Shown piece after piece: positions 1 to 64,000 of a stretch of DNA of 64,000 nt. The translations under genes were made by a program, and so were the position numbers. The notes beneath the pieces are model-generated. The model ran no database searches, was not told where the DNA came from, and saw only the letters and a list, made by a program, of their open reading frames with translations. The stretch is taken from NCBI RefSeq assembly GCF_002849895.1, contig NZ_CP018868.1:4059-68058 (forward strand), written 5' to 3'. The first letter of the stretch is position 1, and every line of letters begins with the position of its first letter. The DNA comes from Companilactobacillus alimentarius DSM 20249 (GTDB lineage: Bacteria; Bacillota; Bacilli; Lactobacillales; Lactobacillaceae).

Positions 1-604
1 GTAACTGCTTTTGCACCTTTTCTGGATAAGTAATATTTTGGTTTATCCAAGGAAAATGCCTCAAATCGTTCTTAAAAACTTGTCCCTTCTCTCTTGCATA
101 AACAGAGGTAAACTTTTCGCTATTATCATAGATCATGACCTTATCAGATTTAAAGGCCACTAATGGCAAATTATGTTTGGATTGCTGATAACGTTTCTTG
201 ATCGTTGCTACTGGAACACCGTGGCCACCTTTTTGTACCCGTTCGTTGACCCTTTGGATAGCTAAATTTTCATCTCGCAAAGCAACATATAATAAAGTCA
301 CTTCAAAGCCATTTTTGTGAGCTTTGTCAATCAAATTGAGTTGAGCTTTGCCTCTACCTGCCAGTGTTGTTTCTACGTGAATACTTTGCTGGTGATCTAA
401 AGCATAGTGTAGTTGTTTGATTTCTTCTTTCATGGCTTTTAAGTTGTCACTATCTTTATGCCAATCGCCACCCATTTGTCTTAAAAGTTCATCAGCGTTA
501 ATCCGTTTTGTTTTGTCAAACAAGATGGGAAATGTATCGTATAGCGTACTTTTTCCTGCTCCGTTAATACCAGCAACAATTATATATTGGGGTTTATCTA
601 TCAA
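1..604 (-). CDS. Zeta-toxin-like P-loop kinase, copy 1, 3' end cut by window edge
   Basis: This is the first part of the gene that is complete at 48782-49462, where it is described in full. The start codon is TTG at 604-602. It overlaps the TGA stop of the upstream gene (601-786) by four bases (TTGA), so the two are translationally coupled. The C-terminal 25 or so codons lie before base 1 and can be read in the other copy. Confidence 0.85.
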   Translation of the reverse strand, partial: MIDKPQYIIVAGINGAGKSTLYDTFPILFDKTKRINADELLRQMGGDWHKDSDNLKAMKEEIKQLHYALDHQQSIHVETTLAGRGKAQLNLIDKAHKNGFEVTLLYVALRDENLAIQRVNERVQKGGHGVPVATIKKRYQQSKHNLPLVAFKSDKVMIYDNSEKFTSVYAREKGQVFKNDLRHFPWINQNITYPEKVQKQL

Positions 605-786
605 CGGACAAAGTCCTTTCGCTTAATAACCTCATCTTGCCTTTTATCTAAAAAGTAGGTATATAAAGCGTCATATACTTTGCGCTTTTCTGGATCTGGC
701 TCATGTAATGACTTATCAAGTAAATCTTTTAAATCAGTTTCTTTGGCAATTTCAAAAAAGTCATTAATTGTGATTGTATCTTTCAT
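601..786 (-). CDS. Small acidic protein, probable antitoxin of the zeta-type toxin
   Basis: A 61-aa protein rich in Asp, Glu and Lys, predicted helical, with no membrane segment. It sits between an RHH-type antitoxin gene (833-1114) and the zeta-like kinase gene, with a 4-base stop/start overlap with the toxin. By position and size it matches the epsilon antitoxin of omega-epsilon-zeta modules, but I see no sequence signature that proves homology. I chose the ATG at 786 because a GGGAAG Shine-Dalgarno lies 10 bases upstream; ATG at 792 or GTG at 795 would add two or three residues but sit too close to it. The role is inferred from context. Confidence 0.7.
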   Translation of the reverse strand: MKDTITINDFFEIAKETDLKDLLDKSLHEPDPEKRKVYDALYTYFLDKRQDEVIKRKDFVR

Positions 787-832
787 GTTCATCACACTTC
801 CCAGTTATTAATTTATTTAATCTGATAAGCCA

Positions 833-1114
833 TTAGTCCTCATCTGGATCATTGAGCCAATCAGCGACTTCTTTAGCGTCTTTGAACTCTGTTACTGGTG
901 TCTCTTTGGTAGCCTTTAAAAGGCTTAAATTAGCTCTTTCGGCTTCGCTCAGGGCTGGTTTAAACGGTAATGCTGCGTCAGCTACGATCCGCTTATAAAA
1001 CATATTGATCGCGGTAGTTGGGTTTAGACCTAACTGGCTTAAAACGGCTTCGGTATTATCTGCCAATTCTTTGTCAATCTGGACTTGTACGCGTTTCTTT
1101 TCCTTAACTGCCAT
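833..1114 (-). CDS. RelB/DinJ-family ribbon-helix-helix antitoxin
   Basis: A 93-aa protein. The N-terminal half (about residues 7-50, with VQVQIDKELADNTEAVLSQL and PTTAINMFYKRI) fits the beta strand plus two helices of DinJ/RelB antitoxins, which bind operator DNA as dimers. The acidic C-terminus, ending in DPDED, is the part that usually wraps a toxin. No RelE/YafQ toxin follows; instead come the 61-aa gene and the zeta-like kinase, so this protein may act as the omega-like repressor of a three-gene module. A strong GGGGGG Shine-Dalgarno lies 8-9 bases before the ATG. The promoter 30 bases upstream carries inverted repeats suited to autoregulation. Confidence 0.85.
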   Translation of the reverse strand: MAVKEKKRVQVQIDKELADNTEAVLSQLGLNPTTAINMFYKRIVADAALPFKPALSEAERANLSLLKATKETPVTEFKDAKEVADWLNDPDED

Positions 1115-1145
1115 GATTTTCTCGCCCCCCTTTATTACTACTCAC

Positions 1146-1174
1146 ATTATACTAATCTTTGAGTACCATCTCAA
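1146..1174 (-). promoter_or_regulatory. Promoter and operator of the toxin-antitoxin operon
   Basis: Read on the minus strand: TTGAGA (1174-1169), a 17-base spacer, and TATAAT (1151-1146). A TACTCA/TGAGTA inverted repeat spans the -10, and a TTGAG/CTCAA repeat spans the -35. Overlap of operator and promoter is typical of loci repressed by an RHH antitoxin. Confidence 0.75.
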
Positions 1175-1227
1175 TTAGTCTGCTTCTTTAAAAGTTGTGA
1201 ATTTAAGTTTGCTGTCCTTTCCGCAAT

Positions 1228-1255
1228 GGCACTTATACAACGTTCCTAAAGTGCC
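1228..1255. repeat. Short inverted repeat between antitoxin promoter and repA end
   Basis: GGCACTT (1228-1234) pairs with AAGTGCC (1249-1255) around a 14-base loop. It has no following T-run on either strand, so it is not a classical terminator. It could end the repA message by another route or be a binding site. The rest of 1175-1340 shows nothing I recognise. Confidence 0.4.
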
Positions 1256-1340
1256 CGTAAGCGCATTTTAAAACTCGTTTAATATAATTATGCTCTATCT
1301 GTTTAAAACAGCTTAAATGGCCTTATATAGCTTTTTAGTT

Positions 1341-2419
1341 TTAAGCACGCTCATCGTTAGGGTGTTTGGCCGCATATTCTCTAGCCGCTTGTTTATTCCA
1401 CCAAACGCCAAATAGGTTTTGCATGGTGCCGTACAAGTAGTTTTCCACGTTCTTGATGTGCTTCTCATTGCTTCTAAGGGCGTTAAAGTAGCGTCTCAAG
1501 GCTTTAGTCATCAAAGGCTTCAGTTCCTCATCATCAAGTGGAATTATGACGCCAATGTCCTGATGATCCTTTTCAACTCGATATTTAGCATTCAAGATGA
1601 TACCAATAAACCGGCGCATTTGTTGCGGGGTACGGCACCAAAAACTAAGTAGTTGCACAGCTTCGGGTTCTAAGAAAACCGGTAAGCCACTGTCTTCATC
1701 AGTTAAGAAGTCATTAGCATGGGTCACCAAATCTCGGTTTTGGGTTTCTAGTTCTGCTGGTGAAAAATGGGCTGTGGAAAAGTCCAACTTTTGAGTATCT
1801 ATATTGTATCTATTAGTATCTAAATTATTAGTATAGTCTAGATCTTGTCTCTTTTTGAGAAGTCCGCTTGTACCAAGGGATTCAGACGTATCAGAAACGG
1901 TATCATGCGGGTTTCTCTTTTTGAGAAGTCCGCTTGTACCAAGGGGTTCAACGGTATCATGCGGGTTTCTCTTTTGAGAAGTCCGCTTGTACCAAGGGGT
2001 TCAGGCGATTTTAATGGCTCTCGCTTAATATAAACGTCTTTTGCTGTTACTTCCAAATCTGCCAAATATAATCTATTTGGTTCGTTTTTGCCTGATCTTG
2101 GATTAAACCCCATATGTTTTTGATACAAAAGGTTCGCGTCCATTAATTCGTGTTTAATCTTATTGATTTTATTATTTGACCAGTTTCGTAAATCTTTTAG
2201 TTCATTGTTTGTGTATATGAAATATACGTTGTTATTTTCGTCAACCCAATTATTGCTTAGTGAGTAACTTAGACGATCGCGTAACACCGAATAAAGTAAA
2301 ATGGCACTATCGCTAAGATCCTTATATTTTTCCCCTTGGAGTAAGATCTGCGGCAAAGCGTAAAACTTTACTTCATAGGCCCTTTTAGCATTTGTAAAGT
2401 TGAAGTTTGATTGATCCAT
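1341..2419 (-). CDS. repA: RepA replication initiator, copy 1 (frameshifted, probably by a read error)
   Basis: This is the same gene as the intact copy at 50199-51278 (described there), but one T is missing from a T-run at 1972-1975. That splits the reading frame inside the third internal repeat: residues 1 to about 150 read from 2419 downwards, and the C-terminal part resumes in another frame and ends at 1341. The other two repeats, and all three in the second copy, have five T at this place. A plasmid needs an intact initiator, so the missing base is almost certainly an error. The ATG at 2419 has an AAAGGGAG Shine-Dalgarno. Confidence 0.9.
1848..2003. repeat. Three iteron-like direct repeats inside repA (putative origin), copy 1
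   Basis: A 37-base unit with the core AGAAGTCCGCTTGTACCAAG occurs at 1848-1884, 1914-1950 and 1968-2003 (the last lacks one T). Units two and three also share the 17 bases before them, so the full period is 54 bases; units one and two are 66 bases apart. In protein each reads LGTSGLLK with flanks. In RepA_N plasmids the origin lies within the rep gene at such repeats, so this is the likely RepA binding site and oriV. Confidence 0.75.
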
Positions 2420-2516
2420 AATAAAAGCTCCCTTTCTTAACTGACACACGTCGTCTTAAAGAGAGTTGCTAAAACATCTGACTTGTTTTAAAATACAAAT
2501 CTGATATGCTTTAACT

Positions 2517-2604
2517 GAATTACAAAGCGAACATTGGACGTGATCGGCTTTGTAAATTCACCGGCATGTGTCTATTCTGGGTTGCCCATACGGCAACTTT
2601 TTTT
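2517..2604 (+). ncRNA. Probable antisense RNA (RNAI type) to the repA leader, copy 1
   Basis: On the plus strand a promoter-like pair is present: TTGTTT, 16 bases, then TATGCT at 2505-2510 with an extended TGA before it. The presumed 88-nt RNA folds into a first hairpin (TTACAAAGC at 2520-2528 with GCTTTGTAA at 2547-2555) and ends in a second, GTTGCC/GGCAAC (2581-2597), followed by seven T. It lies opposite the long repA leader between the repA promoter (about 2711-2739, minus) and its ATG at 2419. pSK41 is known to control rep with such an antisense RNA; the match here is by layout and structure, not by sequence search. Confidence 0.65.
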
Positions 2605-2710
2605 AATTTCTAACAACAAAAATGGACTAAATAGCATTGGTTAGCCACTTAGCCCATTGGATTCAATTTGTTTTTAACTATCCTTCACTTGTCCCATAGG
2701 ACTGGTTTGC

Positions 2711-2739
2711 GGTATAATTAACCTACAAATTAAGAACAA
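2711..2739 (-). promoter_or_regulatory. repA promoter
   Basis: Minus strand: TTGTTC (2739-2734), 17-base spacer, TATACC (2716-2711). It would give a repA leader of almost 290 nt that crosses the antisense RNA. Its -10 overlaps the -10 of the opposing plus-strand promoter (TATAAT, 2713-2718), so the two promoters probably compete. Confidence 0.6.
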
Positions 2740-2850
2740 TGTTCAGACGATTTTAACTTGGCGGTCTAAATCGTCTGAATCTAAGTAGCTCGCTATTAGC
2801 TACTTGCTAAACCTAAAATCCCCGATTCCTCGTGAATCGGGGATTTTTCT
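2725..2850 (+). ncRNA. Small structured RNA divergent from repA, three hairpins
   Basis: A plus-strand promoter, TTGTCC (2689-2694), 18 bases, TATAAT (2713-2718), should start an RNA near 2725. It contains a perfect 12-bp stem (TTCAGACGATTT with AAATCGTCTGAA, about 2744-2782), an 8-bp stem (AAGTAGCT with AGCTACTT, about 2784-2806), and a strong terminator (AATCCCCGATT with AATCGGGGATT, about 2818-2846) followed by T-rich sequence. No open frame of note lies in it. The terminator is nearly symmetrical and can also end the partition operon coming from the right. Function unknown; it could be a copy-control or incompatibility RNA. Confidence 0.6.
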
Positions 2851-2963
2851 GTTTAGCTTGATCTATTTATTCGGTTGTTAAATTAATCTTAGTCTAGCAT
2901 AGCGCTTACCTACAGGCAACCGTATTTGGTTTAGTGCACTTTACTAGTTTTTACCTAATCACA

Positions 2964-3008
2964 AATTAATCAAGCGAACAAATTGCGTATTTACTTGTTT
3001 GATTAATT
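2964..3008. repeat. AT-rich inverted repeat next to the partition genes
   Basis: AATTAATCAA (2964-2973) is repeated inverted at 2999-3008, with a partly symmetrical 25-base middle. It lies just after the small partition gene, and a similar AT-rich stretch (about 4126-4175) lies before parA. One or both could be the centromere (parS) bound by the small partner. This is inference from position only. Confidence 0.35.
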
Positions 3009-3025
3009 ATTTATTTATTTAACTG

Positions 3026-3274
3026 CTAAATTGCATCTATGATTGAAGCTAAGAATTCTGAACGATTTTTAAATCCGTTTTTTCGGGCAGCCGTATCCAT
3101 TTTTTTAAGTTGACTTTCAGTAATTGAGAAGGTCACAGATCGCTTACGCTCTACTTCCTTTCGGCTGATATTTTTCAAAAATGCGACTGCATCTTTCTTG
3201 TTGTCTTTCAATGTAGTTTCGTAACTTTCTCTCATTTCTTCGTCTTTTTTATGGTTGAATGAATCTAAACTCAT
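3026..3274 (-). CDS. Small partition partner (ParB-like, RHH type)
   Basis: An 82-aa basic protein. The C-terminal half (about residues 45-82, VTFSITESQLKKMDTAARKN then GFKNRSEFLASIIDAI) has the beta-helix-helix pattern of ribbon-helix-helix DNA-binding proteins; the N-terminal half is charged and probably contacts ParA. It starts 13 bases after the parA stop and has an AAGGAGAG ribosome site. Small RHH partners of this size are usual for type Ib partition systems, where they bind the centromere and repress the operon. No other ParB is present. Confidence 0.75.
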   Translation of the reverse strand: MSLDSFNHKKDEEMRESYETTLKDNKKDAVAFLKNISRKEVERKRSVTFSITESQLKKMDTAARKNGFKNRSEFLASIIDAI

Positions 3275-3287
3275 AATCTAACTCTCC

Positions 3288-4094
3288 TTACTTGGTTTTA
3301 TTTGCTAATTCTTGAAAAAGATGATCGGCGTGTTCTATGAACTTTTGATTTTGCTTTAAAATGGATTCATCATGATTGGCTAATTCAAATATTGAAGCGT
3401 GCCTTGCAGTAGCTTTATTAAAGAGCTCTCTTTCAGGAATTATAGTTGCGACTGTTTCATCGCCTTCTATGTGTTTTAGCAAATCGCGAGACATGCTTGT
3501 ATTATGTCTAATCATATTACCGATAAAGAAAAGCTTTGCGTCAACGTAAGTTTCGCCAGTTCGATAGTCAAAAAGTGATTTTCTGAATTTTTCGAGTCGT
3601 GTTTCTAGGTCAAACTTGGCATTGTAGCCATGTTCACTGGGTGTAATGGGACTAAGCAGGTAATTACTGATAGCAATAGCGTTTTTAGTGATGGTGCTAA
3701 AATCTGGGTGCGTATCAATTAAGATATAGTCATAGTCGGTTAAGCTTAATGAATCGGAGTTGTTTTTAAACCACATGAACAACATCATTTCTTTGTTACT
3801 GTTATTTTCTAGATAACTTCCTAAAACATCTAGGTCTATAAAACCGGCTATTAAATCTAGATTCGGTCCGACACTGTCAATTTTTACTTTTTGAGCATTG
3901 TCATTTTCTTTAAACGCTTCAGCGATGGTATTGTTTCGTCGTGTTTTTTCAAAAACGGTTGTTAAATTGCACTGATGGTCTAAATCTATTAATAGAACCT
4001 TCTTACCATGTTTGGCTAACCAATCACCATAATTTAAAGTCAAGGTTGTTTTACCAACACCACCCTTGATAGCAGTAAAAGTAATAATCTTCAT
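3288..4094 (-). CDS. parA: ParA-family partition ATPase
   Basis: A 268-aa protein with the deviant Walker A motif KGGVGKTT at residues 10-17, the switch region near DLDHQCN (about 37-43) and Walker B DYDYILIDTHPD near residue 118. It belongs to the MinD/ParA/Soj group that positions plasmids on the nucleoid. The start at 4094 is chosen because GGAGGT lies seven to eight bases upstream; an in-frame codon at 4151 would add 19 residues that overlap the promoter. Its partner gene follows after 13 bases. Nothing suggests damage. Confidence 0.92.
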   Translation of the reverse strand: MKIITFTAIKGGVGKTTLTLNYGDWLAKHGKKVLLIDLDHQCNLTTVFEKTRRNNTIAEAFKENDNAQKVKIDSVGPNLDLIAGFIDLDVLGSYLENNSNKEMMLFMWFKNNSDSLSLTDYDYILIDTHPDFSTITKNAIAISNYLLSPITPSEHGYNAKFDLETRLEKFRKSLFDYRTGETYVDAKLFFIGNMIRHNTSMSRDLLKHIEGDETVATIIPERELFNKATARHASIFELANHDESILKQNQKFIEHADHLFQELANKTK

Positions 4095-4119
4095 CTTGAT
4101 ACCTCCTTCATCTAGCTTA

Positions 4120-4125
4120 ATTATA
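4120..4125 (-). promoter_or_regulatory. -10 element of the partition operon
   Basis: Minus strand TATAAT with an upstream TGA (extended -10) about 25 bases before the parA start. No good -35 is visible in the AT-rich sequence to its right, which instead holds repeated TTTGTTTATTTATT-like runs that may be part of the centromere. Confidence 0.5.
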
Positions 4126-4190
4126 TCATTAGTAGACAAATAAATAAACAAACAATTTATTAAATAATTAAGCTGACAATTAACTCATTT

Positions 4191-4784
4191 TTAAAGCTCA
4201 TTTTTAAAGATTCTATATTTTTTGCGATATCTGATAAAGGTCGTCCGTTTAATCCCTGTATTACGGGCAACATCTACATCACTCATGCCTGCCTGATAAA
4301 GTTTAAAAGCATGTTGCAAGCGGGGATCGTCTTGGGTGTATTGGGGTTTGCGTCCATGATATTTGCCCTGCTGCTTGGCCAGAGAAATCCCTTGTTGTTG
4401 ACGCTCAATGATCCGCTTACGCTCACTTTCAGCCTGGTACTTATACAGTTCAATAATGAGATTGGTCATGAGTTGACGTAAATTGGGGTCAGCAATCCCC
4501 GTCATGGACGGTAAATTCAACACATCTAGGGTGGCACCCTTATTTTGAATGGAGTTCATGATCTGAGTTAAATCCTGGTTGTTTCTGCCTAAGCGATCTA
4601 GTTCAGTGACCAGGACAATATCACCCTCACGAATATAGGCCAGCATTTTTTGCAGTTCTGGCCGATTAGTGTTAGCCCCACTTAATTTATCCGTAAATAA
4701 TTTATCAACGTCTTTTAAAGCCGCTAACTGTCGATCTAAATGTTGCTCCTTGGAACTCACACGCGCATAACCGATTTTAGCCAT
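4191..4784 (-). CDS. Serine recombinase of the resolvase/invertase family
   Basis: A 197-aa protein of typical length. The catalytic domain starts with IGYARVSSKEQ; Ser10 is the expected nucleophile, and the conserved VTELDRLGRN and RQLMTNLIIELYKYQAESER segments follow. The C-terminal 45 residues form a Hin-type helix-turn-helix (AFKLYQAGMSDVDVARNTGI). On plasmids such enzymes resolve dimers or act on mobile elements. Tandem TATAGCA-containing stretches upstream (about 4834-4870) could be part of its recombination site, and the TATACT at about 4832-4837 (minus) is a likely -10. Shine-Dalgarno GGAGA precedes the ATG by nine bases. Confidence 0.9.
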   Translation of the reverse strand: MAKIGYARVSSKEQHLDRQLAALKDVDKLFTDKLSGANTNRPELQKMLAYIREGDIVLVTELDRLGRNNQDLTQIMNSIQNKGATLDVLNLPSMTGIADPNLRQLMTNLIIELYKYQAESERKRIIERQQQGISLAKQQGKYHGRKPQYTQDDPRLQHAFKLYQAGMSDVDVARNTGIKRTTFIRYRKKYRIFKNEL

Positions 4785-5205
4785 TTCCAGTTCTCCTTTT
4801 GGACAGTTCTAATGAACATTTGTAATTCCTAGTATAGCACAGAATCAAAAAAGGCCACTAGGGTATAGCAGAGCGGACCACTTGAAACTTCTAACTCCAC
4901 TAAAATCCGAGAAATGACCAAGAAAAATGACAACTCTTCGAATATTGTTACTTCAAATTAAAATCAAAAATGATTACCTTAAAAATTGAGGTTTTTTAAT
5001 TAAAATAATATTATTTTATGCTGTGTTATCCGCAATTCTAAATCTGGATCATAGTGATATTTGATAGCTTTGTAGCAGTATGTAAATAAAATTATTATTC
5101 TGATAAAGGCAAGCAACGATTGACAATTCTGAGCGTTATTTTTCGAATCATGGCGTTTTTATATTACAATGATCCTAGAAAAAGTAAAGTTATGGAGGCG
5201 ATTAG
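4785..5205. other. Intergenic region between recombinase and oxidoreductase
   Basis: 421 bases without a gene. The left part holds the recombinase promoter and two partial direct repeats around GTATAGCA (about 4832 and 4864) that may form a res-like site. The middle (about 4900-5090) is AT-rich with no clear element. The right end holds the oxidoreductase promoter. Confidence 0.6.
5120..5148 (+). promoter_or_regulatory. Probable promoter of the oxidoreductase gene
   Basis: TTGACA (5120-5125), 17 bases, TCGAAT (5143-5148). The -35 is perfect and the -10 is weak. A TATATT at about 5160-5165 is an alternative -10 without a good -35. Confidence 0.5.
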
Positions 5206-6411
5206 ATGAGTGATTTGGATCAGACAAACAGCTATCGATACGTCATTGTTGGTGGCGGAGTGGTTGCTGGCTATGCCGTCAAGGGAATTCGACAGGAAGA
5301 TTCAGAGGGTGAGATCTTAATTATTTCGCAAGAGGCGGATGTCCCATATGAACGACCGGCACTGAGTAAAAAACTATGGCTAGATGATGAATTTACTGAA
5401 GAGAACATTCAGATTGGTGCTGAAAATTATCCCAATGTGACTTTTAAGTTCAAGACAACGGTTACGGCTATTAATCGGCAAGATAAGGTCATTACATTGG
5501 ACGATAGTGAGCAAATCAAGTATGAACAGCTATTGCTAGCAACTGGCGGAGAACCTAGACAAATCCAGGGACCTTCTGATCCACATGTGCTAGTCTTTAG
5601 ACAGTGGTCAGATTATCGCAAGTTACGTAAATTTAGTGGTCCGAACAAGCGAGTTGTGATCATTGGTGGTGGATATGTTGGTACAGAGCTCGCATCGTCA
5701 CTGACCCAAAATGAGACTGAAGTTACGATGATTTTTCCAGAAAAAGCGCTGGGTGAGGGTAAATTTCCTGAGCCTATTCGGACTGAGTATGAAGCCACGT
5801 TCAAACGCAATGGTGTCACACTGATGAGTGGTCAGTTTGTCCAATCATATCAACGCCAAGGTGACCACTTGACTCTATTGACAAAGGATGGTACGGTGAT
5901 CGCAGCCGATACGATCATTGTTGGGTTAGGCGTTACGCCGCGGATTAGTTTAGCTGAAGACAGTTGTTTGGATTTAGCTGATGGTGGTGTGAAAGTTAAT
6001 GAGTATCTCAATACTAGTGACCCAGCCATCTGGTCTGCTGGAGATATTGCCTCTTATCCAGATCACATCTTGGGTCGGCAACGGATTGAGCACGTGGACC
6101 ATGCCCGACTTTCTGGTGAATTAGTTGGCCGTAATATGGCAGGTGCTCACATGAGCTATCAGCATACCCCATACTTCTATTCCATGATTTTTTATATTTC
6201 CTGGCAAGCAATCGGTAATATTGATCCTAAATTGCAATTGATTTTTGATCGGCGAACGCATGGATCGCTTGTCTATTTCATAGATACCGATAAGTTAGTT
6301 GGTGTTTTAGTTTGGAATGTTAAGGTGAATCTTGATGATGTTCGCGCATTGCTTGCGAACGCTCCAGCTACAGATGATCTGGTGGGCTCCATTCGAGAGA
6401 AGAAAGCTTAG
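5206..6411 (+). CDS. FAD/NAD(P)-dependent disulfide- or ferredoxin-reductase-like oxidoreductase
   Basis: A 401-aa flavoprotein of the two-dinucleotide-binding-fold type. The FAD site is at residues 12-22 (YVIVGGGVVAG), the NAD(P) site near 148-158 (VVIIGGGYVGTELASS), and the GD motif near 280 (WSAGDIAS). The redox-active CxxxxC of disulfide reductases is absent near the N-terminus, so it resembles ferredoxin/rubredoxin or AIF-like reductases more than glutathione reductase. The electron acceptor cannot be told from sequence. Start: GGAGG ten bases before ATG. It stands alone between the plasmid backbone and the first IS and is probably cargo. Confidence 0.88.
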   Translation: MSDLDQTNSYRYVIVGGGVVAGYAVKGIRQEDSEGEILIISQEADVPYERPALSKKLWLDDEFTEENIQIGAENYPNVTFKFKTTVTAINRQDKVITLDDSEQIKYEQLLLATGGEPRQIQGPSDPHVLVFRQWSDYRKLRKFSGPNKRVVIIGGGYVGTELASSLTQNETEVTMIFPEKALGEGKFPEPIRTEYEATFKRNGVTLMSGQFVQSYQRQGDHLTLLTKDGTVIAADTIIVGLGVTPRISLAEDSCLDLADGGVKVNEYLNTSDPAIWSAGDIASYPDHILGRQRIEHVDHARLSGELVGRNMAGAHMSYQHTPYFYSMIFYISWQAIGNIDPKLQLIFDRRTHGSLVYFIDTDKLVGVLVWNVKVNLDDVRALLANAPATDDLVGSIREKKA

Positions 6412-6536
6412 TATCTGGATGAGATATCGGTGAATCATTGCGTCATCACTAATGTACTTTAGAACAAAATGGCCATCATTAACGATGGCTCAGTAGCAAA
6501 TAAAAACTAGCCTTGAGTCATTTTAAAGTGCATGAA

Positions 6537-6625
6537 GTGCAACACAAAAGTTAGACAAAATTGAATATTTTTAAACTGCTAAGGCATGTTCCCTGTATTC
6601 GCAGGGAGTCATGCCTTTTGTTTTC
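6537..6625 (-). pseudogene. 3' remnant of an IS3-family element, cut by ISL3
   Basis: Minus-strand codons 6625-6571 read KTKGMTPCEYREHALAV and stop, which is the usual C-terminus of an IS3-family OrfB integrase. About 35 bases after the stop the sequence AACACAAAAGTTAGAC looks like the IS terminal repeat. The rest of the element is missing because the ISL3 end begins at 6626. Confidence 0.75.
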
Positions 6626-6662
6626 GGCTGTTCGTCAAATCAAGTTGATGGCGGTTCAAGTT

Positions 6663-6692
6663 AACAGTTAGACCATAAATGGTCTAGCTGTT
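6663..6692 (+). terminator. Hairpin with T-run at the end of the ISL3 transposase gene
   Basis: AACAGTTAGACCAT (6663-6676), two bases, then ATGGTCTAGCTGTT (6679-6692) and T-rich sequence. The T-run favours the plus strand, so it would block outside transcription from entering the transposase gene. The second ISL3 element has a matching hairpin at 13986-14007. Confidence 0.65.
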
Positions 6693-6695
6693 TTT

Positions 6696-7970
6696 TTATT
6701 TGGCTGATGAGCTTGCTCGAAGCCAAAACATTTGAATATTTATACATTCAGTAAAGTTGTTCCAACTACGATATCCATAGGCACTACTTTTTATCTTTTT
6801 TGTTCTTCCAATGATTCCCTCTAAAAATCCGTTGGAATATTTAAGCTTCAGTGCATTTAATACTTGTTTACGATATTTTCTTAATGATGTCATTGTTTGA
6901 TCCATAGCGGTATTGAGTGGATGATAATTGAGTAGTATCTGATTCATTGTATCAGTATCGCCTGTTCTAATAGCCTTTAAAATATCTTGATATACTTCGT
7001 AGGACTTGGCGAAACCTTCGTCCAAATCTAAACACTTTGTGATTAAATTTAGATCCGTTTCATAATAACCAACACTGTACTGATACTTAGGGTTTATCTT
7101 TTCGATGGAATCGAATGATTCCAAGAATTTTTTCCAATCTCTCTTCATGAACAAGTATTCTTTATTTCTTTTAGGCATTCGTTTCATTACCTGTATTCTA
7201 GTTGAATTGAGAGAACGATTCATCATCTGAACGATATGAAATCTATCAACAACGACTTTGGCCTTTGGAAACAACTTTGGTACTAAATTAATGTATCCGG
7301 CATTTAAATCCAAAGAAATAGTTTTTACCTGTCTTCTGACTTTCAAAGGAAATCGACTGAAGTATTTACTGATTTGATATGAAGTTCTTCTGGGCAAGAT
7401 ATCACCCGTACGATGATTATCGCTATCTAACCAAATAAAGCTCATTTTGTCAGTAGACATAAATTCATCAAATGCCATGTGCTTAGGAAGATGTTCAGGA
7501 AGTGATTTCTTGTGCATCTTGGCTTCTTCATCGATGATACGTTGAACGGTCTTATCGGAGACGTTAAAACGTCTGCCGATATCCTTCAATGATGTATTAA
7601 AAGCAGTTTCTGATAAGATCATTTGTCTAACAGGTTGTGCGATTTGACAATATTCCCAAACATAACTAGTTTTGGCTACAAAGATAGAGTTACAAGATTT
7701 ACATTTATACTTTTGACGTTTCAGACTTATATACGTTGGACGTAATGATAATGATGGAACGACTATCATATTTTTATTAAATCCATTCTTAACTAAGTGG
7801 CCTGCAAGGCCACAGTTAAGACAACGGTCAATCTGTTTAGTTAGCATTGCAAAATAGACTAAGGACTTGATGCCATTAACTAACATAAATTTTGGGTCTT
7901 CAGTAAAGATAATATTCTCATCTTTCATTTCAAGAGCGTTTCGTATAGACTTATTACTTAGGGACATCAT
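6696..7970 (-). CDS. ISL3-family transposase
   Basis: A 424-aa protein with the ISL3 plan: an N-terminal zinc-binding segment with two CxxC pairs (CLNCGL near 52 and CKSCNS near 93), a helix-turn-helix near 130-160 (DIGRRFNVSDKTVQ), and a DDE transposase domain with DRFHIVQ near 242 and a C-terminal SNGFLEG segment that carries the last acidic residue. Full length for the family and apparently intact. An AAAGGAAT-type ribosome site lies before the ATG. A different ISL3 relative lies at 12731-13981. Confidence 0.93.
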   Translation of the reverse strand: MMSLSNKSIRNALEMKDENIIFTEDPKFMLVNGIKSLVYFAMLTKQIDRCLNCGLAGHLVKNGFNKNMIVVPSLSLRPTYISLKRQKYKCKSCNSIFVAKTSYVWEYCQIAQPVRQMILSETAFNTSLKDIGRRFNVSDKTVQRIIDEEAKMHKKSLPEHLPKHMAFDEFMSTDKMSFIWLDSDNHRTGDILPRRTSYQISKYFSRFPLKVRRQVKTISLDLNAGYINLVPKLFPKAKVVVDRFHIVQMMNRSLNSTRIQVMKRMPKRNKEYLFMKRDWKKFLESFDSIEKINPKYQYSVGYYETDLNLITKCLDLDEGFAKSYEVYQDILKAIRTGDTDTMNQILLNYHPLNTAMDQTMTSLRKYRKQVLNALKLKYSNGFLEGIIGRTKKIKSSAYGYRSWNNFTECINIQMFWLRASSSAK

Positions 7971-8132
7971 TCAAATTCCTTTCATTGTGAAGCTGTAGAG
8001 GGTAGAACATCTAAAGGTATGGATGGTGTCTTTTTGATGTTCTAAAATAGTTTTATTAATAAATGGTATACAAAAATAGAGTTGATGGCAAAATGCCTAT
8101 CAACTCTATTTATCGTACAGCCGTTTTTTTGT

Positions 8133-9484
8133 GAGAGCGTAAAATATCTTGTGTAAATGCATAAAAGATTTCTGAATTGTATAGAAATAGGGAATGCCTT
8201 CCCTTATGATATTTAGTAACCACAGAAAACATCACAGGAGGCATTCCCCATGAATGAACTTACCACAGAAATTATCGCTGCACTAGCCCAAAAGCAAGAT
8301 TTGGACGAAGTTTTTCGTCACCACCTCGAAATTGCGATTAACCAGCTGCTTCAAACCGAATTGGCAGAGTTTTTGGGTTACGAACGCTACTCATACGCTG
8401 GGATTAACACTGGTAATAACCGCAACGGCAGTTATGAGCGCTCGTTTGATACGAAGTACGGCCAACTTAACTTAACCATTCCTCGAGATCGCAATGGCCG
8501 GTTTGAAAATCATACCTTGCCAGCCTACGGTCGGCACAGTGATAATTTAGAAACAACGGTCATTCAGTTGTATACCAAGGAAATTACCACTGCTGAAATT
8601 GCCGAACTCATTGAGAAAATGTACGGTGCTCACTACTCCAAAGCCACGGTTTCCAACATGACTAAAGCCGTCAATGAACAGGTTCAAGCTTTCCAGCAAC
8701 GTCGACTGGCTTCACAATATGTGGCCATCTTCTTAGATGCCACTTACTTGCAGTTAAAGCGGGATACCGTTCAAAAAGAAGCCGTTCATATTGCGATTGG
8801 CATTCGTCCAGATGGTACGAAAGAAGTGCTGAACTACCAAGTGGCGCCAACGGAATCGACTGGAATCTGGACTGAACTGCTGGGAACCTTGATCAAGCAG
8901 GGCGTTAAAGATGTGCTGTTGTTTGTGGCCGATGGGTTAGTTGGTTTGGATGAAGGCTTGAATCGGCATTTCCCTAAAGCCAAACGACAACGTTGCCTGG
9001 TTCATGTTGGGCGGAATCTGATGAACAAAGTTCGCGTAAAAGACCGCAAGGCCGTGATCAGTGACTTTAAACAAGTTCATCGGGCCGCCAACCGTGAAGC
9101 AGCCGAACTGAAACTGAATGAGTTCGCCAACAACTGGCATCAGACCTATCCCAAATTAATCAAAGATCTGCTTAAAATGCCGAATTTACTCACTTTCATG
9201 GACTTTCCACCAGCTATCCGGCAATCACTATACTCCACTAACCTGATTGAGAACTTTAATAAGCATCTCAAGCGCACCACCCACCACAAAGAACAATTTC
9301 CAACGGAAGATTCACTGGATCGCTTCCTGGTTTCTCAGTTTAATGTTTATAACGAGAAGTCTCTGAAGCGGATCCACCGAGGGTTCAAAGGACTCCAGGA
9401 CATCTTGGAAGCATCATTTATTTAAGTTAGATACATATTATATGTACGAAGGCATTTCATTTACACAAGATTCTTGACGCTACC
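8133..9484. mobile_element. IS256-family insertion sequence
   Basis: 27-base imperfect inverted ends: the left starts GAGAGCGTAAAATATCTTG (8133), and the right, read inverted from 9484, starts GGTAGCGTCAAGAATCTTG; both end in TGTGTAAATG. No matching 8-9 base target duplication flanks it (ISL3 sequence left, hsdR sequence right), so one side was probably lost by an IS-mediated deletion. Confidence 0.88.
8250..9425 (+). CDS. IS256-family (mutator-type) transposase
   Basis: A 391-aa protein of normal length. It has the family signature NRNGSYERSFDTKYGQL near residues 56-72, the DDE residues in YVAIFLDATYLQLKRD (about 156) and LFVADGLVGLDEGL (about 225), and the final acidic residue in STNLIENFNKHLKR (about 332). 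GGAGG lies nine bases before the ATG. It appears intact in both copies of the window. Confidence 0.95.
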   Translation: MNELTTEIIAALAQKQDLDEVFRHHLEIAINQLLQTELAEFLGYERYSYAGINTGNNRNGSYERSFDTKYGQLNLTIPRDRNGRFENHTLPAYGRHSDNLETTVIQLYTKEITTAEIAELIEKMYGAHYSKATVSNMTKAVNEQVQAFQQRRLASQYVAIFLDATYLQLKRDTVQKEAVHIAIGIRPDGTKEVLNYQVAPTESTGIWTELLGTLIKQGVKDVLLFVADGLVGLDEGLNRHFPKAKRQRCLVHVGRNLMNKVRVKDRKAVISDFKQVHRAANREAAELKLNEFANNWHQTYPKLIKDLLKMPNLLTFMDFPPAIRQSLYSTNLIENFNKHLKRTTHHKEQFPTEDSLDRFLVSQFNVYNEKSLKRIHRGFKGLQDILEASFI

Positions 9485-11213
9485 TTTCAATGGAACTGGT
9501 GGTCAAAATCGCATTGTAGTTGCCATGCCCCAAGCTGGTTTTACGCGGGCCTTTTTGTAAAATATATTGAACAACTTGGTTAATATGTTCATCGGTCTCA
9601 AAGTCAGCCGGAGTTAAATACGTTTCTTCCAAGTCCTTGACTGACATCGCTTGAATCTTGGCTTGAATTTTTGCTTCATCAGCTGTACTCAGCAGGCGGC
9701 CTTGCTTATCGCGACGTGCTTTGACGCGCTGGGTTTCTTTCTCGAGGGCCCGGGTTATTAACGTATCTTTGCCAATTGTTGTTACATGTTCGACGTTAAA
9801 CGGTAACACGGCTTGGTCCTCTAAGGCATCTCGCAAGTTATAAACGTGACAGACTTTACCAAATAGCTCCTCAGTCGTGACCGCTAGATCACCCTTGAGC
9901 TGTTTCTTATTTTCATTAAAGATGGGGGTGCCGGTGTAACCATACCAATTACTATTGACAAACGCTGCCCGAATTTCCTTTTGCATCTTACCAAATTGCG
10001 ACCGGTGGGCTTCATCAACAAAGAAGATCACCCGTTGCTTTAAAGTCTTACTAAAGCGGGATTGCTTACCGGTTGCCAGCTGGGCTTGCGTTTTTTTGAC
10101 CGCCCGATGGAGCTTTTGAATCGAGGTGACCAAGACCTTACCGTCATTTTGTTGCAACTTACGCATTAAATCACCGGTATTTTGGGCTTCGTTAATGGCA
10201 ATATCGTCATTGGCAGCATAGGCACTAAAGTTGCTAGTTGTCTGTTCATCTAAATCCCGCCGGTCAACTAAAAAGATGACCTTATCGACACCAGGATCTT
10301 GCGCAGCTAATTTAGCGGTTTTATATGAGGTGAGTGTTTTACCAGAACCCGTGGTATGCCAAACAAAGCCATCTTGATGGTCATGAATTCGGTGCATCAC
10401 GGCTTCAATCGCATAAATCTGATAAGGCCGTAAGAGAATTAAGCTCTGACGTTCTTGGTCGATGACCGTATATTCACTGACCATTTTGTGGGCCATGGGA
10501 ATATTAAGGACTTGGCGCGTAAACGCTAAGCCGTTTTCCACGGGGTGATTATCCCGCGTTCGCCAATTGAACAAAAAGGCTTTATTGAAATGATCCGGTT
10601 CGGCATTCGCAAAATACGCCGTACTATCCGGCGTCATAATCACAAACATTTGCAACAGCGAGTAAATTCCCGTATATTTACCTTCCTGTGCGTATTTTTC
10701 AATTTGATTAAAAGCCTGGTTAAGTTCGACCGTGGCTTTTTTTAGTTCCAATTGAATTAAGGGTAACCCATTAATTAATAAGGTTACGTCAAAACGGCGA
10801 TCAGGATCGACATCTTGAGTACCAGCTAACCGTGGTCGCACTGCTTGCCGTACCACTTCATAACTAGATTTACCGCCAGCAACGTCCGCTTTCCAAAACA
10901 ACTCGAGCGTCACCGTGCCCAGCTTAGCATCATCACGTTCAACTTCAACTTTGCCAATGCCATTTTCGGCGGCTAGTAACTTAGCTGCTTCGTAAGGTGT
11001 CCGGACCTCAATCGCCCGTTTAACCTGATTAAATTCGGTATCAGTTAAAGGGTGTCCCTGCAATTTAGCATAATTATTGTTATTTAATTTATCACGAAAA
11101 TTAGCCCATAATTGATCCGGCGTCGCACCATACAGGTCTTTGCGTTCCACCCATTGATTGCTTCCAGTCGTTAAGGTTTTAACAACTTCTTTTTCAAATG
11201 ACAGTTCCAACAT
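9480..11213 (-). pseudogene. hsdR: Truncated second hsdR (type I restriction subunit)
   Basis: 577 codons that match the first 576 residues of the complete HsdR at 23791-26958 with only a few substitutions (for example Pro/Leu, Val/Ile, Thr/Ala, Leu/Arg). It then runs into the IS256 right end at 9484/9485, which supplies the last residue and the stop. It keeps the nuclease domain with the LELKK motif and the Walker A (GSGKT) and DEAH motifs but lacks the second half of the motor and the HsdM-contact region, so it cannot be a working restriction subunit. The bases upstream differ from those before the complete gene, with a TATAAT near 11261 (minus). No hsdM or hsdS accompanies it. Confidence 0.9.
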
Positions 11214-11356
11214 AAAAACATTCCTTCCCCCACCTTTAAATTACTCACTAGTTTATTATACGCGAACAGATTAGCGTTTAGGCTTCATAATTTAATATAG
11301 CTAGGATACAAATAAAGCCAAATAGACAAGCATCAAAAAAACGGAAGGTTAATTAT

Positions 11357-12217
11357 TAAGAAGCTGTCCAAGATCTATGATTTTTGATATACTTCTATGT
11401 AAAAAGCGAGTTTAAGCTATGAAAAATTATCCCAGCAATACTACTCGGCAACAATTTGAATTAATTCGACCAGCTTTAGAAAATTTTCGTAAGCGAACTA
11501 AGCCTCGAAAATATGACCTCTACGAGGTCTTCTGTGCGGTCCTATATGTCTTGAAAACCGGTTGCCAATGGCGTCAAGTCCCCGGTGATTTCCCAGAATG
11601 GCGGTCAGTTTACAACTATTACAAAATTTGGTCAACTAAAGCTGAGCCTACGGCTGATTCTTTATTGGAACAAGTTTTAAAAAAATTGTCATTGCTCGGC
11701 GAACTTACCAAGGACGTTCAGCTTTAACTTCCTTTATTATCGTTGACGCTCAGAGCGTCAAAAACACCGCTACTGCTGAAAACAAAGGTTACGACGCTGG
11801 TAAGAAAATCTCGGGGATTAAGCGCCATCTGGCAGTTGATATCAATGGCTTTCCGCAGGCCATTCACATGACGCGAGCGAACGTCTCTGATCGAGACGGG
11901 GCCAGTGCAATGATCGCTTTACATGCCATGCATTTACGCCAGGTTCAAAATGTCTTAGTTGATGGTGGTTATTCAGGCGTTAATTTTCAGCTCGATGTAG
12001 CCAGTAATTTAAACGCAACCGTGCAGGTTGCGAAGCGCAATGAGTTGCATCGATTCGAAGTCATGCCCCAACGTTGGGTAGTCGAACGATCTTTTAGTTG
12101 GCTAGAGAATTGTCGGCGACTTTGGAAAAATTGTGAGCGTCAATTAACCACCAGTCTGCAAATGGTCGTTTTAGCGTTTTTAGCACTATTACTTAAGAGA
12201 TTTTAGACAGCTTCTTA
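11357..12217. mobile_element. IS5-family element (IS427 group)
   Basis: Inverted ends TAAGAAGCTGTC at 11357 and, inverted, at 12217. The element is 861 bases and flanked by TA, consistent with the 2-4 base target duplication of this group. It interrupted the gene whose 5' part remains at 12218-12552 and lies upstream of the truncated hsdR. Confidence 0.88.
11419..12206 (+). CDS. IS5-family transposase made by -1 frameshifting
   Basis: Two frames form one transposase. The first (11419-11727, 102 aa) has the N-terminal helix-turn-helix (CQWRQVPGDFPEWRSVYNYY). At the run of seven A near 11679-11685 (TTAAAAAAATTG) a -1 slip gives KIVIARRTYQGRSALTSF, then IIVDAQSVKNT with the first catalytic Asp, and continues through VDGGYSG to the C-terminal RWVVERSFSWLENCRRL. 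A slip at A6-A7 is the usual expression mode of IS427-group elements, so I treat it as functional. Both window copies have the same A-run, so it is unlikely to be a read error. Confidence 0.85.
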
Positions 12218-12552
12218 GAAATTGCTTTTAGTTTAAAACTTTCGTTGATAAAGAAATTGCAAATTGAATCTGGTTTTGTTGAGACGCGTTTACCAGTCTG
12301 GCGTTTGATCCCAGCAAGTAAATAGAACTTCTGGTGATGTCTGACTACTTTGCCAACATAGACGATTCGAGTTTGCTTTGCCTCGCGTTTTGTTAATGCT
12401 TTATCTGCGATATTGATTAGCTTGGTTTGAGTTTGGGGTGCTAATTGTTGGTTAGACTGAGTGTCGGAATTTGTTTTACTTGCGAGTACAGTTAGGGTAC
12501 CTGCGATGATTAACAGGGCAATTGCCCAGATTGAAAATATCAGCTTTTTCAT
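12193..12552 (-). pseudogene. Secreted or membrane-anchored protein cut by IS5
   Basis: 119 codons. Residues 2-24 form a signal/anchor helix after MKKL; the rest is basic with no domain I recognise. The native sequence ends at the IS5 edge (12217), and the last seven or eight residues come from the IS, so the original protein was longer. Its promoter region is also disrupted: the second ISL3 begins at 12563, ten bases before its ATG, and supplies the GGAGAG used as ribosome site. Probably not functional. Confidence 0.65.
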
Positions 12553-12730
12553 TATTGACTCTCCAAAAAATAATAGACCCTTAGTTTATTATTTTGGGTC
12601 TAAACTTTCTGGTATTGGTGAAAGCCAATGCCAGTTTTTTATTGTCTTCTTTTGGGCATACAAAAAGGACCTCACAGTCCAATGTTATGATTTAAGCAAC
12701 CAAACCAAATCGTACAAAGGAGATACTGTG

Positions 12731-13981
12731 ATGCCCCAATTAAATTCTATCTTAAATCTTCTAAATATAACAGACACAAATATCGATATCTTAAATTCAA
12801 ATGACAAAGTGATATTCCGTGGCAGTCAAAAGCTCCATATCAAGGTCATCGAAGGAAGATTATCGTATCGCTTGAAGAAATGTCCTAATTGCGGGTTCGA
12901 TTGCTTGATCAAGAACGGAGCTAGAGAAACCAATGTCCGCTTAGGCAGCCTCAACGGTTCCGAATATCATTTGAAACTCTGGAAGCAGCGCTATTTGTGT
13001 AGATCATGTAAAACGACTTGTGGAGCACATACTAACCTGGTAGAAAAGAATCAATCAATGTCTCGTCAAATAGATCAACTGATCATACTTTTGGCAAAAC
13101 AATCCTTTACCTTCAAATCCATCGCTATGATGCTGGGGATATCTGCTAGCACAGTCGCCAGAAAGATATATGGCAGACTTCAATTACCTAAAAGAGCACG
13201 TTTACTACCAAAGAATATCTGCATCGATGAGTTCAGGTCTGCCAATCATTTGTTTTCTTTTATAGCTTGCGATGCAGACTCTCACCAAATGATCACCCTT
13301 TTGCCCAATCGTCTTTCGATGAAGATAATCGAACACTTTAAAAGAGAGTATTCATTATCTGAGAGACAACAAGTCGAATCAGTCTCGATAGACCTGAATG
13401 CCAATTATCAAGGTGTCATAAGAAGATTATTCCCAAACGCAAAGATAATCGTTGATAGATTCCATATCGTTCAACTGGTCGGAAGAGCGCTGGATAAAGC
13501 ACGTTTGTCTGTACTGAATAGTCTCAGTGACAAAAAGTCTCGTGAATACAAAGCTCTTAAAAGCCAATGGCGGATGTTCCACTTATTTGATGATGAATTG
13601 GATCAAGCCAACATTAGATATATCTTTGGTATCAACGAGTATATGACTCAACAGAATCTTGTAGACATTGGTCTTGATGCCGATCCAGTATTCAAAGATG
13701 TATACCAGACTTACCAGAACGTTCTACGTTCAATAAAATCTAAGGACCCTGAATTGCTTAAGCAAACATTGCAAGAATATAAAAACAATGGGAGCTCAAT
13801 GGATACTGCTATAACCACTTTTAAGAACAACTACAAATATCTAGTCAACAGCTGCGAATTGCCATATTCCAATGGTCCTCTTGAAGGATTGATTGGAAAG
13901 ATCAAAAAGCTTAAACATAACTGCTATGGGTTCCGGAATCTCCATAACTTCTTTGTGAGGATCAGACTTATCATCGCATAA
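12731..13981 (+). CDS. ISL3-family transposase (second type)
   Basis: A 416-aa protein starting at the ATG with AAAGGAG eight bases upstream; an open frame extends 90 codons further up but has no ribosome site and crosses the IS end. It has the N-terminal zinc finger (CPNCGF, CRSCKT), a helix-turn-helix (SIAMMLGISASTVAR), and DDE segments with DRFHIVQLVGRAL and the C-terminal YSNGPLEGLIGKIKKLK. It is clearly the same family as 6696-7970 but only distantly similar, so the plasmid took up two separate ISL3 elements. Confidence 0.92.
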   Translation: MPQLNSILNLLNITDTNIDILNSNDKVIFRGSQKLHIKVIEGRLSYRLKKCPNCGFDCLIKNGARETNVRLGSLNGSEYHLKLWKQRYLCRSCKTTCGAHTNLVEKNQSMSRQIDQLIILLAKQSFTFKSIAMMLGISASTVARKIYGRLQLPKRARLLPKNICIDEFRSANHLFSFIACDADSHQMITLLPNRLSMKIIEHFKREYSLSERQQVESVSIDLNANYQGVIRRLFPNAKIIVDRFHIVQLVGRALDKARLSVLNSLSDKKSREYKALKSQWRMFHLFDDELDQANIRYIFGINEYMTQQNLVDIGLDADPVFKDVYQTYQNVLRSIKSKDPELLKQTLQEYKNNGSSMDTAITTFKNNYKYLVNSCELPYSNGPLEGLIGKIKKLKHNCYGFRNLHNFFVRIRLIIA

Positions 13982-13985
13982 AAAA

Positions 13986-14007
13986 ACCACACCATAAATG
14001 GTGTGGT
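13986..14007. terminator. Hairpin at the ISL3 transposase end
   Basis: ACCACACCAT (13986-13995), two bases, ATGGTGTGGT (13998-14007): a perfect 10-bp stem directly after the transposase stop. There is an A-run on its left side and no T-run on the right, so it would work best for transcripts arriving on the minus strand. Confidence 0.6.
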
Positions 14008-14081
14008 AAATGCTCTAAAAAGTCTCACCAATACGATTTGACTTAGAGCCATTATTTTTTGGTGGTTTTCGCAAGTCATCA

Positions 14082-14127
14082 AAAAGCTCACAGAACAGCC
14101 CCGTTTAGGCGTGCTCTGTGAGCTTTT
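14082..14127 (-). terminator. Terminator of the release-factor-like gene
   Basis: AAAAGCTCACAGA (14082-14094) pairs with TCTGTGAGCTTTT (14115-14127). Read on the minus strand the stem ends in a T-run, four bases after the gene's stop. Confidence 0.8.
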
Positions 14128-14130
14128 CGA

Positions 14131-15189
14131 TTAATAAGTTGTTGCTTCCAATAAGGCTGGTGATTGTGGTTCTTCTTGTTTAAGAACAACCACCTGACTG
14201 TTAATCTTTAAGGCACGAGAGATAATTCGGTTGATGTCATTGTATAGGTGGTCATCGACGCTATTGGATAGGTTACCAACGTTAACAATCAGCTTGTTTA
14301 GTTGGTTTGTATCAATTGCTTGGTCAATTTCAGCTGTGTCAGTTAATACCCGCTTGTTATTAATGGCAGCAACATCGTCAGTGATTGTTTCAACCTCTTG
14401 TTCACTGATTTCGTTGCTAGTGGTCTTTTCAATTTGGGCATTTGTTAAGTCCGTTGGGGATTTGCTAATTTGAATTTCAGATAGAGACAGCTTTTCTGAA
14501 ATTCGTTTGAATAATGCCAGATTTTTAGGTAATCCCATTAAGACGATTGGAACAGTTAAGTCAATAGTTTCAACCAGATACTTATTGATTTCGCGGTAGT
14601 AACGCTCTAAATCAATCTGTTTTTCCTTGCTTGTTTCATTGTGGCCATGGAAAGTTGTTGAACCACCTTGACCAGTAAAGTTAAGTTCACCACCACGTTT
14701 TTCTGATCCTAATGTTTCCACTAGGTCGGTTGGGGCGTCTGCATCTAATTTCACGGGTGCAACTGTTTTATCAACAATTTTGAATAGTCTGAATGATGTT
14801 CCCTCTAACGCTAACAAGTAATACATCTTGTTTGGTTGCTCACGTAAAATAGATAGTAAGTCGGGAGATTTGCTAATTGTTAACTTTACTTCGTCAACAG
14901 TTGTCCGTGGTAAAACGAACAACTCTAAAGTATTACCTTGAATGAATAACGTTATCCCTTGGTATGGTAGGTTCTGATCAATCAAGTTGTCTACCTGACG
15001 TTCAAGCTCTTTATAGTTTAATTCAGGGTGTTCCATAGAATATTTTTTAATTTCTGTAAGCGCACTCTTTAAGTGCAGACGCTCATCTTGTTGGTATTTT
15101 AATTTATTTAAATTAATACTCAAGGTGAGTACATCTTCATTCGGAGTCAGTGTCTTCAGCAAATTTTTCAGTGTAATTAGTTTTGTCAT
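14131..15189 (-). CDS. baeRF-type protein (bacterial relative of archaeo-eukaryotic release factor eRF1)
   Basis: A 352-aa cytoplasmic protein. The middle and C-terminal parts carry features I associate with the baeRF families: YYLLALEGTSFRLFKI (about 123-138), a glycine-rich stretch ending GGSTTFHGHNE (about 175-186), then LERYYREINKYLVE and PIVLMGLPKNLALFKRI, as in the eRF1 domain 2-3 core. The GGQ-like loop cannot be assigned with certainty. Such proteins are thought to act on ribosomes during stress or conflict; that role is known only by prediction. AAAGGGAG precedes the ATG by eight bases, TATAAT at 15227-15222 (minus) is a likely -10, and a terminator follows. Stands alone between IS elements. 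The copy at 62991 onward has small indels. Confidence 0.7.
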   Translation of the reverse strand: MTKLITLKNLLKTLTPNEDVLTLSINLNKLKYQQDERLHLKSALTEIKKYSMEHPELNYKELERQVDNLIDQNLPYQGITLFIQGNTLELFVLPRTTVDEVKLTISKSPDLLSILREQPNKMYYLLALEGTSFRLFKIVDKTVAPVKLDADAPTDLVETLGSEKRGGELNFTGQGGSTTFHGHNETSKEKQIDLERYYREINKYLVETIDLTVPIVLMGLPKNLALFKRISEKLSLSEIQISKSPTDLTNAQIEKTTSNEISEQEVETITDDVAAINNKRVLTDTAEIDQAIDTNQLNKLIVNVGNLSNSVDDHLYNDINRIISRALKINSQVVVLKQEEPQSPALLEATTY

Positions 15190-15285
15190 TTATGTCACGC
15201 TCCCTTTGTTTGTATAACTTTATTATAACAAAAAAGTGAGTAGGGAGGGTCAAATGAGTCTGATGCCTACCGTAGCAACTTTCCA

Positions 15286-15615
15286 TTAAGCACCTTGATT
15301 TGATTCGAAACGTTTATTTAGCTTCCGCTCGCTATATTCCATTAAGGATGTGGGGTCAATGTCGTATTGACTACAAATTATCAGTACTTGGTCAATGACG
15401 TCTGCAAGTTCTTCGTTTAAGTTATCAAACTTTTCATAGGTTGATAGCTTGCGCTCACCTGGATGATCGCGACCGAATTCAATTGAACGGATTGCTCTTG
15501 ACAGTTCACCAACCTCTTCGGTCAAATAATTTAGCCTAACTGGAGGAGTGTACTTATACCAATCTCGTTGTTTGTAAAAGTCTACTAACCAATTTTCATG
15601 ATCTTTTAAATTCAT
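15286..15615 (-). CDS. MazG-like nucleotide pyrophosphohydrolase
   Basis: A 109-aa protein of the all-alpha NTP pyrophosphatase superfamily. The metal-binding pattern is clear: LTEEVGELSRAI (EExxE) near 32-43 and NEELADVIDQVL (ExxD) near 70-81. Members hydrolyse (d)NTPs and are linked to nucleotide clean-up or (p)ppGpp balance; the substrate here is unknown. I chose ATG at 15615, with GGAGGAAT eight bases upstream, over a TTG two codons earlier. The IS3 element starts 70 bases upstream, so its promoter lies close to the IS edge. Confidence 0.85.
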   Translation of the reverse strand: MNLKDHENWLVDFYKQRDWYKYTPPVRLNYLTEEVGELSRAIRSIEFGRDHPGERKLSTYEKFDNLNEELADVIDQVLIICSQYDIDPTSLMEYSERKLNKRFESNQGA

Positions 15616-15684
15616 CCACAATTCCTCCGTGATATTATTATCGTAGTGCTTTTAATTATATGATTGTGGATTGAAGTCAATATT

Positions 15685-16999
15685 TGAGACAGATTTTAAG
15701 AGACATTCAGAACCGCGTTTACCTTCCACAGCTCAAATAAATCATTAATCGCGATTAATAACTTATTTGAACCCTGGAAAGCATTAAATCAGGCGGCCAT
15801 TTGGCTCGTAAGTGTTGCAATTTCAACTTGTAAGGGGGTCTGGTAGCCCAGTGAACTATGAATTCTCTTCCTATTTTAGAAAGCATGCACATATTCAAAA
15901 AGGACGGCAGCGGCAGTTTCATAATCTTCAAAGACCGGCACTGGATAAACACATTCCTTTTTGAGGGAAGCGTGAAAGGATTCCATTGGCGCATTATCAT
16001 ACGGACAACCCTTACGGCTGTATGAGTGGCGGATATGTAGTTCAGTTAAACGTTGATTGTAATCATCGCTGGTATACTGTGATCCTAAATCCGTATGGAT
16101 AATCAGGTCCCCAGTAATGGTTCGATTTTTAACCGCGCTTTCAAGGGTCTTTAAGACTAAATCAGTAGCCATCTTTTTTGAGAACGAATAGCCGATAATC
16201 CGTCGTGAGTGCAGGTCCATGATGGTTGATAAGTAACACCAGCCATTACGCTTCGTTTGAATATAGGTCATATCAGCGGTCCATTTTTGATTTAAACAAG
16301 TGGTTGAGAAATCCTGCTTAAGCAAGTTGGGACGCTGTTCAACCTTGGTTTTGGAAGCCGAAGCCGCTTTCCACTTATTGACGGTAACGGAGTGGATATC
16401 CAGTTCCTTCATGAGCCGGGAAATCCGTCGTGGACTGCACCAAAGCTGCAGTGGTTGAAGTTCCAGATTCAATTCATGGTGGATCTTCATAACACCGTAT
16501 CGCTGCTTAAATTCCGCAAAGATCCGCAGAATCCGTTGTTTCAAGTCTGCATCTTCGGCCCGGCGTTTTGAAGGTTTGGGGGATCGATAACGATAATACT
16601 GAGCTCTGGAAACACCGAGGATTCGGCACATCTTGGTTACCTGGTGGTGATGGCTTTCTTGGTGAATGTAATCAAAGATATTGGTTACTTCTGCGCAAGG
16701 AAGCCCAGGGCTTTTTTTAGGATTTCGTTCTCCTCAGACAGGGAAGCCAGCCGCTTTTCCATCGCTTTAATTTCGTCTGGCGATTTACCGGATTGAGTTT
16801 TGGCTTGGCCCTGGATCCACTTATGAACTGTTGAATAGCCAATGCCATATTCTCTGGCCAGTTGGGCAGCTGATTCGCCTTGCTTATATAGTTTGATGAT
16901 GTTTTGTTTGAATTCTTTGTCGTAACGAGTTGGCATGTAAAAATTCCTTCCTTTTGAGAGACGATTTATTCATTATACCCTCTCTTAAAAGTTGTCTCA
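15685..16999. mobile_element. IS3-family element with damaged orfB
   Basis: Inverted ends TGAGACAGATTTTAAGAGA (15685) and, inverted from 16999, TGAGACAACTTTTAAGAGA. No 3-5 base target duplication was found, so the flanks may have recombined. Confidence 0.85.
15789..16936 (-). pseudogene. IS3-family OrfA-OrfB transposase with a nonsense mutation
   Basis: OrfA (16936-16685, 83 aa) has the helix-turn-helix LAREYGIGYSTVHKWIQG and a leucine-zipper tail. A seven-A run (CTAAAAAAAGCC) near its end allows the usual -1 frameshift into OrfB, whose frame is open through VTNIFDYIHQESH to MCRILGVSRAQYYRY and the DDE core (WTADMTYIQ, HTDLGSQYTS). An in-frame TAA at 15878-15876 replaces the expected Tyr codon after FEYVHAF. 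Without it the frame would run on through NRKRIHSSLGYQTPLQ to the TGA at 15789. The last 28 residues, including the conserved KxxIHSSL region, are therefore lost and the enzyme is probably inactive. Confidence 0.88.
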
Positions 17000-17008
17000 G
17001 GAATCAGC

Positions 17009-17128
17009 TTACATCCAACCGAAAATATCAATCTTTTTTGTTGCGAAAAGTGTACCACCCAATAAGACACCGCTCACAATGAGGGTACTAGCGATCATAA
17101 ATTTAAAAACAGCTTTTAATGCATCCAT
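17009..17128 (-). CDS. 39-aa membrane peptide beside the GlsB-type gene
   Basis: Too short for most gene finders. It starts at 17128 with AGGTGAG before the ATG, begins MDALKAVFKFMIASTLI, has one strongly hydrophobic span (about residues 8-28) and ends IDIFGWM. It starts 18 bases after the GlsB-type gene and shares its direction, so the two are probably one transcript. No known family recognised. The IS3 end lies nine bases beyond its stop, so a longer stress operon may have been cut here. Confidence 0.65.
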   Translation of the reverse strand: MDALKAVFKFMIASTLIVSGVLLGGTLFATKKIDIFGWM

Positions 17129-17145
17129 AGTTACTCACCTGCTTT

Positions 17146-17388
17146 CTAGGATCGTTTAACAACAAAGGAAACAATCAGAACTAAAATAACGGCACCGATA
17201 ATTGACGGAATAAGTGCCATTCCGGCCAAACTCGGTCCCCAAGACCCCAGTAGTGCTTGACCGATGGCTGATCCAATTAAGCCAGCTACAATATTAGCGA
17301 TCCAACCCATCGATTGGCCGTTGTTCGTAATTGCGCCCGCCAAGGCACCGATGACGGAGCCAACAATAATTGCCCAAATAAAGCCCAT
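17146..17388 (-). CDS. GlsB/YeaQ/YmgE-family stress membrane protein
   Basis: An 80-aa protein with three hydrophobic helices and the family's glycine-rich pattern: GSVIGALAGAITNN near 11-24, then GWIANIVAGLIGSAIGQALLG and a C-terminal helix ending KRS. Members (also called transglycosylase-associated proteins) are induced by general and envelope stress; the molecular role is not known. GGAGGAAT before the ATG. In lactobacilli such genes often sit with Gls24/Asp23 genes; none is left here, only the 39-aa peptide gene downstream. Confidence 0.88.
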   Translation of the reverse strand: MGFIWAIIVGSVIGALAGAITNNGQSMGWIANIVAGLIGSAIGQALLGSWGPSLAGMALIPSIIGAVILVLIVSFVVKRS

Positions 17389-17486
17389 GATAAATTCCTC
17401 CTAACGTGATGATGGTTATTTGTTACTGACCTAAGTTCAAGTATCAATGAAATGACTGGACACTGACAAGCTGGATATAGTTAAAA

Positions 17487-18085
17487 GGTAGATTGCAAAT
17501 TTAATCCGAATTTTTTGACAAATTGGTCAGCATGACCTGATAAGGTGTTTGCCAGTCAAGTATTTTAAGCGGTCGCTGGTTAATTTGGAGTAACGTCGTC
17601 GTTAAATCTTGAGCACTAATGTGCTCAAAATAAGTCCCTTTAGGATAAAAAATAGCGTAAATTCCGATTAAAGCGTTCATTACTGCCGCGCTCAGCTGGC
17701 GTATAAGCATGGCAGTAATAGGTCTTAATACCGTATTGTGCTTCAAGTGATACTAGACCGCTAAACTCAGTGCCACGGTCCACCGTAAAACTATGCACCG
17801 GGCCATTAAAAGTTGCTAGAAACTTAGTTAGGGCTTCATTAACAGTTACTGCTGTCCGGCTTTTTAATCGGTAGGCCCAAAGGAAACGTGATTTGCGATC
17901 GATTAAGGTTAATAAAACTGCCTTACTATGCCCACGGGGGCCAACAATTGTATCTAATTCAAAATCACCGATGCGATTACGTCGATTAACCACGATGGGT
18001 CGCTGTTCAATTGACCGTCCTAATGATTGATTATATTTAGAACGTTGGTGGCTCTACGTCAACTGGTGTTGAAGAATAAATTTAT
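17487..18085 (-). pseudogene. IS30-family transposase remnant
   Basis: The C-terminal integrase part of an IS30 transposase remains: IGDFELDTIVGPRGHSKAV, LTLIDRKSRFLWA, then HSFTVDRGTEFSG and the YTPAERGSNERFNRNLRYF region. A run of six A at 17647-17652 (plus strand) shifts the frame after RYF; with five the protein would continue YPKGTYFEHISAQDL to NLSKNSD. The N-terminus is missing because the IS6 element begins at 18086. The terminal repeat with ATTGCAAATTTAATCC is visible at about 17492. Not functional. Confidence 0.85.
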
Positions 18086-18900
18086 GGTTCTGTTGCAAAG
18101 TTTTCCCAAAAATCTATTTTAGTGTAAAATTGAGAAAAAAGACAGAGAGGACAGAGTAATGAATCATTTTAAAGGCAAACAATTCAAAAAAGACGTCATT
18201 ATTGTCGCTGTTGGTTACTGGTTACTACCTGCGTTACAATCTAAGCTATCGTGAAGTTCAGGAATTGTTATATGATCGTGGAATAAATGTTTGTCATACT
18301 ACGATTTATCGTTGGGTGCAAGAGTACAGCAAAGTCCTCTATTATCTTTGGAAGAAGAAAAATAGACAATCCTTCTATTCATGGAAAATGGACGAAACCT
18401 ATATCAAAATTAAGGGACGTTGGCATTATCTTTATCGTGCAATTGATGCGGACGGCTTAACCTTAGATATCTGGTTACGAAAGAAACGGGATACGCAAGC
18501 AGCCTATGCTTTCTTAAAACGACTCCATAAACAGTTTGGTGAGCCGAAAGCAATTGTGACTGATAAAGCACCTTCTCTTGGCTCCGCCTTTAGAAAGTTA
18601 CAGAGTGTGGGTTTATATACTAAGACAGAGCACCGAACTGTGAAGTATCTTAACAATTTAATAGAACAAGACCATCGACCTATTAAACGACGGAATAAAT
18701 TTTATCAAAGTCTCCGTACAGCCTCTTCCACGATTAAGGGCATGGAGACCATTCGAGGAATATATAAAAAGAACCGAAGAAATGGAACGCACTTCGGCTT
18801 TTCGGTGTCTACTGAAATCAAGGTATTAATGGGAATACCAGCCTAAGATATTTGGAGTTCAGAGAGGTCGCGTTTGATTTTCAAACTTCGCAACAGAACC
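18086..18900. mobile_element. IS6-family element (IS1216/IS26-like)
   Basis: Perfectly matching IS6-type ends: GGTTCTGTTGCAAAGTTT at 18086, and GGTTCTGTTGCGAAGTTT read inverted from 18900. It is 815 bases, the normal size. It truncated the IS30 element on its left and lies just before the permease gene. IS6 elements move by cointegrate formation and often bring plasmid segments together. Confidence 0.92.
18159..18846 (+). pseudogene. IS6-family transposase with a 7-bp duplication near the N-terminus
   Basis: The start at 18159 reads MNHFKGKQFKKDVIIVAVGY as in the family, but GGTTACT is present twice in tandem (18213-18219 and 18220-18226). The extra seven bases shift the frame; the normal frame resumes as GYYLRYNLSYREVQELL and runs to 18846 with the DDE core (WKMDETYIKIKGRW, IVTDKAPS, EQDHRPIKRR). 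A TTG at 18202 in the resumed frame could still start a protein lacking the first 18 or so residues, without a good ribosome site. Probably inactive. Confidence 0.85.
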
Positions 18901-18991
18901 GATTATTTTATCATAAAATGAATGAACGTGAAAAAATCTGTATTTTTATGAAAATTATTATCAAATTGGATTAAAGGAAAGTTGAGGTCAT

Positions 18992-20332
18992 ATGGAAAAT
19001 CAGCAACTTGCCCGTAAACTAAAACGCCGTCACGTGCAGATGATTGCGCTTGGTGGCGCGATTGGAACCGGGCTCTTTTTAGGATCCGGTTCAGCAATCA
19101 AACAGGCGGGACCGTCGATCTTGTTGGCTTATGCCATTGGCGGTTTCTTCTGTTACTTGATGATGCGAGCACTGGGCGAGCTATTATTGTCGGATACGCG
19201 CTTACATTCGTTTCTAGAATTCATTAATCGATATTTAGGTAAACGTTTCGAGTTTGCCATTGGGTGGACCTATTGGCTCTGCTGGATCAGTTTAGCTATG
19301 GCTGACTTGACTGCGAGTGGTATCTACATTCGTTACTGGTTTCCGTGGATCCCGCAGTGGGTGACACCCTTAATAATTATTTTGATTTTATTAGTATTCA
19401 ATATGCTCTCCGTCAGTGCGTTTGGCGAACTAGAATATTGGTTTTCGATGATTAAAGTGGTGGCTATCATTGCTTTGATCGTGACGGGGGCTATCTTGAT
19501 TGGTTCATCGGCCCATGTCGGTGGGCAAACGGTCTCGGTGACAAATTTGGTCAGTCACGGAGGCTTCTTCCCAACAGGTGTCCAGGGCTTCTTGATGTCG
19601 TTTTCGCTCGTTATCTTTGCGTTTACGGGCATCGAAATGGTTGGAATTACAGCTGGGGAAGCCGAAAACCCAGAAAAAGAATTACCACGGGCCATCAATA
19701 GCTTACCTATTCGAATCTCATTCTTCTACGTGGGCGCTTTATTCGTGATCATGGCAATTTATCCTTGGGATCAGATCACGACCAGTCAGTCACCCTTTGT
19801 GCAAGTTTTCAGCGACGTTGGGATCAAAGCCGCGGCCAGCATTATCAACTTCGTGGTTCTGACCGCGGCGCTCTCGGCTTGTAATAGTGCCATCTTCAGT
19901 ACGAGTCGAACACTATTTACACTTGCGCACGGTGACAACGCGCCGAAATGGATGGGAAAGGTCAATCGTTACAACGTTCCCGCCCGCTCATTGTTATTCT
20001 CATCATTGATCTTACTGGTGATCGTGGCGTTGAATTACGTGATTCCAAGTACCGTCTTCACGTTGATCTCTAACGTGGCAACGACCAACTTCATCATTGT
20101 TTGGTGTGCCTTGTTGGTGTGCCATTACGTTTACAAACGAACCACTGACAGTACGCATAATCCGTTTAAACTGCCACTGTTCCCTGTTTCCAACATCGCG
20201 ACCTTGGCCTTCTTTATCGCGGTGACGTTCGTCTTGTGCTTTGATCAAGTTAACCGTTGGGCAGTCATCGGTTCAGTCGTTTGGTTCGTCATTTTATTAG
20301 TCATCGAACGAAGTATGCATCGCACCGTTTAA
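18992..20332 (+). CDS. Amino-acid permease of the APC/AAT family
   Basis: A 446-aa membrane protein with about 12 hydrophobic segments. The N-terminus has the family hallmark QMIALGGAIGTGLFLGSG (about 16-33), and TGIEMVGITAGEAENPEKEL (about 213-232) matches the conserved loop after segment 6. It imports an amino acid with protons; the substrate cannot be told from sequence (relatives carry proline, GABA, aromatic or D-amino acids). The ribosome site GGAAAGTTGAGG lies before the ATG. The IS6 element ends 91 bases upstream. GC content is higher than in the defence genes that follow, so it probably came from elsewhere. Confidence 0.9.
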   Translation: MENQQLARKLKRRHVQMIALGGAIGTGLFLGSGSAIKQAGPSILLAYAIGGFFCYLMMRALGELLLSDTRLHSFLEFINRYLGKRFEFAIGWTYWLCWISLAMADLTASGIYIRYWFPWIPQWVTPLIIILILLVFNMLSVSAFGELEYWFSMIKVVAIIALIVTGAILIGSSAHVGGQTVSVTNLVSHGGFFPTGVQGFLMSFSLVIFAFTGIEMVGITAGEAENPEKELPRAINSLPIRISFFYVGALFVIMAIYPWDQITTSQSPFVQVFSDVGIKAAASIINFVVLTAALSACNSAIFSTSRTLFTLAHGDNAPKWMGKVNRYNVPARSLLFSSLILLVIVALNYVIPSTVFTLISNVATTNFIIVWCALLVCHYVYKRTTDSTHNPFKLPLFPVSNIATLAFFIAVTFVLCFDQVNRWAVIGSVVWFVILLVIERSMHRTV

Positions 20333-20426
20333 AAACGATAATTGTAATCACCGGTCATCAGTCTTGGTAAACCCAATTAGTTTACCAGCTAATGGCCGGC
20401 GATTTTTGTTTGACTAAACCAATCTA

Positions 20427-20450
20427 GCCAATAGGGTATACCCTAATGGC
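20427..20450. promoter_or_regulatory. 24-base palindrome
   Basis: GCCAATAGGG-TATA-CCCTAATGGC pairs throughout except for one A/A. It has the look of a dimeric protein binding site but lies between gene ends, so its role is unclear. Confidence 0.3.
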
Positions 20451-20497
20451 CAGATACAGTTTACAGAGAATGGTCTGAAAAACAGTTAGACCAGTAA

Positions 20498-20533
20498 AAC
20501 CCCTGAGTTTGGACTTACTCCAACTCAGGGGTT
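20498..20533. terminator. Bidirectional terminator
   Basis: AACCCCTGAGTT pairs with AACTCAGGGGTT around a loop that itself has TGGA/TCCA complementarity. It lies between the permease (plus) and the PHP-ATPase gene (minus) and can serve both. Confidence 0.7.
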
Positions 20534-20648
20534 CACTTTACTTATTCATCTAATAAATCTTTTTGTTTGGTGCTCAATCACTACTTATTTGATTAACACC
20601 ATGTAGCTGGATCAAGGAAAAATTAATTTTTCAATTCATATTAAAACT

Positions 20649-23363
20649 CTATATAGATGAAGAAAATTCAGATGTGTATTTATTTTCACGTTCTTTAAAC
20701 GCTTCTTTTCCACCTTCAAGAATTTCTATAACATGTTCTCGAATGCCTTTCGACTCCAATAATGTTTTAGAGTTTGGTTTTGAAAATGTGTTTTCGAGAG
20801 GGCCGTTAATATAATTAAATTGAACATTGTTTTTATTTGGTGTTTTTGATGAATTTTGATTGGCTACAATAACGTTTTCTGCATCTGAACCAACAACGAC
20901 GTTTGGATTATGTGTCACTAAAATAATCTGACGTTCTTTCTTTTTTGATTTTAAGTATCTCGTCAAATCTTGATATATTGATCGATTATCTAAACTATCT
21001 TCAGGCTGGTCAATAATGACCGGCTTTTTATCCTGGCTAAATTCCAAAATCAAAGTCAAAATAACGAATGCTTTTTTCCCTTGAGACATTTGAGAAAAGT
21101 CATCATTATCATATTTAAGAATGTAGTTTAAATTTGTCCATTTTTTTGATAAAACATCTTTTACTAAAGTATCAGCGTCCCCACCGGTATTAAAGCTCAA
21201 ATGTCTTTCTTGAAAAATAGTTTTTATTAGAGTGTCGCGACATTCATTAAATTCGCTAATAAACCTATCGTTTTCAGCATTTCTCCCCCGAAGATAGTGA
21301 ATGTTGTCTTCAAAGGGAATATTTGAAAAGTCTATTGCAATTTCAATCTTACCGCCAGCTGGTTTTGCTTTAAAAGTTTGTTTTAGATCATCTTGATATT
21401 TTTTGAAATTTTCATAAGTATGAAGTATTTGATTTTGCTTTTCTATTTTTCTAGAGTTAATGTTTTCTTTTTCAGATTCAAATCTTTTAAATTCTACTAG
21501 TTTTTCAGATTCAAACTTCTGACTTTTAGATAAACTTTTTAATTCTTGATTATTTTTTAAACTTTTCTGACCGTTTACATAGTCAGGAGATGTAAGAACT
21601 TTATTAATGGCTTCTTGAAAAGAATTCAAACGATTATTTTGTTCTGTTTCAATAGATAGCAATTTTTCCTGCCATTTCTGATTTGCTTCCTGTTCCAAAG
21701 TACACAAAAAATCAGTTAATCGTTTTTTATAATCAGAATCATTGGTCCCCAAAAGGGGTGACTGTAATTTAATTTTTTTTGCCTTTATAGATGCTAGATC
21801 TTGCAAATTTAATTCTGTTAGTCGCTTCTTGTCTGTCAGTTTTTTTAAATTATCATCGGCTTGCTGATATTTTTTTTGGCTTTCAACACTAAAATCAACT
21901 TTATCAGATTGTTCTTTTATAGATTCATTTATGCTTTCTAATTGCTTTTTTATCCCTGATTCATCACCTTCTGGTAATTTTAAATTAGTTAGTCGCTGAT
22001 TTAGTGTTTCCAGTTCTTCAATCAATTGACGAATTTTCGAGTTATTTTCTTGTATGTTTTTCTCATAATTAATTATTTTTTCATAATTACATTCATCTGT
22101 CTCCACGGTTGAACGAATTAGTTTGTTTCTAGCTAGATCATTTTCAGCTAGTGTAATCATATAATCTTGTGGAATAAACTCGACTTGTCGATCATTATTT
22201 GGTTCACTATCACCCTGCCAATATACCTTAAAGTCAGCATCGTTAAAAGTATGCATATTATAGGTACTTTTATTTTCATTTGAAGTGAACACTTCATTCC
22301 CCAGGGACTTTGCGATGGAATTAGTTAGTGTTGATTTTCCATTCGAACGGCCACCAATAATTGTATTCAAGTTAGAGTTAAAATATACACTGGTTGTTTC
22401 AGGACCAGTGGGGGAATTGCTTTTTTGTTTAAATTCAACATGATCAATAACAAGATATGAACTCTTAGATTCTGGTTTTTCTAGAGAGAGCGAGACTCTA
22501 CTTTCAGGTTCAAAAATAATTTGTCTTAATCCTTCGAAAGTTATATCAGATTTTATCCATGAATATTCATCACCGATACCGTTAGTTTCTCCACCCTTTT
22601 CAAGCCTATGAGCATCACTTGCCTTAATAACAGGTTTATCTATAGCACAGTCGTATCTTGTATTTTTCTGATAAGTATCACCCTTCTTTTGGCGATTAAG
22701 ATAATAATCTGTAGATTGAACATCTCCAAAAAGAAAATCAGCAAGCTTATCTAATTCATCAGATAATGGGCCATTTCTCAGGGCCCCTTTGGATCTGTAA
22801 TCCCCCCCGGCATCTTGGATACTTGGTCTGATTCCGCCATGTCCCCCTGCTGCAAACACCAGTAAATAAGGCTTATCGCTACCAAATTGTGATTTTAAAT
22901 TATCTTGGATGTTTTTCAGATCAATGGTTGCACTCTGATAGTCGTGTTCATTTTGTAAGTCAGATATTTTTTTAAATGTACCATTCGCATTTGTTTGAGT
23001 TAGATTAAGTGATGAAATGAAGTCCTTAACTTGAGATTCGTCAATGTTATTATCAAAAATCAAATGTGCATTTACATGGCCAGCTGGTTCATTACTTACG
23101 TTTTCATTCAGTCTAAATTCAACATTGACAAAAAAAGCTTTGTTGGAATTGGGATATTTATCTTTAAATTCTTTAATTATTTCAAACTGATTATCAACCG
23201 TAAAATAATCAGTAATCCCAAAAACAGAAATATCCGAGCTTTCAATTTTTTTTAAATAAGTATTAACGTCACAGCCAAATTGTTTATTCATATTTGTATT
23301 GAAGGTGTGTAAATGTAAATCCCATTTTCGCCACTCAGAACCCCTATTAATAGCTTTCCTCAT
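20649..23363 (-). CDS. PHP-domain plus SMC-like ATPase (TrlF / Ppl-type defence protein)
   Basis: A 904-aa protein. The N-terminal PHP phosphoesterase domain shows WDLHLHTFNT (HxH at 17 and 19), GITDYF (49-54), VEFRLNE (about 82) and SDAHRLE (about 250), the metal-binding histidines and acids. From about 335 there is an ABC/SMC-type ATPase: Walker A GGRSNGKST (about 341), long coiled coils (about 425-690), signature SQMSQGKK (about 758), Walker B PVIIDQPEDS (about 783) and the H-loop LVTHNPN. TrlF-family proteins have this plan, and a PHP-ATPase named Ppl is a reported anti-phage protein. Beside a type I RM operon and divergent from it, a defence role is likely; the target is unknown. AAGGAGC precedes the ATG. 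AT-rich compared with hsdR. Confidence 0.85.
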   Translation of the reverse strand: MRKAINRGSEWRKWDLHLHTFNTNMNKQFGCDVNTYLKKIESSDISVFGITDYFTVDNQFEIIKEFKDKYPNSNKAFFVNVEFRLNENVSNEPAGHVNAHLIFDNNIDESQVKDFISSLNLTQTNANGTFKKISDLQNEHDYQSATIDLKNIQDNLKSQFGSDKPYLLVFAAGGHGGIRPSIQDAGGDYRSKGALRNGPLSDELDKLADFLFGDVQSTDYYLNRQKKGDTYQKNTRYDCAIDKPVIKASDAHRLEKGGETNGIGDEYSWIKSDITFEGLRQIIFEPESRVSLSLEKPESKSSYLVIDHVEFKQKSNSPTGPETTSVYFNSNLNTIIGGRSNGKSTLTNSIAKSLGNEVFTSNENKSTYNMHTFNDADFKVYWQGDSEPNNDRQVEFIPQDYMITLAENDLARNKLIRSTVETDECNYEKIINYEKNIQENNSKIRQLIEELETLNQRLTNLKLPEGDESGIKKQLESINESIKEQSDKVDFSVESQKKYQQADDNLKKLTDKKRLTELNLQDLASIKAKKIKLQSPLLGTNDSDYKKRLTDFLCTLEQEANQKWQEKLLSIETEQNNRLNSFQEAINKVLTSPDYVNGQKSLKNNQELKSLSKSQKFESEKLVEFKRFESEKENINSRKIEKQNQILHTYENFKKYQDDLKQTFKAKPAGGKIEIAIDFSNIPFEDNIHYLRGRNAENDRFISEFNECRDTLIKTIFQERHLSFNTGGDADTLVKDVLSKKWTNLNYILKYDNDDFSQMSQGKKAFVILTLILEFSQDKKPVIIDQPEDSLDNRSIYQDLTRYLKSKKKERQIILVTHNPNVVVGSDAENVIVANQNSSKTPNKNNVQFNYINGPLENTFSKPNSKTLLESKGIREHVIEILEGGKEAFKERENKYTSEFSSSI

Positions 23364-23790
23364 CGAAATATTGCTCCTTGATTTTTAATTACACTTTGTA
23401 CGAGTATATATTCTGTCTTCCATTATAGCGCGTATTTTAATTTCACTAAAATAAACTTGAAATGTTGAGTTTAAAACAGGCGAAGAAATTATGAGGTTAC
23501 TAGACTTAGATAGGGCGACAAATTTAAGAAGTATGGATAGCAGATATGAACATGTAACCTAAAGTAATGTAGCGTGTTAATATTTGCCAATTATTTTCTA
23601 TGCTTTTTGAGGTTGCGAACACTATCAGTAATAGTTAGGATTCATTCTTTCACATCATTATGGTTTAAATGAGGTTATTCCCAACTAGTTTTTAATTTGG
23701 AGCTTTCTAATTTAGTCTTAATCAAGAACAGTAAATATCACTGTCTTCACGTATAATAGATGCGTAGATCTAAATAGGGGAGATTCTTTT
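23364..23790. promoter_or_regulatory. Divergent promoter region of the PHP-ATPase and hsdRMS
   Basis: 427 bases. A minus-strand -10 TATAAT (23427-23422), with a TTTAGT-like -35 17 bases away, would serve the PHP-ATPase gene. A plus-strand TATAAT at 23752-23757, without a good -35, would serve hsdR, whose ribosome site GGGGAG follows. The middle (about 23450-23720) is AT-rich with no open frame or repeat that I recognise. Confidence 0.55.
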
Positions 23791-26700
23791 ATGTTGGAAC
23801 TGTCATTTGAAAAAGAAGTTGTTAAAACCTTAACGACTGGAAGCAATCAATGGGTGGAACGAAAAGACCTATATGGTGCGACGCCGGATCAATTATGGGC
23901 TAATTTTCGTGACAAATTAAATAACAATAACTATGCTAAATTACAGGGACACCCCCTGACCGATACCGAATTTAATCAAGTTAAACGGGCGATTGAGGTC
24001 CGGACGCCTTACGAAGCGGCTAAATTACTAGCCGCTGAAAACGGGATTGGCAAAGTGGAAGTTGAACGTGATGATGCTAAGCTAGGCACGGTGACGCTTG
24101 AGTTGTTTTGGAAAGCGGACGTCGCTGGCGGTAAATCTAGTTATGAAGTGGTGCGACAAGCAGTGCGACCACGGTTAGCTGGTACTCAAGATGTCGATCC
24201 TGATCGCCGTTTTGACGTAACCCTATTGATTAATGGGTTACCCTTAATTCAATTGGAATTAAAAAAAGCCACGGTCGAACTTAACCAGGCTTTTAATCAA
24301 ATTGAAAAGTATGCGCAGGAAGGTAAATATACGGGGATTTACTCGCTGTTGCAAATGTTTGTGATTATGACGCCGGATAGTACGGCGTATTTTGCGAATG
24401 CCGAACCGGATCATTTCAATAAAGCCTTTTTGTTCAATTGGCGAACGCGGGATAATCACCTCGTGGAAAACGGCTTAGCGTTTACGCGCCAAGTCCTTAA
24501 TATTCCCATGGCCCACAAAATGGTCAGTGAATATACGGTCATCGACCAAGAACGTCAGAGCTTAATTCTCTTACGGCCTTATCAGATTTATGCGATTGAA
24601 GCCGTGATGCACCGGATTCATGACCATCAAGATGGCTTTGTTTGGCATACCACGGGTTCTGGTAAAACACTCACCTCATATAAAACCGCTAAATTAGCGG
24701 CGCAAGATCCCGGTGTCGATAAGGTCATCTTCTTAGTTGACCGGCGGGATTTAGACGAACAGACAACCAGCAACTTTAGTGCCTATGCTGCCAATGACGA
24801 TATTGCCATTAACGAAGCCCAAAATACCGGTGATTTAATGCGTAAGTTGCAACAAAATGACGGTAAGGTCTTGGTCACCTCGATTCAAAAACTTCATCGG
24901 GCGGTCAAAAAAACGCAAGCCCAGCTGGCAACCGGTAAGCAATCCCGCTTTAGTAAAACTTTAAAGCAACGGGTGATCTTCTTTGTTGACGAAGCCCACC
25001 GGTCGCAGTTTGGTAAGATGCAAAAGGAAATTCGGGCAGCGTTTATCAATAGTAACTGGTATGGTTACACTGGCACCCCCATTTTTAATGAAAATAAGAA
25101 ACAGCTCAAAGGTGATCTAGCAGTTACGACGGAGGAGCTATTTGGTAAAGTCTGTCATGTTTATAACTTGCGAGACGCCTTAGAGGACCAAGCCGTGTTA
25201 CCGTTTAATGTGGAACACGTGACAACGATTGGTAAAGACGCTTTAATAACCCGGGCCCGCGAGAAAGAAACACAGCGCGTCAAAGCACGTCGCGATAAGC
25301 AAGGCCGCCTGCTGAGTACAGCTGATGAAGCAAAAATTCAAGCCAAGATTCAAGCGATGTCAGTCAAGGACTTGGAAGAAACGTATTTAACTCCGGCTGA
25401 CTTTGAGACCGATGAACATATTAACCAAGTTGTTCAATATATTTTACAAAAAGGCCCGCGTAAAACCAGCTTGGGGCATGGCAACTACAATGCTATTTTG
25501 ACCACCAGTTCCATTGAAATGGCGCAACGCTATTATCAAGCCTTTAAAGCCGCTAAAAAGACTGCTCACAATCAGCTAGATCCTGATTGGCCCCGGATTG
25601 CGATTACTTATTCATTAAGTGAAAACGAAGATCAGAGTGCGCACAAACATGACCAAATGGCCACCATTTTAAAAGATTATAATCAGCAGTATCACACTAA
25701 TTTTGATTTAGCCGATCTGAATCTCTATAACGAAGATGTCGCAAAACGGGCCGCCCGGCGTGAGGCGGTCTTTGCTCATTTGAAACCGGATCAGGAAATT
25801 AATCTAGTGATTGTGGTGCGGCGGTTATTAACGGGTTTTGATGCCCCTCGGCTAAACACGCTCTTTGTTGACCGCACCTTAGCTTATCAAGAACTCATTC
25901 AAGCTTACTCACGCACTAACCGGCTCCAAAACCGAGAATTAAAACAAGAAGGCCAAATTGTCACCTTTAGGGTCCCAGCAATCATGGAAGCGAATGAACG
26001 TGAAGCTTACAAGTTATATAGTGGCGAAGGCTCTTTTAATGTCATCATTCGTCCTACTTATCAGCAGGCCGTCTTAAAATTTCAAAAGGCTGTGGTGGAT
26101 TTAAAAGCCATTGCCCCGACGCCGACGGCGGCCGATGACCTGAAAGGAACCACTGCTAAGGTACAGTTTGTGAAAGCCTTTCGCCAAGTGAATCAGCAAT
26201 TGAATTCCTTATCCATGTACAACGATTTCACTTGGGAAAACAGTGAAAAGGCCTTTGGTATCGCTCAGCCCGAAGTAGAATCCTATACGGGTAAATATCT
26301 GCGGATTAAAGCGGCGGTTACTAACCAAGAGCCTGAGAAAGTCCCTGAAGAATTAGCTGCCTTAGACTTTTCCCTAGCCGTTGGTTCAGTCGTCTTGGTG
26401 GATTATGATTATTTGACGCAATTAATTCAAGATTGGATTGATGAACAGCAACAGTACACGACACCTGATCAAGCCCAAGCCCATATGACCGATTACCTGC
26501 AAAATAGTGCCAAAGTACAGGCTAGTTTGAATAAATTAGCGGAAACGCAACCGCAACAGGCCCAGTTAATTCGCGAAGCCATGCCTTATATTGAGCAACA
26601 AATGCAACAGTCTCAGCAACAGAGCACCCCAAATCAAGCGCCAGTAGCGTTGAATGCTCGGGAGTTGGTGGCTGATTACGCCCAGAAACAATTGGTCAAA

Positions 26701-26958
26701 AAAACGACGACCTTTGCCCATACGTGGGGCTTAGATCAAGCAGCCCTATTACGGGTGGCACGTGAACACACCGTGGGTACTGATGAATGGCATCATGAAC
26801 AAGAATTAACGCAGTCAGCGAATTTAGCAGCGGCCTTACAAGCTCAAACTGCCACTGGGCCAAAGATTCCAGCTGTTTTGCCACTATACCGGATTAAGTC
26901 CCAGGCCGCTTGGCGACAGTTTATTGAACACGATTTAGCAATTTATCTACAAAAATAA
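23791..26958 (+). CDS. hsdR: Type I restriction enzyme, HsdR subunit (complete)
   Basis: A 1055-aa protein of full length for HsdR. N-terminal nuclease domain: FDVTLLINGLPLIQLELKK near 140-157, with the PD-(D/E)xK acid and lysine (LELKK). Superfamily 2 motor: Walker A WHTTGSGKT (about 286-294), LVDRRDLDEQ, DEAHRSQFG (about 399) and TGTPIF, then a second RecA fold with LLTGFDAPRLNTLFVDR and YSRTNR. The C-terminal 250 residues are helical and should contact HsdM. HsdR translocates DNA and cuts unmodified DNA away from the site. First gene of hsdR-hsdM-hsdS, 13 bases before hsdM. Its first 576 codons are nearly identical to the truncated copy at 9480-11213. Confidence 0.97.
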   Translation: MLELSFEKEVVKTLTTGSNQWVERKDLYGATPDQLWANFRDKLNNNNYAKLQGHPLTDTEFNQVKRAIEVRTPYEAAKLLAAENGIGKVEVERDDAKLGTVTLELFWKADVAGGKSSYEVVRQAVRPRLAGTQDVDPDRRFDVTLLINGLPLIQLELKKATVELNQAFNQIEKYAQEGKYTGIYSLLQMFVIMTPDSTAYFANAEPDHFNKAFLFNWRTRDNHLVENGLAFTRQVLNIPMAHKMVSEYTVIDQERQSLILLRPYQIYAIEAVMHRIHDHQDGFVWHTTGSGKTLTSYKTAKLAAQDPGVDKVIFLVDRRDLDEQTTSNFSAYAANDDIAINEAQNTGDLMRKLQQNDGKVLVTSIQKLHRAVKKTQAQLATGKQSRFSKTLKQRVIFFVDEAHRSQFGKMQKEIRAAFINSNWYGYTGTPIFNENKKQLKGDLAVTTEELFGKVCHVYNLRDALEDQAVLPFNVEHVTTIGKDALITRAREKETQRVKARRDKQGRLLSTADEAKIQAKIQAMSVKDLEETYLTPADFETDEHINQVVQYILQKGPRKTSLGHGNYNAILTTSSIEMAQRYYQAFKAAKKTAHNQLDPDWPRIAITYSLSENEDQSAHKHDQMATILKDYNQQYHTNFDLADLNLYNEDVAKRAARREAVFAHLKPDQEINLVIVVRRLLTGFDAPRLNTLFVDRTLAYQELIQAYSRTNRLQNRELKQEGQIVTFRVPAIMEANEREAYKLYSGEGSFNVIIRPTYQQAVLKFQKAVVDLKAIAPTPTAADDLKGTTAKVQFVKAFRQVNQQLNSLSMYNDFTWENSEKAFGIAQPEVESYTGKYLRIKAAVTNQEPEKVPEELAALDFSLAVGSVVLVDYDYLTQLIQDWIDEQQQYTTPDQAQAHMTDYLQNSAKVQASLNKLAETQPQQAQLIREAMPYIEQQMQQSQQQSTPNQAPVALNARELVADYAQKQLVKKTTTFAHTWGLDQAALLRVAREHTVGTDEWHHEQELTQSANLAAALQAQTATGPKIPAVLPLYRIKSQAAWRQFIEHDLAIYLQK

Positions 26959-26971
26959 GTGAGGTTAAACA

Positions 26972-28594
26972 ATGTCAGAAAAAACAACGCAAGCTAGTCA
27001 ACTTGAAAGCGCCCTATGGAATGCGGCCGATGTCTTACGCGGGAAAATGGACGCTTCCGAATATAAAAATTATTTGTTAGGGTTAATTTTTTACCGGTTC
27101 CTATCTGAGAAAACCTTAACAACCTTTAGTGATTGGGCAGGTGAAAACGAAAATGTCACCCAGAAATATGCTCAGTATATGGATCCTCAGTTTGAGTTGG
27201 AAGGCGTCTCGGTGCAGCCCAGTTTAGTGGAGTATTTGCAAAACACACTGGGCTATTTAATTCAACCTCAGGCGTTGTACACCACCCTGATTGGCAAGAT
27301 TCAAGCCCATACTTTTGCGTTAGACGATTTATCTCAAGCACTTCATGATCTGGAACAGTCGACACAAAATCTATCTTCAGCGCAAGACTTTTCGGGCTTG
27401 TTTGCCGATGTGGATTTAAGTAGTAATAAATTAGGCAGTTCTTTACAACAACGGAATCAAACTATCAGTGATACCATGTTAGCTTTAAATGCGATTGATC
27501 TCGTCCATCATCAAGGCGACGTCTTAGGTGACGCCTATGAATACTTAATCGCGCAATTTGCCAGTGATTCCGGTAAAAAAGCGGGTGAATTTTATACCCC
27601 GCGGCAGGTGTCCGACATTATTGCCCAGATTGTAACCTATCAGCGTAATGCAGGTGATAACCAAGTGCGGACTATCTATGATCCAGCAGTTGGTTCTGGT
27701 TCGCTGCTGTTGAATGTCGGACAGCACGTGCAAAATTCCAGCTTAGTGAGTTATCACGGTCAAGAATTGAACACCACAACCTATAACCTGGCCCGGATGA
27801 ATTTAATGTTACATGGGGTCTCGTATGACGATATGCACTTACGCAATGGCGACACGTTAAGTAAAGATTGGCCGGTTGACGAACCTTACTTATTTGATGC
27901 GGTCGTCATGAACCCGCCCTACTCGGCACACTGGGATAATAGTGACAAACGCTTGTCTGATCCCCGCTTCCGCGACTATGGCGTCTTACCGCCTAAATCT
28001 AAAGCTGATTTTGCGTTTCTGCTACACGGCTTTTATCATTTGCAGGAACACGGGACTATGGGCATTGTCTTACCCCATGGCGTATTATTTCGGGGGGCTA
28101 AAGAAGGCAAGATTCGCCAAAAGCTCCTGTTAGATAACCGGATTGATGCCATTATTGGACTACCCGCCAATATTTTTCATTCCACTGGTATTCCAACGTT
28201 AATCATGATTTTAAAGAAACACAAAACCACTGATGACGTCTTGTTTATTGATGCGTCCCGGGAATTTGAAAAGGACAAGAATCAAAATAAGCTAACGGCA
28301 GCGAATATTCAAAAAATTGTGACCACTTATCAAAACCGGCAAGATGTCGATAAATATGCCCATGTGGCCTCACCGGCAGAAATCAAAGATAATGATTATA
28401 ATTTAAATATTCCGCGCTACGTTGATACGTTTGAACCGGAACCCGAGATTGATCTGAACCAAGTCAAAGCTGATCTAAAGCAACTGGACGAGGAGATCAG
28501 TCAGAATGAACAAGCCTTTAATGAATTAGCTAGCCAGTTAGTGGCCACCCAGGTGAATGACCAGTCAAAACCGGAGGCCCACAATGAAGTATAA
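26972..28594 (+). CDS. hsdM: Type I modification methyltransferase, HsdM subunit
   Basis: A 540-aa N6-adenine methyltransferase. An N-terminal helical domain (LESALWNAADVLRGKMDASE onward) is followed by the catalytic fold with the SAM-binding motif DPAVGSGSLL (about 236-245) and the catalytic NPPY (about 313-316). GEFYTPRQVSDIIAQI (about 204-219) is the classic region just before motif I. The C-terminus is a helical tail that binds HsdS. It overlaps hsdS by 11 bases. Complete and apparently functional. Confidence 0.97.
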   Translation: MSEKTTQASQLESALWNAADVLRGKMDASEYKNYLLGLIFYRFLSEKTLTTFSDWAGENENVTQKYAQYMDPQFELEGVSVQPSLVEYLQNTLGYLIQPQALYTTLIGKIQAHTFALDDLSQALHDLEQSTQNLSSAQDFSGLFADVDLSSNKLGSSLQQRNQTISDTMLALNAIDLVHHQGDVLGDAYEYLIAQFASDSGKKAGEFYTPRQVSDIIAQIVTYQRNAGDNQVRTIYDPAVGSGSLLLNVGQHVQNSSLVSYHGQELNTTTYNLARMNLMLHGVSYDDMHLRNGDTLSKDWPVDEPYLFDAVVMNPPYSAHWDNSDKRLSDPRFRDYGVLPPKSKADFAFLLHGFYHLQEHGTMGIVLPHGVLFRGAKEGKIRQKLLLDNRIDAIIGLPANIFHSTGIPTLIMILKKHKTTDDVLFIDASREFEKDKNQNKLTAANIQKIVTTYQNRQDVDKYAHVASPAEIKDNDYNLNIPRYVDTFEPEPEIDLNQVKADLKQLDEEISQNEQAFNELASQLVATQVNDQSKPEAHNEV

Positions 28595-29816
28595 CCAAGC
28601 TAAATATCCGCAATTAAGATTTATAGGCTTCATTGATCCTTGGGAACAGCGTAAGTTGGGGAAAATGGGCTATACTTTTACAGGATTAAGTGGAAAAACT
28701 AAAGAAGACTTTGGGCATGGGAATGCAAAATTTGTTACTTATATGAACGTTTTTAGTAGTCCTGTCTCCAACTCAGAAATGGTTGAAAATGTTGAAGTTG
28801 ATTCAAAACAACATCAAGTTGAATATGGCGACGTATTCTTTACAACATCATCAGAAACACCACAGGAGGTTGGAATGTCTTCTGTATGGCTTGAAACCGC
28901 TGAGAATATCTACCTAAACAGCTTTTGTTTTGGATATCATCCAATGGTTGAGTTTGACCCTTATTATCTAGCATTTATGTTACGTTCACCAGTGATTCGT
29001 AAGAAGTTTATGTTACTAGCTCAAGGTATTTCACGATATAACATTTCCAAAAATAAAGTTATGGAGATGTTAGTGCCAGTTCCTGAAATAGTCGAACAAC
29101 AAAAAATTGGTTCTTTCTTCAAACAACTTGATGACACTATTACCCTTCATCAGCGTAAGTTAGCTAAGCTTAAGGAACTTAAACAGGGATATTTGCAGAA
29201 ATTGTTCCCCGAAAATGGCAGCAAGTTCCCGCAATTAAGATTTTCAGGGTTTGCTGACGCTTGGGAAGAGCGTAAGTTAAGTGAAATAGGAAAAATTGTT
29301 ACAGGAAATACACCTAGTACATCTAATAAAGGCTATTATAATGGCGATTTTTTATTTGTTAGTCCAGCAGATATACAAGAAAATAGGTATGTAAATAAAA
29401 CAACCACAACGCTCACAGAATTAGGTTTTAAAACAGGAAGGTTAGTTCCAAAAGGAGCAACATTATTTGTTAGTATAGGATCAACAATAGGTAAAATAGG
29501 ACAATCAATTTGTGATGTAATAACAAATCAACAAATCAACTCAGTAATATCTTTTTCAGATTATGATGATGATTTTATCTACACAAGTATTTTAAATTCA
29601 TCAACCAAAATAAAACAACTTGCAGCTACTCAAGCCGTACCAATAATAAATAAAAATGAATTTGGAAAATCTATAATTAAAATCCCTAGTTTAGAAGAAC
29701 AACAAAAAATTGGAGCCTTCTTTAAACAGTTAGATGACACTATCGCTCTTCATCAGCGTAAGCTTGAAAAACTCCAAGAACTTAAAAAAGGGTATCTACA
29801 AAAGATGTTTTGCTGA
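28584..29816 (+). CDS. hsdS: Type I specificity subunit HsdS
   Basis: A 410-aa protein with two target recognition domains (about 20-165 and 215-360). Each is preceded by a PQLRF.GF.D.WE.RKL segment and followed by the conserved helical spacer QQKIG(S/A)FFKQLDDT with LHQRKL. The start at 28584 has GGAGG eight bases upstream; a codon at 28557 lies deep in hsdM and lacks a site. The second recognition domain is clearly more AT-rich than the conserved parts, as expected for an exchanged domain. The recognition site cannot be read from the sequence. No second hsdS or inverted repeat for shuffling was seen. Confidence 0.95.
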   Translation: MKYNQAKYPQLRFIGFIDPWEQRKLGKMGYTFTGLSGKTKEDFGHGNAKFVTYMNVFSSPVSNSEMVENVEVDSKQHQVEYGDVFFTTSSETPQEVGMSSVWLETAENIYLNSFCFGYHPMVEFDPYYLAFMLRSPVIRKKFMLLAQGISRYNISKNKVMEMLVPVPEIVEQQKIGSFFKQLDDTITLHQRKLAKLKELKQGYLQKLFPENGSKFPQLRFSGFADAWEERKLSEIGKIVTGNTPSTSNKGYYNGDFLFVSPADIQENRYVNKTTTTLTELGFKTGRLVPKGATLFVSIGSTIGKIGQSICDVITNQQINSVISFSDYDDDFIYTSILNSSTKIKQLAATQAVPIINKNEFGKSIIKIPSLEEQQKIGAFFKQLDDTIALHQRKLEKLQELKKGYLQKMFC

Positions 29817-29875
29817 TTCTTAATTTGATCAAATTTAGGATCCTATGAAACCCCATGACTTAATTTTTATTGTGC

Positions 29876-29904
29876 TTGGTCAATACTTAATTCACTTGTA
29901 TAAT
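29876..29904 (+). promoter_or_regulatory. Promoter of the Hol_Tox toxin RNA
   Basis: TTGGTC (29876-29881), 17 bases, TATAAT (29899-29904), followed by a G-rich start region. It is among the best promoter matches in the window and faces the 29-aa toxin gene. Confidence 0.75.
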
Positions 29905-29910
29905 GGATTA

Positions 29911-30215
29911 CGCAGGAAGTTTTAAGGGCGGTGGCTGTCTTTTCCCTTGCGAGGTGAGGCCCATGGGAACATGGAATAATCTTCAGGAAGGTTTCACAGT
30001 CAGTGAGCGTCTTCCAGACACTCTCGTTGATGTTGCTGTTTGCAATGTTTATTTTAGCGTTGCTAACATACATCGACAAAAGGAACAAATAAAAAAGCCG
30101 CCCTGCGTAACTTTGGCTAGGTTACAGGGTGACTCAACTATCATTTTTTAACTAATGCCACCGCCTTTGAAGCGGCTTGCGCGGGAAGTCTTGTTAGCGC
30201 AAGACTTCCTTTTTC
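29911..30215 (+). ncRNA. Toxin mRNA of a type I toxin-antitoxin locus
   Basis: From the promoter to a hairpin terminator (GGAAGTCTTG with CAAGACTTCC, about 30184-30210, then five T), about 300 nt. Near its 5' end AAGGGCGGTGGC (29924-29935) is complementary, with one wobble, to GCCACCGCCTTT near its 3' end (about 30157-30168). Such 5'-3' fold-back pairing keeps the ribosome site closed in Fst/par and other type I toxins. Confidence 0.65.
30003..30092 (+). CDS. 29-aa Hol_Tox-like toxin peptide
   Basis: Starts at GTG 30003 with AGGAAGG 11 bases upstream and reads MSVFQTLSLMLLFAMFILAL, then LTYIDKRNK. It is one membrane helix with a short basic tail, like the putative holin-like toxin (Hol_Tox) peptides of lactobacilli and enterococci. 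Such peptides insert in the membrane and stop growth when not repressed. Two longer open frames overlap this spot, on either strand, but lack these features. The reading frame, the convergent antisense RNA and the fold-back leader support this choice; activity is inferred. Confidence 0.75.
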   Translation: MSVFQTLSLMLLFAMFILALLTYIDKRNK

Positions 30216-30216
30216 T
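30088..30216 (-). ncRNA. Antisense RNA (antitoxin) to the toxin mRNA
   Basis: Minus-strand TATAAT at 30227-30222 with TGC before it (extended -10) should start an RNA near 30216. It runs against the toxin mRNA and ends at the stem CCCTG..TAAC/GTTACAGGG (about 30101-30128) followed by T-rich sequence on the minus strand. The layout, convergent with an overlapping terminator, is that of par/fst-type loci. The hairpin it shares with the toxin mRNA end may be where pairing begins. Confidence 0.6.
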
Positions 30217-30247
30217 ATTACATTATAGCATGTCCCTTAAAAACTGG

Positions 30248-31372
30248 CTAACGTTTTAGTCTTTGATCAGGTTCAGAATCTGGTTGTTTGATTTCTGGAT
30301 GCTGTTCAGCAAAGGATTTCAGTTGCTTCTGTGTTCGCTCACTGATTTCCTGGTGCACATCGTTTAACTGTTTTTTAAATTGTGCTTTCTGTTGTGGACT
30401 AGTTGCTTGTTGAATTTGTTGTTGCAAGCCTTGGTAGGACTTATTAAGATCATGGGCTGATAACTTTTTTAGATCATGCTCAGGCTCTTTTTGGGCTTCT
30501 TGTAAGCCTAATTGTTTAGTTAACCCGTCGCTAAGTTCAATCACTTTGTTGCTCACTTGCTGGATCTCACTTAAAGCACTATGGATCACGGCTTTATCTT
30601 TAGCCCAGGTGGCCACGTAACCGAGTGAGTAGTTGCTGGTATCAACGCCAATATTTTGCATGGCAACATACGCAACCGCTTCGGCTTGGGTTTCCTGATA
30701 GGCTCGTGGCCGATCTTTAAAGGCTGATTTTAAGCCGTGTAGCTGGCTATGCGCATATTCGTGGTATAACGTCTTTAATTTCAAAGCATTGTCGGGCTCA
30801 TCGCCACCAATGACGATTTCATTAGTATTGGGTTGAAAATATCCCTTAGCCCCATTTAGCGTCGCTAAAGACACTTCACTGACTTTAAGGTCGGTTTGCT
30901 GGTTTAAATAATCTTTGAACGCGTTATATAAGCTTGTCACATTCTGATGATCGGCCAAATTTTCTTTGACAAAGTCTTTAGCACTTAACACTGGTTCACC
31001 GCTAGTTTGTGCCACATCAAAGACGGGTAGATAGCGATAACCGACAATGGCGCGCTCATCGGTGGTATCAAGATGCTTCTGCTCGGCTGGTGTTAGCTTC
31101 TTAATGATCGGAGCCGCAATCCGAATCGCTTTTGCGCCCCGGTTGACGGTGCGGTTAAAAGCCTTCTGCCATTGCTTAAAACCGGCGACTTGAGTGGCTT
31201 GAGGATTTTGCGCATAAATTAAATCAATGTTTCTGGCGCTATAACGATGAAATTTAGCCAGGGTATTGAGATACTGTTTAAATTGGTCACTATCAGTTAA
31301 TTTTAGGATTTGCTGTTCAGCCTGGGCGACTAATTGTGCTTTCCAAGCCTTAACATCTGCTTTATTTGGCAT
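30248..31372 (-). CDS. ardC: ArdC-like antirestriction / zincin metallopeptidase-like protein
   Basis: A 374-aa protein. Residues about 1-110 (YLNTLAKFHRYSARNIDLIY, QWQKAFNRTVNRGAKAIRI) match the N-terminal ssDNA-binding domain of ArdC and related conjugative-plasmid proteins. The middle has a zincin motif, LYHEYAHSQLHG (HExxH near 203-207), with ETQAEAVAYVAM as the downstream glutamate region. The C-terminal 90 residues are helical, Gln/Lys-rich. ArdC coats and protects the incoming single strand against restriction. It ends the transfer operon and lies next to the toxin locus and the RM genes, so the plasmid carries both restriction and antirestriction. Starts three bases after the 71-aa gene. 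Confidence 0.85.
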   Translation of the reverse strand: MPNKADVKAWKAQLVAQAEQQILKLTDSDQFKQYLNTLAKFHRYSARNIDLIYAQNPQATQVAGFKQWQKAFNRTVNRGAKAIRIAAPIIKKLTPAEQKHLDTTDERAIVGYRYLPVFDVAQTSGEPVLSAKDFVKENLADHQNVTSLYNAFKDYLNQQTDLKVSEVSLATLNGAKGYFQPNTNEIVIGGDEPDNALKLKTLYHEYAHSQLHGLKSAFKDRPRAYQETQAEAVAYVAMQNIGVDTSNYSLGYVATWAKDKAVIHSALSEIQQVSNKVIELSDGLTKQLGLQEAQKEPEHDLKKLSAHDLNKSYQGLQQQIQQATSPQQKAQFKKQLNDVHQEISERTQKQLKSFAEQHPEIKQPDSEPDQRLKR

Positions 31373-31375
31373 AAG

Positions 31376-31591
31376 TTACCCCTCCTCATCTTCAAAAATA
31401 TCATTCAATGTTGGCAATGATCTTATTTGAATCGGGGTCGTGCCATAAAGGGCAACGTAACCGTCAGACAATTTTTGCCAGGCTACTTGATAATAAGCGC
31501 CGTTACCAGTGATTTCTTTTAAATACTTGTAGGTTCCTTTAGCTTGCAAAACGGGTAATTCACTGGCTAAAACTGCTAATTCGTTGTTCAT
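31376..31591 (-). CDS. Small conserved-looking transfer-region protein of unknown function
   Basis: A 71-aa acidic protein with no membrane span and no motif that I recognise (KYLKEITGNGAYYQVAWQKL in the middle, DIFEDEEG at the end). It has a GGAGAT ribosome site and lies three bases before ardC, so the two are co-translated. It could be a regulator or partner of ArdC; this is only a guess from position. Confidence 0.6.
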   Translation of the reverse strand: MNNELAVLASELPVLQAKGTYKYLKEITGNGAYYQVAWQKLSDGYVALYGTTPIQIRSLPTLNDIFEDEEG

Positions 31592-31620
31592 TTTATGATC
31601 TCCTTTGCTTTGTTAATCTC

Positions 31621-31674
31621 ACCCGTTGTTCAGGTTTACTTTTGGGATTGTAAAAGTGAACCTAAATGACGGGT
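31621..31674. repeat. Hairpin between topB and the 71-aa gene
   Basis: AGGTTTACTTTT (31632-31643) pairs with AAAAGTGAACCT (31652-31663), and an outer ACCCGT/ACGGGT pair (31621-31626, 31669-31674) extends it. It lies in the transfer transcript with no T-run, so it is more likely a processing or stabilising element than a terminator. Confidence 0.45.
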
Positions 31675-31712
31675 TAACCAACCGGAACGTAGTGTAGGGC
31701 GGTAGGCAGGTT

Positions 31713-33848
31713 CTAATCAAAATCAAAACTTAATTTATGGCCGTCAAGCTTTAACTTGGCGTCAAACGACTTCCCCTTTTTGCTCTTGAAACCCTTTAAT
31801 TTGCTGGTTTCACCCTTGGTAACTAACGCTTTAATTGCGGTCTTCCCGAGCGTCTTGCTACTCCATTTCTTGGGTAGGGTAAAGTCCTCGCCTTGCTTGG
31901 GTTTCACAATGTAAAACTTTTGTTTATTTATGACAGTTGCTTGTGGTGTTTCTAAAAACACCTCGGCGGCTTTCTGCGCTTGCTGTTGGTGATTAATTTG
32001 TTGCTTAATGGCTGCACTGCCGGTTAATTGTGTCGGAACATCAGCAATCAACTTCGCCACAAACTTCTTAATTTGGCTCAAAAAATTATCCGGGGTGCGT
32101 TCTTCGGTACTGATTTGCTGTAACGCTTGCTCCCATTTAGCCGTCATTTCTGGACTAGTTAGCAAGGGTTCGAGTTCGACTGCTTTACATAATGTGATCC
32201 CGGCTTCACTGACGTGCAGCTTATTTTTTTCAGTGACGAGATAGCCGCGTTTCTTTAACACTTCTAGCACATTGGCCCGGGTCGCACTTGTCCCAATGCC
32301 TTGCACGTCTTTGAGAATTGCTTGGGCTTCTTCATCATCAAGCGTTTTACCGGCCGTCTTCATGGCTGTGATTAATGTCCCTTCGGTAAACGGTACTGGT
32401 GGGGTCGTTTCTTTTTGCGGCGTTTGTAGATTTGCTTTAACCTGGTCGCCCTGGTGAACGAGTGGTAAAGTGGCTGTTTCTTGCTGCTCGGCTTTGTGAT
32501 CATCAAATAAAGCTTGCCAGCCTTGCTTAGTTGGGACCTTACCGGTTGCTTTAAAATTGGCGTCGCCAACCTGAGTGATAATGGTGGTTTCTTCGTACTC
32601 GTACGGGTCAGCAAACATCGCTAACGTCGTTTTTAAAACTAAGTCATAGACTTGTTGCTGTAATTTAGGTAAGCTGGCTAGTTTCTCTTTAGTCGGCACA
32701 ACTTTAGTCATGATAATGGCGTAATGTTCTTCAACCTTTTTCCCATTGACGTAACGTTTATTTGGGGTTGTATTGGTTACAGCGACTTGCTTAGAGACTA
32801 AACCCAGATACTTCGTCAGATTAGCCACTAAGTACTCAAATTCTTCATCAGTGATATAAGCACAATCGGTGCGGGGGTAACTCAACAACTTGGCTTCATA
32901 TAAACTTTGAATGGCTGCTAAGGTTTGGCTGGCGCTGGCGTGATAACGTTTATTCATGGCACTTTGCAGACTGGATAGTGAGAATAGTTGGGGACTAGCA
33001 CGCTTTTTAGCCTGTTTTTGGACGTCCTTGATTAAACCGTCCTGTGAGCCCTTCTGAACGTTTTTAGCTTGCATGAATGCTAGTAGACCTTTTTCATCTT
33101 TAAAGCGCTGATAGGGGTCCAATTTTGCGACGAATTTTTGCTGATTGGCTAAAATTTCAGCATTTAGTTCAAAATAGGGTTCCGGCTTAAAGTTTTTGAT
33201 TGCCTGGTCTCTTTGATAGACCATATACAAGGTTGGCGTCTGCACGCGACCAATTGAGTACACCCCACGCACCCCATTTTTCCTCAACAATAAAGTATAT
33301 AAGGGACTACCATTCATACCGATCAACCAATCACTAATTTGCCGGGTTTGAGCTTCTTTATAAGCCAAATAGTCTTTGTGCCAATCACCAAGATTTTTAA
33401 AGCCGGTAATAATGGCGTCTTTTTCCAAGCTATTCAACCATAGCCGTTTAATGGTCTTCTTTTTAACGTCAATCTGGGCTTGGCTCATGATTGACCAGGC
33501 AATATTGGAGCCTTCCCGACCACTATCGGTGGCAACAATAATGGTATCGGCCTTCGTTAACAGGTCTTTGACGACCTTGAATTGATCTTTTTTACTAGCT
33601 GACACCACAAACTTGTATTTATCGGGAAAGATCGGTAAATTAGATAGGGCCCATTGCTGGTATTTCTGATCGTATTTATCCGGTGTGGCCAGTTCAACTA
33701 AATGTCCGAGACCATACGTCACAAGCGTATTTGCGGGCAAAACAGGGTCACTAACCGTATAGTAACCCTGTTTTTTTGTGCTCTTTTGAAAGGCTTGGAC
33801 GTATGAACGGGCTTGACTGGGTTTTTCAGCTAAGATAACAGTGGTCAT
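31713..33848 (-). CDS. topB: DNA topoisomerase III (type IA), transfer-associated
   Basis: A 711-aa protein. The Toprim domain starts at VILAEKPSQARSY, with ATDSGREGSNIAW near 106-118. The active-site tyrosine is in LLSYPRTDCAYI (about 324). GRVQTPTLYMVY (about 200) and GTSATRANVLEVLKKRGYL (about 520-540) are family motifs. The C-terminus ends in a topoisomerase-type repeat (GKSFDAKLKLDGHKLSFDF). Staphylococcal pSK41/pGO1 carry a homologue, TrsI, in the same transfer cluster, where it may untangle DNA during conjugation. It starts six bases after the upstream gene. Confidence 0.93.
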   Translation of the reverse strand: MTTVILAEKPSQARSYVQAFQKSTKKQGYYTVSDPVLPANTLVTYGLGHLVELATPDKYDQKYQQWALSNLPIFPDKYKFVVSASKKDQFKVVKDLLTKADTIIVATDSGREGSNIAWSIMSQAQIDVKKKTIKRLWLNSLEKDAIITGFKNLGDWHKDYLAYKEAQTRQISDWLIGMNGSPLYTLLLRKNGVRGVYSIGRVQTPTLYMVYQRDQAIKNFKPEPYFELNAEILANQQKFVAKLDPYQRFKDEKGLLAFMQAKNVQKGSQDGLIKDVQKQAKKRASPQLFSLSSLQSAMNKRYHASASQTLAAIQSLYEAKLLSYPRTDCAYITDEEFEYLVANLTKYLGLVSKQVAVTNTTPNKRYVNGKKVEEHYAIIMTKVVPTKEKLASLPKLQQQVYDLVLKTTLAMFADPYEYEETTIITQVGDANFKATGKVPTKQGWQALFDDHKAEQQETATLPLVHQGDQVKANLQTPQKETTPPVPFTEGTLITAMKTAGKTLDDEEAQAILKDVQGIGTSATRANVLEVLKKRGYLVTEKNKLHVSEAGITLCKAVELEPLLTSPEMTAKWEQALQQISTEERTPDNFLSQIKKFVAKLIADVPTQLTGSAAIKQQINHQQQAQKAAEVFLETPQATVINKQKFYIVKPKQGEDFTLPKKWSSKTLGKTAIKALVTKGETSKLKGFKSKKGKSFDAKLKLDGHKLSFDFD

Positions 33849-33854
33849 GTTCGT

Positions 33855-34265
33855 TCACTCCTTGTGATTAAGTTTTTGATCTAATTCTGTTTTGCCTTGT
33901 TTAGCCGCTTTCAACCAAGTTTCACGGCGCAATTCTTGTTGTTGCTCTATCGATTGTTGCTTCAAATAATGTTGATACCGGTTGATGGCTTTGAGATCTG
34001 CATAGGCTGACCAACGGAATAATAAGCCACCCAGCAGTAAAACTAAGGCCATTAGCGCAGTTCCTAAAAAATCGGTATGGTTCGCCGTGAAAAGCTCTTG
34101 GTATAAATCCATTAACATGAGGTAAATTCCCATTATATAGAAGACCATGCTAACTAAGTTATCAAAATAGTAAGACAACTTAGTCCGCCGTGAAGGTGTT
34201 GTAAAAGGATCGGTTCGCATATCTTTTTTGGCTTTTTCCAATAACCAGTGTGCGATTTTTTTCAT
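33855..34265 (-). CDS. Transfer-region membrane protein (two spans)
   Basis: A 136-aa basic protein with two hydrophobic stretches (about 33-55 and 65-85) and a charged C-terminal coil rich in Gln, Lys and Glu. No motif recognised. Its place between the VirB6-like gene and topB, with short gaps on both sides, makes it a likely component of the secretion channel or its regulation, in the position of TrsM-like proteins. Confidence 0.65.
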   Translation of the reverse strand: MKKIAHWLLEKAKKDMRTDPFTTPSRRTKLSYYFDNLVSMVFYIMGIYLMLMDLYQELFTANHTDFLGTALMALVLLLGGLLFRWSAYADLKAINRYQHYLKQQSIEQQQELRRETWLKAAKQGKTELDQKLNHKE

Positions 34266-34279
34266 AACTATTTTTCCTC

Positions 34280-35119
34280 CTAGTGGTTACGGAAATAATT
34301 TTGAAACATTCTCATGGCACCCATACCAGTACTTTTAGTCACACCGGTTGAAGCCCAAAAGTCTTTAACGGCGTCAGGTGTTTTGACCACCAGAAAACCG
34401 AATCCGATTGAAGCAATAAAAGCAATAAACCCGTATTTAGCCATATTAGTGAAACACCATACTGATAATGACATACAAAGCACCTGGCTAATAATGGAGG
34501 CATTGTAATAAATGTACTTCTTCCACCACGTATTACTATAATCAAAGCTTTCAGTCGCCATGCTCATTGCAGCTAAAGGAATTGTCAGGTTATACCAAGC
34601 CATATCAGCCACAAACACACACATCTTGATAAAGAACACGACGGTTACGACAGTGAAGATTAGCAGAAACAAAATCTGTAAGGGTAGCGAAACGCCAACA
34701 TCTTTTAGCCCAGGAACTTTATTCATGCCGCTAATTGATTTAGCAGTGAATTTCTGATCAGAACTAAACATATACTTTAGCAGGGGCAAGGTAATTGAAC
34801 CTTGAATAAAGCCCTGTAAAAACACGAAAACCGGAATCACGGCCGCTGATTTAATCCCGTCCATGATGATATTAGCCCAAGTAACATCGGTACTTTCATC
34901 TGCCTCTTTTAGAATTGTCATCACAATGCGGCCAAGGACGACCACAACGACTAACGATGTCGCAAAGGACAGGAAGATGGCATACCACGTTTTAACAATC
35001 GGCAAGCTTTGATTGGCTTGGTCAATGATTGCCTTACAGATGTTGAATAAACCATCTAACAAACCAGACAGTAGCCATTCGAAAAAGTGTGAAATAGCTG
35101 ATTGAATAATTTCTGTCAT
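34280..35119 (-). CDS. trsL: VirB6/TrsL-like polytopic membrane protein
   Basis: A 279-aa protein with five to six hydrophobic segments, beginning ISHFFEWLLSGLLDGLFNIC and including VWCFTNMAKYGFIAFIASIG near the end. The size, membrane plan and position beside the coupling protein match TrsL of pSK41/pGO1, the VirB6-like inner part of the type IV channel. Typical GGAGG ribosome site. There is no enzymatic motif, so the call rests on topology and order. Confidence 0.75.
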   Translation of the reverse strand: MTEIIQSAISHFFEWLLSGLLDGLFNICKAIIDQANQSLPIVKTWYAIFLSFATSLVVVVVLGRIVMTILKEADESTDVTWANIIMDGIKSAAVIPVFVFLQGFIQGSITLPLLKYMFSSDQKFTAKSISGMNKVPGLKDVGVSLPLQILFLLIFTVVTVVFFIKMCVFVADMAWYNLTIPLAAMSMATESFDYSNTWWKKYIYYNASIISQVLCMSLSVWCFTNMAKYGFIAFIASIGFGFLVVKTPDAVKDFWASTGVTKSTGMGAMRMFQNYFRNH

Positions 35120-35137
35120 TTTAAAATCCTCCTTTGT

Positions 35138-35527
35138 CTATTTGGGAATGAGTGAGACCGTACCAGTATCACTTTTAGCCAGTGTGTTAATTGGTGTTAG
35201 TTTATATTTGTCTGACTGCTTTTTAATCTTAAACAAACGTGTTTCTGTGCCACCTGAAACACTATTTTTACCAATGAACTTAATTTGTTCATTGCCCTTG
35301 TTTTCAATCAACTTGTAAGTATAAACTTCGCTAAAGCCCGCTTGGGTAAGTGTTAAGTTGCTTTTTGAAAACTTTGCAGTAGCGGCCATACCATTATCTT
35401 TGCTAGAAGCAAACGTCCACTGATGGCTTTGCAAATCTTGTGCTGTAGACTTTCCGCAGGCGGTTAGACCGACAGCAATCAGTAACACTGTCATCACAGC
35501 GATTATATATTTCCGATATTTTTTCAT
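35138..35527 (-). CDS. Small lipoprotein of the transfer operon
   Basis: A 129-aa protein starting at ATG 35527 (GGAGGT upstream). The signal peptide MKKYRKYIIAVMTVLLIAVG is followed by the lipobox LTAC, so Cys23 or so should be lipidated at the outer face of the membrane. The mature part is small and Ser/Lys-rich. Its Shine-Dalgarno overlaps the stop of the coupling-protein gene. Lipoproteins in Gram-positive transfer operons can serve in surface exclusion or channel stability; the role here is not known. Confidence 0.8.
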   Translation of the reverse strand: MKKYRKYIIAVMTVLLIAVGLTACGKSTAQDLQSHQWTFASSKDNGMAATAKFSKSNLTLTQAGFSEVYTYKLIENKGNEQIKFIGKNSVSGGTETRLFKIKKQSDKYKLTPINTLAKSDTGTVSLIPK

Positions 35528-35538
35528 TAATACCTCCA

Positions 35539-37092
35539 TTAGCCAAATAAGTTGTTATCGTCGTCCTCTTCTGGCTTCTCTGTTTGACTATCTTTCTTTG
35601 AAACCCTCTCTAAGTCGCTGTCTAGGTTGTCCTGCTGTTGCTCCTCCTCTGTTTGAGACATCTTGTTTGCAGCTTTTTTTTGAGCAGTCTCCTTTAATTT
35701 TGCTTTCCATTTCGCTACTCTTTGATGAAAGTTGGTTTCCTGGCTGGCTTCTGGTTGGCCTTGATACTCATTCTGTGACAAGTTAACCAAATGATCAGCC
35801 CCTGGAAATAGTTTAAATTGGAACGCTTTTGTAGCTTTGACTGGTCGCGCATTGCTAAAGATTAATAAGCTCTGATCTTCGGGCATACGCATAATTTCAT
35901 CGGGTGTCATGAGTGAACGGCTCGTATAGCTATAACTATCGCTCTTGCTGTGGCTTTCTTCCTTGCTATGACTGGTACTTTCACTACCGGTTTCCACTTT
36001 TACGGTCGATTTACCTAACAAATCACTAAAGTATTTCGCAGTCACATCATTAGCGGCATTCAAGCAAATTTTAACGGCATGATTACCTAAGATACTTTCG
36101 GCTTTATCCTTGCCATACAAAGCTTGGAGCTGGGTTAAGGTCTGACAAATGGTCGTCACGCCAATACCGTACCCCCGACAGGTAGCTAAAAATTCTTCAT
36201 ATTTTGGGAATTTTCCTAAGTTGACAAATTCATCAAGGATAAAGTCGACTTGGTGGGGCAATTTAGCGTGATGATCGGCGGCTAATTTGTATAATTCATC
36301 AAACAATTGTGAGAAAAACAGATTGATGAAGCTTTCATAAGTGTTATCCATGACGGGGATAATTACATATAGAACAACTTTGGCGTTGCCAATCTCTTTT
36401 AAATCAAAATCTGAAAAGCTGGTAAAATCGGCCACTTCTTTGTCGACGAACTTAGAAATGGTCGCCAACAGGCTTTCAATAATGCTGGCTTTCATTTCCC
36501 CTTTGGCCTTTTTGAAACCTAACTCATAAGCGCGTCTCGCTGGATCAGTCATGGTTAAATCAAGAAATAAGGTGTCTAATGGACTATCTGCACCTTTTTC
36601 CTCGGCTTCGACATCATTTTCTTGTAAGACTTGCGTTACGCCCGCCAAATTTCGTTGCTCTGGTGGCCGGTGGTTCATGACAAACAGGATTAGTGCCTTC
36701 AAAAGTTGCCGTTGGGTACTAAACCACACATCTTTTTTGCCCTCGGCATTTTCACTCTGAACGATCTTTGTTGCCACGGTTTCGGCTTGAATATCGCGCT
36801 GAATATAATCAAAGGGATTGTAGCGGTCACTGTGCGCCATGTTCGCAAAGTTGACGACATGTACTTGATAACCCTGGGCTAGTTTGACACCGGCCGTCTT
36901 TTCGTATAATTCACCTTTCGGGTCGGTTACGACAATGCTGTTCTCCGTTTCATTAAACAAGTTGGTAATGACGACTGACTGGGTCTTATACGATCCTGGG
37001 CCCCCAACCACAAAGATATTCCGGTTTGGTTTGGTGCTGTTATTCTGGTAAACAATCCGTTTATCCACGATCCCTAAAATTGTCCCGTTCAT
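35539..37092 (-). CDS. trsK: Type IV coupling protein ATPase (VirD4/TrsK)
   Basis: A 517-aa protein that begins almost at the nucleotide-binding fold: VVGGPGSYKTQSVV (Walker A near 29-36), then VVTDPKGELYEKTA, and Walker B VDFILDEFVNLGKFP (about 284-298), followed by GYGIGVTTICQTLTQL. It lacks the N-terminal membrane helices of VirD4, which appear instead in the separate gene at 37494-37979. The C-terminus is a charged tail (about 440-517). It brings the relaxase-DNA complex to the channel. Confidence 0.92.
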   Translation of the reverse strand: MNGTILGIVDKRIVYQNNSTKPNRNIFVVGGPGSYKTQSVVITNLFNETENSIVVTDPKGELYEKTAGVKLAQGYQVHVVNFANMAHSDRYNPFDYIQRDIQAETVATKIVQSENAEGKKDVWFSTQRQLLKALILFVMNHRPPEQRNLAGVTQVLQENDVEAEEKGADSPLDTLFLDLTMTDPARRAYELGFKKAKGEMKASIIESLLATISKFVDKEVADFTSFSDFDLKEIGNAKVVLYVIIPVMDNTYESFINLFFSQLFDELYKLAADHHAKLPHQVDFILDEFVNLGKFPKYEEFLATCRGYGIGVTTICQTLTQLQALYGKDKAESILGNHAVKICLNAANDVTAKYFSDLLGKSTVKVETGSESTSHSKEESHSKSDSYSYTSRSLMTPDEIMRMPEDQSLLIFSNARPVKATKAFQFKLFPGADHLVNLSQNEYQGQPEASQETNFHQRVAKWKAKLKETAQKKAANKMSQTEEEQQQDNLDSDLERVSKKDSQTEKPEEDDDNNLFG

Positions 37093-37107
37093 TGTATAAC
37101 CCCCTAG

Positions 37108-37497
37108 CTACGCCTTATCAGCTAACTGGTAATCTTCATCAAGTTTGGCTTTAAGCGCGTTTGCTAATTCAACCTGTACATACTTGGTCTCTACGTTATT
37201 TAGGTCATTATTAATCGCGTGGGCTGGTGGTAAGTGTTTGCTCAAATCAAGGTAAACATCTACCAAATATATTAATCCAGACAAGTACACGGACGGCGTG
37301 TGAGTGGGGAAAGACAACTGACCAGGTAATGGCTGTTGAAGCACCTGTTTAGCCTGAATCGCGGCTAAGTCATCTAATGCGAGTGCTTTTGATTCAGGAA
37401 GTTGCCCAATCGCTGACACCCATTCTGATATTGCAATTAGTAGATCGGCTTCTGCACGAGTATAAGAATTTTTAGTTACGTAGTTTTCTTGTGTCAT
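37108..37497 (-). CDS. Transfer protein between the split coupling-protein genes
   Basis: A 129-aa soluble, helical, mildly acidic protein with no motif recognised. It overlaps the upstream membrane-domain gene by four bases (ATGA) and ends 15 bases before trsK. The tight spacing suggests that it works with the two parts of the coupling protein, perhaps as an adaptor. Confidence 0.7.
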   Translation of the reverse strand: MTQENYVTKNSYTRAEADLLIAISEWVSAIGQLPESKALALDDLAAIQAKQVLQQPLPGQLSFPTHTPSVYLSGLIYLVDVYLDLSKHLPPAHAINNDLNNVETKYVQVELANALKAKLDEDYQLADKA

Positions 37498-37979
37498 TTT
37501 AAATTCTCCTTTTCCGGTTTCGTTTCGGATTGACTTTTATCGATGAGCATTTTGACGGCCTCTAGGTCAGTCATCGTATTGAAGGAAGTAGTTAAGTCCT
37601 TAGGACTGATACTAAAGTAATGGTCACTCAATTCTTTTAGATTACCCCAAGTCGCGCTCCCGTGGGTTTCAGTGTCTGCGGTTTCCCACGCTTTGTGCTT
37701 GCTATTGCGTTTCAAAGCAAAATAGATGGTGTATAGGACCACGGCGACACTGACAATAATTAGTACTGGGTTCTTTTGGCCCAAATACAAGTTGTAATAG
37801 TGCCAAGGGTGTAAGGCTAATTGTTTTAATACGGTTGGCATATGATCTGCAAACGCCAACTTATAGCGGGACAAGGCCATGACAGAGCCAGCTAAAATCT
37901 CCACTAAATACAAGCCAATGATTAGCGTTAGTAGGTACGGCCAACTGGCTTTAACGCTGTTTAATAATTTGTCTTTCAT
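37494..37979 (-). CDS. Membrane-domain half of a split VirD4-like coupling protein (TrsJ-like)
   Basis: A 161-aa protein with two membrane helices (about 13-35 and 70-88), then ETHGSATWGNLKEL (about 104-117). This HGSAxW motif normally follows the second membrane helix of VirD4/TraG proteins, just before the ATPase domain. Here it lies in a separate gene ahead of trsK. By position it matches TrsJ of pSK41. I infer that it anchors TrsK at the membrane. Confidence 0.75.
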   Translation of the reverse strand: MKDKLLNSVKASWPYLLTLIIGLYLVEILAGSVMALSRYKLAFADHMPTVLKQLALHPWHYYNLYLGQKNPVLIIVSVAVVLYTIYFALKRNSKHKAWETADTETHGSATWGNLKELSDHYFSISPKDLTTSFNTMTDLEAVKMLIDKSQSETKPEKENLK

Positions 37980-38348
37980 CTAATCACCTACTATCTGTTT
38001 AATTCTTTGTTGGTTGGTGCCGGTGTACCGTTGCTTACCATGGATCAAGGTTGGGACTGACGTTAATTGGTATTTTTGAATGTAATGCCGATTCTGCGGT
38101 TGGTTCATGTTAATCAAGACAATGTTGTGACTGATTGCGTTGTGCCAATAAATTTGATGGAAAATAGACTGACAATCCGGGCAATCATCGCGATAGAAGA
38201 ACAACACTTTTTCAGGGTGCTTAGCCAGCGTCACGATTGGCCGCTGTTTTTCCACGTGATTCACGTATTGATGACTAGCAAAACCACTAACGGCTAAAAC
38301 CACCACGATTACCGCTAGGGCCTTACCAACCCGCTTAATTAAGGTCAC
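37980..38348 (-). CDS. Membrane-anchored thioredoxin-like protein
   Basis: A 122-aa protein with one N-terminal membrane helix (about 7-25) and an outside thioredoxin-like fold: VLFFYRDDCPDCQSIFHQIY has the CPDC active site, and LTSVPTLI supplies the cis-proline. It probably helps to form disulfides in transfer proteins outside the cell. It overlaps the previous gene by 14 bases. Confidence 0.85.
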   Translation of the reverse strand: MTLIKRVGKALAVIVVVLAVSGFASHQYVNHVEKQRPIVTLAKHPEKVLFFYRDDCPDCQSIFHQIYWHNAISHNIVLINMNQPQNRHYIQKYQLTSVPTLIHGKQRYTGTNQQRIKQIVGD

Positions 38349-38952
38349 TGGCTTTAAAGCTACTACCTAAATTTTGGACTGCGGTGATTCGATCCGTGGT
38401 GGTATCGAAGGTCACCTGATAAAGTACCGTCGCCTTTTGCCAGTCGTTGTCGCCACTCTTACTTTCGTAACTGACAACGGCCAAGCCTTTCATATTTTGC
38501 CCCTGCTTACTTTGCGTATACAGGTTCAGTTGATTTAACTTAGCTGAAACACTATTGCTATCACCATACGTGCCTTTGTTTGAAAAGTATTGCTGATATA
38601 GCTTGTCGGAAATCAAGTCTTTCACGCCATCTTTACGCTGGCCGTAGGTCTTGGGCTTAAAGTTATTCATGACCTTAAAGAACTTGGTGACTACCGTATT
38701 AAAGCTAAGTTCAGCCTGACTTTTGTCTTTATTATTTTGGTAGGTCTTATAACTGTCAATTTGGGTGCTCAATAACTGCTTTTGTTGGTTGGCTTTAGTC
38801 AATTGCTGGTTAACTTGTCGCTTCTGCTGTTGTAAGCGACTGATCTGCTGTTGTGCCTGTTTAACTTGGCTATGTTGATAGGCATTCGCCCCTAATGACA
38901 TGATTAAGATCAAACTACCAATCGCAATACTTAAAACCATGCTACGTTTCAT
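38335..38952 (-). CDS. Transfer protein with membrane anchor, coiled coil and VirB8-like C-terminus
   Basis: A 205-aa protein: an N-terminal membrane helix (about 5-24), a Gln/Lys coiled coil (about 28-75), and a globular outside domain (about 80-200) with the size and beta-rich pattern (KATVLYQVTFDTTTDRITAV) of NTF2-like VirB8/TcpC-type domains. No sequence motif proves this. It would bridge the membrane and the wall in the channel. Confidence 0.65.
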   Translation of the reverse strand: MKRSMVLSIAIGSLILIMSLGANAYQHSQVKQAQQQISRLQQQKRQVNQQLTKANQQKQLLSTQIDSYKTYQNNKDKSQAELSFNTVVTKFFKVMNNFKPKTYGQRKDGVKDLISDKLYQQYFSNKGTYGDSNSVSAKLNQLNLYTQSKQGQNMKGLAVVSYESKSGDNDWQKATVLYQVTFDTTTDRITAVQNLGSSFKASDLN

Positions 38953-38965
38953 TTACTCGTCCTCC

Positions 38966-40120
38966 TTACTTCTTGATTGGCCGGGCTAACGTTACATCGC
39001 TACCACTTAGTAAGCTATAAAAGGCGGTGCCAAAGGTGCTTTCGTTAACCTTGTCGCCTACGCCACCTTGTTCAATGATTTTGGTGGCTTTGCCTTGCCA
39101 TTTGCCTAGCAGAATGGCAGTGTGACCGTTGTTTCCGGCTCCCGCACCTTGATTGACGATGACAATATCGCCGGCCTTTGCATCATTTTCACTGATTTGT
39201 TTCAAATACTGATGACCCCCCTTCGCGTCACTTGCCATTGATCCGGTAAACCAGCCCATGTTGGCCGGTACCTTGTAACCAGCCTTATTCAAGGCTAACC
39301 AGACAAAGCCTGAACAATCTGTCCCACCGGTTTTTTTAGGATTCTTTAAATCGCTACCTAAATCGGGGCTAGGGTGGGTTTGAACATAATAGAAGTCGCC
39401 CTTCATACTTTCCGCGTTTTTAACAATGCTGCCACCGGAATAGCTCGGGTCACTATCACAACCTAACTCGGTCAGATCGCCGGAACTCGCGTTGTCTAAC
39501 GTATTACCGGCCACGGGATCACTTGCCCCGAACACGGAATACCAATGATCGGCATAACCGTATCTTTGGCTTAAATACCATTGTTCCGGGTTCTTACTCA
39601 TACCCTCGTAATCCATTAACCAAGATTTGGTCGCTTTATGCACGTCCGTATATTTAAAAATCTGCTTGTTTGACGCATAGTAACTACTGTTCAATTCTTG
39701 GTCGAGATAATCCAACTGCACCCCGAGATTGGTTGCTGATTTGTTTTCTTTGTGGGCTAAGTCCTCCAACTTATCTTTTCGGCCACCTAACCACTGGGCT
39801 AAGCCCGTGGCCCCGGAACTGGAATTAACGGACTTGGGATCAAGGCGACTTTCTAGTTGTAAGACCCCCAAGATACCGGCGGCCGCTTGTGGGGTGGCAC
39901 CATACTTTTGTTTCCAGTGGGCATAAATGTTTTTGGCATTTTCTGTCATGCTCTTACTATCTAACTGTGTTTCTGTAGTGGTTGAGTTATCACAACTGTT
40001 TTCTTGCAATTGACCTGTTACTGCCGCAATTAACAAGATGATTAGCAGAATGGCGCCGCCCACAATATAAGCAATCAACTTCCACTTCTTTTTCTTATAT
40101 TCGAAAGACAGTACTTGCAT
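38966..40120 (-). CDS. trsG: Cell-wall hydrolase of the transfer system (VirB1/TrsG-like)
   Basis: A 384-aa protein. N-terminal membrane anchor (about 15-34); lysozyme-like domain (about 65-195) with AAAGILGVLQLESRLDPKSV, whose Glu is the probable catalytic acid, and ATGLAQWLGGRKDKLEDL; NlpC/P60-type peptidase domain (about 235-380) with TDCSGFVWLALNKAGY, catalytic Cys near 268, and NNGHTAILLG with the His. Two-domain wall hydrolases of this kind open the peptidoglycan for the channel in Gram-positive conjugation. Ribosome site and start fit, with trsH-like gene following after 13 bases. Confidence 0.9.
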   Translation of the reverse strand: MQVLSFEYKKKKWKLIAYIVGGAILLIILLIAAVTGQLQENSCDNSTTTETQLDSKSMTENAKNIYAHWKQKYGATPQAAAGILGVLQLESRLDPKSVNSSSGATGLAQWLGGRKDKLEDLAHKENKSATNLGVQLDYLDQELNSSYYASNKQIFKYTDVHKATKSWLMDYEGMSKNPEQWYLSQRYGYADHWYSVFGASDPVAGNTLDNASSGDLTELGCDSDPSYSGGSIVKNAESMKGDFYYVQTHPSPDLGSDLKNPKKTGGTDCSGFVWLALNKAGYKVPANMGWFTGSMASDAKGGHQYLKQISENDAKAGDIVIVNQGAGAGNNGHTAILLGKWQGKATKIIEQGGVGDKVNESTFGTAFYSLLSGSDVTLARPIKK

Positions 40121-41539
40121 TTAATCACCCACTTTGTGCTTGGCCTGATCGACTTGTTTTTGCGCTGCTGATTGGTCACTCTGCGCATTCTTTAAGTCCG
40201 ACTTAGCCGAATCCACCTTCTTGTCTTTGTCCTTATCTTTACTGCCATCAATCTTGTTGGCGTCATCTAACTTCTTTTGGGCGTCACTAACTTCGTTCTT
40301 AGCGGCATTGAGGCTTAATAGCGCTTTGAGATACTTGGCTTTAGGGCTGTTCACCCCAGCTAATTTGGTTTGGACGGTCTGGGCGTCTTGCGTATCGTTA
40401 TGGGCTAGGAAGGCTTGTCCCATTCTCAATAAAACATCAGCGTTCGTCGTAAAGGATAATTGGTTATTGAGCGTATTGGTATCGTAGTTAACGATGGCTT
40501 TTTCAAGTTTCAACTGGTCTTTTTGCTTGCTTGTCGCCTTAGTTGGCAATTCCCACTTGGCAACCTGCCCGCTATCCTTGTTGGCATAAGCCGTGTTGAC
40601 AACCTTATTCAACTGGCTTGGGTCAACCTTTAAAGCTTGCTGGTACTGACCATGCTTTAAAAAGACATTGACTTGCTTAGTTGCAGGATAGCCGGCTCGT
40701 TGCATATCTTTTTGTGCTTCTGACCACTTATGATCATTTAAAGCGGTCTGAATTTGACCGCTATATTTTAATCGCGTGACTTGGGCTTGGTTCTGGTTAG
40801 CTAAGCTTTGATACTTTCTTTCGTCACTTTTATGGACTAAGCCGACGGCCAAAACGGCCACAATCGCCACTCCGGCCACGCTCAACCATAAACGTTGTTT
40901 GGTTTTCTGCTGGGCCGTTTCAACTGCCTGCCATTCGTGATAGCTCACAAAGTCCTCAATGCCGTTAACCACTTCCGTTAACTCATTTAACGACGTAGCG
41001 TTAGCTACTTGTTGTAAATAGTCGTCCGGGTGTTTAGCTAGGGCTTCTTTAGGATTGCTTAGTAGCCGTTCATAGGGTGTCCCCGTCAAACAAAATAGAA
41101 TCAGCGCTTTGTATTTAGCTAAATTGCTATGTTTGTCATCATAAGGCATAAGTTCATTGGCCCGGTAAGCGTACCAAACATGTTGCATGGGGTAATACCA
41201 CAGATTAGCTGGGTTTAAGGCAATATGATACTGGCTATCGTTAACCACCTTTTGCGCCATAATTTCCTTGGCAATCGCTGACCGGATTGCCTTATTTTCA
41301 TGTGGTAAATTCTTTAATGATCTGACCTTATCCGGCAAGGTATAAGTTAAAACGACCTTCTGGCCTTGCTCAACCACGTTGACTAACTGCAAGAACTTGG
41401 AATCAGTTTGTTTTAATTCGTTTAGCTCACTCAACTGGTCATATCGAAACTGATTGTGATTGAGTTCGAGAATTAACTGGTTTCCCTGTCGCTTGAAGGT
41501 GCCAACCTCGATATTCAATAACTGGTTTGGTTTACTCAT
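40121..41539 (-). CDS. EssB/YukC-like protein in the transfer operon (TrsF position)
   Basis: A 472-aa protein with a soluble N-terminal half (about 1-220: AIAKEIMAQKVVNDSQYHIA, HVWYAYRANELMPYDD), one membrane helix (about 221-238) and an outside helical C-terminal region with TPR-like units and a long Lys/Asp/Ala coil at the end. This layout and the N-terminal sequence resemble EssB/YukC, the pseudokinase-type component of type VII secretion. Here it sits between VirB4 and the wall hydrolase, so it must serve the type IV channel. The family match is from memory of the pattern and could not be searched. Confidence 0.6.
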   Translation of the reverse strand: MSKPNQLLNIEVGTFKRQGNQLILELNHNQFRYDQLSELNELKQTDSKFLQLVNVVEQGQKVVLTYTLPDKVRSLKNLPHENKAIRSAIAKEIMAQKVVNDSQYHIALNPANLWYYPMQHVWYAYRANELMPYDDKHSNLAKYKALILFCLTGTPYERLLSNPKEALAKHPDDYLQQVANATSLNELTEVVNGIEDFVSYHEWQAVETAQQKTKQRLWLSVAGVAIVAVLAVGLVHKSDERKYQSLANQNQAQVTRLKYSGQIQTALNDHKWSEAQKDMQRAGYPATKQVNVFLKHGQYQQALKVDPSQLNKVVNTAYANKDSGQVAKWELPTKATSKQKDQLKLEKAIVNYDTNTLNNQLSFTTNADVLLRMGQAFLAHNDTQDAQTVQTKLAGVNSPKAKYLKALLSLNAAKNEVSDAQKKLDDANKIDGSKDKDKDKKVDSAKSDLKNAQSDQSAAQKQVDQAKHKVGD

Positions 41540-43547
41540 TTAAAGTCCCTCCTTCCTCCTCGGTGGTAGTTAAAGCGTCAATTTCACTGGGAGTTAAGAT
41601 CACGCGCTTTTGATAATCCGGTTGTTCGGCTGTCTCACGATTGTATTTTTCTTGGTAAGCTTCTGGGTCGATTAGTCGTAATTCTTCTTCGGTCAATTCG
41701 ACGCGCATAAAGGCGCGTTGGCTACCATAGATCATCAGGGCTTCGCCTTGTCTACGACGTTCTAGTAGCTTCTTTTCTTTATCCGAGAACGTCATACGCA
41801 ATTTGGTAATCACATCATCAACGCCTTTACCGTCAAGACCAAAGAATACTTTGGTATAGGAGTTCCCAATAATTGCTTCCCCAATGTTCTGCCCGGTATC
41901 TGTCGTGCCTTCGATCACATCTTGAATTTGCTGTGTTCCGGCGATCGCTCCGGCATTGTACTTTCTAAACCGCTTGTATGCTTGGTGGAAAAAGGTGGCG
42001 GCCGCTTTGTGCAAGGTCAAAAAGTGAAATTCATCAACAAACAATTTCTTGCGGCTATGCCGATCTTTGGTGATTTCGTCCCACAAATACTGGAAGGTAT
42101 TCAGATAAGCCGCTGATTGGACTTCCTGTTCACTTTGTAGGGGCTTTAAATCAAAGGAAATGATTTTCCCTTTTAAGTTAACGTTGGTGTGGCCGTCAAA
42201 TAGGCTGTTAGAACCATGGGTATAACTACCTAAGATGTAGTAGAAGTCTTTAACCCGATTGAATTTGTCGGCGTCCTTATCTGCCAGTTTTTCCAACTCG
42301 TCATAAACATTGGATAAGGTCGGCCACTGATCGTCTTTAATCTCTTTTAAGCGGCTATATTTCAAAACGCCACTGTTGACGTAAGCTTGTTTAACCACAT
42401 CATCAAGGATTGCCAGCTCAACTTGGGTAATCCCGGTTTTAAGGACTTCAAAGAATCCCTTTAATCGCTGGATTTTATCTTTAACTAGTAAATCAAGGTT
42501 CGTGACCGCCTCATCGGCGCTTAGGATTTCTTCGGAGAAAATTTGTAGCGGGTTAATTTTGTACTTCGCATTAGAAGTTAAGTGCAAGACTGCCCCACCC
42601 AGGGCTTCAACAATCTTGGTATATTCGTTTTCTGGATCAATAATGTAGATTTGATAGTCTTGAATGGCGTAGCGTAGGATTTTCTGAATCATATAGGTGG
42701 TCTTGCCGACCCCCGAGGTCCCGATAATCACTTGATTTTGATTTAGGGTCTTGTTGCGATCCAACATATCTACGGCAATTAAGCTGTTGGTATCTTTGTT
42801 AACCCCTTCAATATCGCTTCTAGGCTTCAAGTCCAAAATCTCAGCGTCATCAAAAGGAAACATGCTGCTGGCGACTTCGGTATTACTTTCTTTATAGGTG
42901 TAATCCCCCATGAGGTTCTCGTTAATTGGCATGGTTGACCAGAAAGCTTGAAAGGTTGCTTTAACGGGCACTAGGGGCTTCATTTGTAGCTTAATCAACG
43001 TATTCTTAACGTTTTCGGTTAAGTCATCTAAGTCTGCTAAACTGTTGGCCCGCAGATAAATGAGCATATGTTGGTACACAAATGTGGTAGAATTATCAAG
43101 GTATTTATCTAGTTGCATGTTGGCTGAATCAATATAATTTTGCAGAATCTTCTTTTTATACGGGTCGAACGTATTTAACTTCTGCGCTTCCTTATTTTGA
43201 ATCGTCTTCTTGTAATAGGTAATCATTGAATTGTTACTGGCGCTGTCGATATATTGCACAATGTCGATAACGCCTTTTTTGCGCTTTAACTCTGATAGCC
43301 AGTTGCCATACACCCGTTTGGGATAGTCAGCAATCGCTAACACCCGAATAAAATTCTCACCCGACTGAACGTAGGTGGGGTACTGTTCCCAGCTAAACGG
43401 AAATAGTGAATGCAAGCTATCGCGATCAATCAGCTTGGTAAAGTCTTCAACCTCCGGTTTTTGTTTATTAACCGCTGGTTCACTATTTTGCTGACTTTCT
43501 TTCTTGGTTGGCATGAACAAATCAATGACCTTATCGCCAAAACTCAT
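41532..43547 (-). CDS. trsE: VirB4/TrsE-type secretion ATPase
   Basis: A 671-aa protein of full VirB4 length. Walker A IIGTSGVGKTTYMI near 274-287; Walker B KKLFVDEFHFLTLHK near 500-514; GAIAGTQQIQDVIEG (motif C) further on; LERRRQGEALMIYG near the end. It powers substrate transfer and pilus or channel assembly. It overlaps the EssB-like gene by eight bases and follows a gene resembling a VirB4 N-terminal domain (43559-44218). Confidence 0.95.
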   Translation of the reverse strand: MSFGDKVIDLFMPTKKESQQNSEPAVNKQKPEVEDFTKLIDRDSLHSLFPFSWEQYPTYVQSGENFIRVLAIADYPKRVYGNWLSELKRKKGVIDIVQYIDSASNNSMITYYKKTIQNKEAQKLNTFDPYKKKILQNYIDSANMQLDKYLDNSTTFVYQHMLIYLRANSLADLDDLTENVKNTLIKLQMKPLVPVKATFQAFWSTMPINENLMGDYTYKESNTEVASSMFPFDDAEILDLKPRSDIEGVNKDTNSLIAVDMLDRNKTLNQNQVIIGTSGVGKTTYMIQKILRYAIQDYQIYIIDPENEYTKIVEALGGAVLHLTSNAKYKINPLQIFSEEILSADEAVTNLDLLVKDKIQRLKGFFEVLKTGITQVELAILDDVVKQAYVNSGVLKYSRLKEIKDDQWPTLSNVYDELEKLADKDADKFNRVKDFYYILGSYTHGSNSLFDGHTNVNLKGKIISFDLKPLQSEQEVQSAAYLNTFQYLWDEITKDRHSRKKLFVDEFHFLTLHKAAATFFHQAYKRFRKYNAGAIAGTQQIQDVIEGTTDTGQNIGEAIIGNSYTKVFFGLDGKGVDDVITKLRMTFSDKEKKLLERRRQGEALMIYGSQRAFMRVELTEEELRLIDPEAYQEKYNRETAEQPDYQKRVILTPSEIDALTTTEEEGGTLNE

Positions 43548-43558
43548 ACTGTTGCCTC

Positions 43559-44218
43559 CTATCCATTGAAATTGATTAAGTTCTTTAAAATCTCTTGAAC
43601 TTCTTGACTAGTCAAAACTTTGGCCGTCACATCAAAATCCGTTAACGCATTTTCAATGTCTCGTTTAACCTGTTCGATCTTTTCGTCTAAATGAGTGACC
43701 GCTAGGTTTAAGCTCTTAACACTTTTGTCCTTAATTGGCACCTTAACGATTAGCAGATGTTGCTTAGTTGTCATGTTTTTGGATTCCTGGACTTTAGTAA
43801 AGTGGTCCAAATAACTGGCTATGAGTTGGATTTTGAACTGTTGCTCCGGGTGATCTTTTTGTAACGCAAGATACCGACGCTTGAGACCATTGAGATAAGC
43901 CGTCATATTGACGGGAATCGTCGGTTCTAAGAACTGTAGCGTGTCATCAACACCTTCACCCAAGGTACTCATCAGAAACGCGCCATAGTCCTCAAAAACG
44001 TCCTGTTGTTCGGTTTCATTAAGCAGATCAAGGTTGATCCCACTAACTTCCAAAATGCCAACGAGATTACCCGTTTTGGTAACTTCGTAGTTACCATACA
44101 TACCCACCACCAAGCTCATGTCATCAATGGTCTCTTTGCCACCATTGATTTTAGGCGGTTGGTAATCCCAATCGAGCTTCACTGATTTATTGGCGGTTTT
44201 GCTCTTCTTCAAACGCAT
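43559..44218 (-). CDS. trsD: TrsD-like transfer protein (VirB4 N-terminal-domain-like)
   Basis: A 219-aa soluble protein. DMSLVVGMYGNYEVTKTGNL then VGILEVSGINLDLLNETEQQ (about 32-72) resembles the N-terminal domain of VirB4/TrbE proteins, but no ATPase domain follows. pSK41 and pGO1 have TrsD just before TrsE in the same order. It probably joins the VirB4 ATPase in the complex. It overlaps the previous gene by 32 bases. Confidence 0.75.
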   Translation of the reverse strand: MRLKKSKTANKSVKLDWDYQPPKINGGKETIDDMSLVVGMYGNYEVTKTGNLVGILEVSGINLDLLNETEQQDVFEDYGAFLMSTLGEGVDDTLQFLEPTIPVNMTAYLNGLKRRYLALQKDHPEQQFKIQLIASYLDHFTKVQESKNMTTKQHLLIVKVPIKDKSVKSLNLAVTHLDEKIEQVKRDIENALTDFDVTAKVLTSQEVQEILKNLINFNG

Positions 44219-44549
44219 TTAGTTCACCTCGCTTCTTCGGTTTCAAATAAAACAGTTTCTGACCATTGGCATAGCGGCGTTTCAACTTAAAGTTATCCCG
44301 CACTTTAATATTCTTCCGCGCCGCAACTGGCCTAATTGTTAAAATAGCCATGACAACGGTCATGGCTAAGACAACAATCACAATTTTTATCAGGACTAAA
44401 ATCAGGCCATAGGGTGGGATTGCAATAAAAATCAAGCCCACTAGTCCTGCCAGCGCCGCATAGCCAAAATCCTTCAAGGTGTAGTCTTTCCAGATCCCGT
44501 AATCTTTATCCACGTTTTCTGGGAAGATAAATTCTTTTCCTTTCTTCAT
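44187..44549 (-). CDS. PrgI/TrsC-like small membrane protein
   Basis: A 120-aa protein with two hydrophobic segments (about 28-45 and 49-70) in the pattern of PrgI/VirB3-like proteins that precede VirB4 in Gram-positive systems; FIFPENVDKDYGIWKDYTLK at the start is typical. The basic C-terminal tail is inside. A GGAG ribosome site is present. Confidence 0.75.
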   Translation of the reverse strand: MKKGKEFIFPENVDKDYGIWKDYTLKDFGYAALAGLVGLIFIAIPPYGLILVLIKIVIVVLAMTVVMAILTIRPVAARKNIKVRDNFKLKRRYANGQKLFYLKPKKRGELNAFEEEQNRQ

Positions 44550-44569
44550 TTGGCAGGCTCCTTTTTAAA

Positions 44570-44905
44570 TTAAGTGAATAGGCTGTAAACCCAAGGTAAG
44601 ATCCAGATAATGGCCGCTGCTAAGGCCACTAAGCCAGCTACTCGGCCAACCGCGTGATAAACTTCGGATTTCTCTCGCGGATCGTCTGCGTCAGGCATTC
44701 TTTTGATAATAATAAATAGCGCGACACAAATCCCAACTAAAACGACCAAACCAGTTAAAATACCCTGAATTGTCTTACCAGCTTGGGTTAATTTGCTTTT
44801 AACTTCGCCACCGTCCGCGGCAAAAACAACCTGGGCGTTCATCAAGCCCAAATAAATCGCAGTAGCTCCAGTAGTTGCTAACGCTTTTACTTTGCTGAAC
44901 TTCAT
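44570..44905 (-). CDS. Pilin-like VirB2 homologue (signal peptide plus two helices)
   Basis: A 111-aa protein starting at ATG 44905 (GGAGGAATAAC upstream; a codon at 44977 lies within the previous gene). The signal peptide MKFSKVKALATTGATAIYLG ends near VVFA-ADG (about 29). Two membrane helices (about 45-65 and 88-108) flank a short basic loop with MPDADDPREK. This is the plan of VirB2/TrbC-type subunits in Gram-positive transfer systems. Possibly cut by signal peptidase at AA-type site VFAA. Confidence 0.75.
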   Translation of the reverse strand: MKFSKVKALATTGATAIYLGLMNAQVVFAADGGEVKSKLTQAGKTIQGILTGLVVLVGICVALFIIIKRMPDADDPREKSEVYHAVGRVAGLVALAAAIIWILPWVYSLFT

Positions 44906-44906
44906 G

Positions 44907-45521
44907 TTATTCCTCCTTCCTATCGTCTTCTGATGTTCGTAATTGAATTTGTTCTGCTTGCGTTTCTTCTGGTTCACGCTGATAGAACTTGTTCAATTGT
45001 TCCTCGGCAATTTGCTGGCTTGGTAACGGATCAGTGGCTAATTTGACGCGACCATTTTCACTTGTGGCTAAGTAGTATTCTTTTTCAGACTGACCAAGTT
45101 CTTGCGTTTCCAAAACATGTAGATTATGTTCGTAACGTCCTAATGCGTTATCAACTTCCAACCCATAAAAACCAAGAAAGCCTTCTAAAAAACTTTCACC
45201 AAAAAAGGTCATTTCATTTTTAATTTGCTTATATTGATGAGTTGGCTTATCACTAACTAGCTTTTCAGTTTTTTTGGCGTTCTTGCTGTCTTGATGACGA
45301 TTAAACCAACTACTGATTTTTAATGGGTCGGTCTTAATCTGACGCTTAACGGTATTTTTGATTAATGCTTTCCGTACCTCGTCAATTGGTTTACCTTCCT
45401 GTTTCAATCGGTCTTGTAACTTGTCTTGATCCGCCAATTCTTGTTCGTCTTTAACCACGATAGCTTTCTGGCCATTATGAATTAGCTTGCCATTAATGCC
45501 CTGCCAGCTTTCTACTTTCAT
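44907..45521 (-). CDS. Soluble charged protein of the transfer operon, function unknown
   Basis: A 204-aa protein rich in Lys, Glu and Gln with no membrane span. I do not recognise a domain; VKRQIKTDPLKISSWFNRHQ and FLEGFLGFYGLEVDNALGRY are its most distinct stretches. AAGGAGGTGATCC before the ATG is a very strong ribosome site. It is the first long gene of the operon after the small HTH gene and ends one base before the pilin-like gene start. Could be TrsB-like by position. Confidence 0.65.
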   Translation of the reverse strand: MKVESWQGINGKLIHNGQKAIVVKDEQELADQDKLQDRLKQEGKPIDEVRKALIKNTVKRQIKTDPLKISSWFNRHQDSKNAKKTEKLVSDKPTHQYKQIKNEMTFFGESFLEGFLGFYGLEVDNALGRYEHNLHVLETQELGQSEKEYYLATSENGRVKLATDPLPSQQIAEEQLNKFYQREPEETQAEQIQLRTSEDDRKEE

Positions 45522-45559
45522 TGGATCACCTCCTTATATTGTTTGTTGGGTTAGAAATA

Positions 45560-45868
45560 TTAAACAACTAGCTTTCCCCTAACCCGCCCGGTAAAATGGA
45601 TTGTTAGGAGGGTGACACCTAGAAGTTGCGATTCTAGGTGCTGATCCCCGTTAGCACTACTATTGCTGACGAGGACGCCCTCTTTTTTTATGTGATCTCT
45701 GATCCATTCAATTCCTTGTGCTGATATTAGTTTGCTTTTGCCACCCTCCATAATCATATTTTTGGGTACTTCGCCCTTATGACGGCGTAGCCATAAACTT
45801 ACATAAGAACGACTGCGGCCTAACTTTTGGCTAGCTTGACCAAGGTTATACCATTCTTCTTTTGACAC
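45560..45868 (-). CDS. Small helix-turn-helix regulator-like protein at the head of the transfer operon
   Basis: A 102-aa protein from GTG 45868 (GGAGGG upstream). EEWYNLGQASQKLGRSRSYV (about 4-23) is a DNA-binding helix-turn-helix of the MerR/excisionase kind, and the 40 residues after it fit the rest of that domain. From about residue 70 the protein is encoded in a region that can form a branched RNA structure (45608-45689). A palindromic region at its promoter suggests that it may control itself and the operon, as ArtA/TrsN-type regulators do in pSK41. Confidence 0.65.
   Translation of the reverse strand: MSKEEWYNLGQASQKLGRSRSYVSLWLRRHKGEVPKNMIMEGGKSKLISAQGIEWIRDHIKKEGVLVSNSSANGDQHLESQLLGVTLLTIHFTGRVRGKLVV
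45608..45689 (+). terminator. Branched hairpin structure with T-run, plus strand
   Basis: Outer stem GAGGGTG (45608-45614) with CGCCCTC (45676-45682); inside it CACCTAGAA/TTCTAGGTG (45616-45624, 45632-45640) and GTTAGCA/TGCTGAC (45650-45656, 45664-45670); then seven T (45683-45689). Together this is a three-way junction terminator for plus-strand transcription. No plus-strand gene ends here, so it may mark an antisense RNA against the regulator gene, or insulate the operon. Confidence 0.5.
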
Positions 45869-45902
45869 ATCTTTTACCCTCCTTTCTTTAACCTATGGCT
45901 CT

Positions 45903-45937
45903 ATTATATCGCTAAATGTACTCATTGTGTTCATTTA
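45903..45937 (-). promoter_or_regulatory. Promoter/operator of the transfer operon
   Basis: Minus-strand TATAAT at 45908-45903, 35 bases before the GTG. To its right, 45915-45937 begins AAATGTACTCA and ends TGTTCATTT, an imperfect palindrome in the place of the -35. A protein bound there would block the promoter, so this is a likely operator. Confidence 0.5.
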
Positions 45938-45951
45938 ATTTTACATTTAGA

Positions 45952-48012
45952 TTACAAGTGCATGCCCCCATCTTCATGCCGGTTTCGAGTTTGGTGTTGC
46001 CGTTGCTTTTTCGTCATTTCCCACTCGGTTTCTTTCAGTCCACGTTCTTGCTTTTGCCGTTGGTAATCTTCATCACGAGCATATAGAACAGTCATGATCG
46101 CATCACTAAAGGCCGTCTTTAAGTAATAGGCTGGACTAACTGGCTTATAATTTAGCGGTTGATAATGCCCCATATTTGCTTTTCTGTACTGGTCGTCCTT
46201 GGCTTGTTGCCCTTTTAACTGCTTTTGGATTTTCTCGATCTGACTGTTCTTAATCGTCGGATCGGCTTTGCATTCGCCAAAAAAGAGTTGTTTAGTGCCA
46301 TCATGCTTTAAAACCCGTTGTAAGTGATGATTTTCTAACTGATCTAAGCTAAGCTGTCCCGATAAATAAGCTAGTCCTTGTTGATGTTCTTGGGGACTGA
46401 ACACCTGTGGTGGATTTGCTTGCCACTGTTCAATTGTTTCAGCCTGACATGGCTTTAAAGCAGGATCATAGTACATCACGGCTGTATAGGCTTGTTCCTG
46501 TTTAGTCATTGGTAATTCATCTAAATCGCCTTTGGGAAAGGCCCTTTTCAATACTTCATGGTATTGCGTTTTAATGACTTGCTTAACGGCCATGATTGTT
46601 CGCAATTCTTTGACTGCGCGAGTAATCTTTTGCTGCTCGGTTGGTGAATACTTTTCTAGTAGACCTTGATCAACGTGTTCTAGACTTTCTAAGCTATCAT
46701 CATGAATCATCAGCGTATATTTAAGCTCGATTTTGACTTCCTTTTCTTGTTGCATTAATAACTTAAAACCAACGTATGGCCGCTTAGTAAAGGTCAATAA
46801 TTGTTGGGTCAACAAATCATCACGAATGTTCATTAAACGTTCGTTTAATTCACTACCCTTGAAAACTGTTTGTTCGCTATCGGTTTCCTTAATTAATTCC
46901 CGTCGTTCAGCCGCGGTTGTCTGTTCAAAATCAAGCTCTGGATAAAGTTTTTTAGTCGTGCGATCAACCACTTTATTTAAGAGTTCATCTGCTTTTTTGA
47001 GTGAGCTTTCTTGTTGGTTAATCGTCAATAATTGCTTAGTGACATCTTCACCAACAGCGTGCTTAATTAAGGTACTGTTTTTCCAATTAAATAGCATGCG
47101 CCGCTTATCATCTAAACTTTCCAAACTAATATAAGTTTTCAGTTCGTGGCTTAACTCTTTGACCACTTTTTTCTCGTTAAACGAGAAGTGTTTACTTAGG
47201 CTATCTAAATGACCTCTATTAATTACTTTTTCTTGGTTATTTTTATAGCCAGCTTTGGACTTACGATAGTTCTTAACTTGTTGGTTAAATTCTTTTCTTT
47301 CATGCCGCTTACTATTGATTCCCTCATGTTGAGTTGGTGTATCATCTATTCCCTCCTCGATAAATGATTTTTCGCTGATCCGATCGGGAATATTTTTTTG
47401 CTCTAAAACTTGATTTACACTAACCGCCCAATTGTGCCGCCATTGATTGATTTTTTCTTTTTTATCCCAATCAACCAACCAAATTTTTCGGTTTCTCACA
47501 TTCCCTGCAGGGGTCTTAGTTTTATTACCATGACTATCTAAAATGTATTCGGTTTTTGTTTTCTGTCCCCAAGTACCATCGGGGTTAAATGGGCGATTGG
47601 TTAACATCACATGAGCGTGCGGATTACCTGGGTGGTCGCGATGAATTGCCACGTCGGCTACCATGCCCTCATCAACAAAATTTTCTTGCACATATTTTGT
47701 CAGTAATTCTTTCTGTTCGGATTCACTTAATTCTACCGGTAAAGCCACGTTAAACTCTTTTGCATACCGTGAGTTTGATTTACGATCTTTCTTTTCAACT
47801 TCATTCCACAACTGCTCTCGATCACTCGCCCATTCAGGTGAATTTTTTGGCGTCAAAATAAAGCTTTCTGGCATGATCGATCGGGCATAAAAATAGTGGC
47901 GACCTTCCTTATCATCAAATAGCTTTTCACCACTTCGATAAGCGGCACTGGCAATCGCACTTCGTCCTTTACCAGCACTAATATTACTAAAACTCATATG
48001 AAAAATTGCCAT
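45952..48012 (-). CDS. traA: MobQ-family relaxase (MobA/MobL, TraA type)
   Basis: A 686-aa protein starting at ATG 48012 (GGTGG ribosome site; a codon at 48024 adds four residues). Residues 1-220 are the relaxase domain: [20 protein letters not shown], catalytic Tyr25 in SAAYRSGEK, and the metal-binding histidines in [17 protein letters not shown] (about 123-139). No helicase domain follows; the rest is helical and charged. MobQ enzymes nick at sites like TAAGTGCGC, and such a site lies about 110 bases upstream. The enzyme should cut oriT and lead the strand into the channel through TrsK. Confidence 0.95.
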
Positions 48013-48101
48013 GTCGGTCACCACCTTTCTTTGAGTTTATGGGTTTGACTTTGTTGTCGCCATCGGCGACTTCTAATACAGGTTTTAATGGGTTTAGCAC
48101 A

Positions 48102-48134
48102 ACGTCATCAAAGATGACGTGTAAGTGCGCATTG
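48102..48134. other. Origin of transfer (oriT) with RSF1010/pSK41-like nic site
   Basis: An inverted repeat ACGTCATC-aaa-GATGACGT (48102-48120) is followed directly by GTAAGTGCGCATTG. The core TAAGTGCGC is the known nick region of the RSF1010/pSK41 (MobQ) family, where cutting occurs just after it. The position between the relaxase and the small accessory genes is as expected. The exact cut was not shown. Confidence 0.85.
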
Positions 48135-48176
48135 ACCTCGTTTCACTCGGTCTTCTGATTCTCTTATCTTTAACTT

Positions 48177-48205
48177 AGTGTATGCCTTCCGCTTCGCTAT
48201 TTCAA
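48177..48205 (-). promoter_or_regulatory. Relaxase promoter
   Basis: Minus strand TTGAAA (48205-48200), 17 bases, TACACT (48182-48177). The transcript would run through the oriT sequence before the relaxase ATG, so relaxosome binding could regulate it. Confidence 0.65.
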
Positions 48206-48215
48206 CTTTTATACT

Positions 48216-48244
48216 TTGACTTAACGTTTCCCTTATGATATAGT
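48216..48244 (+). promoter_or_regulatory. Promoter of the two relaxosome accessory genes
   Basis: TTGACT (48216-48221), 17 bases, TATAGT (48239-48244). Divergent from the relaxase promoter, with only ten bases between the two -35 elements. Confidence 0.7.
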
Positions 48245-48281
48245 GTCGGTGATTATTTCTAATATGATTGGAGGGATCGTT

Positions 48282-48491
48282 ATGTCTCAAAGTAACTTAG
48301 AAAAACAAGAATCTAAATTAAAAGCCCTTAATCAAAAAATTAAGGACGAAAAAAATAAGATTGAACAACGGCTAGGTAAACAAATCATCAGTCAAGCCAA
48401 TTTAGATTATGCTAATTTGTCTAACGATCAGATTAAGCTTTTAGCCAAGCAATTTTCTGAATTTTTAAAGGTAAAGTCCGTAGATCATTAG
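48282..48491 (+). CDS. Small coiled-coil relaxosome protein (MobC/TraD-like), first copy
   Basis: A 69-aa protein; ATG at 48282 is chosen for its GGAGGGATCGTT site (a codon at 48243 would put 13 residues inside the promoter). It is a lysine-rich coil (KQESKLKALNQKIKDEKNKI) followed by RLGKQIISQANLD, the pattern of small TraD/MobC proteins beside MobQ relaxases. Together with the next gene it is likely to help the relaxase to bind oriT. Confidence 0.7.
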   Translation: MSQSNLEKQESKLKALNQKIKDEKNKIEQRLGKQIISQANLDYANLSNDQIKLLAKQFSEFLKVKSVDH

Positions 48492-48513
48492 CCATACGAG
48501 ATGGGGAAATTCC

Positions 48514-48792
48514 ATGTCTAATCAATATGAAAAACTAGTCGAGCAGCAAGCGCGTTTAAAACAAAAAATTGAGCGAGAAGATTTTAAATTACGACAATCT
48601 AAATACTATGAAAATCGGCAAGCCCGCAAAGCCCGTTCTCGCCGATTAATTCAAAAAGGGGCTTTGCTCGAAAAATACTTTCAAGCTGATAACCTCTCGG
48701 TCGAACAAACCGAAGAACTTTTAAAAATATTTGCTGACTATGTTAACGCCCATAAACCGGATAAATTAAAAAACGATCAACCTAATAACTAG
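48514..48792 (+). CDS. Small coiled-coil relaxosome protein (MobC/TraD-like), second copy
   Basis: A 92-aa protein: a basic coil (KLVEQQARLKQKIEREDFKL), then KARSRRLIQKGALLEKYF, which closely follows the TraD/MobC pattern (RRKxIxGAxLLE). It resembles the preceding gene in layout, so the pair probably arose by duplication. A GGGGAAATTCC ribosome region precedes the ATG. Its end overlaps the zeta toxin gene end by 11 bases, tail to tail. Confidence 0.75.
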   Translation: MSNQYEKLVEQQARLKQKIEREDFKLRQSKYYENRQARKARSRRLIQKGALLEKYFQADNLSVEQTEELLKIFADYVNAHKPDKLKNDQPNN

Positions 48793-48805
48793 GCCGATCG
48801 TTTTT
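48769..48805. terminator. Bidirectional terminator between mob accessory and zeta genes
   Basis: AAAAACGATC pairs with GATCGTTTTT around the overlapping stop codons. Each strand ends with a T-run, so one hairpin can end both converging operons. Confidence 0.75.
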
Positions 48806-49462
48806 ATTTTCTGGATCATTTTTAGGCTTTACTTCTGGGTTTTGATCTGCAAAATTTTGTAACTGCTTTTGCACCTTTTCTGGATAAGTAATATTTTGGT
48901 TTATCCAAGGAAAATGCCTCAAATCGTTCTTAAAAACTTGTCCCTTCTCTCTTGCATAAACAGAGGTAAACTTTTCGCTATTATCATAGATCATGACCTT
49001 ATCAGATTTAAAGGCCACTAATGGCAAATTATGTTTGGATTGCTGATAACGTTTCTTGATCGTTGCTACTGGAACACCGTGGCCACCTTTTTGTACCCGT
49101 TCGTTGACCCTTTGGATAGCTAAATTTTCATCTCGCAAAGCAACATATAATAAAGTCACTTCAAAGCCATTTTTGTGAGCTTTGTCAATCAAATTGAGTT
49201 GAGCTTTGCCTCTACCTGCCAGTGTTGTTTCTACGTGAATACTTTGCTGGTGATCTAAAGCATAGTGTAGTTGTTTGATTTCTTCTTTCATGGCTTTTAA
49301 GTTGTCACTATCTTTATGCCAATCGCCACCCATTTGTCTTAAAAGTTCATCAGCGTTAATCCGTTTTGTTTTGTCAAACAAGATGGGAAATGTATCGTAT
49401 AGCGTACTTTTTCCTGCTCCGTTAATACCAGCAACAATTATATATTGGGGTTTATCTATCAA
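48782..49462 (-). CDS. Zeta-toxin-like P-loop kinase (complete copy)
   Basis: A 226-aa protein. Walker A AGINGAGKSTLYD at residues 11-23; RINADELLRQMGGDW near 35-49; VETTLAGRGKAQ near 77-88; and YVALRDENLAIQRVNERVQK near 106-125. These match zeta toxins, kinases that phosphorylate UDP-N-acetylglucosamine precursors and block wall synthesis. The substrate here is inferred from the family. Start is TTG, overlapping the stop of the small antitoxin-like gene, so both are made together. Third gene of RHH protein, small acidic protein, toxin. The C-terminus is charged (ENKNDRPSY) and sits over a terminator. Confidence 0.85.
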   Translation of the reverse strand: MIDKPQYIIVAGINGAGKSTLYDTFPILFDKTKRINADELLRQMGGDWHKDSDNLKAMKEEIKQLHYALDHQQSIHVETTLAGRGKAQLNLIDKAHKNGFEVTLLYVALRDENLAIQRVNERVQKGGHGVPVATIKKRYQQSKHNLPLVAFKSDKVMIYDNSEKFTSVYAREKGQVFKNDLRHFPWINQNITYPEKVQKQLQNFADQNPEVKPKNDPENKNDRPSY

Positions 49463-49644
49463 CGGACAAAGTCCTTTCGCTTAATAACCTCATCTTGCCT
49501 TTTATCTAAAAAGTAGGTATATAAAGCGTCATATACTTTGCGCTTTTCTGGATCTGGCTCATGTAATGACTTATCAAGTAAATCTTTTAAATCAGTTTCT
49601 TTGGCAATTTCAAAAAAGTCATTAATTGTGATTGTATCTTTCAT
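49459..49644 (-). CDS. Small acidic antitoxin candidate, copy 2
   Basis: Identical to 601-786, where it is described. Here it lies next to the complete zeta-like toxin gene, overlapping its TTG start by four bases. Confidence 0.7.
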   Translation of the reverse strand: MKDTITINDFFEIAKETDLKDLLDKSLHEPDPEKRKVYDALYTYFLDKRQDEVIKRKDFVR

Positions 49645-49690
49645 GTTCATCACACTTCCCAGTTATTAATTTATTTAATCTGATAAGCCA

Positions 49691-49972
49691 TTAGTCCTCA
49701 TCTGGATCATTGAGCCAATCAGCGACTTCTTTAGCGTCTTTGAACTCTGTTACTGGTGTCTCTTTGGTAGCCTTTAAAAGGCTTAAATTAGCTCTTTCGG
49801 CTTCGCTCAGGGCTGGTTTAAACGGTAATGCTGCGTCAGCTACGATCCGCTTATAAAACATATTGATCGCGGTAGTTGGGTTTAGACCTAACTGGCTTAA
49901 AACGGCTTCGGTATTATCTGCCAATTCTTTGTCAATCTGGACTTGTACGCGTTTCTTTTCCTTAACTGCCAT
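49691..49972 (-). CDS. RelB/DinJ-family antitoxin, copy 2
   Basis: Identical to 833-1114, described there. Its promoter and operator are at 50004-50032. Confidence 0.85.
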   Translation of the reverse strand: MAVKEKKRVQVQIDKELADNTEAVLSQLGLNPTTAINMFYKRIVADAALPFKPALSEAERANLSLLKATKETPVTEFKDAKEVADWLNDPDED

Positions 49973-50198
49973 GATTTTCTCGCCCCCCTTTATTACTACT
50001 CACATTATACTAATCTTTGAGTACCATCTCAATTAGTCTGCTTCTTTAAAAGTTGTGAATTTAAGTTTGCTGTCCTTTCCGCAATGGCACTTATACAACG
50101 TTCCTAAAGTGCCCGTAAGCGCATTTTAAAACTCGTTTAATATAATTATGCTCTATCTGTTTAAAACAGCTTAAATGGCCTTATATAGCTTTTTAGTT

Positions 50199-51278
50199 TT
50201 AAGCACGCTCATCGTTAGGGTGTTTGGCCGCATATTCTCTAGCCGCTTGTTTATTCCACCAAACGCCAAATAGGTTTTGCATGGTGCCGTACAAGTAGTT
50301 TTCCACGTTCTTGATGTGCTTCTCATTGCTTCTAAGGGCGTTAAAGTAGCGTCTCAAGGCTTTAGTCATCAAAGGCTTCAGTTCCTCATCATCAAGTGGA
50401 ATTATGACGCCAATGTCCTGATGATCCTTTTCAACTCGATATTTAGCATTCAAGATGATACCAATAAACCGGCGCATTTGTTGCGGGGTACGGCACCAAA
50501 AACTAAGTAGTTGCACAGCTTCGGGTTCTAAGAAAACCGGTAAGCCACTGTCTTCATCAGTTAAGAAGTCATTAGCATGGGTCACCAAATCTCGGTTTTG
50601 GGTTTCTAGTTCTGCTGGTGAAAAATGGGCTGTGGAAAAGTCCAACTTTTGAGTATCTATATTGTATCTATTAGTATCTAAATTATTAGTATAGTCTAGA
50701 TCTTGTCTCTTTTTGAGAAGTCCGCTTGTACCAAGGGATTCAGACGTATCAGAAACGGTATCATGCGGGTTTCTCTTTTTGAGAAGTCCGCTTGTACCAA
50801 GGGGTTCAACGGTATCATGCGGGTTTCTCTTTTTGAGAAGTCCGCTTGTACCAAGGGGTTCAGGCGATTTTAATGGCTCTCGCTTAATATAAACGTCTTT
50901 TGCTGTTACTTCCAAATCTGCCAAATATAATCTATTTGGTTCGTTTTTGCCTGATCTTGGATTAAACCCCATATGTTTTTGATACAAAAGGTTCGCGTCC
51001 ATTAATTCGTGTTTAATCTTATTGATTTTATTATTTGACCAGTTTCGTAAATCTTTTAGTTCATTGTTTGTGTATATGAAATATACGTTGTTATTTTCGT
51101 CAACCCAATTATTGCTTAGTGAGTAACTTAGACGATCGCGTAACACCGAATAAAGTAAAATGGCACTATCGCTAAGATCCTTATATTTTTCCCCTTGGAG
51201 TAAGATCTGCGGCAAAGCGTAAAACTTTACTTCATAGGCCCTTTTAGCATTTGTAAAGTTGAAGTTTGATTGATCCAT
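50199..51278 (-). CDS. repA: RepA replication initiator (intact copy)
   Basis: A 359-aa RepA_N-type initiator from ATG 51278 (AAAGGGAG upstream; a codon at 51308 adds ten residues). The N-terminal domain (about 1-130) has the family pattern: FNFTNAKRAYEVKFYALPQI, LSDSAILLYSVLRDRLSYSL, NNELKDLRNWSNNKINKIKH. The middle (about 135-195) is encoded by the direct repeats and reads three times LGTSGLLKKR. The C-terminal domain (about 220-359) is less conserved and usually acts in plasmid-specific control. RepA binds the repeats within its own gene to start replication. Control is probably by the antisense RNA over its long leader. Confidence 0.93.
   Translation of the reverse strand: MDQSNFNFTNAKRAYEVKFYALPQILLQGEKYKDLSDSAILLYSVLRDRLSYSLSNNWVDENNNVYFIYTNNELKDLRNWSNNKINKIKHELMDANLLYQKHMGFNPRSGKNEPNRLYLADLEVTAKDVYIKREPLKSPEPLGTSGLLKKRNPHDTVEPLGTSGLLKKRNPHDTVSDTSESLGTSGLLKKRQDLDYTNNLDTNRYNIDTQKLDFSTAHFSPAELETQNRDLVTHANDFLTDEDSGLPVFLEPEAVQLLSFWCRTPQQMRRFIGIILNAKYRVEKDHQDIGVIIPLDDEELKPLMTKALRRYFNALRSNEKHIKNVENYLYGTMQNLFGVWWNKQAAREYAAKHPNDERA
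50706..50862. repeat. Three iterons in repA (intact copy)
   Basis: Units at 50706-50742, 50772-50808 and 50826-50862, each 37 bases. Units two and three are identical and differ from unit one by a single G to A. See 1848-2003. Confidence 0.8.
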
Positions 51279-51375
51279 AATAAAAGCTCCCTTTCTTAAC
51301 TGACACACGTCGTCTTAAAGAGAGTTGCTAAAACATCTGACTTGTTTTAAAATACAAATCTGATATGCTTTAACT

Positions 51376-51463
51376 GAATTACAAAGCGAACATTGGACGT
51401 GATCGGCTTTGTAAATTCACCGGCATGTGTCTATTCTGGGTTGCCCATACGGCAACTTTTTTT
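51376..51463 (+). ncRNA. Probable repA antisense RNA, copy 2
   Basis: Identical to 2517-2604: a first stem TTACAAAGC/GCTTTGTAA and a terminator GTTGCC/GGCAAC with T7. The -10 is at 51364-51369. Confidence 0.65.
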
Positions 51464-51583
51464 AATTTCTAACAACAAAAATGGACTAAATAGCATTGGT
51501 TAGCCACTTAGCCCATTGGATTCAATTTGTTTTTAACTATCCTTCACTTGTCCCATAGGACTGGTTTGCGGTATAATTAACCT

Positions 51584-51709
51584 ACAAATTAAGAACAATG
51601 TTCAGACGATTTTAACTTGGCGGTCTAAATCGTCTGAATCTAAGTAGCTCGCTATTAGCTACTTGCTAAACCTAAAATCCCCGATTCCTCGTGAATCGGG
51701 GATTTTTCT
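51584..51709 (+). ncRNA. Three-hairpin small RNA divergent from repA, copy 2
   Basis: Identical to 2725-2850. The repA promoter (minus) is at 51570-51598 and overlaps the -10 of this RNA (51572-51577). Confidence 0.6.
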
Positions 51710-51884
51710 GTTTAGCTTGATCTATTTATTCGGTTGTTAAATTAATCTTAGTCTAGCATAGCGCTTACCTACAGGCAACCGTATTTGGTTTAGTGCACTT
51801 TACTAGTTTTTACCTAATCACAAATTAATCAAGCGAACAAATTGCGTATTTACTTGTTTGATTAATTATTTATTTATTTAACTG

Positions 51885-52133
51885 CTAAATTGCATCTATG
51901 ATTGAAGCTAAGAATTCTGAACGATTTTTAAATCCGTTTTTTCGGGCAGCCGTATCCATTTTTTTAAGTTGACTTTCAGTAATTGAGAAGGTCACAGATC
52001 GCTTACGCTCTACTTCCTTTCGGCTGATATTTTTCAAAAATGCGACTGCATCTTTCTTGTTGTCTTTCAATGTAGTTTCGTAACTTTCTCTCATTTCTTC
52101 GTCTTTTTTATGGTTGAATGAATCTAAACTCAT
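51885..52133 (-). CDS. Small partition partner, copy 2
   Basis: Identical to 3026-3274, described there. Confidence 0.75.
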   Translation of the reverse strand: MSLDSFNHKKDEEMRESYETTLKDNKKDAVAFLKNISRKEVERKRSVTFSITESQLKKMDTAARKNGFKNRSEFLASIIDAI

Positions 52134-52146
52134 AATCTAACTCTCC

Positions 52147-52953
52147 TTACTTGGTTTTATTTGCTAATTCTTGAAAAAGATGATCGGCGTGTTCTATGAA
52201 CTTTTGATTTTGCTTTAAAATGGATTCATCATGATTGGCTAATTCAAATATTGAAGCGTGCCTTGCAGTAGCTTTATTAAAGAGCTCTCTTTCAGGAATT
52301 ATAGTTGCGACTGTTTCATCGCCTTCTATGTGTTTTAGCAAATCGCGAGACATGCTTGTATTATGTCTAATCATATTACCGATAAAGAAAAGCTTTGCGT
52401 CAACGTAAGTTTCGCCAGTTCGATAGTCAAAAAGTGATTTTCTGAATTTTTCGAGTCGTGTTTCTAGGTCAAACTTGGCATTGTAGCCATGTTCACTGGG
52501 TGTAATGGGACTAAGCAGGTAATTACTGATAGCAATAGCGTTTTTAGTGATGGTGCTAAAATCTGGGTGCGTATCAATTAAGATATAGTCATAGTCGGTT
52601 AAGCTTAATGAATCGGAGTTGTTTTTAAACCACATGAACAACATCATTTCTTTGTTACTGTTATTTTCTAGATAACTTCCTAAAACATCTAGGTCTATAA
52701 AACCGGCTATTAAATCTAGATTCGGTCCGACACTGTCAATTTTTACTTTTTGAGCATTGTCATTTTCTTTAAACGCTTCAGCGATGGTATTGTTTCGTCG
52801 TGTTTTTTCAAAAACGGTTGTTAAATTGCACTGATGGTCTAAATCTATTAATAGAACCTTCTTACCATGTTTGGCTAACCAATCACCATAATTTAAAGTC
52901 AAGGTTGTTTTACCAACACCACCCTTGATAGCAGTAAAAGTAATAATCTTCAT
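52147..52953 (-). CDS. parA: ParA-family ATPase, copy 2
   Basis: Identical to 3288-4094, described there. Confidence 0.92.
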   Translation of the reverse strand: MKIITFTAIKGGVGKTTLTLNYGDWLAKHGKKVLLIDLDHQCNLTTVFEKTRRNNTIAEAFKENDNAQKVKIDSVGPNLDLIAGFIDLDVLGSYLENNSNKEMMLFMWFKNNSDSLSLTDYDYILIDTHPDFSTITKNAIAISNYLLSPITPSEHGYNAKFDLETRLEKFRKSLFDYRTGETYVDAKLFFIGNMIRHNTSMSRDLLKHIEGDETVATIIPERELFNKATARHASIFELANHDESILKQNQKFIEHADHLFQELANKTK

Positions 52954-53049
52954 CTTGATACCTCCTTCATCTAGCTTAATTATATCATTAGTAGACAAAT
53001 AAATAAACAAACAATTTATTAAATAATTAAGCTGACAATTAACTCATTT

Positions 53050-53643
53050 TTAAAGCTCATTTTTAAAGATTCTATATTTTTTGCGATATCTGATAAAGGT
53101 CGTCCGTTTAATCCCTGTATTACGGGCAACATCTACATCACTCATGCCTGCCTGATAAAGTTTAAAAGCATGTTGCAAGCGGGGATCGTCTTGGGTGTAT
53201 TGGGGTTTGCGTCCATGATATTTGCCCTGCTGCTTGGCCAGAGAAATCCCTTGTTGTTGACGCTCAATGATCCGCTTACGCTCACTTTCAGCCTGGTACT
53301 TATACAGTTCAATAATGAGATTGGTCATGAGTTGACGTAAATTGGGGTCAGCAATCCCCGTCATGGACGGTAAATTCAACACATCTAGGGTGGCACCCTT
53401 ATTTTGAATGGAGTTCATGATCTGAGTTAAATCCTGGTTGTTTCTGCCTAAGCGATCTAGTTCAGTGACCAGGACAATATCACCCTCACGAATATAGGCC
53501 AGCATTTTTTGCAGTTCTGGCCGATTAGTGTTAGCCCCACTTAATTTATCCGTAAATAATTTATCAACGTCTTTTAAAGCCGCTAACTGTCGATCTAAAT
53601 GTTGCTCCTTGGAACTCACACGCGCATAACCGATTTTAGCCAT
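53050..53643 (-). CDS. Serine recombinase, copy 2
   Basis: Identical to 4191-4784, described there. The following 421 bases (53644-54064) repeat 4785-5205 and hold promoters only. Confidence 0.9.
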   Translation of the reverse strand: MAKIGYARVSSKEQHLDRQLAALKDVDKLFTDKLSGANTNRPELQKMLAYIREGDIVLVTELDRLGRNNQDLTQIMNSIQNKGATLDVLNLPSMTGIADPNLRQLMTNLIIELYKYQAESERKRIIERQQQGISLAKQQGKYHGRKPQYTQDDPRLQHAFKLYQAGMSDVDVARNTGIKRTTFIRYRKKYRIFKNEL

Positions 53644-54064
53644 TTCCAGTTCTCCTTTTGGACAGTTCTAATGAACATTTGTAATTCCTAGTATAGCACA
53701 GAATCAAAAAAGGCCACTAGGGTATAGCAGAGCGGACCACTTGAAACTTCTAACTCCACTAAAATCCGAGAAATGACCAAGAAAAATGACAACTCTTCGA
53801 ATATTGTTACTTCAAATTAAAATCAAAAATGATTACCTTAAAAATTGAGGTTTTTTAATTAAAATAATATTATTTTATGCTGTGTTATCCGCAATTCTAA
53901 ATCTGGATCATAGTGATATTTGATAGCTTTGTAGCAGTATGTAAATAAAATTATTATTCTGATAAAGGCAAGCAACGATTGACAATTCTGAGCGTTATTT
54001 TTCGAATCATGGCGTTTTTATATTACAATGATCCTAGAAAAAGTAAAGTTATGGAGGCGATTAG

Positions 54065-55270
54065 ATGAGTGATTTGGATCAGACAAACAGCTATCGATAC
54101 GTCATTGTTGGTGGCGGAGTGGTTGCTGGCTATGCCGTCAAGGGAATTCGACAGGAAGATTCAGAGGGTGAGATCTTAATTATTTCGCAAGAGGCGGATG
54201 TCCCATATGAACGACCGGCACTGAGTAAAAAACTATGGCTAGATGATGAATTTACTGAAGAGAACATTCAGATTGGTGCTGAAAATTATCCCAATGTGAC
54301 TTTTAAGTTCAAGACAACGGTTACGGCTATTAATCGGCAAGATAAGGTCATTACATTGGACGATAGTGAGCAAATCAAGTATGAACAGCTATTGCTAGCA
54401 ACTGGCGGAGAACCTAGACAAATCCAGGGACCTTCTGATCCACATGTGCTAGTCTTTAGACAGTGGTCAGATTATCGCAAGTTACGTAAATTTAGTGGTC
54501 CGAACAAGCGAGTTGTGATCATTGGTGGTGGATATGTTGGTACAGAGCTCGCATCGTCACTGACCCAAAATGAGACTGAAGTTACGATGATTTTTCCAGA
54601 AAAAGCGCTGGGTGAGGGTAAATTTCCTGAGCCTATTCGGACTGAGTATGAAGCCACGTTCAAACGCAATGGTGTCACACTGATGAGTGGTCAGTTTGTC
54701 CAATCATATCAACGCCAAGGTGACCACTTGACTCTATTGACAAAGGATGGTACGGTGATCGCAGCCGATACGATCATTGTTGGGTTAGGCGTTACGCCGC
54801 GGATTAGTTTAGCTGAAGACAGTTGTTTGGATTTAGCTGATGGTGGTGTGAAAGTTAATGAGTATCTCAATACTAGTGACCCAGCCATCTGGTCTGCTGG
54901 AGATATTGCCTCTTATCCAGATCACATCTTGGGTCGGCAACGGATTGAGCACGTGGACCATGCCCGACTTTCTGGTGAATTAGTTGGCCGTAATATGGCA
55001 GGTGCTCACATGAGCTATCAGCATACCCCATACTTCTATTCCATGATTTTTTATATTTCCTGGCAAGCAATCGGTAATATTGATCCTAAATTGCAATTGA
55101 TTTTTGATCGGCGAACGCATGGATCGCTTGTCTATTTCATAGATACCGATAAGTTAGTTGGTGTTTTAGTTTGGAATGTTAAGGTGAATCTTGATGATGT
55201 TCGCGCATTGCTTGCGAACGCTCCAGCTACAGATGATCTGGTGGGCTCCATTCGAGAGAAGAAAGCTTAG
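54065..55270 (+). CDS. FAD/NAD(P) oxidoreductase, copy 2
   Basis: Identical to 5206-6411, described there. Confidence 0.88.
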   Translation: MSDLDQTNSYRYVIVGGGVVAGYAVKGIRQEDSEGEILIISQEADVPYERPALSKKLWLDDEFTEENIQIGAENYPNVTFKFKTTVTAINRQDKVITLDDSEQIKYEQLLLATGGEPRQIQGPSDPHVLVFRQWSDYRKLRKFSGPNKRVVIIGGGYVGTELASSLTQNETEVTMIFPEKALGEGKFPEPIRTEYEATFKRNGVTLMSGQFVQSYQRQGDHLTLLTKDGTVIAADTIIVGLGVTPRISLAEDSCLDLADGGVKVNEYLNTSDPAIWSAGDIASYPDHILGRQRIEHVDHARLSGELVGRNMAGAHMSYQHTPYFYSMIFYISWQAIGNIDPKLQLIFDRRTHGSLVYFIDTDKLVGVLVWNVKVNLDDVRALLANAPATDDLVGSIREKKA

Positions 55271-55395
55271 TATCTGGATGAGATATCGGTGAATCATTGC
55301 GTCATCACTAATGTACTTTAGAACAAAATGGCCATCATTAACGATGGCTCAGTAGCAAATAAAAACTAGCCTTGAGTCATTTTAAAGTGCATGAA

Positions 55396-55484
55396 GTGCA
55401 ACACAAAAGTTAGACAAAATTGAATATTTTTAAACTGCTAAGGCATGTTCCCTGTATTCGCAGGGAGTCATGCCTTTTGTTTTC
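55396..55484 (-). pseudogene. IS3 remnant, copy 2
   Basis: Identical to 6537-6625: the OrfB tail KTKGMTPCEYREHALAV and stop. Confidence 0.75.
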
Positions 55485-56981
55485 GGCTGTTCGTCAAATC
55501 AAGTTGATGGCGGTTCAAGTTAACAGTTAGACCATAAATGGTCTAGCTGTTTTTTTATTTGGCTGATGAGCTTGCTCGAAGCCAAAACATTTGAATATTT
55601 ATACATTCAGTAAAGTTGTTCCAACTACGATATCCATAGGCACTACTTTTTATCTTTTTTGTTCTTCCAATGATTCCCTCTAAAAATCCGTTGGAATATT
55701 TAAGCTTCAGTGCATTTAATACTTGTTTACGATATTTTCTTAATGATGTCATTGTTTGATCCATAGCGGTATTGAGTGGATGATAATTGAGTAGTATCTG
55801 ATTCATTGTATCAGTATCGCCTGTTCTAATAGCCTTTAAAATATCTTGATATACTTCGTAGGACTTGGCGAAACCTTCGTCCAAATCTAAACACTTTGTG
55901 ATTAAATTTAGATCCGTTTCATAATAACCAACACTGTACTGATACTTAGGGTTTATCTTTTCGATGGAATCGAATGATTCCAAGAATTTTTTCCAATCTC
56001 TCTTCATGAACAAGTATTCTTTATTTCTTTTAGGCATTCGTTTCATTACCTGTATTCTAGTTGAATTGAGAGAACGATTCATCATCTGAACGATATGAAA
56101 TCTATCAACAACGACTTTGGCCTTTGGAAACAACTTTGGTACTAAATTAATGTATCCGGCATTTAAATCCAAAGAAATAGTTTTTACCTGTCTTCTGACT
56201 TTCAAAGGAAATCGACTGAAGTATTTACTGATTTGATATGAAGTTCTTCTGGGCAAGATATCACCCGTACGATGATTATCGCTATCTAACCAAATAAAGC
56301 TCATTTTGTCAGTAGACATAAATTCATCAAATGCCATGTGCTTAGGAAGATGTTCAGGAAGTGATTTCTTGTGCATCTTGGCTTCTTCATCGATGATACG
56401 TTGAACGGTCTTATCGGAGACGTTAAAACGTCTGCCGATATCCTTCAATGATGTATTAAAAGCAGTTTCTGATAAGATCATTTGTCTAACAGGTTGTGCG
56501 ATTTGACAATATTCCCAAACATAACTAGTTTTGGCTACAAAGATAGAGTTACAAGATTTACATTTATACTTTTGACGTTTCAGACTTATATACGTTGGAC
56601 GTAATGATAATGATGGAACGACTATCATATTTTTATTAAATCCATTCTTAACTAAGTGGCCTGCAAGGCCACAGTTAAGACAACGGTCAATCTGTTTAGT
56701 TAGCATTGCAAAATAGACTAAGGACTTGATGCCATTAACTAACATAAATTTTGGGTCTTCAGTAAAGATAATATTCTCATCTTTCATTTCAAGAGCGTTT
56801 CGTATAGACTTATTACTTAGGGACATCATTCAAATTCCTTTCATTGTGAAGCTGTAGAGGGTAGAACATCTAAAGGTATGGATGGTGTCTTTTTGATGTT
56901 CTAAAATAGTTTTATTAATAAATGGTATACAAAAATAGAGTTGATGGCAAAATGCCTATCAACTCTATTTATCGTACAGCC
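55485..56981. mobile_element. ISL3-family element, copy 2
   Basis: Identical to 6626-8122. Confidence 0.85.
55555..56829 (-). CDS. ISL3 transposase, copy 2
   Basis: Identical to 6696-7970, described there. Confidence 0.93.
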   Translation of the reverse strand: MMSLSNKSIRNALEMKDENIIFTEDPKFMLVNGIKSLVYFAMLTKQIDRCLNCGLAGHLVKNGFNKNMIVVPSLSLRPTYISLKRQKYKCKSCNSIFVAKTSYVWEYCQIAQPVRQMILSETAFNTSLKDIGRRFNVSDKTVQRIIDEEAKMHKKSLPEHLPKHMAFDEFMSTDKMSFIWLDSDNHRTGDILPRRTSYQISKYFSRFPLKVRRQVKTISLDLNAGYINLVPKLFPKAKVVVDRFHIVQMMNRSLNSTRIQVMKRMPKRNKEYLFMKRDWKKFLESFDSIEKINPKYQYSVGYYETDLNLITKCLDLDEGFAKSYEVYQDILKAIRTGDTDTMNQILLNYHPLNTAMDQTMTSLRKYRKQVLNALKLKYSNGFLEGIIGRTKKIKSSAYGYRSWNNFTECINIQMFWLRASSSAK

Positions 56982-56991
56982 GTTTTTTTGT

Positions 56992-58343
56992 GAGAGCGTA
57001 AAATATCTTGTGTAAATGCATAAAAGATTTCTGAATTGTATAGAAATAGGGAATGCCTTCCCTTATGATATTTAGTAACCACAGAAAACATCACAGGAGG
57101 CATTCCCCATGAATGAACTTACCACAGAAATTATCGCTGCACTAGCCCAAAAGCAAGATTTGGACGAAGTTTTTCGTCACCACCTCGAAATTGCGATTAA
57201 CCAGCTGCTTCAAACCGAATTGGCAGAGTTTTTGGGTTACGAACGCTACTCATACGCTGGGATTAACACTGGTAATAACCGCAACGGCAGTTATGAGCGC
57301 TCGTTTGATACGAAGTACGGCCAACTTAACTTAACCATTCCTCGAGATCGCAATGGCCGGTTTGAAAATCATACCTTGCCAGCCTACGGTCGGCACAGTG
57401 ATAATTTAGAAACAACGGTCATTCAGTTGTATACCAAGGAAATTACCACTGCTGAAATTGCCGAACTCATTGAGAAAATGTACGGTGCTCACTACTCCAA
57501 AGCCACGGTTTCCAACATGACTAAAGCCGTCAATGAACAGGTTCAAGCTTTCCAGCAACGTCGACTGGCTTCACAATATGTGGCCATCTTCTTAGATGCC
57601 ACTTACTTGCAGTTAAAGCGGGATACCGTTCAAAAAGAAGCCGTTCATATTGCGATTGGCATTCGTCCAGATGGTACGAAAGAAGTGCTGAACTACCAAG
57701 TGGCGCCAACGGAATCGACTGGAATCTGGACTGAACTGCTGGGAACCTTGATCAAGCAGGGCGTTAAAGATGTGCTGTTGTTTGTGGCCGATGGGTTAGT
57801 TGGTTTGGATGAAGGCTTGAATCGGCATTTCCCTAAAGCCAAACGACAACGTTGCCTGGTTCATGTTGGGCGGAATCTGATGAACAAAGTTCGCGTAAAA
57901 GACCGCAAGGCCGTGATCAGTGACTTTAAACAAGTTCATCGGGCCGCCAACCGTGAAGCAGCCGAACTGAAACTGAATGAGTTCGCCAACAACTGGCATC
58001 AGACCTATCCCAAATTAATCAAAGATCTGCTTAAAATGCCGAATTTACTCACTTTCATGGACTTTCCACCAGCTATCCGGCAATCACTATACTCCACTAA
58101 CCTGATTGAGAACTTTAATAAGCATCTCAAGCGCACCACCCACCACAAAGAACAATTTCCAACGGAAGATTCACTGGATCGCTTCCTGGTTTCTCAGTTT
58201 AATGTTTATAACGAGAAGTCTCTGAAGCGGATCCACCGAGGGTTCAAAGGACTCCAGGACATCTTGGAAGCATCATTTATTTAAGTTAGATACATATTAT
58301 ATGTACGAAGGCATTTCATTTACACAAGATTCTTGACGCTACC
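56992..58343. mobile_element. IS256-family element, copy 2
   Basis: Identical to 8133-9484. Confidence 0.88.
57109..58284 (+). CDS. IS256 transposase, copy 2
   Basis: Identical to 8250-9425, described there. Confidence 0.95.
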   Translation: MNELTTEIIAALAQKQDLDEVFRHHLEIAINQLLQTELAEFLGYERYSYAGINTGNNRNGSYERSFDTKYGQLNLTIPRDRNGRFENHTLPAYGRHSDNLETTVIQLYTKEITTAEIAELIEKMYGAHYSKATVSNMTKAVNEQVQAFQQRRLASQYVAIFLDATYLQLKRDTVQKEAVHIAIGIRPDGTKEVLNYQVAPTESTGIWTELLGTLIKQGVKDVLLFVADGLVGLDEGLNRHFPKAKRQRCLVHVGRNLMNKVRVKDRKAVISDFKQVHRAANREAAELKLNEFANNWHQTYPKLIKDLLKMPNLLTFMDFPPAIRQSLYSTNLIENFNKHLKRTTHHKEQFPTEDSLDRFLVSQFNVYNEKSLKRIHRGFKGLQDILEASFI

Positions 58344-60073
58344 TTTCAATGGAACTGGTGGTCAAAATCGCATTGTAGTTGCCATGCCCCAAGCTGGTTT
58401 TACGCGGGCCTTTTTGTAAAATATATTGAACAACTTGGTTAATATGTTCATCGGTCTCAAAGTCAGCCGGAGTTAAATACGTTTCTTCCAAGTCCTTGAC
58501 TGACATCGCTTGAATCTTGGCTTGAATTTTTGCTTCATCAGCTGTACTCAGCAGGCGGCCTTGCTTATCGCGACGTGCTTTGACGCGCTGGGTTTCTTTC
58601 TCGAGGGCCCGGGTTATTAACGTATCTTTGCCAATTGTTGTTACATGTTCGACGTTAAACGGTAACACGGCTTGGTCCTCTAAGGCATCTCGCAAGTTAT
58701 AACGTGACAGACTTTACCAAATAGCTCCTCAGTCGTGACCGCTAGATCACCCTTGAGCTGTTTCTTATTTTCATTAAAGATGGGGGTGCCGGTGTAACCA
58801 TACCAATTACTATTGACAAACGCTGCCCGAATTTCCTTTTGCATCTTACCAAATTGCGACCGGTGGGCTTCATCAACAAAGAAGATCACCCGTTGCTTTA
58901 AAGTCTTACTAAAGCGGGATTGCTTACCGGTTGCCAGCTGGGCTTGCGTTTTTTTGACCGCCCGATGGAGCTTTTGAATCGAGGTGACCAAGACCTTACC
59001 GTCATTTTGTTGCAACTTACGCATTAAATCACCGGTATTTTGGGCTTCGTTAATGGCAATATCGTCATTGGCAGCATAGGGCACTAAAGTTGCTAGTTGT
59101 CTGTTCATCTAAATCCCGCCGGTCAACTAAAAAGATGACCTTATCGACACCAGGATCTTGCGCAGCTAATTTAGCGGTTTTATATGAGGTGAGTGTTTTA
59201 CCAGAACCCGTGGTATGCCAAACAAAGCCATCTTGATGGTCATGAATTCGGTGCATCACGGCTTCAATCGCATAAATCTGATAAGGCCGTAAGAGAATTA
59301 AGCTCTGACGTTCTTGGTCGATGACCGTATATTCACTGACCATTTGTGGGCCATGGGAATATTAAGGACTTGGCGCGTAAACGCTAAGCCGTTTTCCACG
59401 GGGTGATTATCCCGCGTTCGGCCAATTGAACAAAAAGGCTTTATTGAAATGATCCGGTTCGGCATTCGCAAAATACGCCGTACTATCCGGCGTCATAATC
59501 ACAAACATTTGCAACAGCGAGTAAATTCCCGTATATTTACCTTCCTGTGCGTATTTTTCAATTTGGATTAAAAGCCTGGTTAAGTTCGACCGTGGCTTTT
59601 TTTAGTTTCCAATTGAATTAAGGGTAACCCATTAATTAATAAGGTTACGTCAAAACGGCGATCAGGATCGACATCTTGAGTACCAGCTAACCGTGGTCGC
59701 ACTGCTTGCCGTACCACTTCATAACTAGATTTACCGCCAGCAACGTCGCTTTCCAAAACAACTCGAGCGTCACCGTGCCCAGCTTAGCATCATCACGTTC
59801 AACTTCAACTTTGCCAATGCCATTTTCGGCGGCTAGTAACTTAGCTGCTTCGTAAGGTGTCCGGACCTCAATCGCCCGTTTAACCTGATTAAATTCGGTA
59901 TCAGTTAAAGGGTGTCCCTGCAATTTAGCATAATTATTGTTATTTAATTTATCACGAAAATTAGCCCATAATTGATCCGGCGTCGCACCATACAGGTCTT
60001 TGCGTTCCACCCATTGATTGCTTCCAGTCGTTAAGGTTTTAACAACTTCTTTTTCAAATGACAGTTCCAACAT
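58339..60073 (-). pseudogene. hsdR: Truncated hsdR, copy 2, with extra frameshifts
   Basis: Same gene as 9480-11213 but with seven one-base changes against copy 1: losses near 58700, 59344 and 59747, and gains near 59080, 59421, 59567 and 59607. They break the frame into pieces. Copy 1 and the complete hsdR at 23791 agree with each other at all seven places, so these are read errors; the true gene is the 577-codon truncated form. Confidence 0.88.
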
Positions 60074-60216
60074 AAAAACATTCCTTCCCCCACCTTTAAA
60101 TTACTCACTAGTTTATTATACGCGAACAGATTAGCGTTTAGGCTTCATAATTTAATATAGCTAGGATACAAATAAAGCCAAATAGACAAGCATCAAAAAA
60201 ACGGAAGGTTAATTAT

Positions 60217-61077
60217 TAAGAAGCTGTCCAAGATCTATGATTTTTGATATACTTCTATGTAAAAAGCGAGTTTAAGCTATGAAAAATTATCCCAGCAATA
60301 CTACTCGGCAACAATTTGAATTAATTCGACCAGCTTTAGAAAATTTTCGTAAGCGAACTAAGCCTCGAAAATATGACCTCTACGAGGTCTTCTGTGCGGT
60401 CCTATATGTCTTGAAAACCGGTTGCCAATGGCGTCAAGTCCCCGGTGATTTCCCAGAATGGCGGTCAGTTTACAACTATTACAAAATTTGGTCAACTAAA
60501 GCTGAGCCTACGGCTGATTCTTTATTGGAACAAGTTTTAAAAAAATTGTCATTGCTCGGCGAACTTACCAAGGACGTTCAGCTTTAACTTCCTTTATTAT
60601 CGTTGACGCTCAGAGCGTCAAAAACACCGCTACTGCTGAAAACAAAGGTTACGACGCTGGTAAGAAAATCTCGGGGATTAAGCGCCATCTGGCAGTTGAT
60701 ATCAATGGCTTTCCGCAGGCCATTCACATGACGCGAGCGAACGTCTCTGATCGAGACGGGGCCAGTGCAATGATCGCTTTACATGCCATGCATTTACGCC
60801 AGGTTCAAAATGTCTTAGTTGATGGTGGTTATTCAGGCGTTAATTTTCAGCTCGATGTAGCCAGTAATTTAAACGCAACCGTGCAGGTTGCGAAGCGCAA
60901 TGAGTTGCATCGATTCGAAGTCATGCCCCAACGTTGGGTAGTCGAACGATCTTTTAGTTGGCTAGAGAATTGTCGGCGACTTTGGAAAAATTGTGAGCGT
61001 CAATTAACCACCAGTCTGCAAATGGTCGTTTTAGCGTTTTTAGCACTATTACTTAAGAGATTTTAGACAGCTTCTTA
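60217..61077. mobile_element. IS5-family element, copy 2
   Basis: Identical to 11357-12217. Confidence 0.88.
60279..61066 (+). CDS. IS5 transposase with -1 frameshift, copy 2
   Basis: Identical to 11419-12206, including the seven-A slippery run, described there. Confidence 0.85.
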
Positions 61078-61412
61078 GAAATTGCTTTTAGTTTAAAACT
61101 TTCGTTGATAAAGAAATTGCAAATTGAATCTGGTTTTGTTGAGACGCGTTTACCAGTCTGGCGTTTGATCCCAGCAAGTAAATAGAACTTCTGGTGATGT
61201 CTGACTACTTTGCCAACATAGACGATTCGAGTTTGCTTTGCCTCGCGTTTTGTTAATGCTTTATCTGCGATATTGATTAGCTTGGTTTGAGTTTGGGGTG
61301 CTAATTGTTGGTTAGACTGAGTGTCGGAATTTGTTTTACTTGCGAGTACAGTTAGGGTACCTGCGATGATTAACAGGGCAATTGCCCAGATTGAAAATAT
61401 CAGCTTTTTCAT
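61053..61412 (-). pseudogene. IS5-truncated secreted protein, copy 2
   Basis: Identical to 12193-12552, described there. Confidence 0.65.
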
Positions 61413-61422
61413 TATTGACTCT

Positions 61423-62922
61423 CCAAAAAATAATAGACCCTTAGTTTATTATTTTGGGTCTAAACTTTCTGGTATTGGTGAAAGCCAATGCCAGTTTTTT
61501 ATTGTCTTCTTTTGGGCATACAAAAAGGACCTCACAGTCCAATGTTATGATTTAAGCAACCAAACCAAATCGTACAAAGGAGATACTGTGATGCCCCAAT
61601 TAAATTCTATCTTAAATCTTCTAAATATAACAGACACAAATATCGATATCTTAAATTCAAATGACAAAGTGATATTCCGTGGCAGTCAAAAGCTCCATAT
61701 CAAGGTCATCGAAGGAAGATTATCGTATCGCTTGAAGAAATGTCCTAATTGCGGGTTCGATTGCTTGATCAAGAACGGAGCTAGAGAAACCAATGTCCGC
61801 TTAGGCAGCCTCAACGGTTCCGAATATCATTTGAAACTCTGGAAGCAGCGCTATTTGTGTAGATCATGTAAAACGACTTGTGGAGCACATACTAACCTGG
61901 TAGAAAAGAATCAATCAATGTCTCGTCAAATAGATCAACTGATCATACTTTTGGCAAAACAATCCTTTACCTTCAAATCCATCGCTATGATGCTGGGGAT
62001 ATCTGCTAGCACAGTCGCCAGAAAGATATATGGCAGACTTCAATTACCTAAAAGAGCACGTTTACTACCAAAGAATATCTGCATCGATGAGTTCAGGTCT
62101 GCCAATCATTTGTTTTCTTTTATAGCTTGCGATGCAGACTCTCACCAAATGATCACCCTTTTGCCCAATCGTCTTTCGATGAAGATAATCGAACACTTTA
62201 AAAGAGAGTATTCATTATCTGAGAGACAACAAGTCGAATCAGTCTCGATAGACCTGAATGCCAATTATCAAGGTGTCATAAGAAGATTATTCCCAAACGC
62301 AAAGATAATCGTTGATAGATTCCATATCGTTCAACTGGTCGGAAGAGCGCTGGATAAAGCACGTTTGTCTGTACTGAATAGTCTCAGTGACAAAAAGTCT
62401 CGTGAATACAAAGCTCTTAAAAGCCAATGGCGGATGTTCCACTTATTTGATGATGAATTGGATCAAGCCAACATTAGATATATCTTTGGTATCAACGAGT
62501 ATATGACTCAACAGAATCTTGTAGACATTGGTCTTGATGCCGATCCAGTATTCAAAGATGTATACCAGACTTACCAGAACGTTCTACGTTCAATAAAATC
62601 TAAGGACCCTGAATTGCTTAAGCAAACATTGCAAGAATATAAAAACAATGGGAGCTCAATGGATACTGCTATAACCACTTTTAAGAACAACTACAAATAT
62701 CTAGTCAACAGCTGCGAATTGCCATATTCCAATGGTCCTCTTGAAGGATTGATTGGAAAGATCAAAAAGCTTAAACATAACTGCTATGGGTTCCGGAATC
62801 TCCATAACTTCTTTGTGAGGATCAGACTTATCATCGCATAAAAAAACCACACCATAAATGGTGTGGTAAATGCTCTAAAAAGTCTCACCAATACGATTTG
62901 ACTTAGAGCCATTATTTTTTGG
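61423..62922. mobile_element. Second ISL3 element, copy 2
   Basis: Identical to 12563-14062. Confidence 0.75.
61591..62841 (+). CDS. Second ISL3 transposase, copy 2
   Basis: Identical to 12731-13981, described there. Confidence 0.92.
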   Translation: MPQLNSILNLLNITDTNIDILNSNDKVIFRGSQKLHIKVIEGRLSYRLKKCPNCGFDCLIKNGARETNVRLGSLNGSEYHLKLWKQRYLCRSCKTTCGAHTNLVEKNQSMSRQIDQLIILLAKQSFTFKSIAMMLGISASTVARKIYGRLQLPKRARLLPKNICIDEFRSANHLFSFIACDADSHQMITLLPNRLSMKIIEHFKREYSLSERQQVESVSIDLNANYQGVIRRLFPNAKIIVDRFHIVQLVGRALDKARLSVLNSLSDKKSREYKALKSQWRMFHLFDDELDQANIRYIFGINEYMTQQNLVDIGLDADPVFKDVYQTYQNVLRSIKSKDPELLKQTLQEYKNNGSSMDTAITTFKNNYKYLVNSCELPYSNGPLEGLIGKIKKLKHNCYGFRNLHNFFVRIRLIIA

Positions 62923-62990
62923 TGGTTTTCGCAAGTCATCAAAAAGCTCACAGAACAGCCCCGTTTAGGCGTGCTCTGTGAGCTTTTCGA

Positions 62991-64000
62991 TTAATAAGTT
63001 GTTGCTTCCAATAAGGCTGGTGATTGTGGTTCTTCTTGTTTAAGAACAACCACCTGACTGTTAATCTTTAAGGCACGAGAGATAATTCGGTTGATGTCAT
63101 TGTATAGGTGGTCATCGACGCTATTGGATAGGTTACCAACGTTAACAATCAGCTTGTTTAGTTGGTTTGTATCAATTGCTTGGTCAATTTCAGCTGTGTC
63201 AGTTAATACCCGCTTGTTATTAATGGCAGCAACATCGTCAGTGATTGTTTCAACCTCTTGTTCACTGATTTCGTTGCTAGTGGTCTTTTCAATTTGGGCA
63301 TTTGTTAAGTCCGTTGGGGATTTGCTAATTTGAATTTCAGATAGAGACAGCTTTTCTGAAATTCGTTTGAATAATGCCAGATTTTTAGGTAATCCATTAA
63401 GACGATTGGAACAGTTAAGTCAATAGTTTCAACCAGATACTTATTGATTTCGCGGTAGTAACGCTCTAAATCAATCTGTTTTTCCTTGCTTGTTTCATTG
63501 TGGCCATGGAAAGTTGTTGAACCACCTTGACCAGTAAAGTTAAGTTCACCACCACGTTTTTCTGATCCTAATGTTTCCACTAGGTCGGTTGGGGCGTCTG
63601 CATCTAATTTCACGGGTGCAACTGTTTTATCAACAATTTTGAATAGTCTGAATGATGTTCCCTCTAACGCTAACAAGTAATACATCTTGTTTGGTTGCTC
63701 ACGTAAAATAGATAGTAAGTCGGGAGATTTGCTAATTGTTAACTTTACTTCGTCAAGTTGTCCGTGGTAAAACGAACAACTCTAAAGTATTACCTTGAAT
63801 GAATAACGTTATCCCTTGGTATGGTAGGTTCTGATCAATCAAGTTGTCTACCTGACGTTCAAGCTCTTTATAGTTTAATTCAGGGTGTTCCATAGAATAT
63901 TTTTTAATTTCTGTAAGCGCACTCTTTAAGTGCAGACGCTCATCTTGTTGGTATTTTAATTTATTTAAATTAATACTCAAGGTGAGTACATCTTCATTCG
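62991..64000 (-). CDS. baeRF-type protein, copy 2, partial and frameshifted by read errors
   Basis: Same gene as 14131-15189. The window ends before its start codon. One C is missing near 63395 and two bases near 63757, which split the frame. Copy 1 is intact and should be used. Confidence 0.75.

Follow-up and report, generated by a model that had tools for sequence, protein, structure and literature searches.

The window, meaning the whole 64,000-base stretch of DNA analysed here, covers positions 4059-68058 of the plasmid contig C2 (68,058 bases), i.e. it starts 4,058 bases into the contig and runs up to the last base of C2. The genome (G000) totals 2,401,923 bases in two contigs, the chromosome C1 and the plasmid C2. 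On the plasmid, Pfam identified the replication initiator RepA (RepA_N and Bac_RepA_C) and a ParA-type protein (AAA_31), and NCBIfam placed MobQ and the VirD4-like conju_CD1115 above cut-off and a VirB4-like ATPase below cut-offs only. The two collections also name a resolvase, topoisomerase III, an amino acid permease, a pyridine nucleotide-disulphide oxidoreductase and transposases of the IS256, ISL3 and IS3 types, and PADLOC models name HsdR, HsdM and HsdS of a type I restriction-modification system. The segments and genes considered below are as follows.

Window 1-15143 (C2:4059-19201), plus strand: left copy of the repeated segment; the full left copy begins at C2:1, upstream of the window (self-alignment).
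Window 15144-44794, plus strand: single-copy part of the plasmid in the contig (contig self-alignment).
Window 44795-48858, plus strand: remainder of the right copy, corresponding to C2:1-4058 of the left copy, upstream of the window (contig self-alignment).
Window 48859-64000, plus strand: right copy, matching the left copy in the window and ending at C2:68058, the last base (self-alignment).
Window 9480-11213, minus strand: ORF of 577 aa similar to the N-terminal part of HsdR, open in the left copy; the right copy (58339-60073) is split into ORFs of 118, 142, 92 and 128 aa (PADLOC, ORFs).
Window 14131-15189, minus strand: baeRF family 6 protein of 352 aa, whole in the left copy; the right copy has ORFs of 126 and 75 aa and is cut by the contig end (Pfam, ORFs).
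Window 45952-48024, minus strand: MobQ relaxase of 690 aa, whole in the right copy; the left copy is split into ORFs of 404, 102 and 161 aa (NCBIfam, ORFs).
Window 48782-49462, minus strand: zeta toxin family protein of 226 aa (PF06414, E=4e-14), whole across the join of the two copies as first placed in the window, with an identical whole copy at C2:3982-4662 (Pfam, ORFs).
Window 50199-51308, minus strand: RepA replication initiator of 369 aa, whole in the right copy; the left copy (window 1341-2449) is split into ORFs of 148 and 203 aa (Pfam, ORFs).

The RepA initiator, ParA, the MobQ relaxase and the VirD4-like protein are all present, as in circular RepA/MobQ plasmids of Lactobacillaceae, and the plasmid itself looks ordinary, with nothing in its content that needs a new explanation. 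Plasmid pL11991-4 of Loigolactobacillus backii (NZ_CP014885.1) covers 93% of the 23.9-kb transfer and restriction-modification half at 93.9% identity, and NZ_CP102543.1 of Lacticaseibacillus rhamnosus GR-1 covers 100% of window 44000-48858 at 94.7% identity. The transfer half is common to many plasmids of lactic acid bacteria (LAB), at least 80% of it being covered by 8 of the 1,217 matching records. Since none of the 2,323 matching PLSDB records, from which those of the genome itself were possibly excluded, covers at least 80% of window 1-25000 in one place, the cargo half is a mosaic of its own, made up of IS elements and genes.

The plasmid carries a second, partial hsdR of 577 of 1055 codons, which lies inverted at window 9480-11213 with respect to the gene at 23791-26958. 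At the DNA level, 9485-11217 and 23787-25519 form an inverted repeat with 96.4% identity over 1,733 bases; this 1.7-kb repeat was considered as a possible IS and was rejected, as it is the partial second hsdR copy. The copy is flanked by an IS256-type transposase and by a transposase remnant that we take to be IS5-like. Adjoining the type I restriction-modification genes is a TrlF family AAA-like ATPase (window 20649-23363), which exceeds the cut-off of NCBIfam model NF045780 (E=1.5e-155) and weakly resembles the anti-phage protein Ppl. In addition, the baeRF family 6 gene adjoins a MazG-like gene, so named in the relative at locus L011 (window 14131-15621). Only 5 PLSDB records match window 13990-15300, all of them at 99% or more, and a 41-mer from the baeRF stretch recurs on contigs of other species, 6 named genomes in all, from the genera Companilactobacillus, Weissella, Lactiplantibacillus and Ligilactobacillus. 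Because of these near-identical matches and the occurrence of the 41-mer in four genera, the stretch appears to have spread recently across genera.

The first-pass annotation had stated that bases 48859-64000 repeat bases 1-15143 in the same order and orientation, with differences limited to indels of one or two bases. Self-BLAST of the window reproduced this repeat over 15,148 columns with 0 mismatches and 11 gap columns, and the alignment resolves the differences into 10 indels, of which nine involve a single base and the other involves two. A stretch of 15 kb without a substitution is far beyond chance. In the full contig the repeat is longer: C2:1-19201 matches C2:48853-68058 over 19,213 columns with 0 mismatches, 18 gap openings and 19 gap bases. 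This 19.2-kb direct repeat touches both the first base and the last base of C2; the sequence thus closes on itself, its start being its end over 19.2 kb. Two stretches tested from the redundant part were each found twice on C2 and nowhere on the chromosome. The zeta toxin gene, which had been described as cut at base 1 and whole at the junction, is indeed whole at the junction, and its truncation at base 1 is due to the window start, as the left copy is whole on the contig.

Direct repeats at both ends of a linear record would also be found in a linear or headful-packaged element with terminal direct redundancy. The gene content, however, is that of a circular LAB plasmid (RepA, ParA, MobQ and a VirD4-like transfer protein). 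Among 12 named plasmid records underlying the best matches, 11 carry the label circular or, in the case of NC_017019, linear by record only. No phage structural proteins were found in a Pfam scan of 16 proteins, including 6 chromosomal ones, or in an NCBIfam scan of 10. We regard such an element as having practically no chance of being the right explanation.

In order to determine which copy is odd at each difference, 90 bases around each of the 18 indel sites were compared, for both copies, with the corresponding plasmid stretches of relatives (loci L005-L015) and also with the second hsdR copy of this plasmid, which supplied 7 of the 71 comparisons. A minimum alignment length of 80 columns was imposed, leaving 2 to 6 relatives per site. 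From C2:2445 to C2:6029, where the nine leftmost sites lie, the left copy was odd in 35 of 35 comparisons; from C2:13900 to C2:18955, where the nine rightmost lie, it was the right copy that was odd, in 36 of 36. The copy nearer to a contig end therefore disagrees with the relatives at all 18 sites and in all 71 comparisons, and the chance of an exact nine-nine split in that order is 1 in 48,620. All nine errors of the left copy fall in the first 6.0 kb of the contig, and all nine of the right copy in its last 5.3 kb. This pattern, as read from the sequence comparisons, points to poorly polished contig ends and not to an old duplication.

The density of the errors does not rise smoothly toward the contig tips: the left copy is free of them over its first 2.4 kb. 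Single-base changes within runs of identical bases account for 17 of the 18 indels, a figure that is weak evidence given that runs of at least two take in about 52% of all bases and that a one-base insertion beside its like forms a run by construction. Since seven of the nine right-copy errors lie in a stretch of about 1.05 kb inside the partial hsdR, which has a paralogue at 96% identity, paralogue trouble during polishing contributed to the right-copy errors. One of the left-copy indels falls in a short tandem repeat in repA (offset about 66 bases, window 1848-2003).

The offset between the copies is 48,859 bases for any cut made between the error-bearing ends (C2:6030 pairs with 54889 and C2:13899 with 62758, by arithmetic) and 48,858 bases for a cut at window base 1. 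A turn that avoids every odd-copy site can be taken from the following segment.

Window 1972-50830 (C2:6030-54888), plus strand: turn of 48,859 bases without any of the 18 sites in the copy discordant with relatives (arithmetic on the alignment).

We then compared ORFs of at least 60 aa between the copies, ignoring the first ten residues. The same protein is encoded in both copies by 25 of the 35 ORFs per copy, and four genes, those for MobQ, RepA, the partial HsdR and baeRF, are each broken in just one of the copies. The join points C2:19201/19202, 48852/48853 and 52916/52917 lie inside ORFs of 352, 135 and 226 aa, respectively. Plasmids of relatives are continuous over the first join (99.6% identity across window 14051-15300), and a relative's plasmid is continuous over the second (across window 44000-48858, at the 94.7% identity given above), followed by a zeta toxin gene.

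The chromosome contig C1 also overlaps itself: its first 9,070 bases recur as its final 9,013 at 99.14% identity, with both ends reached (C1 1-9070 and 2324853-2333865, loci L020 and L021). Since both C2 and C1 overlap themselves, neither replicon was circularised in the assembly. The C1 copies differ by 17 mismatches and 53 gap openings, i.e. by substitution clusters besides indels, and in a MAFFT alignment nearly all gaps (58 of 59 gap columns) fall in the end copy. The substitutions cluster in inverted repeats at 2542-3292 and 5436-6177, which could reflect either poor polishing or a real inversion in the culture. Among the same-genus genomes searched for relatives close enough to judge the C1 overlap, the best outside matches were about 76% identical. 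The ends of C1 fall in a BREX-like locus that encodes a 1207-aa protein with BrxC domains and a pair of oppositely oriented Eco57I-type methylase ORFs (648 and 661 aa) that flank a tyrosine-recombinase-type integrase.

These data bear on two further explanations in which the repeat would exist in the cell. The deposited sequence can be read as a real circular plasmid of 68,058 bases with a recent 19.2-kb tandem duplication, and copies without substitutions are what a very recent duplication would give. However, the record would have to open at the very base of the duplication boundary, and closing it from the last base to the first would join a baeRF gene and a transfer gene, each at its middle; both genes are whole in relatives and elsewhere in C2. 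The sorting of the copy differences by distance to the contig ends and the same overlap pattern on the chromosome also argue against a duplication, which we therefore hold to be very improbable. Alternatively, a plasmid dimer or higher multimer in the cell, of which the contig would be a 1.4-unit slice, would yield an identical contig. The plasmid encodes a resolvase-like recombinase (PF00239), and such recombinases can resolve multimers in other plasmids. Yet nothing in the sequence demands a multimer, and it would leave the chromosome overlap unexplained; we give it as little credence as the duplication.

Taken together, these results make us nearly certain that the window is most of a contig representing a circular plasmid of about 48.86 kb with an untrimmed assembly overlap, and that the repeat is not real biology. 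The proposal in the first-pass annotation of a circular plasmid of about 48,859 bp read more than once is borne out by the overlap from base 1 to the last base, by the odd copies near the ends, by the chromosome overlap and by genes that are whole and syntenic across the closure points. A long-read overlap-layout assembler, presumably the type used, would have kept going round the circle to give a contig about 1.4 turns long; the contig would then have been deposited without detection or trimming of the overlap, so that its first 19.2 kb recur at the end. The few differences between the copies would be consensus errors in thinly covered or badly polished contig ends, and the molecule in the cell would be a circle of 48.86 kb. 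Weighing against this reading are the uneven spread of the errors, the substitution clusters in the chromosome overlap and the lack of end overlaps in 11 of the 15 other genomes surveyed (see below).

Overlap of the start and end of circular contigs has been described for long-read assemblers, with near-identical contig ends, contiguity above 100%, poor end quality and both plasmids and chromosomes affected, according to the Circlator paper (PMC4699355) and an assembler benchmark (PMC6966772). C2 is the same in kind and a plain case; it stands apart in that its overlap makes up a large share of the molecule (19.2 of 48.9 kb) and in that the odd copy could be assigned at all 18 sites from relatives. 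The available portion of PMC10272865 does not mention end overlaps.

To see how often such overlaps occur, we surveyed 16 genomes with at most two contigs, comprising the present one, seven of the genus and eight of other families. For large contigs the last 20 kb were compared with the first 40 kb, and matches of 1,000 bases or less were not counted; G006:C2 was compared as two 14-kb halves, G031:C2 over its first 40 kb to the exclusion of the middle, and G045 and G051 for C1 only, and the slice from G035 contained 2,948 masked bases. Three of the 16 genomes have overlaps that run from base 1 to the last base: the present one in both contigs, G022:C1 at start 1-35180 and G029:C1 at start 1-25524. 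About 1 kb of the middle of the G029:C1 overlap is missing under the length filter. In two others the contig end aligns close to the start but leaves an overhang without a match: G001:C1 (start 12183-32470, overhang 12.2 kb) and G040:C1 (start 3490-13403, overhang 3.5 kb). End overlaps thus occur in four of the 15 other genomes, two of them clean and two with overhangs, and the remaining 11 of 15 showed no end overlap within the tested reach.

Until the record is trimmed, figures for gene counts, copy number and plasmid size taken from it will be wrong. The earlier warning that gene counts would be doubled holds, but the amount does not: 19.2 kb of the plasmid is doubled in the full contig, not 15 kb, along with about 9 kb of the chromosome. 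On annotation, the poorer copies give false broken genes or pseudogenes (MobQ, RepA, the partial HsdR and baeRF). That the errors divide cleanly between the copies shows a way to spot such an artefact without reads. More generally, untrimmed circular contigs could be common and unflagged in long-read species-representative genomes, their doubled ends being two separate consensus readings of one locus, an idea that we hold to be less likely than not. If it is true, doubled ends would serve as a built-in error map, and ends that differ beyond indels, such as the BREX-like inverted repeats of the chromosome, may record real variation in the culture.
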